From positions 23,707,419 through 23,771,418 of the forward strand of contig OZ020486.1 in the NCBI GenBank assembly GCA_963971405.1: 64,000 nt of DNA. The letters run 5' to 3'. Below, one piece after another: positions 1-64,000 of this stretch (position 1 is the stretch's first letter; every line of letters starts with the position of its first letter). The DNA is from Psococerastis gibbosa (lineage: Eukaryota; Arthropoda; Insecta; Psocodea; Psocidae). The notes below the pieces were generated by a model. It was not told the DNA's origin. It searched no databases and was given only the letters and a program-made list of their open reading frames with translations. The position numbers and the translations under genes were made by a program.

Positions 1-2566
1 AATCTACTAGAAATTTTATGATCTAAATTATGAAATGATTCGTTTGTTCTCAAGAAATTGATTATTATTTTTTATTATTATTATTTATCGTATCCAGACG
101 ACGCCATTATTTAATTTTAGTTTGTTATTGTTTGCAATGCGTGATTTCACTCTATGATCATTGATCAATTTTAACACGAGGAAGTTAAAATGGACAATAA
201 TAATAATAATAAATCGTCTTTATTGAACAGCGTAGTTAGGGCCAATGGCCCTTTCTTACACTAAACAATGTCATAGAGACTCTATTTTTTTTTTTTTTAC
301 TCTATGATAGAGTAAAAAAAATCTCATCTATAATTATTGATGCTCAAATGACGGATTATTGACAGATGGAATAGCCACCTTACGTGAAAAACAAAATATT
401 ATGTTGCGCATATACTCGTATTTTTCTTAATATAATAACTTCTCCCATTTCAACAAATTATTATTTATTATTATAATATATTTTTATATTATTATTATTT
501 ATTTGTAAATGACAGGAAATGGGATTAAATTAACTATTCCATTGGTTAATGTTTGTAAACAATTCTACGTCTGCGGGCCTATACTATTGCGGCGATTATT
601 TGTAATCTTAACCAGCTAGATTCGCCATTCATTATTTATTTATGTATTAGCCTATTTTACTCAATTTTAGTAAGCAGATAATGACCAAAATTTACAACTC
701 AGACCATTTCCGCGTTTTTCCTTATTGTTAATCGTTATAATTAATTTACAAGCAATTTCTGAAAAAATGAATTAATAAAATTAATAATAACCAAACCAAT
801 AATTTAATCGAACTTCATTGTGGTTTCATTTCAATAGACATACTGAGCAAATAGAATTTATATTACATTTACATGTTACATGTCCGGCTCCTTTCTACCA
901 GTTCTTATGCTATCCATGTCCGCCTACAAATTAGTGATTAGATAGTAACACTCCATCATGTGCACCTTATATCAACCTGATATCAACTACTGTCCGTCAC
1001 CTTCATTTTTTGTTAGCATTTTCTATATTTTAAAGGTGACGAGGTGACCAAACACTGAGTTTCTTCGGTTTCATAAAAGGTTCATGCATTGGAGTGAATC
1101 CAGAGTTTAATGAATTCAGCGTCGGACGGTTATACTCACTTTAATAAAATTATGATGATTTCCTGGCAATAATTTACCGGAAAATCAGAAGTCATGTATA
1201 ATATAATTTCAAAGTCCTTCGCGGCTGGAGTCTCATAATGGTACAGGAGAACCCGACCTAATTATCCAGGGTTGAACTGACAGCGAACAGCAAACGTTTC
1301 GTCACTTCGACATCTTCAATCTTTTCGTATAGACTTGGAAGACAACTTTCTCGGAGTCTAAGGGGGTATATTCTTGGTAGTACCGCTGAAGATGTCGCAG
1401 CTGTTGAAGATGTGTTTGGAAGTCCACTTTCAGGTCGAACATAGCCACATGGGTTGCTACCTATATATATTCCATGAGAAGTATGCACTCATGCATACCT
1501 ACTACTGTATTTTATACCAATGAAAGGTTTGTAGTGTAGGTACAGAAGCTTAGAACTATGATAAGGGGAACGACCAAGAAAAAGTGGGCCTAGTGATGTG
1601 TGTTATTATATGCAACACTTCGCATATCCTCGGTCGTCGCGTATAATTTTATGGGGAGGTGAAGGATAAAGGGACAATAGTTAGTGGTGTGGGCGGAGAT
1701 ACCGCTACTGCTGACGCTTTTCAACGGCACGATAACGCTGTTATTGAGCTATTTACGACGCCTGGGGAGGCAAGTGCAGTTAATTGCTGAGAGGGGGTGG
1801 GGGTAGATAGCTCGGCTCAGCTTCATCACGGCGGTGCTTGACACCCTCTGTCAGCTCGGCGTTCAGCAACGCTTGTCTGTGTCACTATCAGCGGCACCTT
1901 CCTTCAAGTTTTTGTGTTACCTGTCTTTCATGTTCAGGTTAAATTTTTATGAGATTCGGTTTGTTGACGGCCATACCCTTCTGCATCTAATTTGTTAATG
2001 TTGGCTGTTGTACGTAAGCGGGGTGGGAAAGACATTGACGCGGTCACGTGAAATAAGGCAAAGTTTCAAAGTTTAACGGTATATATTGTAGCTTTCATAA
2101 TAATCTCTATATTTTGCGATGGCGAATTATTTTTAAATTATACTGAACTGTAACTAGTATACCTGAATTTTTGTTACACCCTCTGTTTTTAACTGTTTAC
2201 TCTATTTCTAATGAATTGAGAGATTACGAGTAAAATATGTGTATACATATATAGGTAGGTTCAACGAAATTCGGATGTTACAATTTTTCTTGTCCATTTC
2301 CCCGTACCTTTATTTTATTAATTTATTAATTACATTTTTAACATCTTTACAAAAGGTATGAGGCTCTGAGCCTCAAGTTCTGCTTGTCGGTCATGATTAA
2401 CCAATCATTTTCTATTCAGTTAATTGTAAGACTGGGCCGAAAGGCCCAAAATTCGCCCATATGGAAAATAAAGACAATTTTCTTTCTTTCTTTCAGTTAA
2501 AGCCAAATACATTACAGTATGTCGGTGTCCTTATTAACTTTGTTTTGAAATATTTTTTTGTTACAG
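1..2566. other. 5' flank or intron of the T-box gene; no gene seen
   Basis: AT-rich non-coding DNA upstream of the first recognisable T-box exon. Because that exon begins in the middle of the T-box and has a 3' splice site before it, this stretch is most simply an intron of the same gene. It contains short AAT/ATT runs and a T-rich run near 280-300, and ends in a polypyrimidine tract and TTACAG at 2561-2566. I searched it for the upstream half of the T-box and did not find it. Confidence 0.6.
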
Positions 2567-2725
2567 ATAGTACTGAATTCCATGCATAGGTATCAACCTC
2601 GAATACATCTTATTAAGTGGAGAGAAAATGGAAGTCCTATTGTAGATTTAGAAGCTGAAGAATACAGAACATATGTCTTTCCCGAGTCTGTATTTACTGC
2701 GGTCACTGCTTACCAAAATCAGCTT
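2567..2725 (+). CDS. Tbx20/mid-like: Tbx20/H15/midline-like T-box transcription factor, internal exon (T-box middle part)
   Basis: This exon encodes 53 residues of a T-box DNA-binding domain, in phase 0 at both ends. It starts after TTACAG (2561-2566) and ends before the donor GTAAGT (2726). The peptide begins IVLNSMHRYQPRIHLIKW and ends in FTAVTAYQNQL, the near-invariant core of T-box proteins. T-box factors bind T-half-site DNA in the nucleus; the Tbx20/H15/midline group acts in heart, neural and epidermal patterning in animals (family knowledge). Assignment to this group rests on the FPESVFTAVTAYQNQL segment together with the following exon's ITKLKIDSNPFAKGFRDSSRLTDFDR, which fits Tbx20/midline better than Tbx1 or Tbx2/3. 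The upstream half of the domain is outside the window, so the gene is 5'-partial here. Confidence 0.93.
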
Positions 2726-3709
2726 GTAAGTAATTATTTTTCGTATTAATATTACATTCAGATATGTACAAAAAATTATAGAAACAGCCAAAAGCAAAAT
2801 AGCGCATTTAGGAACCAGCCAAAGAGTCAGTATTGGATTAGGCTATCTTGAATCTCAGAACATACTAGCAGTTGTCAGAATATAAAATATATATAAATGT
2901 CGGCTTCAGAAGAAAACCAGTAGCGTACCTGTAGTTGTGTCATTGTGCGAGTCACTGCACGCCATGCGATCGGAAATTCAGAGACGTGTCTTGACTCAGT
3001 AAAAGTATTAATTTACTCACTGAGGCCACTGAAGAGGTAAATCAGATGTACATTCACTGAATTGTTTGTATGTATTTAACCTCTATTTTAAAAAAAACAA
3101 CGAATAAAACAATAATCAATTGTGATTGCTGCTGTCTCTTGGTCCCCACACAGGAGAAGTCTATACAGTTTGCCACTTAATGTAAAGAATACCTGACTTG
3201 GGTCCACCCAATTCTAGTGGGTACCTTACCATAGAACTGGGCTTGTTGCTGACCACAACATCCCAAATAGGGCAGTAATCAAGGGAGGTGATCCTCTATC
3301 TGCCCGTAGTCCTAGACCCTCACTGTGTTGCAGTGCCCTGGCGTTTTTACATGGTCATTACAGGCACAAACAGGCGCGGATCTAGAATGGGACCAAGGAG
3401 GGGACTAAGATTAAATACGAAAAATATTTGAAAAATAGGGCTGAAATATTGAGGTTTTACGCATTTTCAGAGCAATAAGGGTTCTATATGTTATATGCAA
3501 TTAATACAATCGAGCACAAGGGGGGCCCGGGAGTCTCCCCCGGGAGAAAATTTCTGCAAAATAGGACTGATGTAGTGGGGTTTTACGCATTCTGAGGAGC
3601 CTAATGGGGAGCCCCCCCCCCCACCGTAGACCTGCCCCTGGGCACAAACAGCGAATATTTAATCATGGTGTCTAAAGCATGTACCAACAACTTTTTTATT
3701 TATTTCCAG
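2726..3709 (+). other. intron of the T-box gene (984 bp)
   Basis: Bounded by the donor GTAAGT at 2726 and the acceptor TTTCCAG ending at 3709. The intron holds a hAT-like MITE at 3371-3640 with an 8 bp target-site duplication. I see nothing coding in the rest. Confidence 0.88.
3371..3640. mobile_element. hAT-like MITE, 270 bp, 8 bp TSD
   Basis: The ends are CAGGCGCGGATCTA on the left and TAGACCTGCCCCTG on the right, an imperfect terminal inverted repeat starting CAG. The 8 bp GGCACAAA occurs directly before (3363-3370) and after (3641-3648) the element, which is the hAT superfamily duplication length. Inside are two GGGTTTTACGCATT-type segments, GGGCCCGGGAG and poly-C. There is no coding capacity, so it is non-autonomous. 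A related copy is at 44539-44771. Confidence 0.82.
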
Positions 3710-3786
3710 ATCACTAAGTTAAAAATTGACAGCAACCCATTTGCCAAAGGTTTTCGTGATTCCTCTAGACTAACGGATTTCGACAG
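3710..3786 (+). CDS. Tbx20/mid-like: Tbx20/H15/midline-like T-box factor, exon encoding the end of the T-box
   Basis: A 77 bp exon encoding ITKLKIDSNPFAKGFRDSSR then LTDFD and two bases of an Arg codon. It follows TTTCCAG (ending 3709) and precedes the donor GTACGT at 3787. The NPFAKGFRD motif is the C-terminal helix region of T-box domains that contacts DNA; SSRLTDFDR is characteristic of the Tbx20/midline group (family knowledge). The Arg codon is completed by the first base of the exon at 13594, so the reading frame is preserved across the splice. Confidence 0.94.
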
Positions 3787-3992
3787 GTACGTTTTTAAGA
3801 ATTCAATGAACCAATTATTGCATTAGACTCAGCCATTCTGTATTCTTATTAGAAAGCACCTTGCACCCGAAAACAGGAAGCGGAAGGTGATATTAGAAAC
3901 TGAAGATGACAGTCTCGCCCAGTGTTTTAACATGACTAGTTCATTCATATTTTGATCGAAACTCACCACAAAACTGCTCAGTCTACTGTACC

Positions 3993-4177
3993 CATGGCCG
4001 TGCCCAAGGGGGTGGTCCATGGGGTCCGGACCCCCCCCCCCAAAAAAAAAATAAGTTTTTGTATAGGTATGTAAACCTGTATGGTTTGATGAATTTATCC
4101 ATTAATTCATTAATAAATTACGTTAAAAAAAAATTGAACCCGCCCCCCTTCGAAATCAAAGCCTGGGCACGGCCTTG
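3993..4177. mobile_element. hAT-like MITE with GGCCGTGCCC ends, 185 bp, 8 bp TSD
   Basis: The left end CATGGCCGTGCCCA pairs with the right end TGGGCACGGCCTTG. The 8 bp ACTGTACC is present at 3985-3992 and again at 4178-4185, a perfect duplication of hAT length. The interior carries long poly-C and poly-A runs and no coding sequence. Members of the same family lie at 41560-41765 and 51278-51446. Confidence 0.85.
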
Positions 4178-7100
4178 ACTGTACCAGTGACTAATAATGT
4201 ACTTAGAGTCTTAGACCCTCTCCCCCCTCGCTTGAATAGAATTGTTCCCACGGTGCGTAGATCGTAGAGTCTCGTCCCGAACCTCCCGCACTGGTGGTCT
4301 GTGCAGGCTTTCCTTCGCTTGTCAATAAGTCGCGACTTGTCCCTCTCACGGTGCGGAAAGGCTTGTGGCTTGGCAAAACTCGGACGTTCACGAATGGGTC
4401 GTTTATCGAAAACATCGTTTATCTCATACAAGCCACGCGTCGTAGGAACACTAGTACAAACTATTGATCCGTGACTCGTAATCCGAGACATAGGCTCGCA
4501 CAACTTACCGACAAATTGCGGGAACGAACGAGCCTATGCGCGCCCGCACAAGCCTGCACGAGCCTGCTCACCGCACTACAAGCTTTTGTGTTTGAGAACT
4601 AAGTTTAAGGAATACTATAGACAGCAGATTTTTCAATCGATGATGTCACATTATGTATCACTATGTAACTAGCACGTGCGTCAACCCGTTTTCAGCCAAA
4701 TTTCAAAAGAAAAATAATTTACTTGTTTCTTCCTCATTCACTGATTCCTGCTGACAAGATAATCATTATGCAGGGTACCGTATAATGTAATAAATTGTGG
4801 AATATATGCAATCAAATTATTGCAAAAAGGTTCGTGCAATCAAGTTCTGAAACCATAACTTAACTCAAGACCCAGTATGATCAGGATCGGGACAATATTT
4901 TCTTGACTACGGATGACTTGGCTCAATCGGGACCGTGATGGTTGTTGCAGAAGCGGCGCGCGGCGTTTTTCTGGTAGCGGCTGAAAATTGAATTGGACAC
5001 GTCTCGTGTCGTATGATCGTAAAACTTGTCCTTATGCGTGATGTCTCATCTTTTTCACTTCTTTCGCCGCTAAGACTAAACCATTTGCTACAGCCAGTAT
5101 TTTCTGAAGCTCTTACGTTTTCTCATTATTAAATTATATGGTTTACAACCTTTACCATCAGATTTCACTTGCAAAATTAACCTTAAGTAACTTCTGTATG
5201 CAATAAAATTATCTATTATATAGTAGGGCCTACATAATACTACTACTACAAAACAGCAATGAAACTGATTGTCTGATGATTACAACAACTACTGTAGTTT
5301 AAAACCTTCTTGATTCCTTTTTCAGCTGCAGAATCACATTGATACTTGGTATGTTGAGAGACGCGGATTTAGACATTTTTCGGGTGGTGGGGGGGGGGGG
5401 GGGGGTTGGAGAAAAGATGATATGTTTTCTTGGAAGGATTTCCATATGCACCTACTAGAATTACTGCTTACTCACTATAAAAAACATAACCTATCCTAAT
5501 GGGTACGATCATCTATGCAAATAAATTTTTGTACGTGTATCATATTTAGGATGCGAATATTTTCCCTATCTTAAAGCATAAGGTTGCATTGATCAATTTC
5601 GGTAAGCGAACGTACCTAGGCATTTTGAAAGGGGGTTTCAGTCCCTAGTACAATACTGTAGTAAACTTATAGCATACGATATGTACTTTAATTTCCAAGT
5701 ATAAGTAACTAATGCACATCTGTTATACGGTACCCTGCAAACAGGAGGGTCCGGTGAAAAAATTGATAATTAGGCCCAAAATAGTGGGGGTTTACGCATT
5801 TTGACATTATTTTAGGTTTAACATACTTAAAGATTCCCTACTTAAGTGCTACTACTACTGTAAGCTGCTGTATATTGTCTATTGCCTAAGTAGTTATAGT
5901 ACTGCTATGTTGATTGCTGACTACCAACTATCGGCCCAAATGGATACTAACAATAGTGTCACATAATTTCAACGATATAAAGCATGCAAAGTGGCGTGAA
6001 GCAATAACGTGGAAAATGTGGTATGTAAATCAAAAACCATCGAGCATACTTTACATATTGGTAGTATGACGTACGGCCATCCAAGTCGTCAGCAAAGGTC
6101 AGCTTGACTGCAACGTAAATTGCGACATTATTCCCATTCATATTTTTCGCACAAAATTGGTCAATTTAATGCTGATCAGCATCGCCCTTCGAACCACTTC
6201 ACAACTGTCAGATCGCGCTACTGGTACCGAAGGTCCCCCGCTCCAATACCAGGAATAATATGCTGTAGTTCTTGGAAGTGGTGGACATTGACAAAGTGTG
6301 GCATGACGGTTACGAAAAGTAGAACGTTTTGCTATGGCCATTTATGGGCCCGCGTCAAATTAAATTGGCCAATATTCGATTATTCATATTCGGATCACTA
6401 CCGTTATTAAAATGGGCTATTACAACACCAATGTAATAAATGTTTTAATGAAAATATATGCAATGAAGGATATGTGTTCTAAAAAATTGCGGAACAAGTG
6501 GAAACCAAAAAAATAAAAAGGGGGCAGTTCACCTCTAAGAGTGCAACAGGCCCTACCCCTGGTAATGCCCATATTCACGTAGGCACTTAAAATGAGTATC
6601 ATCTACACATACTGACATACATATACATTATATAAAAATGATCTCTACCAAGCGCCGGACCTGGGTAGATATCGTAGGTATGGTTGAATAGGCTCGTATT
6701 AAATGCAAAAAAAAAAAAAGAATAATATATACCTAACTGAACTTCAGGCATTGGAACTACTGCAAAGTGCCGACCAAAGTTAATCCGTTGTATGAATTTA
6801 CAATGAACCAGGTGCTACAATTTTTGCGATACAAATTAACCAAGTGGCGTGAAGAAACAATGTGAAAATAGTATTATATAGCCTTTCGGCCTTCTTTACA
6901 CTCGACTTCATCAATTCCCGTTAGGTATGGTAATTATATAATTAGAAAATTGTCCCATAAAACCGCAATTATTTATGGGTTATCAACAAAGCAAACTTTA
7001 GTTCCAGTCAGCCACTCGGCATTGATTATCCGTTAACTGATATCATTGGCGACGGTTCTTTGAGAAGCCGCGCAAAATAGCGAGGCATATGCGCTCAACA

Positions 7101-7779
7101 GGAGTCAAGCAATTCGACACAAGGTTTTGCAGAGTTAATTAACCGCGGGCCAGGTATAACCGATCCATCCATTCAGTAGCTTGTTGGCAAGGTAGCTTAT
7201 ATCATACAAGTAAAATTATCTGTGTACACGCACGACTCCAGTCTTAAAACCAATCACCTTTATTTTTATATTCTACAGGGTGTCCCGCGAGTGCCAGATA
7301 ATCCGTTAGCGGAGTTCATTTAGAGATGATTTGCCAATGGTCGAGAGTGTACGGTGTTTCCGCTACAGGGTGCCCTACGGTTTTATTTTATGTTTGTTTT
7401 CCAACGCCTGCTTTCAGCATATCCGCTTGAAGCAACCTACTGCTCATTTTCGAACATTAGTTGATTGGGCATTGGGCAGCAAATCATCTAAATCAACCCC
7501 CTACCTCCCATTATCGTAATATCTAGAATTTGCCGGACACCATGTATTACTTTTAGCACTATATACCTATATAGTATGAGAATACTTTCATAATATGGAG
7601 ATTTCAGTGGAATCATGCTATATAATATTGACCGTAAATTGAATTCCCAGGTCCAGATGGGCAGAAGATGGGACTATTTGTCGGTCTGCCTGTACAGCGA
7701 TTTGCGACCAAGCTATTAGCTATTAAAAAAGTAGTCCGATTTCCTACATATTAAAAAAATTTAAATCTTCAGCCTGATC

Positions 7780-8375
7780 GAGGCGATTATAATACCGGGG
7801 TTAAATAAATACCCTAGGGTTATAACTGTAAACAAACAAATTTTGAATAGCACTGTCACGACATGTAGAATAGTGGTACGGACTCTGACTTTCACCCGAA
7901 AGGTTGTTGGTTCAAGTCCCACACTGGCTACATTTTCTACCCATGCTTCAGGGGGAATGTAAAGCAGGTGGTCGCGGGTCTTCCAAGTTGAGTGTATGAG
8001 AGGGCTTCATATAGCCCTAACTCCGCTAGGTTGGCTTAGTAATAGAACAAAAAAAACCCTTATTTATTTATTTCCATTATAAAATTATCTTGGTTACATT
8101 TTTAATACCAGGGGATTAAATAAATACCGGTATTATAATCTTCTCGATCTGCAGCCTAATCATGGCGATTATAATACCGGGGTTTAAATAATCCCCGGCA
8201 TTAAAAATATAAAGAAGATAAATTTATAATGGAAAGTGTCATTCAAAATTTGTTTGTTTACATTTTTAATACCAGGGTATTATTTAAACCCCGGTATTAT
8301 AATCGCCATGATCAGCTTGCAGGCTGCTGGGAGATTATAGTATTGGCTTATTCTTGGGGTTAAAAATGTAAACAA
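7780..8375. repeat. cluster of short palindromic AT-rich repeats (ATAATACCGG family)
   Basis: At least three related units carry GATTATAATACCGGGGTT, its inverse AACCCCGGTATTATAATC, and ends resembling TTTAATACC...GTAAACAAA. Examples lie near 7780-7845, 8095-8205 and 8255-8370. The units are inverted relative to one another and can fold into long hairpins, as small MITE-like elements do. Fragments with the same GTAAACAAA end recur near 17465-17510 and 62995-63050. A SINE interrupts the cluster at 7853-8055. Confidence 0.6.
7853..8055 (+). mobile_element. tRNA-derived SINE (about 200 bp)
   Basis: A Pol III A-box-like TAGTGGTACGG (7871-7881) is followed by a tRNA-like arm and the B box GGTTCAAGTCC (7909-7919). 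A non-tRNA body then ends GGTTGGCTTAGTAATAGAAC and an A-run. The same body recurs in reverse at 17531-17670 and 48115-48290, and the tRNA part recurs at 13441-13520. This arrangement is that of a tRNA-derived SINE mobilised by a partner LINE (family knowledge). Confidence 0.75.
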
Positions 8376-11300
8376 AACAATTTTGAATAGCACTTTTCAC
8401 TATCTTGTTTTCATTTTTAATCCCATACACTACTTAGGTGTCTAACCAGGAATTATATCTTCGAAGCCCTATGTTTATTACAAAACAACTACGTAACTAG
8501 CAGACACACATATTACATATTATATATATGTAAAATTGTAAAACTCAATTACTCAAAGAAACACAGAGTTTGCTGCTCCGGAAAGACATATAACGTGAGC
8601 TCAAGTTCAGTCCAGTTTTATTTCAACCTTATATAATTTTCTGATGAGTCAATATATATAATGACTGTATTACACTATATATATACTATATTACACGATA
8701 TTATATACTATAATATAATCAATCGTACATTCGTATCATACATGAAAAATTGACCAGATAGTTTCTTGATTCTTAATTCGTGGTAGACATTGAATTACAT
8801 TTATTCAACTTTAGGTTTAGCACCTCTGCATCCTACGTTTATAAGGGTGTTAGTAGTAGTTATTACCTTCTTAAATTTCACGAAGAAAATTATAGAGAAG
8901 CTGGTGCTTCGAGCTAGGCAATTATCTATCATTAAATGAGAATTTCAGCGATAGCAGGTTAATGGGGTAAAACTATCGGACTCACGCTACCCTAAAAATA
9001 CCATCATTTACCAACCAACTTCCCTCACGTGGTTCTTGCATGTTCGAGAACCTAATGATTTTCCATAAAAGTGTTACCTACCTATAGGTTGTTTTCAGCT
9101 GGTTCAAACTGTTTTCAAGTTTCATGTAAATGCCACTAATTATGTCGACACTCAAACGGTGTTGAACATCCATTTCTGATTCCATGTAAATTATAATTAT
9201 TTAATTTCTTAGTTGAGTGGCTTACTACGATATACGAGTAGGCTATACTTACGAAATAGCAGCTAGGTTTCCTTTTAAGGAGATAGCTAGAATTCAGCAT
9301 GAGAGTTATGTTAACTTACATAACTTACATAATCGGAGGCTTATTATTATTATTAATAATGAATCAGTTTTACCAGAGATATTTAACAAATTCCTACTGA
9401 AACTAAAAGAATTGGACAAAATAGGGAAAATAAAAAAAGAAATAAAAATTACTTAATTTCAAACACAGACTAACTATTTACTATTAGCCATTTTAGGCCT
9501 AATTATATCATCAGAGGGATCTCATTCATTGTCAGAAGGCTAGAGTGGGTACTCTATAATGGTTTATCATTATTAATTAAATTTGATATCTTGCAGTGCC
9601 ACTGCACTAAGATCGCTCGATAAACGGAAGCTTGAGCTTGATAATTATACTTATAACCATTTTTTTTTTGTCAATATATGCACCTTGTCCGGGGTTACTG
9701 GTCAAGGAAAAAAGCGAAAGTTAAGTGAATATAATAAATTACGTATTATTGTATATATCACCAAAGGGAGAGGGTTAAAAGACGCAGTAGATGCTTAGTT
9801 TATATTAAGTCTGGAATTGGGTAAGTCGAATCCACTTGCGTACGTATGTCAATGAAAAGTTGTACAAATTAAGGAACAGATTAAAGTTAATTTCTCGTTT
9901 GTGGAAATGCCACCACTTTGCAAAAATGTGAAAATGTCTTTTTGCCTGGATGTTGTAGGTAATTCAATGATTATACAATAATGCAGTTGCACCCAGGGCC
10001 GAGCGGTCCTATGAGGTGCTAAAGCTCCGCGTCTATTGACACACCCAGAGATTCTTTTCTATGGTTTTATATACTGTATATGGCATTGAAAAAGAAAAAA
10101 TGCCAACAATTTTCGTGCGGCTTTTTCGTGACAGTATCATAAAGTCTTTGTCCAGCTCATCACAACAACTTCTCGGCTCTATCATCAGAAAATGCAAATA
10201 TCTGCAGGACTGACAGTTATTCTACAATGAATCGATTTCTGCTCTGAATATTTACTATAGAAGCCAAAGACCAACAAATTCGGTCTCAAATCAAAATGCC
10301 GACAAATTAATTAATTAAACGATTAATTTTGTGCAATAGACCATTCTACTATATGGTAAGGAATTTCAACCCCCCCCCCACTCCTACCTGAAAAATCACT
10401 GGCAGGTAGGATTTACCAGTAATTTTATAGTATACCGCAGGCTTTGTTTACAAAAAGGCGCCTCCCTCATATCTTACCTCATGCTGAAAAAATCAACTGC
10501 CAGTCCTAGTTGGATTAATTCAGGTTGAAAAGACTATATATATTTCGTTACTACTAAAATTATTACCCGCTGGTTGCGGTAAAGTAGACAAAAAGTAGTT
10601 AAAGAAACCATCATCCATTCAAATGTCTAAAATATTGGTTTATAACGAACTGGAAATGAAAGCAACTTAAGGAACTACATACTAGTTTTTTGGAAATTGT
10701 ACCATACTACTCCTCCCTCCTTCTTGTGTGAGAACAAATGAAAACCGCAGAGCCATCTGTCTCCCAAGGACAATTTTGAACGAGTAACAAGTCGGCCTGA
10801 TTGACGCAGTCAAAATTTCATGACGTAATTACAAAGCGGGCCGAGGAAATCAATTACAGGGCTGGGAAACATTTAGGAGGAGCTGTTGCATAGGAATTAG
10901 GTATACATCCAACATACCTGCAGGCATCCGACCACTACCAGCCATCACAACCTTATAATATTTATCACTTCTCACACGAGTCTTCCAGTCTATACAATAC
11001 ATATTGTTGTTTTTCAACAATGAAATTTACGTACCAACGATTCTACTTTGTTTGAATATTATCAGTAACATGATGAGTTAATAGATTTATCTTTGTCGAC
11101 ATAAAATTTGCGATTCCGATTTTTCGACCTATTCCGCGATAGAAAGAGGAGCCAGATGGTGGGGGGCCACTACCGGGACCGTCCAAACATGAGTCTGTTG
11201 ACGGCTGCCTATTACCCGGAGAGGCGGGGAGGCCGGAGCCCTGTGATTATCCACGCCGCCTGGCCCCGGGGCCCGGGCCCAGCATCCGCAACTTCTAGGT

Positions 11301-11739
11301 TCACATGTTCTACACCTCGACATACCTGCTTTCCAGTTGTTATTGAAAATTATTAGTATTGTTAATTAAATAATATTGTTATTATAAAGCAATAGAAGCA
11401 AATTAATTACTATAAAACATGCCGTAAATAAAAAATATAATTGTATATCAGAATAATGCCATACAGTATATCTTCCAAATTATTGTCCTCAATTTATTTT
11501 AAAAGTGATGCAGTATGCAACCTTCTCACCACCATTTATCGCTTAAAAGCTTTCAAAAGTTGAACTTTCAATTTTCTATTACAATATTTTCAAATTTCCT
11601 ATAAAATACGCAACGTTAGTGGAATTATGGATATATTTACCGAGACTTGCTGGTAAAAGGGTAAAGACATGTATCGTATTACCTATGATGAATCCATATT
11701 TTTCATCGATTACGTGTCCCTTAATTATATCCTAAGCCT

Positions 11740-12310
11740 TGCACTGTTCAATAATTCCCATGTCCAATCTTACACGGTATAATTGTAATTTGGGTTGGAC
11801 TTCTTCTGAAATCACAATCTCAACGACTGGTTACAGCAATTCTCAGCATTTCATCCTCCAGCTCTCTCGGTCCTGCTACTTCCTCTTCAGTTCCTGGTAC
11901 ATTCGAGCTCCTGGGCCCCTCTTCAGTTCATCCATCCTTCTGTAACACCGTATTTCAAACGCTTCAAGCTTCTGTTATGGTCCAGGTTTCACGACACGCA
12001 GGTTTTTAGGAACCACTTCCTGATGCTTAGTCTCATATTGACAGGTTCCAGGATCTTAATTATTTTATTAAAGGCCATTTTCCGTGTATTTATTTCACCT
12101 CCGGAGCTGTTGTCGCCTGTCTTCAGCTGTTGTGCTGCCCAGCCGCCCAGGTACCTGAATTCCTTCACACTACTCCATCAAGGACTGCGAATACATATAC
12201 TTGCCAGTTGCCACTTGGTTCAGGTCTTTTTTATTCTTGGCCATCATGACTGGTTTGGACCAGAGATCTACATACACGTATATTGTATAGAATTTCTGGT
12301 GACAAATGGA
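11740..12310 (-). mobile_element. decayed LINE reverse-transcriptase C-terminal relic
   Basis: Read on the minus strand from about 12270 to 11940, broken frames give EFRYLGGWAA, then INTRKMAFNKIIKIL, then MRLSIRKWFLKTCVS. This is the order of conserved segments in the thumb/C-terminal part of non-LTR retrotransposon reverse transcriptases. Stops and indels interrupt it, so it is an old dead insertion inside the T-box intron. The clade cannot be fixed from so short a piece. Confidence 0.6.
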
Positions 12311-13440
12311 ACCAGAAATTCAAAAATCATGTAGGAAATGTCCCATTCGGGTGATCGATCACTCCTATCTTAAAACTCTGGACTTGACTGTTGTGTTAGC
12401 GTCTTTTTGTCACTGAGTTGATAAGGAATGTTTCCAAATCCCAAATCTAACCAAATGTGTCCTTATAGCCGTAAATTACAAGCCGACTTACCTTCGGAAA
12501 AGCAAAACGCTCGAACAAATACGAATGGTGGGTGCTGAGACATCAGTCTCAATGCTCGAAGAAATACGGATGATGCTGTCTCACACTATTTGGACTATTT
12601 GTGAGACTTGGGACGGGGGGCCCGACAATAATTGTCTAAACATAAATAGAAATAATAATGTAGTTGAAGAATTATGTAACTGTCATCAAGTAGTGGCTAG
12701 ATAGAGCGCCAACTCAGAAATTACTGTGCAATTAGACTGGTTCCACAAAATCTTGTCCCTGGATAGATTTTTTTAATGGATAATGAAGCAAACTTAGCAA
12801 GTAATTTTAATCGATAAAAACAATGTTGCTGCGTGTTACCATGGTATTAGGAGTGATGTTGCCACGATGATACCGAGCTACCGACATCAGTGCCGCTCTC
12901 TAATCTTCCAACGCCCCAAGAGTCCATAAACATTCTTTCACACTCCCGAATCACTGCCTCCCTGTCATTACATCTTTTGACGAAGGCTTTGGTACTCTTC
13001 CCGCGCACCTTTTGTTAGAATAGCTAGGTCTGGCTCTCGGACAGACTAGTGGTCACGCAAGGGAGGGACCGCCAGAGGGCAACCATCATTTGAAAATTAG
13101 GGTTCAAGATTAGGTTACACAGGTATATTACCCGACTAATTTCTTCCAATGGCCTCGCTTTGAAAAGGTGCGATGATAGACCCTTCAAAAATTGCATTTT
13201 CTATTATATTAGGGTGGGTTGTATATTTCGTCTGTAGCTATCCATCATTTTCTCCCATCAGCGATGGCACCTTCCGACCCAAATGATATATAACGACTTC
13301 TTTTACCATATGCTTTTTTCTCCTGCCTTAAAATTTAAACTGGGTTGGCACGAGATCGAGAAGGGTAAATTCATCGCATTAGGGCGTTATTATATTATGG
13401 ATTGTCCTTGTTCGTGAAGTGTTAGACTAGAACCAACAGG

Positions 13441-13520
13441 CAACAACCTTTCGACTCTGACTTTCACTCGAAAGGTTGTTGGTTCGAGTACCACACTAGC
13501 TGAATTTTCTGGTCATTCTT
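13441..13520 (+). mobile_element. SINE 5' (tRNA-like) fragment
   Basis: Contains the SINE's CTCTGACTTTCACTCGAAAGG arm and a B box GGTTCGAGTACC at 13481-13492, as in the copy at 7853-8055. The flanks CAACAACCTTTCGA and TCGAAAGGTTGTTG form a 14 bp inverted repeat. It sits about 75 bp upstream of the last T-box exon's acceptor. Confidence 0.6.
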
Positions 13521-13593
13521 CATCCTTTGCCATAAAACAATGACGAAGAAAAGAATATACAGTATGCGTGATGTTGACTTTCTTTTGTTTCAG

Positions 13594-14128
13594 GGATCCC
13601 ATGGACATGATGTTCGTTAACGAGCATTTCATCAGGTCTCCTTTACGACTATACTCCGAGATTGACGCGGAAAACAACAACAGTTTGTTCTCGGCTGCAA
13701 TGATGGAGAAAGCAAGAGCTCATTTTCAAATGTGGGGGCGTGCTGGAGCGCCTTATTCCCAGGCAGAGCTTTCTTTGCTGCTCAACGCTCCTCAGATTTA
13801 TGCGCAGAATAGGGGGTTGCCCATGCCTTTGCCAGCACACCTTTGGGTTAGCGCAGGGTCCTCGGGGCCTCCCTGGTCTCCTAGCACACACCCTGGTTTG
13901 CCTCCTGGACTACTAGGACCTCCTCCTAATCCTGCAATCCTGACACCTCCTCCTGCCTCTAGTTCCTCATCTGGGTCTCCGTCACCTAGTGCTTCATCCC
14001 CCTCAGATCACAGAGTGTCTCGTCCTATTTTCCCTGGAATGGGCCAACATCGTTTCAGTCCATACTCTATAGGTCCTAAGCAAATGTCGCCAGCTCATTC
14101 CGATATTTCACCACCATCGAAGAGTTAG
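13594..14128 (+). CDS. Tbx20/mid-like: Tbx20/H15/midline-like T-box factor, last coding exon
   Basis: Begins after TTTGTTTCAG with G, completing the Arg codon of the previous exon, then DPMDMMFVNEHFIRSPLRLY. It ends at the TAG stop at 14126-14128 after about 177 residues. The DPMD...F segment straight after the T-box is typical of the arthropod midline/H15 branch (family knowledge). The rest is a low-complexity Pro/Ser-rich tail, with PPGLLGPPPNPAILTPPP and a Ser run near residues 130-145 of the exon, a composition common in transactivation or repression tails. No further structured domain is visible. The exon's GC content is well above that of its surroundings, as expected for conserved coding sequence. 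Confidence 0.92.
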
Positions 14129-15172
14129 GTGAAATCTCATTGGTAGGTATACTTGGACATTCCTATAAAGTGTGTATATTATAAACAATTCTTAAAGTTA
14201 CTATAACCTATGTTAGTGTCAGTATAATTTTTAGGGAGCATTCATAATGTCCTGTACATAGTATAAAAAAGAGATTCTAGTCGCTCCAATGCTAAATTAA
14301 ATACGGTACGATAGAAACAGCACTAGTCTGTATGAATGCGAATTCGCCACCTCCGCTGCTTTCAACTAATACCGTTTCAACGATGAAGGTACAGTATGTA
14401 TAATCTTCATTTAATGTCCCAATTTAATTAATTATTGCCACTGCATACAGTTTTTTAACTGAATGTAGGCTTACTACTGTGATTTCTTTTCACTACAGAA
14501 TATTCGTTTTCGTCATCCCTCTTCAATACCGAACGACTTAATCGAGTAATTTCTTTAGTTTCTTCTCGATAAAGGCAAATAGTTTGTTGATTTACTTTTT
14601 ATACATCAGTATTACATTATTTATATTTATTATTTATACATTGCAAACCAATCAAGGAAAAATAATTAAAGAAAAAAATGGTTCGATTCTACTAGTAATA
14701 CAGCAATTCCCAATTTTAAGCAGATAAGTCGACTAATCTGCCACACGCTGCTAACATTTATGCCTAAATTTTCCGAACCTATTGGGAAATCGGATTATAG
14801 TTGTTGTCTAGTACTTAAGCAATTTTTTTTCTATCGGTTTCAGTATTTCCTGCTTTATTTTGCTTAAATTGTTTAACTGTGCGTTATTAGTCCAATACTT
14901 ATTAGGGTCATGTGTGATCATAGTCTGAGGAGAAGACGATATCATCAAATTTTTAGACTTGTCATTCTGTAGAATAACTTAGTTTTACCTGTGAAGCTTC
15001 ACTTCACTAAAATAATAGGTACAGGTACAGTAAATTGCGGCGCCACTGAACTTTATAGACCCACCTAGTCCCCGTTGATTGTAACAAATGGCCAAATGAA
15101 AATTTGATGTAGATTGAAATTTTATCAAGACCTAAACGCTCGAACGGGTTCGTCATGCGAGAAAATAATAAA
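14129..15172 (+). other. probable 3' UTR / 3' flank of the T-box gene
   Basis: AT-rich sequence after the stop codon with no coding signal. The first clear AATAAA-type hexamer I find is at 15167-15172, followed by mixed sequence. No transcript evidence is available, so the true cleavage site is uncertain. Confidence 0.35.
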
Positions 15173-15425
15173 ACTCGGCAAGACAAACTACTTCCTCTTC
15201 CTGCTCATTTTTCATAGGCAAGTCCCAAATATTTCTATAACTGTTTATGCTGCTTTCAATCTAGATTCCAAATAGAATAATTTATATCCCACCACTTTGT
15301 AATTTGCTCTTGTTAAATGGTTTACTGTAAATTTCACAAGAGCAAATTAACATAAGATAGCGTGTTCATTTATGGGTTCTTACGATAAAAACAATGCCGC
15401 AGAACATAGCGTAGTAGTAGCTAAC

Positions 15426-16013
15426 CAGTGGCGGCTCGTGGTGTATCAAAATGGTGGGGCAACGAATTGTAATAAAGTAATAGCATATAACTTACCACTA
15501 CTTGAATATCAAATAGATTCTTCGGCATTTCGATGTGGCAAACAAGTCTATCACTCGCTGTTTACATTTTTGTAATATTTGTTTACATTACCCTGCCTGG
15601 CCGTTGGGCAGAACCTGACTTCCCTAGTCAAAAATTCTTCTTTTAAAAATTTTATAATAATCATAAGTCATGACAAAATAGTGAAATTCTTCTCAAAAAT
15701 AACTCTTATAATTATGATTTTAAAAAAATACCAATATTCAACGATATTATTAATACGAAACATTTAAAGTCATTTTTGGGGCGCTGCCCCGCTGCCCATG
15801 TATAAATGCATATGGCATGAATTGCATTGCAAGGTCCATAAGAGAAAAGTTGTGTACACCTTTTCAATGGTGCGAACGATCTTCTTAACTTTTGCCTGAC
15901 TCGGTTGTCATGGCGACCCGGGGCTAAATTGAAAATTGCCCCAAGTTGCCCAGAGCACGCACATAGCATAGCCGAATTGTAGCAGTTGCATTTTTCTTCA
16001 GAATAGTATATTA

Positions 16014-16052
<39 letters not shown>

Positions 16053-16128
16053 AAGGAAATTGCTTTGTTTGCCTGTAAAATTATGGGAGGGCTGTAGCCC
16101 CAGTGCCCTTATGGACGAGCCGCCTCTG
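15426..16128. mobile_element. non-autonomous hAT-like element, 703 bp, perfect 8 bp TSD
   Basis: The left end is CAGTGGCGGCTCGT and the right end is ACGAGCCGCCTCTG, inverted repeats starting CAG. The 8 bp TAGCTAAC is present at 15418-15425 and exactly again at 16129-16136. The interior is AT-rich, contains an ATT microsatellite (about 16014-16051) and has no transposase reading frame. The perfect duplication suggests a fairly recent insertion by a hAT transposase supplied elsewhere. Confidence 0.87.
16014..16051. repeat. (ATT)n microsatellite
   Basis: About a dozen ATT units in the interior of the hAT-like element. Confidence 0.9.
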
Positions 16129-16337
16129 TAGCTAACCTTTATTATTTGCAATTATTGTGGCTGACCAGCCGAGTAGTTTTGTACTTACTCTTACCTTTCC
16201 TTACGTACCTGAACTGTACCAATAACTAAATGCTTGATTGTAAACCGAGGAAGTGACGTCGAATGTGTCGAAGTGGACTGCTGACGCTAATAGGCAGTGG
16301 TAGAGTATATGACTGACTAAGCCAAGGCGGTACACTT

Positions 16338-16501
16338 TGGATTCCACCCCATAAAGATACCCCTGGTAATGAGAAAGTTGACAACTTGACTAAACTGGCG
16401 GACTTAGTGGCACGTGGTGACATGATCCATCCGAGTCCTCCATATTTGGATATGTCAGTTGTAGGCAGAAAGTATGCAGGAATGACAGATGCGTTGACCT
16501 G
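16338..16501 (+). pseudogene. retrotransposon RNase H domain relic
   Basis: The frame starting at 16338 reads WIPPHKDTPGNEKVDNLTKL and continues to a stop at 16499-16501. The W-I-P-x-H then P-G-N-E-x-x-D-x-L pattern is the C-terminal signature of RNase H domains in non-LTR retrotransposons. Only this end survives; the catalytic acidic residues expected upstream are not seen. It is a fragment with no sign of function. Confidence 0.65.
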
Positions 16502-19500
16502 AAGAAATCACAACCTTTTATCCCGTATTCAGTCTAATGTAAGGAAGCGAGCTTGTTTTTATGGGTGTATACAGACCAGACCCATGGAGTCTTTTGACAT
16601 ATCTTGTCAAGTCCTACTTATACGTCGCGGACCTCAAGGCTGAGGTTCGTTGATTTGCAGAGGGAGGATGTCTCCAGCACCAATGATGATTGTTGGTCTG
16701 CCCCTAAAGACCTATCCATCTAAAATTTGGTCGGTTTTTTTGGGAGTTCAGCTCAGCTTACTCTTAAGAGGATTCAGTAAAAGGTAGCTAACTATTCTGC
16801 CTTTAGATTGTAGAACTTTGTCTTAAATTATTGGGAATGCACTCCAATTTGTTGAAACATTCTTTAGTTAGTAGACTCTGCCGATTCGAAAATCGTAAAT
16901 TGACGCCACTGACAAACACTTCCTCGGGTTGGCCATCCCATCATACAAAAATATACTCCGCTCTATGAAACAATACAACATCTATAGGCCCTAGCTTTCT
17001 GCTAGCGTGATTTTTACGCAAATTACAAATAAAACTACACCACAGACCTACTACAAACGGTTCCCAGTAACATCACTAACAGCTAAATACCCATAAAAGC
17101 ATCTATTTCTTTATTGGGAACCGAATTAGCCATTATCTATTAATTCCAATTCAATCTATCTACCACCTACTGTACATTTTGTTTCAATGTATTTATTTTA
17201 AAAAAAAATATTGAAAGTGGTACTTACTCGTTAATTGCGTCGTAACGTGGGAAAAGTTAGGTAAAATGGAAATTGAAATGTAAAAGTAAAAAAATAAACA
17301 AAATGTCCAATGTATTTTATGTTTATTTTTTTACTTTTTCATTTCGATTTCAATTTTCCCAGACTTTTTCTCTTTACCACAGGTGAGTGGGTATGAATTG
17401 TCGGAAGAATTGTTTAAAGAAATGTATGTTTGGAGCATCAGCGAACTTACGATGGCTTTTGTTCTTAGCCTTAAACTGGGATTACAAATGTAAACAAAAT
17501 AATTTTAGAATGGAAAGTGCTATTCAAATAAATAAGGACTTTTTGTTCTATTACTAAGCCAACCTAGCGGAGTTAGGGCTATAAAGCCCTCTCTTACACT
17601 CAACTAGGAAGGCCCGGGACCGCCTGCTTCACATGCCCTCCGAAGCATGGCCAGAAAATGTAGCAAGTGTATTGTGATGTTTTGTATGCATTGTTAACCC
17701 CTTAAATAAGTTTATATCAAACGTCAAAGTAGGCTCAGAGCTATACTGTTGGACCAGCAATTGAAACGAACTAACCACGTTGTTTATTCCTATAAAAGCA
17801 CACATGTATGTGTTTCCTTCGTTTTAATTTCTGGTATTACTTGGGTTGCGTCATAAAATACAGCATGGACCGATGACCAAAAGCCGTCTCGCATTCACTT
17901 GCAATTGTATTGTAAATATGGAAAATAAGTGTTGTGCATTTCATTGTAGATTTCCCAGCCGTATGTTAAATGTCTAGGCACTGTTCCATGTCTCTGTGAT
18001 TATTCAATTACTATGGTACGAAAAAAGTAAATGTTTTGTTAATTAATGACTTTGGTTTAGTTATTTTACCGTTACCTCTAAGCAAATAGGCCTTTGTTCC
18101 AATAGAAGCGCGTTTAACAACTCTAGGCGTGAAAACTACCCTTACTTAAGGTATAATAATTACACCTTTTGAACTTGTAGTTTTTCCTGTGTATACCATA
18201 GAGTTACTGTATAGTGTGTACATGTAGTAGGAATGCAGGGTACAGTACAATGTAGTTGAATTAACAATTCAACCCAAAGGTACGTATACTCAGTCGCGTG
18301 CAGTTCAATATCACATTATTTTAATTGAGATAACCGTCAGCCGGTATGCGGGCATACATTTTCACGTTTGCCCAATTTATGCTATCACGAAAGTCGATAA
18401 CATCATCATTCATCAAAGGTGGGCTTGTCAGTCAGTCGTCAGTGTGATCGAATTTAGGTCGCGCTGGGTACTTTTTTAGGGCACAAGCCCAGAAAATAGA
18501 CTGGAAAATGGGCAGCCGAATTAATAATTAATAAAAATAAAGAATAAGTATTTAGGTACTTCATGAATAATAGGTACCTAGAACAAGGGGTAAAGGTGTG
18601 TGCTCTATTCAATATTTATAACCAATTATTTTTACAAATTAGTGTTTGCTTCAGGAAAACGAGCAAAAGCTTGAGAAACGTATTGACGCTTAAATGCTTG
18701 GAATTATGAATATACAATACCTCGAAATCTTGGAGCGAAATACATTTTTCATATAAAGCTCCATTGTTTTATGATTCGAAACACATGCATATGCTCCAAG
18801 TATGGGAAGTTCAATATGGGATAATGCTTATTTTTATAAATTCGCCTAGCTGAATGGAATTCGCTCACTACAGTTTCAGTTTCCTTTTTCTCTCTTCATT
18901 CTTTGTTTTTTATTAATACTATTAACAGGTAAGCCTAAATAAAACGAAAGGGTATGGGGATTGCATGAGATTAGCGGAAAATATTGGGCTGATAAACATA
19001 CAGTACATTGTATTGGCAGAGGGGGTGGCAAATGGTCACTTACATGCGGAATTGGTTTTCTCTGTCTACACCCTCGTTGTCACAACGGGACATTATGTCA
19101 ACGTTTTATTTGGTAATGGCAGCATTAATGTTGAACAGAGTAATAGGAAGGGACCAAAGCCCCAATTAATTACTCACAAAAATGGTTTTGTGTCTTGTAT
19201 AAACAGATTCAGCTTCAGGTTGTTGCATCGATGCTCAATTCTTCATATGACACCCGGCCATTGGAGTGCGGATAGAATTTTCCCTTTAATGGGAATGCAG
19301 TGGACAAAATAAAGAAACTGAATAAATGTTCAAACAAGGGCTTAGTTTTGGCACGATTCAATCACTAAAATGAAACATGTCAGCAATTTTACAAAAACAT
19401 TTCCGAAAACCCGAAGCTGCTATGTAAAAGATTGCGGGTAGTCGGAAGTCAGAACGTTTAGTCTATACTAGTATCAACTAACGTCTTATGAAACTGTTAC

Positions 19501-21266
19501 TGTTATATTTTTGTAGTGCAAAAAACCTATTGTTTCATTAATTTTCCCTTGACCGGATTTAAACGGGATAGGTGTTTTGCAGACCTGATTTTTTAATTTC
19601 GCAACTGGTAACCCTACCCAAATAGAAATTATGCCGCACGCAATATTGTTTTTGTGGTAACGGCAGAAGTCGCCAGTAGGTAGCTATAACAACGAATTTC
19701 AAGCGATAACGCGGCGACCTCAAAGCAGAGTACAAGATTTTACAGAAGGAAGTGCGATGTGCCCGGGGAGGATACCGACACCGGGTGGTCTAAAACACGA
19801 TGCCCTCGGGCCTTTTAAATCACGTGGTAATTATACGGTCTCTCCAATATAACCAATACTCCTCCCACCAACTCACACATAACACTGTCTTCCGTAACTA
19901 TTTGTATATGTATGCCTACATGGCACAAGCGCGAAACCACAGAAGAACTGTTTATCGAAAAAGGAGGGGAATCAGAACTGAAATTAATTGTGTTTAGGCT
20001 CTTTAGCAAAAGCAAGTGAGGCCGAGGGAGCAAAACAGATAATTGAATTTATCAACACAAACATGAAAACATCAATACTAACGCTAAAATGTCATATTTT
20101 CAATGGTCATTGGTCAGTACAAGTAAGTATCCATCAGTAGGCGAAGGGTATCAAATACTATTATAGGCCTATATCTATACTATTTTTTACACTGTTTGAA
20201 CGTAATTAAAATTATAAGTTATGTCAATTACTAACAATCCAAGTTTGTAGCCTCAAATTGGAAAAGTGTCTATACTGTATTACCATTCAAAATTAAAACC
20301 GGCGTAAATTCTTTAAGGCATAACAATGTCTCAGGCTCTATTTTGTCTAGGGGCGACTCGTCCATGAGGCGAATAAGGTGACTACTTAAAGCCCCACGCT
20401 GTAGAAGAACTTCACTATTTTCCGCCTATAACTTTGTGTAAAGCCTCTACGGACAAGAGAATTAGAGAGAAGAATACATGGAAGAGATAGGGGGTGGAAA
20501 CTCAGGTTCAAATCCCGTTTCTGGCCATTTTTCCATGCCCTTCTTTCACTAAAATTAGTTATTCCTTGGTACCACAATAGCATGCAATTCATGTTATGCC
20601 GGGCATTTTACAATTATTTGGACCATATACAAATGCTCCATATAACAGTCCGCAGGGCTGCCACATTCCGTGGTTTACCTCAGAATTCCTGTAGGAAATA
20701 ATTCTATTCTGAGAAATTTCCGGGATCAACAATATTTGGGGGTTTTCTGTGGGGAAATACTTATGTACTCATTTATTGGTATGCCAATTGATGGAAACAT
20801 GGTCGGTGAGGACTGCAGAGGCTTCAGGAGGGCATGGTGAATCGCCATTTCCCCGCTAGGTGACAAATAAATGAAGACAATGACGGGTATTTGATAAATT
20901 GTCGTCGTATATCATCCCACGACAATTCTAGGTACTCACGCCAGCACCAAGCACTATTACTCCGACCTATACCATCTGTTGATGGCCCCTCAAAAGCTCC
21001 ACTATAGCCTTTATTAGGCTTTCGGCTTTAGATTTTCATAGATAGATTTTTTGCTGTCGATTCGTTTGTTTTTCAGCAACACCGGTTATGCTGTAATGTC
21101 GCTACAGTCGCTAGAGACATTAACATATTCGAGTCATTCATCATAATTACGTCAATTTTTGTAAATGTTATTATTACTTGCTATTGGACTAGTTACATTG
21201 ATTTCTCTTGTCACCTTAGCCGGCTATTCCGCTTGTAATATTCCGTCAATAATTGATGAGATTTTT
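16502..21266. other. intergenic DNA with scattered repeat fragments; no gene recognised
   Basis: Mostly AT-rich, with a SINE piece at 17531-17670 and a possible B-box-bearing repeat (CAGGTTCAAATCCCG) near 20510. The longest frame, about 115 codons at 18965-19312 (+), has no recognisable domain, no splice partners and no homology I know; I do not call it a gene. Confidence 0.6.
17531..17670 (-). mobile_element. SINE 3' fragment, reverse orientation
   Basis: The reverse complement matches the body of the SINE at 7853-8055: GGCATGTGAAGCAGGCGG, CCTAGTTGAGTGTAAGAGAG, GGTTGGCTTAGTAATAGAAC. The tRNA-like head is missing. Confidence 0.65.
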
Positions 21267-21991
21267 CCACCTGACGTCACTGGAGGTGAGGTAAATTCTA
21301 GATAGGTCAGACCAACACATTGCCACACAGCACGCAATGCATTTGAGCGTGAATTTTCTATCATTTTTTCAAAAAAACATTTTTTTTACAAAACCAAATA
21401 CCTTTCTTGGAAAGCGACCTGTCCGGTTTCGTTACTCAATTTAACACCTAAAACATACCTGAAGTTAGAAATCATCGATGGAAAGGTTTCTCTGAAAAAT
21501 TATTTTTTAGTCATTTTTCATTAAAATTTAGTTATTTTTTTCCCCCCAAAAGCAACCTATCAAGGGGCAAGCGACCCCCCGCATTTCGTTAACATTAACA
21601 ACGACTACAATTTATGTGAATTTAAAAGAAATCGTTGGAGCCGTTTATGAGAAATAATTTTTTTAGACTTTTTCTTTTGGAGTTTTTTGATAATAAAACC
21701 CCCCCCCAAATTAAGTTAGCCCCAAATAAAATAAATGATCCCGAGGTATGATTTTTGTGAACCTACGTGCCGAATTTCATCAAAATCGACCGAGTAGTTT
21801 GCCCGGAAATCGACGCACAGACAGACAGACAGACAGACAGACAGAACGACAGACAGACAGACAGACATTTCGTAAAAACCACTTTTTTGTGTTCCTGGGA
21901 CCTTAAAACGTGTAAATCCGTTGAAATCTCGGAATCGAAAATGTCGACCGTCACAAAGCTTTCCTTATACTACGTATAAATTGGAAAGCAA
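21267..21991 (+). repeat. (CAGA)n-bearing repeat family, copy 1 (5'-truncated)
   Basis: Begins within the family at CCACCTGACGTCACTGGAGG and ends with CGTATAAATTGGAAAGCAA. It contains the CCCGGAAATCGACG segment followed by a CAGA microsatellite (about 21817-21867) and the conserved 3' part GTTGAAATCTCGGAATCG. Other copies are at 46300-47173, 56363-57246, 60733-61593 and 61793-62042. It lacks the left end present in the full copies. Confidence 0.85.
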
Positions 21992-23195
21992 CAATGGTGT
22001 CGTCTCGAGATGATAATTAATTAATTTATTAATTATAATAATTAATTTCTTGAAAACAAACGAATTATTGCATAATTTAAATCATAAAATTTTTTGTAGA
22101 TTATAAAATTAAAAGAAAGACGGCGGGCAAACTTACAAAATTAGAAAAAATTGAAAACAGAAATGGTCAATAATTGAAGACAAGTGGATTGAGATGTAAA
22201 AATATAAATGATATTTCCATAAATGACATCAAAATTGAAGAAAAATTCACAAGTGGAATAGCCGCCTTAAAGCATAGACCTTAGACCGTTATATGGTCGA
22301 AGCTTGCTACTCAATAAACGTGGAACAAGTTAAGAAATCACGGCCATTGCATTTTTGACTTATTAGGCTAGAACAGAAATGTACCATTAAGGAATTTAAA
22401 TTGTACTCAATTTTATTGGTCTTTTAGGTCTGTTTACAAACAAATGATTATTTATTTTTGTTTTCACAATATTATAATTAATAATATAATTTGAAGGGAG
22501 CAATAGCATTAATATTGTTAGCTGAGAGAGGTTTTACATGAAGGGGGTGGGTGCTGATAATTACGGTGAGGGCGTTTCTACCGTCCATTGCAACATCCAT
22601 CACCGCTGTCGGCAAACAGCTTCAAATCCGCCGAACTTCAATTTCCACTTGTGATTAATGCCTGTGGCTCGCGTCTTGACAAGTAAATGGCTTCGTAGGT
22701 GCGACCTGCGCAGCGATCGCTTCTAATGCCTCATAAACAACGCACTTTACCTCATTTGCTCCGAGAAAAAGTGCACTTTGTCGCTCTGCGTGTAATTCAT
22801 AGAGCAGTGGGTGGACCACCCGTTTGGTTCACCGTGTAACACAGGTGAGAGTGTTCCTCTCGCCCACAGAAACGATTGAAATTAAATGTTTTTTTCTCTC
22901 TAGTAGAATGTTTCTGGTCATTACGACGTTTACCATACCAAGCTTCCATATGTTTGGCCACCCACGGCGAAGGGACATTCAAATTCATAAGGACGTCTTA
23001 AATATAGGTCTTGTAAAGAGTTCGATATATCAGAAAAGTTGCTGCCTGACAATTTGTGAGAGGCGTCATGATTGATCGAGGTTTGTAAATTAGATAAAGG
23101 CAACGCAACGACAATTATGAGCGTGGCGCAGGCAGACAACTTTAACAGCTAGAATATTATTATAGCTTCTGAATTTGGTTGTGCTCAAAATGTCT
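21992..23195. other. intergenic, no gene seen
   Basis: AT-rich to about 22500, then a more GC-balanced stretch to 23100 with overlapping short frames on both strands. None shows a known domain. Confidence 0.6.
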
Positions 23196-23583
23196 TTTAG
23201 GTGCCCATTCCATTGACCGGCTAGGGCTATTTCCAATAACGGTGACGTGGTAGCAGACATTCAAGACTTAGGTGGCGTTTCCACTGACCTCGCAATGCAG
23301 AATTGACGGAAATGTTTATTTTCCTCTATGCCATAGTTAAAATTGATCAATGATCATACAGTAAAATCACAAACAAACAAACTAAAATTAAAAAATGGCT
23401 TCATGGGATATGTTAATTACAAACATTTTAATAGATTTCTATTAAAAAAAAAAACATTTCCGTCAATGTCATTTGCAATCTGCAATGCGAGGTCGGTGGA
23501 AACGCTACCTAAGTCTTGAATGTCTGCTACCACGTCATCGTTGTTGGAAATAGCCCTAGCTGGTCAATGGAATGGGTGTCTAA
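23196..23583. mobile_element. MITE with long (~130 bp) inverted arms
   Basis: The arms 23196-23330 and about 23450-23583 are near-complementary: left TTTAGGTGCCCATTCCATTG, right CAATGGAATGGGTGTCTAA. The arms include GACGTGGTAGCAGACATTCA and GGCGTTTCCAC, which are also found in the palindromic elements at 38622 and 44834, so they appear to be one broad family. No coding sequence. It directly abuts the left terminal region of the polymerase-bearing element. Confidence 0.75.
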
Positions 23584-23586
23584 GAG

Positions 23587-24375
23587 GATATGCTACCTAG
23601 AAAATTGATGGCACCCATAAATTAAACACTTTTCATTGTTTATTTAATTAACTCAGCAAGTTATAAAAATGTTGGCTCATATAAGTTGTAGAAGACTGCT
23701 TTGTGCATCATATACATATGAGGAGCTTGGTTACAAATGTGGCCAACTCCATTTTTTCAAAAAATGGGGTTTTGATCCGACCTTGCAGAAAATTTTAATG
23801 TCCACCTGCACGTTGTAAATTTATAGTAACAAAAGCAGCCAGATTGCGCACAAAAGCGCTGAAAAGTCTAGGATTAGCCATAAACTTAATGCAATTTTCT
23901 ACAGTAAATCCGCTCTCCTGAAAAATTCTACAACTTGGAGTTGGTCATGTTTGTAAACAGCCTCCTCATATATAATTGGGTATTTTTACTTTTCGGTTTT
24001 GTAGCTTTTCCAAAAATTCTATTATACGCAAAATTTTATTCCCCACTGGTTTTTATGAAGGAACTAATGTATCAAAAATTGTAAGTAGTATAGAAAGGGG
24101 GTTTCTGGCGCTTACCCCACCCCCCGTCGAGCTACCCCATCTACCCCACCCCCCGTCATGCTACCCCTCGTGGGTGGTCTGAGTTTCTGGCGCTTACCCC
24201 ACCCCCCGTCGAGCTACCCCATCTACCCCACCCCCCGTCATGCTACCCCTCGTGGGTGGTCTGAGGTTCTGGCGCTTATCCCCCCCCGTCGAGACCCGTG
24301 GGTGGTCTTTCTATGGCACCATGATCGTTTTTTTTTTTATAATTACTAATTTGTGAGATAGAGTTATATATATAT
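23587..24375 (+). repeat. left terminal inverted region of the compound element
   Basis: Matches the reverse complement of 37778-38205, including GGCTCATATAAGTTGTAGAA and the C-rich tandem block at 24090-24300. That block is an ~82 bp unit (GGCGCTTACCCCACCCCCCG ... CTCGTGGGTGGTCTGA) present about 2.3 times in both arms. The outer ~100 bp is diverged between arms while the inner ~270 bp is nearly identical. A MITE at 23716-23972 makes this arm longer than the right one. Confidence 0.8.
23716..23972. mobile_element. MITE inserted into the left terminal repeat
   Basis: The left end ATATGAGGAG...TTACAAATGTGGCCAACTCCA and the right end TGGAGTTGGTCATGTTTGTAAACAG...CTCCTCATAT form ~36 bp imperfect inverted repeats. 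The right arm of the compound element lacks this block, giving a filled versus empty comparison. The borders fit a TA or ATA duplication, but the exact site is ambiguous. Confidence 0.7.
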
Positions 24376-24483
24376 TTTTTTATTTATTTATTTATTTTTT
24401 TTATGGTGTAATTAAAACATTTCTTTCTTCTTCTTCTTTCTTCTGCGTGGGTGGTCTTTCTATGGCACTATGATTGTTTTTTT

Positions 24484-25680
24484 TTTTTATAACCCAGGTA
24501 AACATAAGCTAAATATAGACACCCGTAGTATTTAAAAACCTTAAAATAAATTAATATAAATTTTTTTTTATCAGCTATATTTACATCGATGAACACGCTT
24601 GAGCTAATGCATAATGTTTAGTACACTACATTGAGTAAACATAAGCTAAATATAGACACCCATAGTATTTAAAGACCGTAAAATAAATTAATATAAGTTT
24701 TTTCTTAATTATTTATTATCAGCTAAATTTACATCGATGACCACGCTTGAGCTAATGCATAATGTTAAGTACACTACAATAAGTAAACATAAGCTAAATA
24801 TAGACACCCATAGTATTTAAAGACCGTAAAATAAATTAATATAAGTTTTTTTCTTAATTATTTATTATCAGATAAATTTACATCGGTGAACACGATTGTG
24901 CTAATTAATAATGTTAAGTACACTACATTAAGTAAACATAAGCTAAATATAGACACCCATAGTATTTGAAGACCGTTAAATAAATTAATATAAGTTTTTT
25001 TCTTATTAATTTTTATCAGCAATATTTACATCGATGAACACGCTTGAGCTAATGCATAATGTTTAGTACACTACATTGAGTAAACATAAGCTAAATATAG
25101 ACACCCATAGTATTTAAAGACCGTAAAATAGCACCGCCAGAGAGAGCGCCTAGTGCAGAAAGCCCCGCAAATATTGGGATAAGTGGTAATATACCACCTG
25201 GTCGTTTTTAATATTGATTACTGCTTTAGTGTTATATATTTTTTGGGGTAAAGGGATGTAACTACTACCACTGCATGGATTATATTCAGCAATAAAAATA
25301 ACAAAACGTTTTAAAGATTTCAACACCCACCCGCTTCCCATTGCTTGAAATTTATCTATTTTTATTAAAATTTGTTCAATCATTTGTTGATATGTTATCG
25401 TGGAGTCATCATTGAGGAGAAGTTGTTCGTTTTTAGCACGAAACCATGCTTCAGTATAGTTTTTAAATAAGTTAATATAAGTTTTTTTCTTATTAATTTT
25501 TTTTTTTATCAGCTACATTTACATCGATGAACACGCTTGAGCTAATGCATAATGTTTAGTACACTACATTGAGTAAAGATAAGCTAAATATAGACACCCA
25601 TAGTATTTAAAAACCTTAAAATAAATTAATATAAGTTTTTTCTTAATAATTTTTTTATCAGCTACATTTACATCGACGAA
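24484..25680 (+). repeat. ~148 bp tandem repeat array
   Basis: Five consecutive units start with GTAAACATAAGCTAAATATA (about 24488, 24636, 24781, 24931, 25079), with spacing of 145-150 bp. A further unit follows near 25575. Each carries ACATCGATGAACACGCTTGA and GCTAATGCATAATGTTAAGT. The array is interrupted at about 25127-25460 by a reversed polymerase-gene fragment, and it lies just inside the left terminal repeat. Confidence 0.88.
25127..25460 (-). pseudogene. reversed fragment of the polymerase gene joined to a Gly-rich hydrophobic peptide segment
   Basis: Minus-strand sequence from about 25460 to 25205 corresponds to 33050-33320 of the intact polymerase gene (its residues ~256-345), with QAMGSGWVLKSLKRF visible. 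At about 25205 the match stops. The next ~75 bases, in a different frame, read GGILPLIPIFAGLSALGAL then SGGA, a hydrophobic Gly/Ala-rich stretch unlike the polymerase. The whole piece is embedded in the 148 bp tandem array. It is a rearranged fragment, not a gene. Confidence 0.75.
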
Positions 25681-25814
25681 CACGCTTGAGCTAATGGGAG
25701 ACAGGGATAGATAGACCAGTGAGGGTGAGCGCCATTGAATAATGCACATATTAATTACCTAATTTGAAACAGTGGACTACCCACGAATGATAGACGGTAA
25801 GGGTGGGACTCGGC

Positions 25815-26240
25815 GTTGCACTCAGTATCTTAAAAGAAATGTATTAATCCCACAATAGGTGTTCAATATACCCACCAGCCATGTTTATAAAAATGAATTT
25901 TCAATAATCCCAACTAAGTCTCAGTTTCTCACAATGGGTGTGCAATATACCAGGCAGTCGTGTTTTCTATGTTAGATTTAGTTACATTGGGCTAGGACAG
26001 GTTAAGTTATAATATTAGACTAGGTTAAATTTTTATATCAAGTTAGGGTAGGTTACATTGGATTAGGATAGGCCAGATTAGGTTACATTGGGTTAGGTTA
26101 GCTGTTTACCTAGATTAAATTCATCATTTTTTTTAACAAAAATATTTTTATATCAAATAAATATGATGTTAAGTTAGGTTACATTGAATTAGGATAGGTT
26201 AGATTAGGTTACATTGGGTAAGGATAGGTTGAGTTAGCCA
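25815..26240 (+). repeat. TTAGGTTACATTGG-type minisatellite block, copy 1
   Basis: Starts with CTCAGTATCTTAAAAGAAAT and CCCACAATAGGTGTTCAATA, then passes into degenerate units of GATTAGGTTACATTGGRTTAGGATAGG. The same block recurs, longer, at 30236-30978 and 36700-37279, and inverted at 37281-37577. Confidence 0.85.
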
Positions 26241-26406
26241 CAAACAAGCCATTAATAAATCTACCCCTCGCTGACAGTCCATTGTAAGCTAAAGTGATTT
26301 TTGTTTTCGTAAATCTATCCAACACTTAGGTTGAAGCATGGTCATTATCGCATTATAGATATGTCTTAGGTTTAAAAGTTTGTTTTAAGTGATTGTATGT
26401 AAAGAC

Positions 26407-26940
26407 ATTGTTTATGAGGGAAGATTTTACTGATCATAATAATAATTGCACAATTATGAGCGGAGGAGCACTATCTAACGAGGGGAACTTTGTATGCAAA
26501 ACATCTATAGCTCTAGATGGTGTTGTAAAATAATACAATTATAAAAACATAACCATACGTCATGATCCCGTTGTATATTTACATAATATGGAAGGTGAGG
26601 TTGATTCAATTACAACTGAAAACATAAAACTTTTTAAAGTGATTAAATGGTATAAAGGACAAGTCCCGTGCTGGGCAATTAATAAATCTATCCAACGCAC
26701 AGGTTTAAGGGAAGTATTGATTTAGTAAACAGATAACCGTGTGCAGATTCAAACCTGTTGAGAATCACCAGGTGCACTCAGTACACCCATCACACCAGGG
26801 GGTCCATTGTAAGCTAAGTGATTTTTGTTTTTGCATCAGTTGCACCCGGCAATGATAAAAACTATACTGAAGCATGGTTTCGTGCTAAAAACGAACAACT
26901 TCTCCTCACTGATGACTCCACAATAAAATATCAACAAATA
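26407..26940 (+). pseudogene. scrambled polymerase gene copy, part 1
   Basis: Two pieces of a second polymerase copy. The first, 26407-26653, matches 32765-33012 of the intact gene but contains an in-frame stop (AAATAATAC where the intact gene has AAACAATAC) and indels. The second, 26848-26940, matches 33045-33137. Between them lies ~190 bp of the repeat found upstream of the intact gene (31492-32070). The left junction joins the polymerase 3' flank (GATTGTATGTAAAGACATTG) to an internal codon. This is a mosaic produced by rearrangement, with no coding potential. Confidence 0.85.
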
Positions 26941-27220
26941 AACAAACAACATTTACAATATTAAAAATGGTAGGGGAGGGGGGCCCTTTAAAAGCAAAAG
27001 TGAACATTACAATTGCAAATACAAGTAAAGAAAAAATGTACGAATTAAGTAAAAAAAAATTTTTTTAAACGTTAATAGAAAAACAATTGTGCAGGCAGAT
27101 AACTGAAGTTATGTAGGCTAATAATAAAATATTGGTTGACAATCGACACTGAGAGAACATCCACTTTACAGTATGTATCCCAATTTTCATTAAGTCTAGT
27201 TGCTAAGTAGGGACGTGATG

Positions 27221-27952
27221 TTATTGGGGTTGGAAGAAATTAGGTATTTTATGTGTCTTGAAACTTGTTATGCTGACGGAGTCCTTTATGTTATCCGGTA
27301 GGGAATTGTACAATGGAATAGACTTATACATAATATGCGAATGCATAAAGTGTTCCGTATTCGGTTTCAAAGTTTTTAGGTTGCGTCCGGTACCAAGTCT
27401 GGTAATAATGTTATGATGGACGAAATCACCTTGCCCAAGAATGGTTTTTGCCCTTTTTAAATTGAAAAAGTAGAAGTTGTTTTGCACATAGCAATGGCAA
27501 TGGGAGGGCATTGAATTCCTGAAAAAGAAGATTTGAAGGGTAGCGGCGAGGCTTCCCTATAGCTACCCTGATGGCTATTCTTACATCAGTTTCTAGGGAG
27601 CATATATGGGAAGAGTGAGCACCACCCCAGGCTAATATGTTATATTGGAAAATTGATTGGACTAAAGCATGATAAACTTACCTTACAGAGTGTCAACGTT
27701 AAGTGTACACCTTAGCATCCTTAATTTGTTATAGGTTCTTCTAATTCGTTTTGATGTTAGGAGGATTTGTTCATACCACTTGAGATGATTATCAATGGTA
27801 ACGCCTAAATATTTAATAGTATTTGCTTTTGCGATTATCTGACATGTGCATGGATTAAGGTTGCAATTATTATGGAGTATTAAACTGAGATAGAATAGAA
27901 TAGAAGAATAGAATAATGTATTTCGTTCCTTCAATAATACATATACATGCAC
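27221..27952 (-). pseudogene. non-LTR retrotransposon reverse-transcriptase C-terminal fragment
   Basis: The minus strand encodes, in two frames, NTIKYLGVTIDNHLKW followed by SKRIRRTYNKLRMLR (27683-27952), and then further along MYKSIPLYNSLPDNIKDS and ITSFKTHKIP (27221-27511). The YLGVxID...W motif and the PLYNSLP...ITSFK ending are standard for the C-terminal part of jockey/CR1-type LINE polymerases. A frameshift or lost segment separates the parts. It is inserted in the degenerate polymerase copy of the compound element, so it arrived after that copy began to decay or helped break it. Confidence 0.8.
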
Positions 27953-28204
27953 ACCAATATAATGAGGTAGGGGTGGCCCAAAGGATTTCTCCCGTGCTGG
28001 GGACCCCTTAATACTATAATAACTAAGCTAAAACTTTATCGATAATAATTAATTTTATGTAGACTCTAAGTAACATCACTAAGTAAGGAAATAAGTAAGA
28101 TCATATACTAAGATGGTTTATCACTCTGTTGAATCCGGGGTTGTTATGCTAACGCACTATTGCTGGAAGATTTCTTAGTTGATTTTGGGACAGATGAAAG
28201 CTAA

Positions 28205-28368
28205 TTTTACTAATGAATTTTTTTTTTTTTTTTATGTAGATTTTTTTTTATGAACTCAGGAAGGCTGTTATATAATGGAACTGATAGGTAAATGTGAGAA
28301 TGTGTGAAAAGGGTAGTGTTATGATTGGGGATCTGAAGATTGCGACCAACACCAAGTCCAGTATAGCT
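28205..28368 (-). pseudogene. second short LINE fragment
   Basis: The reverse complement resembles the 27290-27410 region of the neighbouring LINE (a PLYNSLP-type segment preceded by RLGVGRNL-like residues), diverged and flanked on the left by a T-rich run. It ends exactly where polymerase sequence resumes at about 28370. Confidence 0.6.
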
Positions 28369-28369
28369 A

Positions 28370-29285
28370 AAACTATGGAAGAATATATAGCCTTCAGTAT
28401 TGGAGAGTTATGCTTTTAAGACACTTACCAATTTATGGCCTCCTCATTAGATTCAGTAGTTAAAAATCTTGTTGATGCGGATAAAAATAAATTTAAAATT
28501 ATGAAAACATGTTTTGTGGATGAAAAATTAGACTTGATGTTGAGGAAGGGTGTCTTCCCCTATGAATATATAACGCACGAGTCACAATTTAATGAGGAAC
28601 ACTTACCTACAATCATTGCATTTTTAGTCAATTAACTCAAGAGTGGATTTCACAAGAAAAATATGAACATGCTCAAAAGGTGTGGAATGCTTTTGATATA
28701 AAGAATTTAGAAGAATACCAAGACTTGAATGTATTAAACAACACCCTTCTCTTTTGCGATGTTTTTGAAGCCTTTAGAGCCTAATGTTTTGAAAACGATA
28801 ACCTCGAAATTTGTCACATGTACACTGCACCAGGGCTAGCTCTTCAGAGCTGTCTGAAAATATTAGTGGGTTTCGCTGGATGGAGGAGGAAGAAATCAAA
28901 AAATTTTAATGTAATGCTCGCACCTAATGAGGACGATGGTGGGTTCATATTACATGTGGACTTGGAATATCCACAAAAATTACATGATTTACATAATGAA
29001 TACCCACTAGCAGCTGAACATTGTGTTGTAACTTCAGACATGATTTCTCCATATTGCAAGGAATTTCTCGCTGAAAATAATATATCTTTAACATCCACCA
29101 TCTCAATGCTTATTCCCAACTTAAACGATAAACACAACTATATAATACATTATCGAAATTTGAAGCAATGTTTAGAATTGGCATTACAATTAAAAATGTA
29201 TACATAAAATTTTAGCTTTTAAGCAAAGCGCTTGGATGCGACCCTTTATCGATTTTAATTAGCTTGTAATGATTTCGAGAACAAA
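28370..29285 (+). pseudogene. scrambled polymerase gene copy, part 2
   Basis: Aligns with 34320-35466 of the intact gene at roughly 93-95% by eye. It has an internal deletion at about 28860 that removes 34820-35032, so polymerase motif A and its surroundings are lost. There are also premature stops (for example CCTAATG at 28779 where the intact gene has CCTTATG). The last part ends just before motif B. The junction at 29285 passes into a capsid-like frame through a short shared word, GTATGGTGATAAA. Confidence 0.88.
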
Positions 29286-29288
29286 AGT

Positions 29289-29794
29289 ATGGTGATAAAT
29301 GATGAAATTCGCATACCAATCCATCAACAAGATATACTTATTACTCTACCATGTGAAAGCCGACTGCATATTGAAGGTGTGCTGGAAAAAGGTGTGACAA
29401 CAATTGCTTATCAAGGTGAAGACTGGCTTAGCGCTAATGCTATGGCACACTTATTCTCCGAAATATGCTATGAACTCAATGGAATAACTGTTGATCATGT
29501 GCGAAACCCTGTGCGAATGATTTCTTCAAGTGAAAAACCACGGTTTGCTATTATTGGCTTCCAAGCAGCACGAGCAGATGATATTTGAAAGACGCTACTG
29601 CCTTCGATCAATGTGCTGTACGACAAATGCAACTATTCCTCGGCTCAGAATGCTATCCATACCATCCGCTACAGGCGAACTTCAACAAAAAGGTTGTTGC
29701 TGAATTGTATGAACATTTTCTCAATTTCCGGAAACAATACTACATGCAGGATGAAGCATCCCCGAACGTTTCCCGGGTCATTATCGCATTATAG
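29289..29794 (+). pseudogene. truncated capsid-like (putative jelly-roll) protein gene
   Basis: Two adjoining frames, 29289-29588 and 29585-29794, carry conserved-looking segments: EIRIPIHQQDILITLP, then AMAHLFSEICYELNGITVD, then KPRFAIIGFQAARADD, and in the second frame QLFLGSECYPYHPLQANF. I recognise this order as that of a protein encoded next to family-B polymerases in arthropod Polinton/adinto-like elements, probably the major capsid protein; that identification is from memory and not searched. The protein is only ~165 residues, with a missing middle, a frame break at 29585 and a C-terminus replaced by polymerase 3' sequence (GGTCATTATCGCATTATAG). It is dead. Confidence 0.5.
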
Positions 29795-30978
29795 ATATGT
29801 CTTAGGTTTAAAAGTTTGTTTTAAGTGATTGTATGTAAAGACATTGATTTCTTTTAAAATATGTGTATTATAAAATTTGTATATCATAAAATGGTTTACA
29901 TTCGTTTAGCTCATGGTCATTATTGTATTATAGATAAGTCTTAGGCTTAAAAGCTTGTTTTAAGTGATTGTATGAAAAGACATTGATTTCTTTTAAAATA
30001 TGTGTATTATAAAATTTGTATATCATAAAATGGTTTACATTCATTTACAATAGTTGATGTACAATACCAGTTAAAGGTACATATTCATATAAGCAGTCGC
30101 TGATGAGTAGACAGTCCCTTTATTTGCCATGCAGACAACCCTTTATATATTGGAGTGCATAAGGTCGGTGGCCATTTCAGTCCCCCTCGCATTAAGATTA
30201 TGACACATCGCTATTAATTCAGGTACGCCGATATAATAAGTGCACTCAGCATCTTAAAAGAAATGTATTAATCCCACAATAGGTGTTCAATATACCCACC
30301 AGCCGTGTTTATAAAAATGAATTTTCAATAATCCCAACTAAGTCTCAGTTTCTCACAATAGGTGTGCAATATACCAGGCAGTCGTGTTTTCTATGTTAGA
30401 TTTAGTTACATTGGGCTAGGACAGGTTAAGTTATAATATTAGGCTAGGTTAAATTTTTATATCAAGTTAGGGTAGGTTACATTGGATTAGGATAGGCCAG
30501 ATTAGGTTACATTGGGTTAGGTTAGCTGTTTACCTAGATTAAATTCATCATTTTTTTTTAACAAAAATATTTTTTATATCAAATAAATATGATGTTAAGT
30601 TAGGTTACATTGAATTAGGATAGGTTAGATTAGGTTACATTGGATTAGGATAGGCCAGATTAGGTTACATTGGGTTAGGTTAGCTGTTTACCTAGATTAA
30701 ATTCATCATTTTTTTTTAACAAAAATATTTTTAGATCAAATAAATATGATGTTAAGTTAGGTTACATTGAATTAGGATAGGTTAGATTAGGTTACATTGG
30801 ATTAGGATAGGCCAGATTAGGTTACATTGGGTTAGGTTAGCTGTTTACCTAGATTAAATTCATCATTTTTTTTTAACAAAAATATTTTTATATCAAATAA
30901 ATATGATGTTAAGTTAGGTTACATTGAATTAGGATAGGTTAGATTAGGTTACATTGGGTTAGGATAGGTTAAGTTAGC
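29776..30978 (+). repeat. ~1.2 kb direct repeat (polymerase 3' end/flank plus minisatellite block), copy 2
   Basis: From GGTCATTATCGCATTATAGA through two ~110 bp tandem units (AAAGACATTGATTTCTTTTA), CAGTCCCTTTATTTGCCATG and the TTAGGTTACATTGG minisatellite. It is almost identical to 36237-37279, with differences such as one G/A at the AAAATTTRTATATC site and one extra minisatellite repeat. The pair brackets a 5.3 kb unit holding the intact polymerase gene. Confidence 0.9.
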
Positions 30979-31220
30979 GGCTAACTCAACTCAAAGTTAA
31001 ATACCTAATATTGAAAATAGTGCAAATCGAAAAAACAGAATATGGACCAGCTGTAAAAGTCATATTGCGAGGATTGGAAAAAGAAGTCGTGGAATGTTTT
31101 GTGCCTCAACAATATCTGCCAGCCTTTCAACAAAGTGAAGTTACTCCAGGAGCTGAGATGTATCTTATCGTTTCAAGCCATCGGGGAAAAAATAGTGTCA
31201 ACCTACAGATCATAGAATGA
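30978..31220 (+). pseudogene. small beta-rich protein fragment, possible ssDNA-binding-like
   Basis: An open frame runs from a stop at 30975-30977 to TGA at 31218-31220, without an ATG at its start. The conserved-looking part is KIVQIEKTEYGPAVKVIL, then VECFVPQQYLPAF, ending AEMYLIVSSHRGKNSVNLQI. Alternating hydrophobic residues predict a small beta barrel. Similar short proteins accompany the polymerase and capsid genes in arthropod elements of this kind, as I recall, and an OB-fold single-strand-binding role would make sense, but this is inference. The N-terminus is fused to the end of the minisatellite block, so the gene looks 5'-truncated. Confidence 0.45.
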
Positions 31221-31491
31221 ATATTTCATGATGTATTATTATTGTAAACTACAGAAATAATGTAAATATATGAATAATTTCTATATATATTTTTGTTCTT
31301 GTTTTATTAATTTCATAACTAGTTTTAAGCTTACAGTTAGATGATGATGAGTATTAAAAACTAATGTTTGAAAGAAACAAGCTATTGCTTCAGTCATAAT
31401 CGAGTACTTGAACGGTGAAGGGTTATTATAATCATAGACTATGAAATGATGTAAATCAAATAATTAAACGAGTACATTAGCTAATTTTAAT

Positions 31492-32070
31492 AAATCTATC
31501 CGAAGCATAGGTTTATGGGAAGTATTGATTTGGTAAATAGTTAACCGTGTGCAGGTTCAAACCTGTTGTGAATCACCAGGTGCATATAACTCTGTACAGC
31601 CGTCTAATGGTTCAGACAAACAACACATTAATAAATCTACCCCTCGCGGACAGTCCATTGTAAGCTAATGTGATTTTTGTTTTCGTAAATCTATCCAACA
31701 CTTAGGTTGAAGGGAAGTATTGATTTGGTAAACAGAGTGCAGGTTCAAACCTGTTGTGAATCACCAGGTGCATATAACTCTGTACAGCCGTCTAATGGTT
31801 CAAACAAACAAGCCATTAATAAATCTACCCCTCGCTGACAGTCCATTGTAAGCTAAAGTGATTTTTGTTTTCGTAAATCTATCCAACACTTAGGTTGAAG
31901 GGAAGTATTGATTTGGTAAACAAATAACAGGGTGCAGGTTCAAACCTGTTGTGAATCACCAGGTGCATATAACTCTGTACAGCCGTCTTATGGCTCAAAC
32001 AAACAAGCCATTGATAAGTCTACCCCTCGCTGACAGTCCATTGTAAGCTAAAGTGATTTTTGTTTTTGCA
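31492..32070 (+). repeat. ~190 bp tandem repeat, three units, upstream of the polymerase gene
   Basis: Units start with AAATCTATCC at 31492, 31687 and 31875 (spacings of 195 and 188 bp). Each carries GGGAAGTATTGATTTGGTAA, CAGGTTCAAACCTG, TGAATCACCAGGTGCATATA and CAGTCCATTGTAAGCTAA. The CAGGTTCAAACCTG word resembles a tRNA T-arm/Pol III B box, but no full tRNA cloverleaf is visible. Partial units occur at 26253-26340 and 26660-26850. Confidence 0.88.
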
Positions 32071-32094
32071 TTAGTTGCAATCGATCGTTAGAAA

Positions 32095-32223
32095 ATGAAT
32101 GGTGTCTTAACAACATATTATCCGCTTCGTGATGGACAATCTATCCCTGTACCCTTACCATCTATCCTTAGTGGGTGGTCGTCGCTACAAAAGGCATCGC
32201 CTTGGGTTGAGGAGCTTAGTTGA
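32095..32223 (+). CDS. candidate 42-residue small ORF upstream of the polymerase
   Basis: ATG at 32095 to TGA at 32221-32223, starting MNGVLTTYYPLR, 60 bp before the polymerase ATG and on the same strand. It contains VPLPSILSGW. A diverged, stop-containing relative of this sequence is visible in reverse at about 25690-25810, which suggests the stretch was part of the ancestral element. Whether it is translated, is a leader ORF, or is only part of a promoter region cannot be told. I do not recognise a domain. Confidence 0.3.
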   Translation: MNGVLTTYYPLRDGQSIPVPLPSILSGWSSLQKASPWVEELS

Positions 32224-32283
32224 AACCGAACCTTCATTCGCGTAGTACCACTTCATTGTAGTGAATTTGTGTAATCGTACAGC

Positions 32284-35200
32284 ATGGAATCGAAGAAAAG
32301 GAAACTGAACGCGAGGGAATATGTGTGTAGAATATGTGCTGTGAGTTTCACACTAAATTGTCATTTGAAAAGGCATGCTATAAACAAACATGGAGTTAGT
32401 ATTATACCGTGCAAAAAATGTAAAGCTACATTCACATGCAGAGAGGACCTATCTCATCATATATTGCAGCGGCATACATCAGCTAATCGCGGGAAGGAAA
32501 CTGAACAAATCACCCCAAAACTGACATCTGCTGGGAATGGAGAGGACTGCAAGGCATGCGGGGGCAAAATCAACAACTCCAGTCCACTTACAGTTCTGTG
32601 TAAAGAATGTTCATCTATCTTTTCGTGTAAGTATGAGAATCCTGTATCTGTTAAAACCCTTGAGTGTAAATATATTTGTGAATTCTGTTCGGTCCCTTTT
32701 GCTCGGAAGTATAGTTTGAAAGTCCACATATTAAGCATACATATTATTAATTGTTTGAATTGCAAGAAATTGTTTATGAGGGAAGATTTTACTAATCATA
32801 AGAATAATTGCACAATTATGAGCGGGGGAGCACTATCCAACGAGGAGAACTTTTTATGCAAAACATCTATAGCTCTAGATGGTGTAGTAAAACAATACAA
32901 TTATAAAAACATAACCATACATGATCCCGTTGTATATTTAAATAATATGGAAGGTGAGGTTGATTCTATTACAACTGAAAACATTAAACTTTTTAATGCA
33001 ATTAAATGGTATGTAGCCTTACACATTAAATTTGAACGCGGACCCGACAATAATAAAAACTATACTGAAGCATGGTTTCATGCTAAAAACGAACAACTTT
33101 TCCTCACTGATGACTCCACAATAAAATATCAACAAATGATTGAACAAATTTTAGTAAAAATAGATAAATTTCAAGCAATGGGAAGCGGGTGGGTGTTGAA
33201 ATCTTTAAAACGTTTTGTTATTTTTATTGCTGAATATAATCCATGCAGTGGTAGTAGTTACATCCCTTTACCCAAAAAAATCTATAACACTAAAGCAGTA
33301 ATCAATATTAAAAATGACGATCTCAAATGTTTTATATGGTCAATTTTAACATACTTACATCCAGTAAGTCGGGATGCTCAGCGGGTTTATAATTATAAAA
33401 AGTATGAAAAAGAGTTAGATATGAGTGGTATAACTTACCCAGTATCTTTGCAAGTCATTTCAAAATTTGAAAAAAATAATAATATTGGAGTAAATGTGTT
33501 TGGTTATGATCACAGACTGTACCCATTATATTTATCACAAAGTCACCATTATAATAAGCAGGTGGATCTGCTTTACATAACGGAAGACGAAAATTCACAT
33601 TATTGTCTTATTAAAAATTTCAACAAACTTAATTTCTCAATCACTAAACATAAGGAACAAAAGTTTTATTGTCGTTGGTGCATACACGCCTTTAGTAGTG
33701 CTGAACGCTTACATGAACATAAGCCACTCTGCTCAAGACATGATCCTCAAAAAACCACATTTTCAATTAAGGAGAAAAGCACTATGAAATTTGATAAGGC
33801 ACAATATATGATCCCTGTAGCATATAGAATATATGCCGATTTCGAGAGCATTCTCAGTCCCGTTGAAGGGACTATTTGTAACACTGAAAAATTATCTGCA
33901 CATATACCATCAGGGTTTTGTTATGTTGTTGTAGATATCAATGGGAATAAGTTTAAAGAACCGGTAGTTTACAGGGGAGCCAATGCTGTTGATGTGTTTT
34001 TGAAATCGTTATTAAATGTTAAGGATGAAATTTTAAACATTTATAAAAATATTAAAGCAGTAATTATGACTGATAAGGATAGAGAAAATTTTAAAAACTC
34101 TGTCATTTGTAATGTTTGTCAAAAACCACTAGGAAATGATCGTGTAATAGACCACTGTCATATAACGGGAAAATATAGACAAGCATTACATAATGTTTGT
34201 AATATGAGCAATTTTCGAACTCCAAAACATATCCCCGTTTTTATGCATAACTTAAAACGTTATGATGGTCATCTTATCATGGAAGGGGTTGGGAAACTAA
34301 AAAATATGAAAATTACTTGTATAGCTAAAACTATGGAGGAATATATAGCCTTTAGTATTGGAGAGTTACGCTTTTTAGACACTTATCAATTTATGGCCTC
34401 CTCTTTAGATTCATTAGTTAAAAATCTTGTTGATGCGGATAAAAATAAATTTAAAATTATGAAAACATGTTTTGTGGGTGAAAAATTAGACTTGATGTTG
34501 AGGAAGGGTGTCTTCCCCTATGAATATATAACGCACGAATCAAAATTTAATGAGGAACACTTACCTCCAATTGATGCATTTTTTAGTCAATTAACTCAAG
34601 AGGGGATTTCACAAGAAAAATATGAACATGCTCAAAAGGTGTGGAATGCTTTTAGTATAAAGAATTTAGGAGAATACCAAGACTTGTATGTATTAACAGA
34701 CACCCTTCTCCTTTGCGATGTTTTTGAAGCCTTTAGAGCCTTATGTTTTGAAAACGATAACCTCGAAATTTGTCACATGTACACAGCACCAGGGCTAGCT
34801 CTTCAGAGCTGTCTGAAAATGACAGGAGTAGAACTTGAGCTATTGAGCGAACCTGATATGTATTTGTTTTGTGAGGCTGGGATTCGCGGGGGTATAAGTA
34901 TGATTTCAAAAAGATTTGCGGAAAGCAACAATAAATACTTAAAAAAATTTGACTCAAATAAGCCATCCAAATTTATAGTATATTGGGATTGCACTAACTT
35001 ATACGGACATGCGATGCGTCAATTTTTACCTATTAGTGGGTTTCGCTGGATGGAGGAGGAAGAAATCAAAAACTTGAATGTAATGCTCGCACCTGATGAG
35101 GGCGATGATGGGTTCATATTACAGGTGGACATGGAATATCCACAAAAATTACATGATTTACATAATGAATACCCACTAGCAGCTGAACATTGTGTTGTAA

Positions 35201-36264
35201 CATCAGACATGATTTCCCCCTATTGTAAGGAATTTCTCGCTGAAAATGATATATCTTTAACATCCAACATCTCAAAGCTTATTCCCAACTTAAACGATAA
35301 ACACAACTATATAATACATTATCGAAATTTGAAGCAATGTTTAGAATTGGGATTAAAATTAAAATGTATACATAAAATTTTAGCTTTTAAGCAAAGCGCT
35401 TGGATGCGACCCTTTATCGATTTTAACACAGAAAAACGGAAATTAGCTTGTAATGATTTCGAGAAGGATTTTTATAAATTGAAAATTAATAGTATGTATG
35501 GGAAGACAATGGAGAATGTTAGAAATCACGCAAAATTAGAGTTAGTTAACACTGCCAAACGAGCTCGTAAACTTATCTCATCCCCTGCATTTAAAGATTT
35601 TAAGATTTTTTCAAACGATTTAATAGCAGTCCGGTCAAAAAAAACTAATATTTTGCTAAACAAGCCAATATTTATTGGCCTAACCGTTCTCGAACTATCC
35701 AAGGTAGTTATGTATGAATTTCATTATAACTTTGTAAAACAAATGTATGGTGATAAAGCTGCACTGATTTTAACAGATACAGATTCGCTCGTTTACGAGG
35801 TTGAGAGTGATGATTTGTACACTGATTTAAAACCATATCCCCATTTATTTGATAACTCAGTATATCCTCCGAACCATCTCTTATACAATATTGAAAATAA
35901 AAAGAAAGTGGGAACGTTCAAAGATGAAAATGCTCAATCTCACATTTTACAATGTGTTGCTTTACGCCCAAAATTGTATTCCCTTTTAGAGGAGGGAAAG
36001 GAGAAGAAAGTGGGCAAAGGTATAGTTCGTTCAACCCTTAAACATCATATTAACCATCAAGACTATTACAATACCTTATTTAAGCCTTGCATAGCAAAAG
36101 ACTCACGTAAACCAATGTTCCGTATTCAAAGTAGAGATCATAAGCTTTTTACAATTAAACAGCAAAAAGTCACTCTTAGTCCTTATGATGATAAACGGTA
36201 TGTGTGTCGTAATGGAATTGATAGTTTAGCTCATGGTCATTATCGCATTATAGATATGTCTTAG
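32284..36264 (+). CDS. protein-primed type family-B DNA polymerase with zinc fingers and endonuclease-VII-like module (1326 aa)
   Basis: An intact intronless gene. N-terminal C2H2-type fingers: C15/C18/H31/H36, C43/C46/H59/H64, C132/C135/H148/H153, C157/C160/H172/C176; another finger is at C463/C466/H479/C483. The 3'-5' exonuclease residues are present: YADFE (D519, E521), HNLKRYD (D661) and YVLTD (Y802, D806). A Cys/His module C609-x2-C612, DHCH (623-626) and HNVCN (636-640) matches recombination endonuclease VII-type HNH domains and is inserted between exonuclease motifs I and II. Polymerase motifs A (DCTNLYG, D902), B (KINSMYGKT, 1067-1075) and C (DTDS, 1165-1168) are all complete. This class copies linear DNA from a terminal-protein primer in Polintons, adintoviruses and relatives (family knowledge). 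The chosen start is the first ATG of the frame and gives a complete first finger. All catalytic residues are intact, unlike the nearby broken copies, which implies recent insertion or selection. Confidence 0.93.
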   Translation: MESKKRKLNAREYVCRICAVSFTLNCHLKRHAINKHGVSIIPCKKCKATFTCREDLSHHILQRHTSANRGKETEQITPKLTSAGNGEDCKACGGKINNSSPLTVLCKECSSIFSCKYENPVSVKTLECKYICEFCSVPFARKYSLKVHILSIHIINCLNCKKLFMREDFTNHKNNCTIMSGGALSNEENFLCKTSIALDGVVKQYNYKNITIHDPVVYLNNMEGEVDSITTENIKLFNAIKWYVALHIKFERGPDNNKNYTEAWFHAKNEQLFLTDDSTIKYQQMIEQILVKIDKFQAMGSGWVLKSLKRFVIFIAEYNPCSGSSYIPLPKKIYNTKAVINIKNDDLKCFIWSILTYLHPVSRDAQRVYNYKKYEKELDMSGITYPVSLQVISKFEKNNNIGVNVFGYDHRLYPLYLSQSHHYNKQVDLLYITEDENSHYCLIKNFNKLNFSITKHKEQKFYCRWCIHAFSSAERLHEHKPLCSRHDPQKTTFSIKEKSTMKFDKAQYMIPVAYRIYADFESILSPVEGTICNTEKLSAHIPSGFCYVVVDINGNKFKEPVVYRGANAVDVFLKSLLNVKDEILNIYKNIKAVIMTDKDRENFKNSVICNVCQKPLGNDRVIDHCHITGKYRQALHNVCNMSNFRTPKHIPVFMHNLKRYDGHLIMEGVGKLKNMKITCIAKTMEEYIAFSIGELRFLDTYQFMASSLDSLVKNLVDADKNKFKIMKTCFVGEKLDLMLRKGVFPYEYITHESKFNEEHLPPIDAFFSQLTQEGISQEKYEHAQKVWNAFSIKNLGEYQDLYVLTDTLLLCDVFEAFRALCFENDNLEICHMYTAPGLALQSCLKMTGVELELLSEPDMYLFCEAGIRGGISMISKRFAESNNKYLKKFDSNKPSKFIVYWDCTNLYGHAMRQFLPISGFRWMEEEEIKNLNVMLAPDEGDDGFILQVDMEYPQKLHDLHNEYPLAAEHCVVTSDMISPYCKEFLAENDISLTSNISKLIPNLNDKHNYIIHYRNLKQCLELGLKLKCIHKILAFKQSAWMRPFIDFNTEKRKLACNDFEKDFYKLKINSMYGKTMENVRNHAKLELVNTAKRARKLISSPAFKDFKIFSNDLIAVRSKKTNILLNKPIFIGLTVLELSKVVMYEFHYNFVKQMYGDKAALILTDTDSLVYEVESDDLYTDLKPYPHLFDNSVYPPNHLLYNIENKKKVGTFKDENAQSHILQCVALRPKLYSLLEEGKEKKVGKGIVRSTLKHHINHQDYYNTLFKPCIAKDSRKPMFRIQSRDHKLFTIKQQKVTLSPYDDKRYVCRNGIDSLAHGHYRIIDMS

Positions 36265-37279
36265 GTTTAAAAGTTTGTTTTAAGTGATTGTATGTAAAGA
36301 CATTGATTTCTTTTAAAATATGTGTATTATAAAATTTGTATATCATAAAATGGTTTACATTCGTTTAGCTCATGGTCATTATTGTATTATAGATAAGTCT
36401 TAGGCTTAAAAGCTTGTTTTAAGTGATTGTATGAAAAGACATTGATTTCTTTTAAAATATGTGTATTATAAAATTTATATATCATAAAATGGTTTACATT
36501 CATTTACAATAGTTGATGTACAATACCAGTTAAAGGTACATATTCATATAAGCAGTCGCTGATGAGTAGACAGTCCCTTTATTTGCCATGCAGACAACCC
36601 TTTATATATTGGAGTGCATAAGGTCGGTGGCCATTTCAGTCCCCCTCGCATTAAGATTATGACACATCGCTATTAATTCAGGTACGCCGATATAATAAGT
36701 GCACTCAGCATCTTAAAAGAAATGTATTAATCCCACAATAGGTGTTCAATATACCCACCAGCCGTGTTTATAAAAATGAATTTTCAATAATCCCAACTAA
36801 GTCTCAGTTTCTCACAATAGGTGTGCAATATACCAGGCAGTCGTGTTTTCTATGTTAGATTTAGTTACATTGGGCTAGGACAGGTTAAGTTATAATATTA
36901 GGCTAGGTTAAATTTTTATATCAAGTTAGGGTAGGTTACATTGGATTAGGATAGGCCAGATTAGGTTACATTGGGTTAGGTTAGCTGTTTACCTAGATTA
37001 AATTCATCATTTCTTTTTTAACAAAAATATTTTTTATATCAAATAAATATAATGTTAAGTTAGGTTACATTGAATTAGGATAGGTTAGATTAGGTTACAT
37101 TGGATTAGGATAGGCCAGATTAGGTTACATTGGGTTAGGTTAGCTGTTTACCTAGATTAAATTCATCATTTTTTTAACAAAAATATTTTTATATCAAATA
37201 AATATGATGTTAAGTTAGGTTACATTGAATTAGGATAGGTTAGATTAGGTTACATTGGGTTAGGATAGGTTAAGTTAGC
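36237..37279 (+). repeat. ~1 kb direct repeat (polymerase 3' flank plus minisatellite block), copy 3
   Basis: Begins within the last codons of the polymerase gene and runs through the two ~110 bp tandem units and the TTAGGTTACATTGG minisatellite to the palindrome centre at 37280. It parallels 29776-30978 almost base for base. The units contain TTAGGTTA words reminiscent of arthropod telomeric TTAGG but are not a regular (TTAGG)n array. Confidence 0.9.
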
Positions 37280-37577
37280 CGCTAACTTAACCTATCCTAA
37301 CCCAATGTAACCTAATCTAACCTATCCTAATTCAATGTAACCTAACTTAACATCATATTTATTTGATATAAAAATATTTTTGTTAAAAAAATGATGAATT
37401 TAATCTAGGTAAACAGCTAACCTAACCCAATGTAACCTAATCTGGCCTATCCTAATCCAATGTAACCTAATCTAACCTATCCTAATTCAATGTAACCTAA
37501 CTTAACATTATATTTATTTGATATAAAAAATATTTTTGTTAAAAAAGAAATGATGAATTTAATCTAGGTAAACAGCT
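36983..37577. repeat. perfect palindrome with 297 bp arms and a 1 bp centre
   Basis: The arm 36983-37279 is exactly complementary to 37281-37577 about a single C at 37280 (GTTAGC C GCTAAC). Even length variants of the A/T runs and the AATATAATG variant are mirrored. The right arm ends at the first N of the assembly gap, so its real length is unknown. Confidence 0.92.
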
Positions 37578-37777
37578 NNNNNNNNNNNNNNNNNNNNNNN
37601 NNNNNNNNNNNNNNNNNNNNNNNNNNNNNNNNNNNNNNNNNNNNNNNNNNNNNNNNNNNNNNNNNNNNNNNNNNNNNNNNNNNNNNNNNNNNNNNNNNNN
37701 NNNNNNNNNNNNNNNNNNNNNNNNNNNNNNNNNNNNNNNNNNNNNNNNNNNNNNNNNNNNNNNNNNNNNNNNNNNNN
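37578..37777. other. assembly gap (200 N)
   Basis: A run of exactly 200 N, a conventional placeholder length. The true distance is unknown. It separates the palindrome from the right terminal inverted region, and the missing DNA may include the right counterpart of the 148 bp tandem array. Confidence 0.99.
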
Positions 37778-38205
37778 AAATATATATATAACTCTATCTC
37801 ACAAATTAGTAATTATAAAAAAAAAAACGATCATGGTGCCATAGAAAGACCACCCACGGGTCTCGACGGGGGGGGATAAGCGCCAGAACCTCAGACCACC
37901 CACGAGGGGTAGCATGACGGGGGGTGGGGTAGATGGGGTAGCTCGACGGGGGGTGGGGTAAGCGCCAGAAACTCAGACCACCCACGAGGGGTAGCATGAC
38001 GGGGGGTGGGGTAGATGGGGTAGCTCGACGGGGGGTGGGGTAAGCGCCAGAAACCCCCTTTCTATACTACTATTGTATATTTCCTATTATACGATATGAT
38101 GCATTAAGTAGTCTTCTACAACTTACATGAGCCAATACTTTGTTAATTAAATATAAAATAAAAAGTCAATAACAACAACAAATTTTGGGGTCCTAATTTT
38201 CTACA
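37778..38205 (-). repeat. right terminal inverted region of the compound element
   Basis: The reverse complement of this segment matches 23587-24375 without the MITE: the AT-rich CACAAATTAGTAATTATAAA part, the ~82 bp GGGGGGTGGGGTAGATGGGG tandem units, and ACTTACATGAGCCAATACTT. Similarity fades outward by about 38205. Confidence 0.8.
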
Positions 38206-38621
38206 TAGCATGCCCTAGAAGAATTTTTGGACTACAACAAAATTACTCAGGACTGTTGGGTTTGCTGAGACAGTGAAGCCTCAGGGGCCGAAGGCCCCCC
38301 GGGAGATGATTTTCTAAGGGAATTAGTTTTGGCACTGGCATCTGGCAAGGGAAAAATTACCAAAATAGGTAAATCTCCCGTCTTTCCGTCTAACGATACT
38401 CCAGAAATGAATGCAATTGTTAGGATCTACATGGGTTCTTCTCGCAATAAATTTACGATGGCTGCGGAATCTGCCCAGATTTATTCCTACAAGAACGATG
38501 AATAACAGTTTGCTACAATCAAATGAAAAGCCGTTCAAAAATTTAGTTTTTTCCTCCGTTTTTGGATTTTACTACCTGCAAGTATATGGTACCATACCAG
38601 TAGCCCAATAAATCTGCCTTT

Positions 38622-38765
38622 GGCGGGGATTCCACCAACGTCAATAGTGATAGTAAATGTTTTTAGCAAATAGCAGGTAACAGACATTTTTAGACTAACT
38701 AAAAATGTCTGCTACCACCTCAAAAAACATTTACTATCACTATTGACGTTGGTGGAATCCCCGCC
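38622..38765. mobile_element. palindromic MITE, GGCGGGGATTCCAC ends, 144 bp
   Basis: The left arm GGCGGGGATTCCACCAACGT is the exact inverse of the right arm ACGTTGGTGGAATCCCCGCC. The inverted match continues about 45 bp inward through AATAGTGATAGTAAATGTTT. The middle holds GCAGACATTTTTAG-type words shared with the element at 44834-44968 and with the MITE at 23196-23583. Confidence 0.82.
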
Positions 38766-38806
38766 TTAATGTCGTTAGCCTAACAGTCTCATAAATCATA
38801 AATCAC

Positions 38807-38846
<40 letters not shown>
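38807..38846. repeat. (AAT)n microsatellite
   Basis: About 13 consecutive AAT units followed by a T-run. Confidence 0.92.
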
Positions 38847-40884
38847 TTTTTTTTTCCCAGCCGGTACCCCCAGCACTGGGAGCATTTAATAGAAATAATA
38901 CAATACAACATTAAAGAAAATAATTGTTTTTTCCGGAATACTGCATGTAAGCCCCATAATAATAATAATAATAATAATAATTGTGTATTGACCAGAAAAT
39001 TGACAACTATACATTTAAGAGAAAATAAATAACCCCCTACATACTTAAAATATCATCGGTTGAACCTTATGTCCTTACGTTATTCAGATAGGAGCACCAT
39101 TTTGTCAAGCCTTGCTGCATGACCCATCTTAATTAATAACTATTATAAATGATTATAATTTATAAATATTAATGATAAATTGTCTCCTTGGGGGGGGGGT
39201 AGTTGCGTGTAAATTAGATGAAACATATGTGATATCGATTAAATTAGAGCATAATAAAATTGACTTACAACTAATTTGGGGGGGGGCAGCTACTTCCCTG
39301 CCCCCCCCTGTATCCGTCCAGGGGGGATGGGGGCCGGAGGGCGTATCTGCCCCCACAAATCCAATTTATGAAATCTATTGTAAGTTAATTTATTACGCTC
39401 CTATTTAATTATTATATTACATTATATTATTATTAAAATATTACGCCTACATAATTATATTTCATCTATTTTGACCCCCAACTATCCCCCCCCCCCCAAA
39501 TAGGTGCACTTAATAGGTGTAGCACCTGTGTCCTGTGCAACAGTACTATCATATGTCACAATGTCTTCAAATACGTTAACATGACTAATGGTTCATCTTG
39601 CCACTGTGGCAATCGCTCATAATACTCTTAATAGGGGTTACGCTACTGTATGTGAGGTAAGTTGCCACCACCAAAATCTCTAGAGTATTGATAACATTTA
39701 GCGACAGCCGTATGACGGGGCACATAACTAGTGAGTTGAGAAGGATATTATTATGACAGCGGGCCCACAATCCCAAAACGATTGCATTTATACCTGCTTT
39801 GCGACTTAAGAATTTAGAGAGAACAAATCGAACCGTTGAGGTGTCAGAGGGACAAAAGTTAGTTCTAGTGAATAGCCTTCATTGACGTGGGAAAGATTTG
39901 CGTCGGTTCGGCGCGTTACACTGTTTACAAACATGATAACATAGCCTCGTGGTTGGAAACAATATAACCCCCTGGAGCCAACCTTATTTTCTTTTGTCAC
40001 GTGTATAGAAAGCAGGCCACCCCTATACCTAGGGTATGTCCAACAATGTTGACGTGTTTTTGTTAACCATGATAGGTAATTATTGCCCCACTTTGTTACT
40101 ACTTTTTGCGTTGTTGTTGTGTTGACTGGGGGTCCGTGGACCTTGTACCTTGCAGACAAACAAATTTTTGTCTCAGGCCACCCCGCAGCGCCGATTTTTT
40201 ATTTTGAAATTCGAATTCGATACCTCCTGGCTCTCATGCTAGTTTGGACAGGTTCCCCGTTCCTCAAATTTGAAGTACCATACTTGCCAGGGAAAACTAC
40301 GTATTGACAATTTCAGTTTTATGTAAACCCATTTTTCGTACATCAGTCATCAGTCAATCAGTGGCGCCATGGCCTGATACAGGGGGAGTAGGGAGATAGC
40401 TGCCCTCCCCAAATTTAGTAAACCTATTGTAAGTTAATTTATTACGCTTTGATTTAATCGATACTACATATGTTTTTCCTATTTTGACAACCCCCCCCCC
40501 CTCCCAAATTGGCTAGATCCGTTCTTGAGTTTCGACCTTTGAATCCAAATGAATGACTTGGAAAATGAATGAGCAAATGTCAGTGAGAAACAACAGTGAA
40601 GGGATAGGACAGTGAACGACAGCGAATGTTGTCGTGCAGAACTGCGCGAAAACGCCTGTACCTAGGCACGAATATTTTTGCCACAATCCACTGCGCTTTG
40701 TGCTAATGCTAATTAATGTGTTCAGGCTCTGCCAGGCTCGGCCAGACTTCACGCATGCATTGAACCGAGGGTGCTATAATAGCAGGTAAAGATAGACATA
40801 GTTCAGCCGAGAGAAGTGATAAGTGATAACATGTGTGCAACGCGTCAATTACTTATTATAATAAGAATTACTGCAAGACTACGC

Positions 40885-41520
40885 CAGATGACCAGGAACT
40901 CCAGAAGGCGACGACGTTTAAATACCTAGGATCGATCCTAAACGAAAACGGGGGCTGTGAAGATGATGTGAGAGCCAGGATTAATGTTGGGTGGAGCAAA
41001 TGGCGAGATATGTCTGGAATTCTGAAAGACAAGAAAATGCCCAAAAAACTCAAAGGCAGAATTTACAAGCAGGTGGTGAGACCTGCAATGCTGTATGGTG
41101 CGGAATGTTGGCCATTAAAGAAATGCGAAGAAAACCTTCTACATGTCGCAGAGATGAGGATGCTCCGGTATTCGATCGGCTGCAAGCTGTCTGATAGGAG
41201 GAGGAATGAAGACATCAGGGCAAATCTTAGTACAGCCAGCATTGTAGATAAGGCGAGAGAACGGCGCCTGGCATGGTGGGGACATACAAAACGGAGGGAA
41301 GATGGACACCTGCTGTACCGAGTGGAGAACTACGTCGTGGAGGGCAGGAGACCGAGAGGCCGACCCAAGCTGACCCTGGAGGCGAAGGTAGCACAAGACC
41401 TGAGTACCTTGAACCTGACCATAGAGGACACCGAAAACCGTATTGCGTGGAAGAAGAAGATCCAAGTCGCCGACCCCTCCGAAGGGATAAGGCGCGGATA
41501 AAGTAAAGTAAAGTAAGTAA
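40885..41520 (+). mobile_element. 5'-truncated LINE carrying the reverse-transcriptase C-terminus, 12 bp TSD
   Basis: The 12 bp GCAAGACTACGC lies at 40873-40884 and exactly again at 41521-41532, so the insertion is 40885-41520. Inside is one uninterrupted frame ending at TAA near 41501. It encodes TTFKYLGSILNENGGCEDDV, WSKWRDMSGILKDKKMP, YKQVVRPAMLYGAECWP and RRLAWWGHTKRREDG, the C-terminal block of reverse transcriptases of RTE-like or related LINEs. The 3' end is a short AAAGTAAAGTAAAGTAAGTAA tandem tail rather than poly-A. Target-primed insertion with 5' truncation explains the size. The preserved frame and perfect duplication indicate a young copy, so an active parent probably exists elsewhere. 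No catalytic YxDD motif is included. Confidence 0.9.
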
Positions 41521-41559
41521 GCAAGACTACGCGGTATTGAAAATTCCGGACCATATACC

Positions 41560-41765
41560 CATGGCCGTGCCCAGGGGGGTGGTACAAAGGGTCCGGACCA
41601 CCCCCTCTTGAAGCATTTTTTAAAAATGTAAACCTGTATTGTTTGAAGAATTGGAATACATTTATTTGAGTTTGAACACACCATATAATGGACTTTCATT
41701 AATAAATTACGTATAAAATTTGTTGGACCCCCCCCCCCCGAAATCAAAACCTGGACACGGCCCTG
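41560..41765. mobile_element. hAT-like MITE with GGCCGTGCCC ends, 206 bp, 8 bp TSD
   Basis: Left end CATGGCCGTGCCCAG and right end CTGGACACGGCCCTG. The 8 bp CATATACC is present at 41552-41559 and again at 41766-41773. The interior resembles the member at 3993-4177, with poly-C near the right end. It sits just downstream of the LINE insertion. Confidence 0.88.
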
Positions 41766-41993
41766 CATATACCATTTCTTCAGTACAGACATTTACCGTA
41801 CATGGTTGAGAATTGAGAGTGAGATGACCAGATCCTATTTGGATTTAGAATAATCAAACAGTCGGTTAATTTGGATTTTTTTCAAGGCTGTATTCATCAA
41901 TAATTAAATAGTTTTGACAAAAAACATCACATGTACTAATTACTTATTCCCTGGTAAGTTATTATTTTCCATTGGTGCATTGAGGCATACAAT

Positions 41994-42406
41994 CATGGCC
42001 GTCCGCAGGATGAAATATGTGGTGGGTCAAGAGCGAATGAAAAAAATTGAAAATTCCGCAGTTTTTGGTTAGGGAGGGGGGGGGGGGCAGATATGGGATA
42101 AAGTAATATTATAAATAAAAAATCAATAATTACGATGAATCCTCCTATTTATTATATTTAATATAAGTGGCCAATTGGGCAGTTTAAAAAACATCAATAT
42201 GAGAAATAAGAAAATCTGTTCGCGCGTTTTTGTTTAAAAGTCTAGAAAATTTGATTTTTTATTCTTTTTATTTTAAATTTCTTGATTTTTATTTAAAATT
42301 TTTTTTCTTCATAGTAATTGTGTTTTGGACCTAATTAGTACCATTTTTTCCGGGTCAATCGAGGTGGGTCAGATGATCCATCTGCCCATAACTGTGGACG
42401 GCCATG
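41994..42406. mobile_element. non-autonomous hAT-like element, 413 bp, perfect 8 bp TSD
   Basis: Left end CATGGCCGTCCGCAGGATGA and right end TGTGGACGGCCATG. CATACAAT stands at 41986-41993 and again at 42407-42414. The interior is AT-rich with one G-run and no transposase. The ends resemble the GGCCGTGCCC family, so a common transposase is plausible. Confidence 0.87.
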
Positions 42407-43357
42407 CATACAATTACATAATTATAGGTACATTACACTAGAACTTGCCTTATAAAATTTGAAAAAGTACTCTTGATTCGTCATATATATATTTAAGATA
42501 CACAGTACACACTATAGAAACATGTACTTTTATCAAGAAGATTTGCTTGAGCATGATCCCATAAATATCTTTAAAATGTGTATAACCCGTGGAGCAATCT
42601 GCATGTACAACTAGTTTAACTGCTAAATTACTCAGATGTGACAGAAAAGGTAATTGCAATTGGCAATTATCAAGTAGCCACTCGTTAACCTGCAAGTTAG
42701 GAGTGCCAGCCAAATTCGTTGTAGGTAATTGTCGTTTTCCGTTTCCCAGTCTCCGTTTTAAGAGCAACAGCAGTATCTGACAGTTATTACTAACCAATTA
42801 CGATTCTGTAATTACTGTGATTACGATTGAGTTTGCACTTAAAGAGAAAACAATGAAATTGGTCTCCATCTCGTACGTTGGATGGATTATAGCTTTTGCT
42901 TTTTAGTATTTCATTAACTTTCAATTTGAGTACAGTACAGTAGTTTTGTAGGGAAAATACACGTTGCATACGGTATAAATGAAATGGTTTAAAATAGTAT
43001 CAACATTGAATGTACCTATATTGTAAAGTATCAAAAAGTACACAAACAAGAAAGAAATTAGCACGGGGTAGTAGGTGAGACGAAGTTCTCCAGATTCATT
43101 AGTAGTGTGCAGTTTCGTTCAAATGTCCAAAACGGTGTGCCGAAAACGAAAAACAGCTTTTCTGCAGTAGTGACAGGGGGTGGACTGGCCCCTAAGGACC
43201 TAAAAATGTCAAAAACGCTTTCAAGTTCTATCTATGGGGACAAACATCACATGAGAAATGATTAATAACCTTCTGTTTCTCACCTTAGATTAAGATTTGC
43301 TCGGAAGCTCTGTCCGATCCATATCAGCATTAAAGTATTAATTCAAAGCATTCATAA

Positions 43358-44060
43358 CTTTTCATTTCACGAGCCCTTGAGCCTAAAACCACCCTCCGTT
43401 CAAAATATTATACATAATATTATGTGCTGTATGTATGTACAGTATGTTGGTATGTATTACCCAGCCAAGATAGGATGGCACTTGGAACACTCATAAAAAT
43501 CGAATAAGAAAAAAAATTGCTGTTTGAAATAAATATTGGAAACACAGTTGTAAGATGTTGGGGCGAGAAAATAACGGAGTCAATAAAGAGCGTAATTTTC
43601 CTTTTCAGAAGTCTTTTAGGGAGATTCATCTACCTATTGAGATGGCGACCAATGTTCGACTTTCGGAAAATTTCTCCACAACTTTTCATTTCATGACCCC
43701 CTGAGCCTAAAACACCCTCCGTTCAAAACGTTACATATATATACTGTATATGTATATCGATTTTAGGAAACACTCTAACTTCCGTAAATATTATCAGATT
43801 TTGATGAAACTTAGCACAAAAATTGATCATACAAATGCCTTGATCGAGTTCGTTAACCAGCTAGATCCACTATTTAGTTACAAGATGGCGGCCGATTGAA
43901 ACCTTGTATAATTCATATCTCAGTTAATATTGGTCGCAGAGGAATGAATTAAAATTTGACTGAAAGTCCGTATTATTATCTACGATAATGGTTATTACTA
44001 CTTTTTTTCGACAAATCAACCATTTTAAGATGGCATCCAGTCAAATAGAAAATAATTTGA
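43358..44060. repeat. degenerate direct repeats with AAGATGGCGGCC-like words
   Basis: The words CTTTTCATTTCACGAGCCCT...CACCCTCCGTTCAAAA at 43358-43405 and 43681-43730 are direct repeats ~325 bp apart. AGATGGCGACCAATG, AGATGGCGGCCGATTG and AGATGGCATCCAGTC occur at about 43640, 43883 and 44029. It looks like an old dispersed or tandem repeat. No coding frame. Confidence 0.5.
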
Positions 44061-44196
44061 TAAATAAAAGTTCATAGTCGGCATTGTGGCTCGAAATTTG
44101 GAACACAAGAGTGTTTTGTGTGCTGATGTTGTGGTCGGGAAAATAATGAAGTATTTTTTATTTTTTATTACATAGCACATAGCGTAGGTAGCGTAG

Positions 44197-44394
44197 CAGG
44201 CACGTAGCTAGGGAGGGGACTTTGGGGGCTGAAGCCCCCCCCCCCCGAAATGTAAACAAAGGAGATTATTATTGTAAATAAGTGAAATGAGTTTTTTGTA
44301 TATATTATTATGGAGCTGATTTATTAATAAAAGACCCGCCGTATTATTGGGGTAGTTAGCCCCCCCCTGAAATGAAATCCTGGCTACGTGCTTG
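44197..44394. mobile_element. hAT-like MITE, CAGGCACGTAGC ends, 198 bp
   Basis: The left end CAGGCACGTAGCTAGG mirrors the right end CCTGGCTACGTGCTTG. The flanking 8-mers TAGCGTAG (44189-44196) and CAGTGTAG (44395-44402) match at 6 of 8 positions, consistent with an aged duplication. Poly-C tracts lie inside. Confidence 0.72.
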
Positions 44395-44538
44395 CAGTGT
44401 AGAGCAAAAGCAGGGTCTGCGGAACCTCCCTACTCCTGATCGGCCAAAGCCGAAAGGGATTTTTCACTTTAATTATACGTAGCATAGAGGGAAAGCGGGG
44501 TCGGATATAGTGCAATATGAAATCATTTACAAAGGAAC

Positions 44539-44771
44539 AGGCGCGGATCTAGAATGAGACCAAGGAGGGGGCTAAGATTAAATACGATTTTTTTTAAAAA
44601 AATAGGGCTGAAATATTGGGGTTTTACGCATTTTCAGAGCAATATGAGTTCTATATTATAAGTAATTAATACAATCGAGCACAAAGGGGGCCCGGGGAAA
44701 ATTCGCCCCCGGGAGACAATTTGTGAAAAATAAGAAATAGTAGATCCGCGTATCTCGTAGACCCGCGCCTG
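44539..44771. mobile_element. hAT-like MITE of the CAGGCGCGGATCTA family, second copy
   Basis: Left end CAGGCGCGGATCTAGAATGA and right end TAGACCCGCGCCTG. The interior matches 3371-3640 (GGGTTTTACGCATTTTCAGA, AATACAATCGAGCACAA). The flanking 8-mers do not match, so the duplication is lost or the copy is recombinant. Confidence 0.78.
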
Positions 44772-44833
44772 CAATCACCGCCCTGTGAAGCGGGGTCGGC
44801 GCTTGCATGATATCTCCCTACACCAGAGCCGAA

Positions 44834-44968
44834 GGCGGGGTTTCCACATACGTCAATGGTAAATGTGGTATTGACGTTTTAGCAGACATTAAAGACATAC
44901 TAAAAATGTCTGCTACCACGTCCAAACCATATTTACCATTGACCATTGACGTATGTGGAAACCCCGCC
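44834..44968. mobile_element. palindromic MITE, GGCGGGGTTTCCAC ends, 135 bp
   Basis: The left GGCGGGGTTTCCACATACGT and the right ACGTATGTGGAAACCCCGCC are exact inverses. The middle contains GCAGACATTAAAGAC and GTCTGCTACCACGTC as in the elements at 38622 and 23196. A possible 3 bp GAA duplication flanks it. Confidence 0.82.
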
Positions 44969-44971
44969 GAA

Positions 44972-46203
44972 TGGAATTTTTCTACAATAAAGAATTAGAA
45001 TAATTAGAAGATAATTAAGGCTTATGATAGACAATAAACAATTTAAAATAATGTACTGGATCTAAGCTTCGTTCAAATTCCGTTTGGCGCTATGAAACAA
45101 TATATGCAACAACTCATGTTGTTGTGGACAGTGGGAAATCAGCTGAGGAGAATAATTAAAATACGATATTAGGAGAAGGACAGACCCCTAAGTTAAAATA
45201 GTTCGAGCATCCCCAATCTATTTGCCTAGTCAGCGTCAATGGGTTCGATTAACAATAATTGTTTGCACTGGTGGTTCAGAGGAGCACCCTTAGGTATATT
45301 CCCGTGATGGGCCCCTCAAACTTCTAAATAGATTAATCACTACTGCAGAATTTTCGTCAGAGAAGATAACTACAGGCCACAGGGGGATCTTTACAATATA
45401 TTGTGTCGGCGAAAATGAGGGTGCTATAGAATATGCAATCATTCAATTGAACAATTCAGCTGCTTTGGGATAGGGAAAATTCGAGATTGAACCGCAGGAC
45501 AATTATTTACTATGAATCTACTCATATTATCTATCTCGATACCTATACTAATTGATAAGTAAGCCGGCCGCCATACCAAGTTGAATCCAGCGGACCAGAG
45601 CAGGTTCAAAGCTGCAGATAACTTGGTAGTGTGCACAGTGCCGGTAGGGAAACATGGTAGGACTTGTCCTGGTCACCTCCGAACTAATCGTGTGACTTCA
45701 CTGTGTTTCCCAAGTGGTTTGGATTCCACTATAATCAAGAGGTCCACTGTCCTATGGGCTGGCATAGGACAGTCAAGTTGGAGTCGCTCTATGGGCCCAA
45801 ATGTGAGGCCTAAGTCGTTATTAACCCGACGAGCACTACTACTAATTGATAAGTAGAAAAGCATGTACGGGCTTCCTCGTACCGGTTCGTATCAAAAAGT
45901 TATGGATGTTCATACTGTAAATGTAATGATAATAGGCTATGCAACGAGCAATGTATTCATTAGAGCAATTGCTTGGCAAAATGGAACACGGTTTGGATTG
46001 TGGTTCTGCAAAATATACTAAATATAGGCTGCACAAGGACAAGCAGGTACAGGTTGTTCGATGGCTTGTCAACGCAGTACGGCTTCAGCTGTCAGGATGC
46101 GATGAAAAATCCATGATAAGCCGCTATAATCCGACCGACCCACACAAAGTCAAAGTGTGACATAGGTCTACAATGAAAATAAAAAAGTGATTTTAAATGT
46201 ATT
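44972..46203. other. intergenic, no gene recognised
   Basis: More GC-balanced than its surroundings around 45550-46150, with short frames on both strands (for example 45581-45856 +). None has a domain or splice context I can support. Confidence 0.5.
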
Positions 46204-46244
<41 letters not shown>

Positions 46245-46252
46245 GCCTTTTA

Positions 46253-46282
<30 letters not shown>
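46204..46282. repeat. (AAT)n / (ATT)n hairpin
   Basis: About 14 AAT units, a short spacer GCCTTTTAT, then about 10 ATT units. The two runs are complementary and can form a long hairpin. Confidence 0.9.
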
Positions 46283-46284
<2 letters not shown>

Positions 46285-46299
46285 AGCTTCCTCCACAAA

Positions 46300-47173
46300 T
46301 GAAAGAACGGGTCCGAGTTCACTCGAACATGCTTTCCAATTTATCAAAATTATTAGATAGAGAAAATTAGTAATTTTATGGCAAATATTTTTCCTATGGT
46401 TAAATTTCCGATATCTCGGGGGGGGGGGGGGGGGCGGTTGTCCACCTGACGTCACTGGAAGTGAGGTAAATTCTCGATAGGTCAAACAAACACATTAATT
46501 ACCACACAGCAATAATGGCAGGGCATGCAATGCATTTGAGCGCGAATTTTCTATCATTTTTTTCAAAAAATAATTTTATGGGCAAAACCAAATATTTTTT
46601 TGGGAAAGCAACCTATCCGGTTTCGTTACTCAATTTAACACCTAAAACATGCTTGAAGGTAGAAATCATCGATAGAAAGGTTTCGCATTTTTTAGTCATT
46701 TTTTCATTAAAATTTAGTTATTTTTATTTTTTTACCCCCAGAAGCAAACTATCAAGGGGCAAGCGACCCCCCGCATTTTGTCAACATTAATAATGACTAC
46801 AATCTACGAGAATTTAAAAGAAATCGTTGGAGCCGTTTTTGAGAAATAATTTTTTTAGACGTTTTTTTGGAGTTTTTTGAAAATAAAACCCCCCCAAATT
46901 GAGTTAGCCCAAAAAAAAAAAAATGGTCCCGAGGTATGATTTTTGTGAACCTACATGCCAAATTTCACTCAAATCCACTGAGTAGTTTGCCCGGAAATCG
47001 ACGAACAGACAGACCGACCGACAGACCGACAGACCGACCGACAGACAGACATTTTATAAAAACCACTTTTTTGGGTTCCTGGGACCTCAAAACGTGTAAA
47101 TCCGTTGAAATCTCGGAATCGAAAATTTCGACCATCACAAAGCTTTCCTTATACTACGTATAAATTGGAAAGC
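46300..47173 (+). repeat. (CAGA)n-bearing repeat family, copy 2 (near full length)
   Basis: Starts near GAAAGAACGGGTCCGAGTTC and has GCTTTCCAATTTAT at 46331-46344 mirrored by ATAAATTGGAAAGC at 47160-47173. The internal landmarks are a G-run at about 46420, CACCTGACGTCACTGGAAG, AACACCTAAAACATGCTTGA, CCCGGAAATCGACG, a CAGACAGACCGACC microsatellite and GTTGAAATCTCGGAATCG. No transposase is encoded. The short inverted ends suggest a non-autonomous DNA element, but no target duplication is clear. Confidence 0.85.
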
Positions 47174-50054
47174 AAAAATTTAAACAGATGGATGGGTGAG
47201 TTAATAATAATAATAATAAAAACTGACATTAAAATAACAAGTTAAAATAATTTTAAAATAAAAATAAAATAAAATAAACATTATAAATAAATAACAAAAA
47301 TAAATGATTAAGCCTTGTCTAGCAGCACTGTATGAGTCTTTTGTCCCAAATAAGCGCTAGCTTGGGGATGCGGGTTGGTATTATTATGTATTGTATTTTT
47401 GTAATATATGCTCATTATCCAGGGAATACTGGACAAGGAAAAAAAAAAAAACTAGCCTAGACGTCCGACAAACCCCTCAGGGGGTTTTTGGTACTCTATG
47501 AAATATTATTTGCCTTGTATTTTCTGTTGAATATATGCGCTTGGTCTATGGAGTAACGGACGAAGGAAAAAAAAATTATTTTATTTATACATTATATATT
47601 TTATATTATTATTAAAATATAATACCTACTATACCGATAGGAAAACTTTACAAATGTATTATAATCAAGAAGAGCCATTTTAAATATTTAAGTTAATATG
47701 TGAGAAATATAAAGCACGAAATAAGAGGTAACTGACAAATGGAGACACATTACGACAGACTATTGCTTATTATGGGCTGGATCCGTCCCTGACAGGTGTA
47801 AGCAGTGAAATAAATGACGGTACGGTATTAGTTTATCAAAGTTGATGGCTCTCATGCATTCAAGCACCACAAGTGTTTACCTGTGCTTACATTTTTGGTG
47901 ATACAATTTCTAAGCCTTTATGAAATACACGGATGTGAGCAATTGACGAATAATGTATATTTCCACAATGGTCCTAGTGTTTTCAAATCTGTTTTAAAAA
48001 CTCAAATTACATCTCCAGAATACATTTCACCAGCAATTATTAGGTTTATATTCGCCAAATAGACGGTCAAGGCAAGTGTATAAATATAAATAAATATTGA
48101 CTTTTTGTTTTAAATTACTTAGCCAACCTAGTTAGGGCTACAAAGCCCTTTCTTACACTCAACTAGAAAGACCTGCTTTATATTATGCCCTGCCCTCCGA
48201 AGCATGGTCAGAAAATGTAGTGTATGTACAACTTTTCGGGTGAAAGTCGGAGTCCGTACCACTACTCTACATGTCCCGACAGTTTGACCCATTCATTAAG
48301 CTCTATTGTCCACCAATCACCAAATGAGAATTATTTTAATTTAAGCAGGAAAACTACTTCTTTGGTTGCTATTTTGGGTGCCCCATACCCAGTTACTTGA
48401 ACATTTTAACTGTACCCCCGGTGGGCCTTCCACTCTTACCTTAATAGTAGGTGGTGTATCAAAGTTGCAGTAATGCACCTCATTTCACCCCGGGTCAATG
48501 ACCCACTCTTGGTTCCACCCTGTAAGCTACCTAAAATATTCCGGTAGCATCTTTGTTTTCTCAAGAAGGTATCGTCCAGGAAGTGATGCATTACACGGAC
48601 TTCCTCTTGCGTCTATTATTTGAAATCGGGAGGGCAGGATAATTGGGGAGCGCGTAATATGGGGAGATCACGAAATCATTGTTCGGCGCAATTGGACTAC
48701 AATAAAAGCCAAACAATTCCCGGCTGTAAATTACCCTTTGATGCACCTTTATACCAATTCAATCGCCTAAGGTTCCAGTCTGTTTCCTTTCTTTTGTCTG
48801 TTCGGATGGATGAATTAGACTCGAGATAGATAATCTCATATGCTTACATGCTCGATAGGAATTGGGGAGGATATTCTCAAGAGATATCGAAAGGAAAGAT
48901 TTTTAAGCAAAGTTTGTGTGTTACCAATCACGCTGAAAGGTTTATAATTTTACAACACTTAAATTAAGCTTGCCGAATCTTCGACATATATCATGATCTT
49001 CGACCATTTCGTTCAATGCATTTCAAGCCATCATTATTGCAAATCGGTCCACTCCTCGATGTCAACCTACACCGACAATGGTCAAGCACAGACATGTTTA
49101 AAGTATGCTTACCCTTAAAATTGTACAACAGATATTAACTGGAAGCATTGCTGGAAGTAACCAACTATTGGAACGGTTCAGAAATGAACAGTACGGCGCA
49201 GTATTTTCCTGAAAGTGCGAATAGACTATAAACATTGATTGGCGAATTGACCGTGAATTTTATTTCATTTAAACTGCACGAATGCTTATAATATAGTATT
49301 ACACAGTGTATTTTTAATATAAAACTACAGGTACAGCCGTGACCATAATGGAAATGATACATTCACCTGATGGTCAAATTTAGCCTAATGAACCGTTTCC
49401 CACTCCGTTTTTGCTCATTACCGTCCATTTTATTGTCCTACTGATACGAATCAAGTGCAATTTCTTTATTTCATTCATCTGTTGTCGGGAGCCAATTGTC
49501 GGTATTACACCACATTGTAGAACACTGTGACTAATCACTCACTTTGTCAATTCGTTCTGCATATTTTCAAACAATAAACTTTTTATTCTGCTTCTAATTG
49601 ATTTATATTGATTGATGTGATTCTTTTTAAACGCCGCATGTTTTTTTCATTCTGGAAGCTGGAAAAAAACTCCCCGAGTCTAATAATGGGATTATTACTT
49701 GCATTTCGCCTTTAACGTATAATGAATGAGATTTACATTTGCACCTTGCCTGGAGTATGACTATCTCTACTGTTTTTAATTTCGGGATGCGGCATGCTAG
49801 CTTTTCTTACATTACTTTTACATAATTTTCACACCTACTTGTCGGTCTACACTTTATAATTTAGTTGATTATGCTTTGAGAAATGAACGACAGTATGACG
49901 GCCAACTGGCGACTGCTATTACCCAAATTCATTCTTATGAATTATATTAATTAATATTTTAAGTAATAATATTAATTCATGCAGTATTTAGTTGCAGCCT
50001 CTGACCAAGAATTGAAAGAAATAAAACCTAGTTTTGTGGTTATTCTAATCATTG
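47174..50054. other. intergenic, no gene recognised
   Basis: AT-rich sequence with a reversed SINE at 48115-48290. I see no coding signal; the frames here are short and compositionally unremarkable. Confidence 0.6.
48115..48290 (-). mobile_element. tRNA-derived SINE, reverse orientation
   Basis: The reverse complement gives TAGTGGTACGGACTC then the arm ACTTTCACCCGAAAAG, followed by the same body and end (GGTTGGCTAAGTAATTTAAA) as the copy at 7853-8055. The B box is replaced by other sequence (TTGTACATACACTACATTTT), so it is internally deleted. Confidence 0.7.
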
Positions 50055-50830
50055 GCGTAAATTCCCAAAATTTCTGGTGGGGGGGGGGGGGCTTTAGGAC
50101 CCCAAGACTTTGAACCCCCGGAGAAAAAAAAATCGATAAATGGGCCCAAATTAGTGAGGTTTTACGAATATTAAACCCTGGAGAGAGGGGGGCCCAGGGG
50201 TCTCCCCCGGAAAACAAAAATTGATGAATAGGCCCAAATTAGGGAGGTTTTACGCACTTTGCAAGCAGTACAGTTGAGATTTTACCGACGAATAAACCTA
50301 CCATTGAGGGGGGCCCGGTTATTTTGAAAAAAATAGGCCTGAAATATTGGGGTTTTCATCATTTTGAGTAATATATTTTTGTGAAAGGACTTGGTCAATA
50401 TGTTGATTTTTCCCATGTGAAATAAGCACACCAAGAATTAATCTCCCTTTCGTTATTGTGAATACTATGCCTTTCGCATTCATAACTTCTTACCAGAAAT
50501 CCTTGTGGGGGGGGGGCTATGGGTGCTTCTGGCGGGGGGGGGGGGGGGTTTAGCCCAGGACCCCCTATTTACGCCAATGTTTCGGAAAAAATAGCCCTGA
50601 AGTATTAGGGTTTTAAGCATTTTTAGTAATATATTTTTTGTGAAAGTACTTGGTCATTATGTTGATTTTTTTCATGTAAAATAAGCTTACTAAGAATTAA
50701 TTTCCCTTTCATGATTGCGAATACTATGCCTTTAGCCTCCAAAACGTCATTGTCACCAGAAATCCTGGGGGGGGGGGGGGGCTACGGGTGAACCTGGGGG
50801 GGGGGGCTAAGTCTCACTCGCGAACCTTTT
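50055..50830. repeat. clustered G-tract repeats with GGGGTTTTACGCA-type units
   Basis: At least four copies of a unit containing a poly-G tract, a short TAGGCCYRAAATATTGGGG-like word and GTTTTACG or its variants, e.g. around 50070, 50190, 50310, 50510 and 50770. TTCGGAAAAAATAG and GTGAAAGTACTTGGTCA recur. They are related to the interior of the element at 3371-3640, so this is probably nested or tandem copies of that hAT-like family. Confidence 0.6.
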
Positions 50831-51277
50831 CCATTGACGTACTTTGCGGATGGTAATTTGGATTGGACGTGGAAAAGAGCCTAAATTAGACAAATAATGA
50901 AAGTAGTTTGAAATGCCTAGTGACATTGCATGTGGGTAGAATGGATTAAGGTGTATAAGCAGGTGTTTCGAACCCTAAGGAGCCTTAAATTGGGACGGAT
51001 AGTTGTCCGGTTGTCAATGCACCTCACCGACGTTTATGATAGACAAGATAACCCAACCCATTAGGTATTAGGTAGCTGTCCAACTGTTCCAAGTGTTTTT
51101 GTAAGTAGACCAAATCGACAGAACAGTGCGCGTCACGTCCATTTTAATTATTTTCTTCTGTTATTGGTACGACTGTTGAATGAGTATAAAATTAATGTTT
51201 TGGTTACTGCCAATAAAACTTCATAAAAGGCTAGACTAAAAAGGCTATAAGCCATGCATACCTTATATTACTATAGG

Positions 51278-51446
51278 CAATGCCGTGCCCAAGCAGGTTT
51301 TGATTTCATGAGGGTCCAAAAAGGTTTTTACGTAATTTATTAATGAATTAATTCTTCAAACAATACAGGTTTACATACAAAAATTTATTTCGGGGGGGGG
51401 GGGGGGTGTCTGGGCCCCTTGGACCACCCACGTGGGCACGGCCATG
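51278..51446. mobile_element. hAT-like MITE with GGCCGTGCCC ends, third copy, 8 bp TSD (1 mismatch)
   Basis: Left end CAATGCCGTGCCCA and right end TGGGCACGGCCATG. Flanking 8-mers are ACTATAGG (51270-51277) and ATTATAGG (51447-51454). It is inverted relative to the copy at 3993-4177, with a G-run in place of the C-run. Confidence 0.82.
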
Positions 51447-54400
51447 ATTATAGGTATAGGTATAGTTCTTCTCACTCTTCCTCTACGCAGCTTTGGCCTC
51501 TCACACTGACTATCTCCAGACCTCAGGAACATTAATTTTCTGCATCTTTTGCCAGTCAGTTTTCCCCCTTTTCTCATCATCGGTTCCGTGGCCTGCCTTG
51601 CCTCATTCTACCCTCAATTCTCCATGTACGGTATTTTCGTTATTAAAGTCGAAGTTATGTACGCCACTGACAGTGACGACACAGAGTAAAACAAAAATCT
51701 CATCAATTATTGACGGAAAATTGACAAGTGGAATAGCCGCCGTAGGTAAAAGCTACAAATATTTAAGGCCATAACGAATACAGTGAATGGTGGCCGTGGT
51801 TCATTTGCGTGCGTCAGATGTCATACTAACAGGCATCAGGGAAGATTTATATGGTAGTCACCCCCTGATTGCGTTAATTTGGTGGTTTTCGTCTTTTGGT
51901 TAGCGCGAATGTGTGATGTTCCCGATAGACCATGACTCCCACTCCACCTCAGGCCACCCACAACTGACTAATTGTGCCTCCTTACTTAAATTGCCTTTTG
52001 GTGGTCCAAATGGTGCGAGACTCGTTAGTAGACAACCTTTTTACAACCTACGTATCATGTCTAGCAATTTATATCAACAACACTTTTTTTTTTAAGTTTC
52101 TAGTTGACTGATTGAATGAGCTCCAGAATGGTGGCTATGATTTAATATTTTAATTCTTTAATTTTTCTTGCAATTCTATTGATATCAAATGCATAATGGC
52201 AATATAATTTGCTTATAGGCTAGTTGACTTGATATATATACTGTATATATATGACTCATTTAATAATCAGCAGTTTAAAATAATTCCAGAATTAATGTTT
52301 CTATTAATATAATTCAACATGGTTATGGTAATAACAGTTGCGTTTGCGTCACCTATGTAAATGTAATCTCTGATTAGAGAAGAAATGATTGATTGGTTGA
52401 AGTCACCTAATACAGCATTGTGCCAATGTAAGCTTATCTCAGTTTGATCATTATCAATTGCTGAAATGCTGAAATGCTGAAAGCAGGCGTTAGAAACTAA
52501 CTAATTAACTAACTAATAAATGTTAAATTTTTAATACGTAAGTAATCTTCAAACCTTCCGCGCGCAATATCCTGTTTATGTGCGCATGCCAACCAGTTAT
52601 AAAAATTGCCACAACCCTTGCCCCCCCCCCCTCCGGGCCCAAGTACTGGTGACGCCCTTGCCTCTGCTGTCACTTTAAATACTCACTGTTGTGAATATGC
52701 GGTATGGATGTGGTGTCAAGATTCAAGAAGGAGAAGAGGGCCGTAAAGAAGACCTCAGCGGGGTGCAAAATGATACAACAATGCTGCCGTTCCAGACTCT
52801 TGACTCCACAACCAACTGTCATGACTCGCGTCGAAAACAACCGTCTATGATGATGATGAATCGGCCTTTATAACCCAATCGATCTTCCTTAAACTCAAAT
52901 GTGATAGCGGTCGCTCGTCAGTACTTGCGAACGCTGCTGCATAGCTGGTACCCGAGTGTAACAAAGCAGACATAATAAAGCCAGAAAAATTAGATAGATG
53001 AAACTAAGCTACTGCGTCTCGTAACTCGTAACCCATCGGATGGTGACCCGGTACCTAGTACCTAGCGATGTTATGACTTACTAGTGGCGTTATGAGACTA
53101 TCAAGCTTCAATCTCGGTCTTGAGTGCATTTTAAAGGTCTCGAGCCTCAGGGTCTTGGAAGTAGTCTCGAATCAAGATAGATAATTTTGGTAATGACCAA
53201 TGCATGATACAATGTATGAGCTTCTGAAAACGGATGTTTTTCGAACCCGGTAACTTTATATAATATGTTGATTCAAATTAATACATTTTCTACACGCTTA
53301 ACTTTGTTTAACCTTCATTGTTTTTATTGGGTATTTCCGTACGGTATCAATTAAGTGGCCTACTTGCAGGTCAGTTAAAACATGGACTTTTTCCTTGCTG
53401 GGCACCAACTTTTGGCTTTTATCCTTATCATCAGGTTGTGTTTTGTTCTTAGGAATGTCGCCATTCAAGTTAAATTTTAAATGTGTACCTTAGATGGTTA
53501 ATCAGAGCAAATAGATAGATAGGAGTTGTGACAGAAGACGGGTGGTTTGTTGCCCACCTGTAGAGTGTACAAAGGTCGAGTAACAAGGCAATGAATGTCT
53601 TAGGCCTCTAGCTCGTTGGTGGGTGACGGCGGGGGTCCAACCATTATCCAGCAACTCAGACAATGTGTCTCACGCCACTCAACTCTGTCATGGTCAACCC
53701 GAGGGTGTGTCCTCATCAATCCCCAGCTATCGAAGGGCAACATTGCTGACGGAAAGTAGGCGGTCCAACCATCCAGGTTCAGGAACAAAATGCACTGACA
53801 GCCCATGAAGTACAGTGGTGAGTAAAATTTGGATTTGGACAAGTTAAATATCTTTGCACCAGCTGCGGGAGGGGCGCAGCTTTAAGGGGGGCTCCCAAAA
53901 GTAATGAAATAATAATTTAGAAATCTACGTAATTAATAAAAATATTCAATTTCACTTTATTATCCATGTTGGCTCACTATTGACTATCACTCATAAAAAA
54001 GATGAAATAATGAGACAAAGCAGGGGTGTAGGACGCCCCAAACGCCTTGCAGGGGGCGCAACAGAAGTTATTTACGCCACAGCATTGCACATAGACATAG
54101 TCCGCTTTATAATAGCGCAACGTTTAAGATGGCTGTGACACGTTGTAAGAATGTCAGAAGACCACATGCCGAACAGAAATGTACGAAGCAAGCATAACGG
54201 GAAGATGATTACGAAAATCAACCTCCACTAGTTGGGTGCCCTTAGATAGTTGAAAGTCGTGTAAACCCGAGACGATTGGCCGCGTGCTGTCAAGCAGACC
54301 AAAAAAGGGCTGTAGAGCCGGAGGAGAAGACAGAAGACCACATCAATAATTACGACACCATCTTATTTTCGTTCGTTGGTATCTGATGCTGTCGCCGGAA

Positions 54401-56362
54401 TAGGAGGAGCCAAACATTTTCAACATTAATATAGATAGGCCACAGCCTTTCAATATTTATAACGTAGAACTTGTCTGCAGAATGCACATCATAAGCAAGA
54501 TTCCCCCGTCGGCAATGCTGCGGCTGTACTCACCATTTGTAATGTCAGCAATTTATGGAAGTGGAACCGTGGAAGGTGCAATCTCATTGTGAGTTCATTT
54601 TTGTGCGAGCATGTTCATTTTACACAATACCAGCAGCAGCACGACACAAGGCAAGTGCACAATTGAACAGTGACACAGCATTACTATGTGAATGACAGAA
54701 ACTTAGTCTCATTTAAAATCTCGAAGATGAAAAAGAGACGAATTTACTGATCTTTGACGTTTGCATTCTCTCTGTGGAGATATAGAATGCGACAACATGT
54801 TGATGTGGACAGTAAGCCCCAACATATCGATGTTGTCTCCAGCTATGTACTGGACGCATTAGCCCTGATCCTATCTCCTGGCGGCTCATGGCTGAAGGTA
54901 GGGATGTCAGAAAGCTGATGACGCTCAGATATGGACGTTAACAAGAGGCATTCCGTGCCCACGGGCTTCGTCATCGAACATCAGATAAGTGGAAAGCCAG
55001 GGAGGAACCATGACATGGTCAAAACGTAAATGGATACGATATACTCAAAAAATAGTAGGGAATTCAATAAAAAAAATCTGGTTCCTTCACAATGATCATA
55101 TTTCGAACTTACTTCTGCGTATGTGTGCAGAACTCAAATTCCTACTGCAACTTAGCTATGCAACTCCTTTTATAGACATGAATTTTATGATTTGGGCCCG
55201 CAACATAAGGCGGGCAATGCCGCATTACACTCACCAAATTCTTAGATTGTATTAAGAGCTTTGTTGAAATCTATAGGAAGCCGTGAGCAAATAAGATTGT
55301 ATGAGCATAATGTCGTCAACGCAGTCTATGAAAATTAAGAGTCTCGTCAAGTTAGCATTCAAATGTTTTCTTTTTTGTTTTCAAACGTATACTTTTTAAG
55401 AAGATAGAACATACTATATAGTATATAAAATGATGCGTGCTTTTTTTAAAAACTTTAATAAATATTTGCAAGCATTACTCTAGCATTACACTGGTTACAA
55501 TGATACAGATGTTTTTGTTCACTCTCCCGCACCACCCCTTTGGTATCGGTAATGAATACTGAACGGCACGGCTATGCATTGGGACATAGAAGTGCCTTCC
55601 AGCATTCCGTCCCGAGGCATTTCTAATGGTAGCCATCGGTCTTCGAGTAACTTGAGGAAAGCCAGTGCTTCTTATCGGAGTCTGACTTGCAACAGCTTAT
55701 CAAAGAGAGAAATCTGAACACTGTGCTGCTGTTGCTGATACGTTCGATGGCCTCATTGATAGATGCTGTCAGAATACAATATCTCATAATCTAATTCACA
55801 TGTTATTTTTAGTTTTTTTCTTTTATTTTTCTATTCATGAGAAAAGAAATTGAAATACTCCATAAGTAATTAATATTCTTAACAAAATGTTCAGGCCCGG
55901 ATTCAAGGGAGTCGACTCCAAACCGGATTACAATAAGCCAAAGGCACAGTAAGGACTACCAATCCCGCCGAAAAAATCCGAAGAGCATAAAATGGTGGCT
56001 CTTAGACTTAAGCTTCTCACAATGAGGAACCGTACAGTTGGTCTGACTACTGATGCCATTTAACATTATAAAATGCTGTACTGGTCGGCATTAAGCATTG
56101 ATGGCCTAGAATCCTAGACGATATTTCTTTCGACTAATGAATTCTTATGTGGACTCTCGCCAGACTGGAGCCTTTGGACTAAACAGCACTAACACTATAG
56201 GTGCTTTTCATTATTAGGTTTCCTTGTTACCCGCACTAATTCATGTTCGCCTAGTCGCGTATTTCCTTGCATTAGGTAGGTGGTCCCTGCCTTGCAAGCA
56301 GATCATGCAAACCGAATTAAAAGCACACTGCCGTATTTCAAGTATTAAATGCACATACTTTA
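51447..56362. other. intergenic, no gene recognised
   Basis: About 4.9 kb of mixed composition. The GC-balanced part at 53600-55260 has frames of 60-90 codons on both strands without known domains. I could not link them by splice sites or to any retroelement with confidence. Confidence 0.55.
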
Positions 56363-57246
56363 TTGCTTTCCAATTTATACGTAGTATAAGGAAAGCTTTG
56401 TGATGGTCGAAATTTTCGATTCCGAGATTTCAACGGACTTACACGTTTTGAGGTCCCAGGAACCCAAAAAAGTGGTTTTTACGAAATGTCTGTCTATCGC
56501 TCTTTCTGTCTGTATGTCTGTATGTCTGTGTGTCTGTATGTCTGTCTGTGCGTCGATTTCCGGGGACACTACTCGGCCGATTTTGATGAAATTCGACATG
56601 TAGGTTCATAAAAATCATACCTCGGGACAATTGTTTCATTTGGGGCCAACTCAATTTCGGGGGGTTTTATTCTCAAAAAATTCCAAAAAAACGTCAAAAA
56701 AAATTATTTCCCAAAAACGGCTCCAACGATTTCTTTTAAATTCACATATATTGTAGTTGTTATTAATGTTGATAAAATGTGGGGGTTGCTTGCCCCTTGA
56801 TAGTTTGCTTCTGGGGGTAAAAAAATAAAAATAACTAAATTTTAATGAAAAATTAATAAAAAATAATTTTTCTGCGAAACTTTTCTATCGATGATTTCTA
56901 CCTTCAGGCATGTTTTAGGTGTTAAATTGAGTAACGAAACCGGGCAGGTTGCTTTCCAAGAAAAGTATTTGGTTTTGTACAAAAAAATGTTTTTTTTTTT
57001 AAATAAATGATGAAAATTCACGCTCAAATGCATTGCGTGCCCTGCCAGTATTTGCCAGTATTGCTGAGTGGTAATGTGTGAATTTACCTCACCTCTAGTG
57101 ACGTCAGGTGGGCAACTCCCCCCCCCCTGATATCGGAAATGTAGCCATAGGAAAATTATTTACCATAAATTACTCATTTTCTCTATCTACTATTTTACTA
57201 TTTTTGATAAATTGGAAAGCATGTTCGAGTAAACTCGGACCGGTTC
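56363..57246 (-). repeat. (CAGA)n-bearing repeat family, copy 3, reverse orientation
   Basis: GCTTTCCAATTTAT at 56365-56378 and ATAAATTGGAAAGC at 57207-57220 mark the two ends, followed outward by AACTCGGACCGGTTCTTTC. The microsatellite is TGTCTGTATGTCTG on this strand. It is full length like copy 2. Confidence 0.87.
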
Positions 57247-60200
57247 TTTCTTCCAGGGTCGCGGCCGCTATAAAAGTAGCATACTTGTAAATAGGTTTTT
57301 CTCCCCCGAACTATCCTAGAGCCGCTTTTCTGCATTACTTCAGGATAGTCGTGTCCTTTTCAACTGTGTTAATTGGTTAAGGTCTTACCTCTTTCATCTT
57401 GCGGCTCAAGCTGAGCCATGCCTTCACATGCAGGACTCGTAAATAGGCTATGTAGGCTAGATGTAGCAATAATTGAATATACAATAGTATCTTACCTAAC
57501 CTGTATCATAAAGTTTAATGGATAATACTCATAGACAAAGACGCTCATTGTATGTAACTTATTATATTGGACCGTACGCTGCCATTACCATAGCTAATAA
57601 CATGGTGAATTCTATAGTCAGAGCAGCCCCAATTTTCCAAAGTTAAATGGAAAGCCAACTCGTGATGAGTCAGAGTGCAACAGCTTCATTCACGCCTCAC
57701 CTAATAAATTTTCGATTTTGTTGAGCTTCCCTCGGCTGCACAAAATTAACCAAACTCCACATTTACAGGAATCAGGAATAACACAAATCTAATTTAGATC
57801 ATCTCGGTGGGATTTGGAAATTGAAGAGGGTGCTCGACAAACTCATTAGCTATTGATATAATGCCCTGATCTGTCTCAGTTACACCCTCGTCCATACTTC
57901 ACTAACTTTTCCCACCCAGTGGCAGTTGATTGCGGCTTATCATTATTTTTTCACAGGCAAAGTTGTGAAAGTTTTATTGAAATTCTAATTTTTGGCTATT
58001 GTTTTGACTATACCAGCAATACAAATACCTAATCTGGGGTGATCCAGTCTAAATACAGGCATGGTTATGAAACCGTGCACGAGCTTTGAAAAGAAATTAT
58101 TTTGGCATTATGGATTATTCTGAAGCAATCTTTCCAAGTAGACTAAGTCTCGAAACTTTTCTTGTCTAGCCACTATTTAATATACTACGTACTGATGAAG
58201 CAGTAGAATACGGGCTGATCTGAAAGCGCACATCTAAATGTTTCGCTAACATCGGCTCTTGACATCTTCAGTGGCCCTACGTTGTCTTCGAAAATTGTAT
58301 CTTCGAGGCTCAGTAGCAACTATTTCGGCAAGGATTTTTGTTTTGATTCTGTGGAACGGCGAAAGTGGAGAATTTTCCTAACAAACGCCTGTACCGTTTT
58401 ATGCCGTTTTCCCGGGTAAGGGGAATAACACTAATACTTTTATATTTATATACTGGGCCGAGGGGTTGGAAGCGAAGGCATCCTGGCCCCTGATTAGCTC
58501 GCTGTCAACTCAACTCCTATCTTGCTCCCTTATTTGCTCGCTGCTAACTCAACCTGATTTCAGGTTGATTACAAAATTCTCCTTGTTAATTTGTTCTGTT
58601 AGTTATTATGTTCTTCCTGTTGACGTTCTTTGGGGGCATGTAGATTTCTATAGTCTCTCTGTGCAACTGGGGAAAGTTGTACGGTACGTATGACCTGTTC
58701 CTTCTTACCTAGTGAAAGTTTAAACAAGCAATTTATTGTACAATATATTGCAGATTTTCTATTTTCACAATATATCTTAAAACAATTAAGTTCTAAGGCT
58801 CCGTACAGACACTTTCCTATTTTATTTTAAGTCAGTACTTGGTTGCAACTAGGCTACTGCTGCAAGGTGACTTTTCATCAGTTAAGTACGGCAGCAAAGT
58901 GTTTTCTAAGCGCGGGAACCATCAAGAAGCAATATCCATTTTTATGCAGCTTCCCTCAAGTAATGTAATATTTCAAAATTCACATGTAGTTCACCTCTAA
59001 TGAGATTTTGTCCAAAGTGATGAGTCAACCAGACCATCCCTTGGTTTCCAGAATAGAGCAAATTGCAATCACTTTGCGGGCGCGTGTCGGCCGGCTGCTG
59101 GGTGTCGGGTGCCAAGGGATTTACATTACTACGTAGGGGGGGGGGGGAATACTGTATCAACGCAAAATTAGTGATATCAAGTGTGATGTAAGTTTCGAGA
59201 GAAAAAAATTAAAAATATATATAAATTGCTAAGCTATAGAAGAAACTATTGCTATGCTACGCTGTAAATGATCCAGTGTTGCTTTTTTTGCTGAATGTAC
59301 TGTATCGTGTGAACGAACGCAATGGTGTACATTAAGTTAAAATAAAACAATTATTATTTGGTTGATTCGACATCAAAATAACCAATTCATCTATTACCTA
59401 TACGTACACAATGGTCTTATACATATATAATATGTTAATTAATCACTATACTATATTTTACCTAGGCTAATAAAAGCTTCAGCAAATTATTGATAATATT
59501 TTCTATTATATATATATTTTTATTTTAGACTAATTTCTCCATGACACTCGTCACACGAAAGTATTATGATAGTTAAACTCAATTTCAGACAGTTATTGTG
59601 CAAGTACAGTACGGTAAGTGTGTGGGATGGTTTTACATTTTAATACGTAAGGCTAGGTACTGTAATGTGCAGTAAAAGCCAGACCCACCATTGCTGGAGA
59701 AGTCTCTGTACGGAATACTGCCGGGCACCATGACTTTAAAAGTAAATATGGGAACCGCCCTATTAAGTTAGTTATTATTTTTTAAGGACTTTTTATGGAC
59801 CCATGCCTAATTATAGTGGCCCATAGGTCCATAACCGCTCTAAGTATAATTACGTACGTGGCAAAAATTTTATTCACTTTTATGGCCTGTCAGTTGAATA
59901 TGTGTTTTCTTTAGAATGCTTCTAAGCAAATATAGTAAACAAAGCCTTGTACCTATTTTTAAGATATTAACCTCATCCTATCAAGGTCTTTCCATTCTCT
60001 TCTCAATAATACAATAAACTCTAATAATGAAGTTACACGTATACCTATACAGATGAACTGCTATTTTAATTTAACAGTAGATTTTTAATCAACTACGGTA
60101 CCCAGTACCCAGGTTTATTATATGGACAATGTTTAAAACTTTGTGGATCAGTACATTCATTTATCAAAAGTGGTAGAGAGAATATCTAAAAATAGTTTTA

Positions 60201-60732
60201 TTAACACCCCAGTACTAACTTCTATAGTAAACTCTTGAGATAAAGGCTACAGAGGACATGGGCTTCGATTTGGTGAAGAGAAGAGCTAGCTGTATTATGT
60301 AACCAAATGAAGCAATATAACGTAGCATAAAAACCCTCGCCATTGGAGAAAAAAATGGAATTGAGGGAAACTGTGGGCAGCACGAGGGTCCCCTCGATAA
60401 GCTCCCCGCGATTTCCATGATTTATACTTCAATTATGGATTGTAGCCCGGGAAAATTCATAAATCCGCACCCTCTCGAAAAACTGGTGCCCACTTCGCTA
60501 AGCCGCAGCGACAGAGCGCGCCCGGGCGAAACCCTGTTTTTCACAAACAGGTAGGATTATCTGCGGGCGCGAACGTGGGATTAAAGTTGGGCGTGGATGC
60601 TCTCTCGGACGCGATGAAAATTCCACCCAAGATAATCTGTTCAAACTGGACATGACTGTGTCGGCCAATTTCCTATCACCGTTTATCGGAAATTATTCAC
60701 TACACGGGAAAGCAAAAAAAGTAATAAAGAAC
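57247..60732. other. intergenic, no gene recognised
   Basis: AT-rich, with a G-run at 59137-59148. No supported coding sequence. Confidence 0.6.
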
Positions 60733-61593
60733 CGGTCCGAGTTTACTCGAACATGCTTTCCAATTTATCGAAATTAGTAGATAGAGAAAATGAGTAATTT
60801 CATGGTAAATAATTTTCCTATGGTTAAATTTCCAAAATCTCGGTGGGGGGAGGGGGCTTATCCACCTGACGTCACTAGAGGTGAGGTAAATTCTAGATAG
60901 TCAGACAACAGTCAGACACACAGCAATACTGGCAGGGCAAGCAATGCGTTTGAGTTTTTTCAAAAAAACATTTTTTTGTACAAAACCAAATTTTCTGGGA
61001 AAGCAACCTGTCCGATTTCGTTACTCAATTTAACACCTAAAACATACCTGTAGGTAGAAATCATAGATAGAAAGGTGCCGCAGAAAAATTATTTTTTAGT
61101 CATTTTTAATTAAAATTTAGTCATTTTTATTTTTTTACCCCCAGAAGCAAACTATCAAGGGGCAAGCGACCCCCCGCATTTTATCAACATTAATAACAAC
61201 TACAATATACTGTATGTGAATTTAAAAGTAATCGTTGGAGCCATTTTTGGGAAATAATTTGTTTTTTAGACGTTTTTTTGGAGTTTTTTGAAAATAAAAC
61301 CCCCCCAAATTGAGTTAGCCCCAAATAAAAAAAATTGTTCTGAGGTATGATTTTTGTGAACCTACATGCCGAATTTCATAAAAATCGAGTGGGTAGTTTG
61401 CCCGGAAATTGACGCACAGACAGACACACAGACATACAGACAGACATACAAACAGAGCGACAGACAGACATTTCGTAAAAACCACTTTTTTGGGTTCCTG
61501 GTACCTTAAACCGTGTAAATCCGTTGAAATCTCGGAATCGAAAATTTCGACCGTCACAAAGCTTTCCTTATACTACGTATAAATTGGAAAACA
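60733..61593 (+). repeat. (CAGA)n-bearing repeat family, copy 4 (near full length)
   Basis: Starts GAACCGGTCCGAGTTTACTC, with GCTTTCCAATTTAT at 60755-60768 and ATAAATTGGAAAAC at the right end. The internal order is as in copy 2. The microsatellite is a CAGACAGACACACAGACATA variant at about 61417-61470. Confidence 0.87.
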
Positions 61594-61792
61594 AAAATGA
61601 TAGCTAGAGACTCAATAGGTAAGACTTATTGAACCCACAATACCCAATACCCAATAAAGTTGCAACATTTAGGGAAGAAGACGCCACCCCCGACAAGCGG
61701 AAGCTTTGGGGTGGTCGTGAATTGTAATTAACCTATTTTTACATTGCATTAATATAATTCCCTAGCTGGTGGAGTAACCAGTTACGAAAAAA

Positions 61793-62042
61793 AAATGATC
61801 CCGAGGCATGATTTTTGTGAACCTGCATGCCGAATTTCATCAAAATCGACCGAGTAGTTTGCCTGGAAATCGACGAACAGACAGGCAGACAGACAGAGCG
61901 ACAGAGCGACAGATAGATATTTCGTAAAAACCACTTTTTTGGGTTCCTGGGACCTCAAAACGTGTAAATCCGTTGAAATCTCGGAATCGAAAATTTCGAC
62001 CATCACAAAGCTTTCCTTATACTACGTATAAATTGGAAAGCA
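61793..62042 (+). repeat. (CAGA)n-bearing repeat family, copy 5 (3' part only)
   Basis: Begins at AAATGATCCCGAGGCATGAT and ends ATAAATTGGAAAGCAA, about 200 bp after copy 4 and in the same orientation. It is preceded by CCAGTTACGAAAAAAAAATG, which may be the end of another repeat. Confidence 0.82.
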
Positions 62043-63299
62043 ATAAAATACTGTAAGTGGCATGCAGCAGTGCAGCAACAAAGAGATTGAAAATACATAC
62101 ACAAGTAGAATCTCTTTAATATATTGAAAATGCTTAGATTATCTGCAGCTAAAAAGTGCTGTCGGACTGAACAAAGTGTAATCCAGTAAAACTCATTCAG
62201 CACCATTTTCATTGGACAATCTATATTAAATAATAGACTAAGTCATGTTGATATCTACTTATATTGTCGTACTTCCTTGCAGAATCTAAAATTTAGTTTG
62301 TGTATTGTTATAATTCATAGAAACCACGCAGTCAACTTGTAATTCTGTGCACAAAACAAGTGGTGGTACTATGCGCTTCTCGAGTCAAGCTTGGGCGCCG
62401 TTTTGGAAATCGACCCGCAGCTATTACATACATATTTCTATAAGAAAGTTGTCCACGGTACCTTTAGTATTTTAACCCTCAAATTACAGTAGATCTGCTA
62501 TTAATTGGGAAAGAAATAGCCAGATGTTGCAAGTGGGAGAAAAGTTTGTAGTTTGCCAGTCGAGCGAGCGCCTCCCCTGCTTGCTATGAAGGTTGCAACG
62601 GCTCCTTCCCCGGGGACAGCCTCGGCTACATGACTTCTCCACGTAATTTTCCGTCTCGCACTCGAGCTCACCACCCTTTCAAATTGAAAGGCTGTGCAAA
62701 ATTTACTGCAACGCTTCCGTTTGATGTGAACAAGTTGGCGCTAACTTGGAATTATTTGGGGGTTCTAGGTTATTTTAGCGTATAAGGCAGGTGCGGCTTT
62801 ATACATTGTTTCAAGGGGGGTTTCGATACTAAATATTATAGTTTTTTATGTATATAGACCCCCATGCCCTCGGTATTTTACCTCGAAAAAGACGGCCAAT
62901 TATGGTTAACAATTCAAACCCCAAATGTTTTTTTCAGATTAATTTAGCCGAGAATTAGCATTTTTAAATATTTTCCAGTGGGCCTACAATGCCGATTATC
63001 TTTAATCTTAACCTAGGATTAAGAATGTAAACAGGATAATTTTACAATGGAATATCATAAATTTTTAACATCAGGCATTTTTAGGCCTACGGGACTGTGG
63101 AAAGTGCTACAACCACCCGGTTCCTCGAATAAAGCCGTGCCTGGTTTAAAGGTCTGTCCTATTTAACTCTCAGAAAGTATTTTGATAAGTCTGGTTAATT
63201 GGTTTAATAAGTATAGCTTACCATTTCCCGTGCAAAGATGAGATGAAACCTAAATCTGTTTATAGCTAGTGTGCATGGAGAACGAAATTTGCACAAAGC
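62043..63299. other. intergenic, no gene recognised
   Basis: Contains a fragment near 62995-63050 with AATGTAAACAGGATAATTTT, like the palindromic family at 7780-8375. Otherwise nothing recognisable. Confidence 0.55.
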
Positions 63300-63537
63300 C
63301 AGTGGCGGCACTAGAAATTTTAAGGTGGGGGGGGGGCCACGGAGGGGCATGACTTCTATTTGGGGGGGCCAATGAAAAAACAAAATACTTTTCATTGGGA
63401 GTAGGTATACCGTTCAATAATTCAGCAATTTAACAAAATGTAAAATGTCTCAAAACTGGGGGGGCCCCGGAGGGGCCGGAGAAACTTTTGGGGGGGGGGG
63501 GCAGGCCCCCTCGGGCACCCCTGTAGCGCCGCCACTG
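63300..63537. mobile_element. hAT-like MITE, CAGTGGCGGC ends, 238 bp, perfect 8 bp TSD
   Basis: Left end CAGTGGCGGCACTAGA and right end GTAGCGCCGCCACTG. CACAAAGC is found at 63292-63299 and again at 63538-63545. The interior is G/C-tract rich and non-coding. The ends resemble those of the larger element at 15426-16128. Confidence 0.88.
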
Positions 63538-64000
63538 CACAAAGCTAAGGTAGTATGTAAAAAAAATGAAGCCCTACTTAAGTACTTATCACACGTGTTA
63601 TTTACAATATGCTACTGTGAGGAAAAACTGGAGCACCTGCATGGTATTATGCTATCGTGGTGTGAATTTGGCTTACTTTAGCCAATAACATTACATTTTT
63701 TGGGGTGCTCAAGCCACGACTTCTCTTAAAAGTTATAAGCACCAATCATCATACAAGTTGACGCTACTGGTAGAGTGGCTTCCATCAAAAAATACTGTGT
63801 GTCGCCGTTTCTCCCTATTTTATTGGAAGTAACTAAATTCATCTATACTATAAAAAATTACCATATTTTTTTAATGGTAGCTTACAGATACCAAATCCAG
63901 CGGTCAACTTTTAAACCCACAAATCATGGGGAAACAAAAGAAAATAAACCGGATTAATTGGCGGGTTGGAAATACAAAGGGTGAGCAAAACAGATGTCAT
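63538..64000. other. intergenic to window edge, nothing recognised
   Basis: AT-rich; short frames only. Confidence 0.55.

Follow-up and report, generated by a model that had tools for sequence, protein, structure and literature searches.

A gene-poor Maverick/Polinton derivative with an intact polymerase gene, and mirror-image relatives, in the genome of Psococerastis gibbosa

Adintoviruses carry a Maverick-type gene set in animals, and a free linear Maverick DNA with origins at its ends is a step that is usually only inferred. Most knowledge of defective interfering genomes comes from virus cultures. The single-stranded parvovirus AAV (adeno-associated virus), whose snapback genomes are compared below, encodes no polymerase. 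Mavericks/Polintons combine a family B DNA polymerase (PolB), an integrase, an ATPase and a capsid gene with AGTAGT inverted ends and 6-bp duplications (PMC8097293, PMC4028283), features shared by the family described here. The terminal repeats of vertebrate Mavericks are reported to measure 46–1447 bp with a mean of 402 bp (PMC8097293). Among the top results of literature searches, no title or abstract opening mentions palindromic Mavericks/Polintons, although an account of them may be in print. Here, we describe a gene-poor element in a 64,000-nucleotide stretch of the Psococerastis gibbosa genome (the window), together with its relatives across the 409-Mb genome.

The preliminary description of the window had placed a rearranged inverted-repeat unit at 23587–38205. 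The true limits are 24084–38071 (Table 1), set by the outermost bases AGTAGT...ACTACT, which are directly flanked by ATTGTA on both sides. The inverted outer regions reported there are perfect 294-bp terminal inverted repeats, with an identity far above chance. The element has a degenerate arm (“D”) as its left half and, as its right half, a polymerase arm (“P”) that extends up to an assembly gap of 200 N. This gap was missing from the preliminary description. It is abutted by a palindrome with two 297-bp arms (36983–37279 and 37281–37577), a type that forms the usual centre in mirror-image copies. Measured against the layout of two facing copies, the window element has a palindromic centre and identical ends, yet its D and P arms are unlike. 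The D-to-P junction lies near the gap and may be an assembly error, which makes the linkage of the two arms putative in this copy; the gap hides the rest.

Table 1. Features of the window element (window positions) and of a complete copy of the family (L023).
Feature	Position	Strand	Remarks
Left target duplication	24078–24083		ATTGTA, 6 bp
Maverick/Polinton-type insertion	24084–38071		6-bp duplication and terminal inverted repeats
Left terminal inverted repeat	24084–24377	+	294/294 bases identical to right repeat
82-bp tandem units	24101–24293		Inside left terminal inverted repeat
148-bp tandem array	24559–25130		D arm
Polymerase piece	25201–25465	-	D arm; 96.6% to intact gene
Two polymerase pieces	26385–26968	+	D arm; 26385–26653, 91.1%; 26844–26968, 88.8%
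Two open frames	27221–28027	-	Putative reverse-transcriptase remnants by eye; no Pfam match
Two polymerase pieces	28361–29281	+	D arm; 94.8%, 92.2%
Double-jelly-roll capsid gene, internal deletion	29298–29775	+	Pieces 29298–29511, 29508–29775
139-bp repeats followed by an inner segment and 157-bp TTAGG-rich repeats	29776–30990		Common to D and P arms
D arm/P arm junction	30980–31005		Single occurrence genome-wide
Truncated small protein	31002–31220	+	Last 72 of 101 residues and stop; predicted OB-like fold
188/195-bp tandem array	31491–32066		Upstream of polymerase
Intact PolB-type DNA polymerase	32284–36264	+	1326 aa; finger-like and EndoVII-like segments
Perfect palindrome, TTAGG-rich repeats	36983–37577		297-base arms, centre 37280
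Assembly gap	37578–37777		200 N
Right terminal inverted repeat	37778–38071	-	
Right target duplication	38072–38077		ATTGTA, 6 bp
Double-jelly-roll major capsid protein	L023:262–1488		PF21738, 9.4e-91
Frame at expected minor capsid protein place	L023:1603–2316		No Pfam match
Protease-like frame (candidate adenovirus-type cysteine protease)	L023:2327–2755		PF00770, E = 0.0071, 16.5 bits, below cut-off 21.3
Packaging-type ATPase	L023:3451–4197		PF04665, 4.3e-9
rve integrase	L023:4907–5854		PF00665, 1.5e-10

The D arm holds broken polymerase pieces and an internally deleted capsid fragment, in agreement with the broken capsid-like frames noted before. The frames at 29289–29794 are, more precisely, two pieces of one capsid gene that has lost its middle. 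Their identity to the corresponding gene of the complete copy L023 is 94.4% and 93.7%; the fragment itself matches PF21738 in Pfam at E = 1.7e-5 (24.6 bits, below the cut-off of 27). Among the best 120 of 1685 matches, capsid relatives at 40–45% include insects such as Onthophagus taurus, Leptinotarsa, Cotesia and Lasioglossum. The P arm carries the single complete polymerase gene, as described before. The motifs assigned to PolB are invariant across seven aligned sequences. A homologue of the window polymerase, P0013, carries PF03175, for which the window polymerase itself gave no Pfam match at E ≤ 1. Judged from its sequence, the open reading frame (ORF) appears to encode a protein-primed-type family B DNA polymerase, with protein priming as a predicted property. 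Relatives of the polymerase include spider sequences, and an IMG/VR scan with the polymerase alignment yielded one relative with a single polymerase match. A PDB profile search with this alignment found no polymerase among the best 60 of 124 matches; these 60 are zinc-finger proteins. The small-protein frame given as 31011–31220 is indeed such a fragment (31002–31217), now recognized as the end of a longer protein; its fold matches are OB-like, none with E ≤ 0.001, and a homologue search gave one candidate and none at E ≤ 0.01.

Integrase, packaging ATPase and protease genes had been reported as absent. This holds for frames of at least 90 aa in 20000–42000 (inspected by eye, seven frames scanned with Pfam) but not for the family, whose complete copies carry integrase, ATPase and protease-like genes. 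On its predicted gene content, lacking integrase, ATPase and an intact capsid gene, the window copy is a derivative and not a complete autonomous Maverick/Polinton. The Polinton-like assignment made earlier holds, as do the PolB gene with its finger-like and EndoVII-like segments and the capsid relics noted with it.

Complete elements (“V”) reside in the same genome. They encode polymerase, capsid, PLA2, ATPase, integrase and a protease-like protein within ca. 14–15.6 kb, and they have the same ends as the window element plus 6-bp duplications (e.g., CTTATA in C14 and GGGCTG in C19). As far as gene prediction can tell, they are Mavericks/Polintons, combining polymerase, integrase, ATPase and major capsid genes with inverted ends and a 6-bp duplication. 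One integrase 40-mer occurs at 139 sites genome-wide, 126 integrase copies were scored, and polymerase copies differ by 1–5 of 3981 bases. The genome that carries the window element harbours a complete and recently amplified Maverick/Polinton family, from which this element almost certainly descends. Of the two options left by the preliminary description, the shell of a larger element is the one that these complete relatives support. The other, a minimal lineage retaining the polymerase alone, could draw on the 18 of 35 scored polymerase copies that lie in P arms without an adjoining capsid gene. In 16 of the 35, however, the polymerase is followed by a capsid gene, one more adjoins both a capsid gene and a gap, and the window polymerase differs from the single complete-element polymerase compared at only 3 of 3981 bases, the latter falling within the range of variation among the P copies examined. 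With this near-identity and these capsid neighbours, we reject a polymerase-only lineage as highly improbable.

The new observation is genome-wide: gene-poor Maverick derivatives often occur as mirror images, either as two facing polymerase arms (P-P) or as two facing degenerate arms (D-D). Neighbouring capsid fragments less than 5 kb apart are convergent in all 36 pairs. Up to a distance of 12 kb, direct order also occurs between adjacent D fragments (five ‘++’ and one ‘--’ of 43), which counts against the explanation given below. Matching 6-bp duplications lie outside both ends of nine elements (window, C13:28.0, C2:35.9, C2:33.28, C1:156-178, C3:45.5, C20, C14 and C19). An intact polymerase is present in eight of these, and the remaining one, of D-D type, has polymerase pieces only, which ties the terminal regions to the polymerase and not, as the preliminary description had considered, to an unrelated repeat. 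The P-P element C2:33.28, whose duplications match and whose examined stretches are free of N runs, and the D-D element C20, with two facing arms, a terminal repeat at each end and a gap near its centre, both appear to have the form of snapback genomes, i.e., facing copies of one half with a terminal repeat at each end.

The elements are a hot spot of assembly gaps: each of the 13 distinct N runs in the loci examined (16 rows) borders on element sequence at one side or both, and many mirror-image copies are therefore not seen in one unbroken piece. Single-arm or nested copies wrongly joined at shared repeats might then account for most mirror images. In C1, the left duplication pairs with the far right end, not the near one. 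At C1:4.78 the outer duplication TACATC recurs past a gap, so that a nested P element and a wrong join suffice, and the window's D-P junction is unique in the genome. Against such artefacts stand C2:33.28 with its two facing polymerase arms, matching duplications and lack of N in the stretches examined, the uniform convergence of close pairs, flanks that are unlike on the two sides, contrary to fold-back reads, and the good assembly of complete V elements. Taken together, we regard a mainly artefactual origin as unlikely. D-P hybrids as a true class are doubtful given C1:4.78; the window and C37, in which a D arm is followed by a P arm over two overlapping loci without N, remain candidates.

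The two arms of C20 show a single mismatch over 6083 bases, whereas comparison with two other D arms gives 24 and 35. In P arms, the outer stretches show 0, 0, 0, 1 and 12 mismatches within elements and as few as 0 or 1 between elements; since they fail to separate elements, we dropped them as proof of co-made arms, and only the C20 comparison supports arms made together. These data also bear on a further alternative, in which one or a few recombinations between insertions in opposite orientation created the palindromes, which then spread as ordinary non-autonomous transposons with no ongoing fold-back. P and D arms have one common inner segment with no match in the V stretches searched. Simple fold-back of V therefore fails to explain the centre, which may trace to one event, and recombination is evident from mixed pieces, among them C23, where the integrase side is combined with a cut polymerase arm. 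Yet in the single full D-D element compared, the two arms resemble each other much more closely than do arms from separate elements, and centres vary, symmetric in some copies and asymmetric in others (C2:33.28 is cut at the polymerase end, L036 is almost one-armed), which fits repeated events. Recombination without fold-back is thus an account that we doubt, if less strongly than the artefactual one.

As a whole, the explanation that we consider probable is that the window element is a defective integrated Maverick/Polinton derivative and that its mirror-image relatives are fold-back palindromes integrated by V enzymes. The ends, the 6-bp duplications, the intact polymerase, the complete relatives and the P-P and D-D copies with the same ends are the observed part of this explanation. 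A complete element would replicate as linear DNA with priming at its ends, and the copying strand would at times fold back (snapback), copying one half a second time and yielding a palindrome whose two ends are alike; for this fold-back step we see a slight balance in favour. With two origins and two integrase sites retained, such palindromes would be inserted into chromosomes in trans by integrase from complete copies. P-P palindromes would encode the polymerase and the small OB-like protein and need V integrase (and capsid, if particles exist), while D-D palindromes would rely on others for all functions. Tentatively, three tiers might coexist in one genome: a virus-like Maverick in complete form; polymerase-only satellites, palindromic, in which two intact polymerases face each other and the OB-like protein is kept; and palindromic gene-dead satellites depending on both. 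The satellites might then be integrated equivalents of the snapback defective-interfering genomes of a protein-primed dsDNA virus, remade by replicative fold-back and spreading in the germline beside their parent.

By analogy, mirror-image copies beside complete ones resemble defective viruses arising next to a working virus. Here, likely integrated counterparts of defective interfering genomes adjoin many near-identical complete parents in one genome, so that chromosomes could serve as a record of how satellites arise. Two-ended mirror-image copies also inform Maverick replication, as they fit a free linear DNA with origins at its ends. In practical terms, palindromes of 13–14 kb are a warning, since they break assemblies and yield apparently rearranged elements like that of the window.

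Compared to Mavericks/Polintons as described before (PMC8097293, PMC4028283), the copies described here differ in being gene-poor mirror images with inverted halves of ca. 6–7 kb that contain the polymerase. Teratorn differs as a herpesvirus with piggyBac ends, in contrast to a palindromic polymerase arm (PMC6431247). In AAV snapback genomes, one moiety of the linear viral genome is present, with its terminal repeat, as self-complementary copies, and like the copies here these genomes come in symmetric and asymmetric forms (PMC8235507). Unlike AAV snapbacks, the copies in P. gibbosa are integrated with duplications and have an arm with an intact polymerase.

The window element, which the preliminary description had placed at 23587-38205, is bounded by inverted repeats identical at 294/294 bases (beginning AGTAGTATAG) and by a short duplication (see table). 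Its left arm, D, is degenerate and holds five polymerase pieces of more than 100 bases that are 89-97% identical to the intact gene, two capsid pieces lacking the middle of the gene, and frames without a Pfam match that, by our own reading, may be reverse-transcriptase remnants. Its right arm, P, runs from a small-protein remnant (the final 72 residues) through a tandem array and an intact 1326-aa polymerase to TTAGG-rich repeats finishing in a perfect palindrome, directly followed by 200 N and the right terminal repeat.

Coordinates of the window element, related copies and neighbouring features (C-numbers, genome sites; L-numbers, fetched loci; P-P and D-D, mirror-image copies with two facing P or D arms)
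Location	Feature	Duplication on both sides	Details
Window 24084-38071	Insertion	ATTGTA, one copy immediately outside each end	13,988 bases as assembled
Window 30116-30990	Inner segment common to D and P arms
Window 37280	Centre of arm P palindrome
Window 23194-23586	Small foldback repeat, distinct from the insertion and lying outside it		108-base arms, 91% complementary; just left of the preliminary start
Window 40830-41501	223-aa open frame		No above-cut-off Pfam match; by our reading, perhaps the terminal part of a non-LTR reverse transcriptase
C14:15055218-15070166	Complete element	CTTATA
C19:9784851-9799412	Complete element	GGGCTG
C2:33276322-33289933	P-P	CAGAGA	No N runs in fetched stretches (L015-L017)
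C2:35.9 Mb	P-P	CACACT	Internal gap
C3:45.5 Mb	P-P	TTGTTT	Internal gap
C1:156488-178799	P-P	ATTCCG	Internal gap
C13:28.0 Mb	Copy with P arms	AATATA	Capsid gene adjoins left polymerase, then gap
C20:18115730-18128835	D-D	GTAGTT	Gap close to centre
L014:2012-4618 (C2:35.92 Mb)	868-aa open frame		In a ~4.1 kb insert that separates end repeat and small-protein region in one P arm; a further, nested mobile element
L036:1-300 (C14:31.6 Mb)	Extreme asymmetric copy		End-repeat sequence nearly abuts palindrome centre; second arm almost absent
C23:13800-20900 (L062)	Either mixed recombinant or assembly join		Integrase side of complete element, 47 bases of TTAGG-rich repeat, cut polymerase arm, centre

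Complete elements reside in the same genome. We scored 35 polymerase copies from 1323 first-look candidates, all full length and without stops, and classed them by the sequence following each. A capsid gene follows in 16/35: the C14 and C19 copies, six with the capsid gene fetched in full (1230 bp) and eight with only its first 757-764 bases fetched, both sets being 99.9-100% identical to the capsid of the complete element L023. In one case (C13:28021271) the polymerase is succeeded by a capsid gene and, beyond it, a gap, and 18 lie in P arms, among them C2:33283733, which is without the usual inner segment. Besides the capsid (PF21738, 9.4e-91), L023 encodes a 238-aa frame without a Pfam match at the expected place of the minor capsid protein, a protease-like protein under the cut-off (PF00770, 0.0071), a phospholipase-A2-like protein (PF08398, 5.8e-14), an A32-like ATPase (PF04665, 4.3e-9), an rve integrase (PF00665, 1.5e-10) and further frames of unassigned function. 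The window polymerase differs from eight other copies at 1 to 5 of 3981 bases; just one of the eight comes from a complete element and, with 3 differences, it falls inside this spread. An integrase 40-mer occurs at 139 genome sites at up to two mismatches (control, 0). Identity to the query is 98-100% in 84 of the 126 integrases scored (from 843 candidates) and 93-94% in the other 42; internal stops occur in 4/126. The family of the window element and complete copies looks young. The 42 more divergent integrases, none with an internal stop, appear to represent a sister family of complete elements.

A further class consists of mirror-image derivatives. P-P copies run from the end through small protein, array, polymerase and inner repeats to the centre, and then through the reverse of the same order. 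Capsid fragments (150 scored from 451 candidates) show convergent orientation in 36/36 neighbouring pairs up to 5 kb apart and in 37 of 43 pairs up to 12 kb apart, the remainder being five '++' and one '--'. A 25-mer of the element end occurs 232 times in the genome (control, 0); pairing + and - ends less than 25 kb apart among the first 100 of these places, with incomplete marker lists, gave 33 neighbouring pairs, comprising 12 with integrase, 7 D-D, 4 P, 4 other D patterns, 2 D+P and 4 without a marker. Among those labelled P, C3:5495243 is a complete element once its following sequence is considered, and C1:156488-170857 joins ends with non-matching duplications.

The two C20 D-D arms, the sole pair compared over their full length, are separated by 1 mismatch and 3 gap positions across 6083 bases, against 35 mismatches (three aligned stretches) between the C20 left arm and the window D arm and 24 (two aligned stretches) between it and the C1:4.78 D arm. 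P arms, compared over outer stretches of 1.1-2.1 kb, show 1 mismatch within C2:33.28, 0 within C1:156-178, C2:35.9 and C13:28.0, and 12 within C3:45.5. Because P arms of different elements are as alike as 0 or 1 mismatches (C3:45.5 left versus C2:35.9 left and C13:28.0 left), these outer stretches cannot distinguish co-produced arms from arms belonging to a single young family.

The fetched loci contain 16 N runs of at least 50 (13 with overlapping loci counted once), each bordered on one or both sides by element sequence. The left duplication of the C1 copy agrees with the far right end but disagrees with the near one; in the assembled order, the C1:164873 polymerase copy and its following gap therefore look like an intruder. 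At C1:4.78, a P arm end leads into D-arm sequence, a gap and a flank with the left duplication TACATC, as would be expected if a P element lay nested within a D-D element whose centre had been misjoined. With up to two mismatches allowed, the genome holds a single site with the window D-P junction, and assembly is troubled at the C1 sites. We therefore advise against relying on the joining of D to P in the window; the outer repeats, identical to each other, and the flanking duplications are dependable.

Symmetric centres occur in several of the P copies (L002, L003, L006); asymmetric ones are seen at C2:33.28, where the right arm ends at the polymerase end, at L036 and at C23 (see table). The inner segment common to P and D arms matches nothing in the six complete-element loci searched (L022, L023, L040-L043), so a foreign centre was acquired at least once.

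A Pfam scan of the window polymerase gave EndoVII-like and C2H2-like segments, both under curated cut-offs, and did not report PF03175. Of its 33 homologues at E<=0.001 (32-48% identity), the spider Larinioides sclopetarius contributes two and Trichonephila clavata one, and what we take to be exonuclease and polymerase motifs are invariant across a seven-sequence alignment. Genes for the small protein lie in the end regions of the complete element (L023) and also in P arms (L014). Modelling of its 72-aa fragment predicts, with modest confidence, five strands and a single helix arranged in the order of an OB fold (best pLDDT 72.4, pTM 0.58; other models as low as 46); Foldseek returned no match at E<=0.001 for this fragment, the best being RPA70N (8.7e-3). 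Together with the polymerase, a protein of this type would amount to a compact replication toolkit and could account for the retention of both in P arms.

What is established about protein-primed and parvovirus replication suggests a possible mechanism. We infer that replication is protein-primed: linear DNA would be copied from primed ends, one strand being displaced at a time, and the growing strand could switch to its own partner or fold back. Either event would yield a palindromic duplicate of one half, in which ends and integrase sites are each present twice, as the presumed origin of the mirror-image copies. These would then depend on integrase supplied by complete copies, and packaging is likewise presumed. 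Marks reported for vertebrate Mavericks in PMC8097293 include 6-bp duplications and a terminal AGT that is doubled; the window element shows both. AAV snapback genomes, as described in section 3.1 of PMC8235507, comprise symmetric and asymmetric kinds, and both forms likewise occur among the P-P and related copies here.
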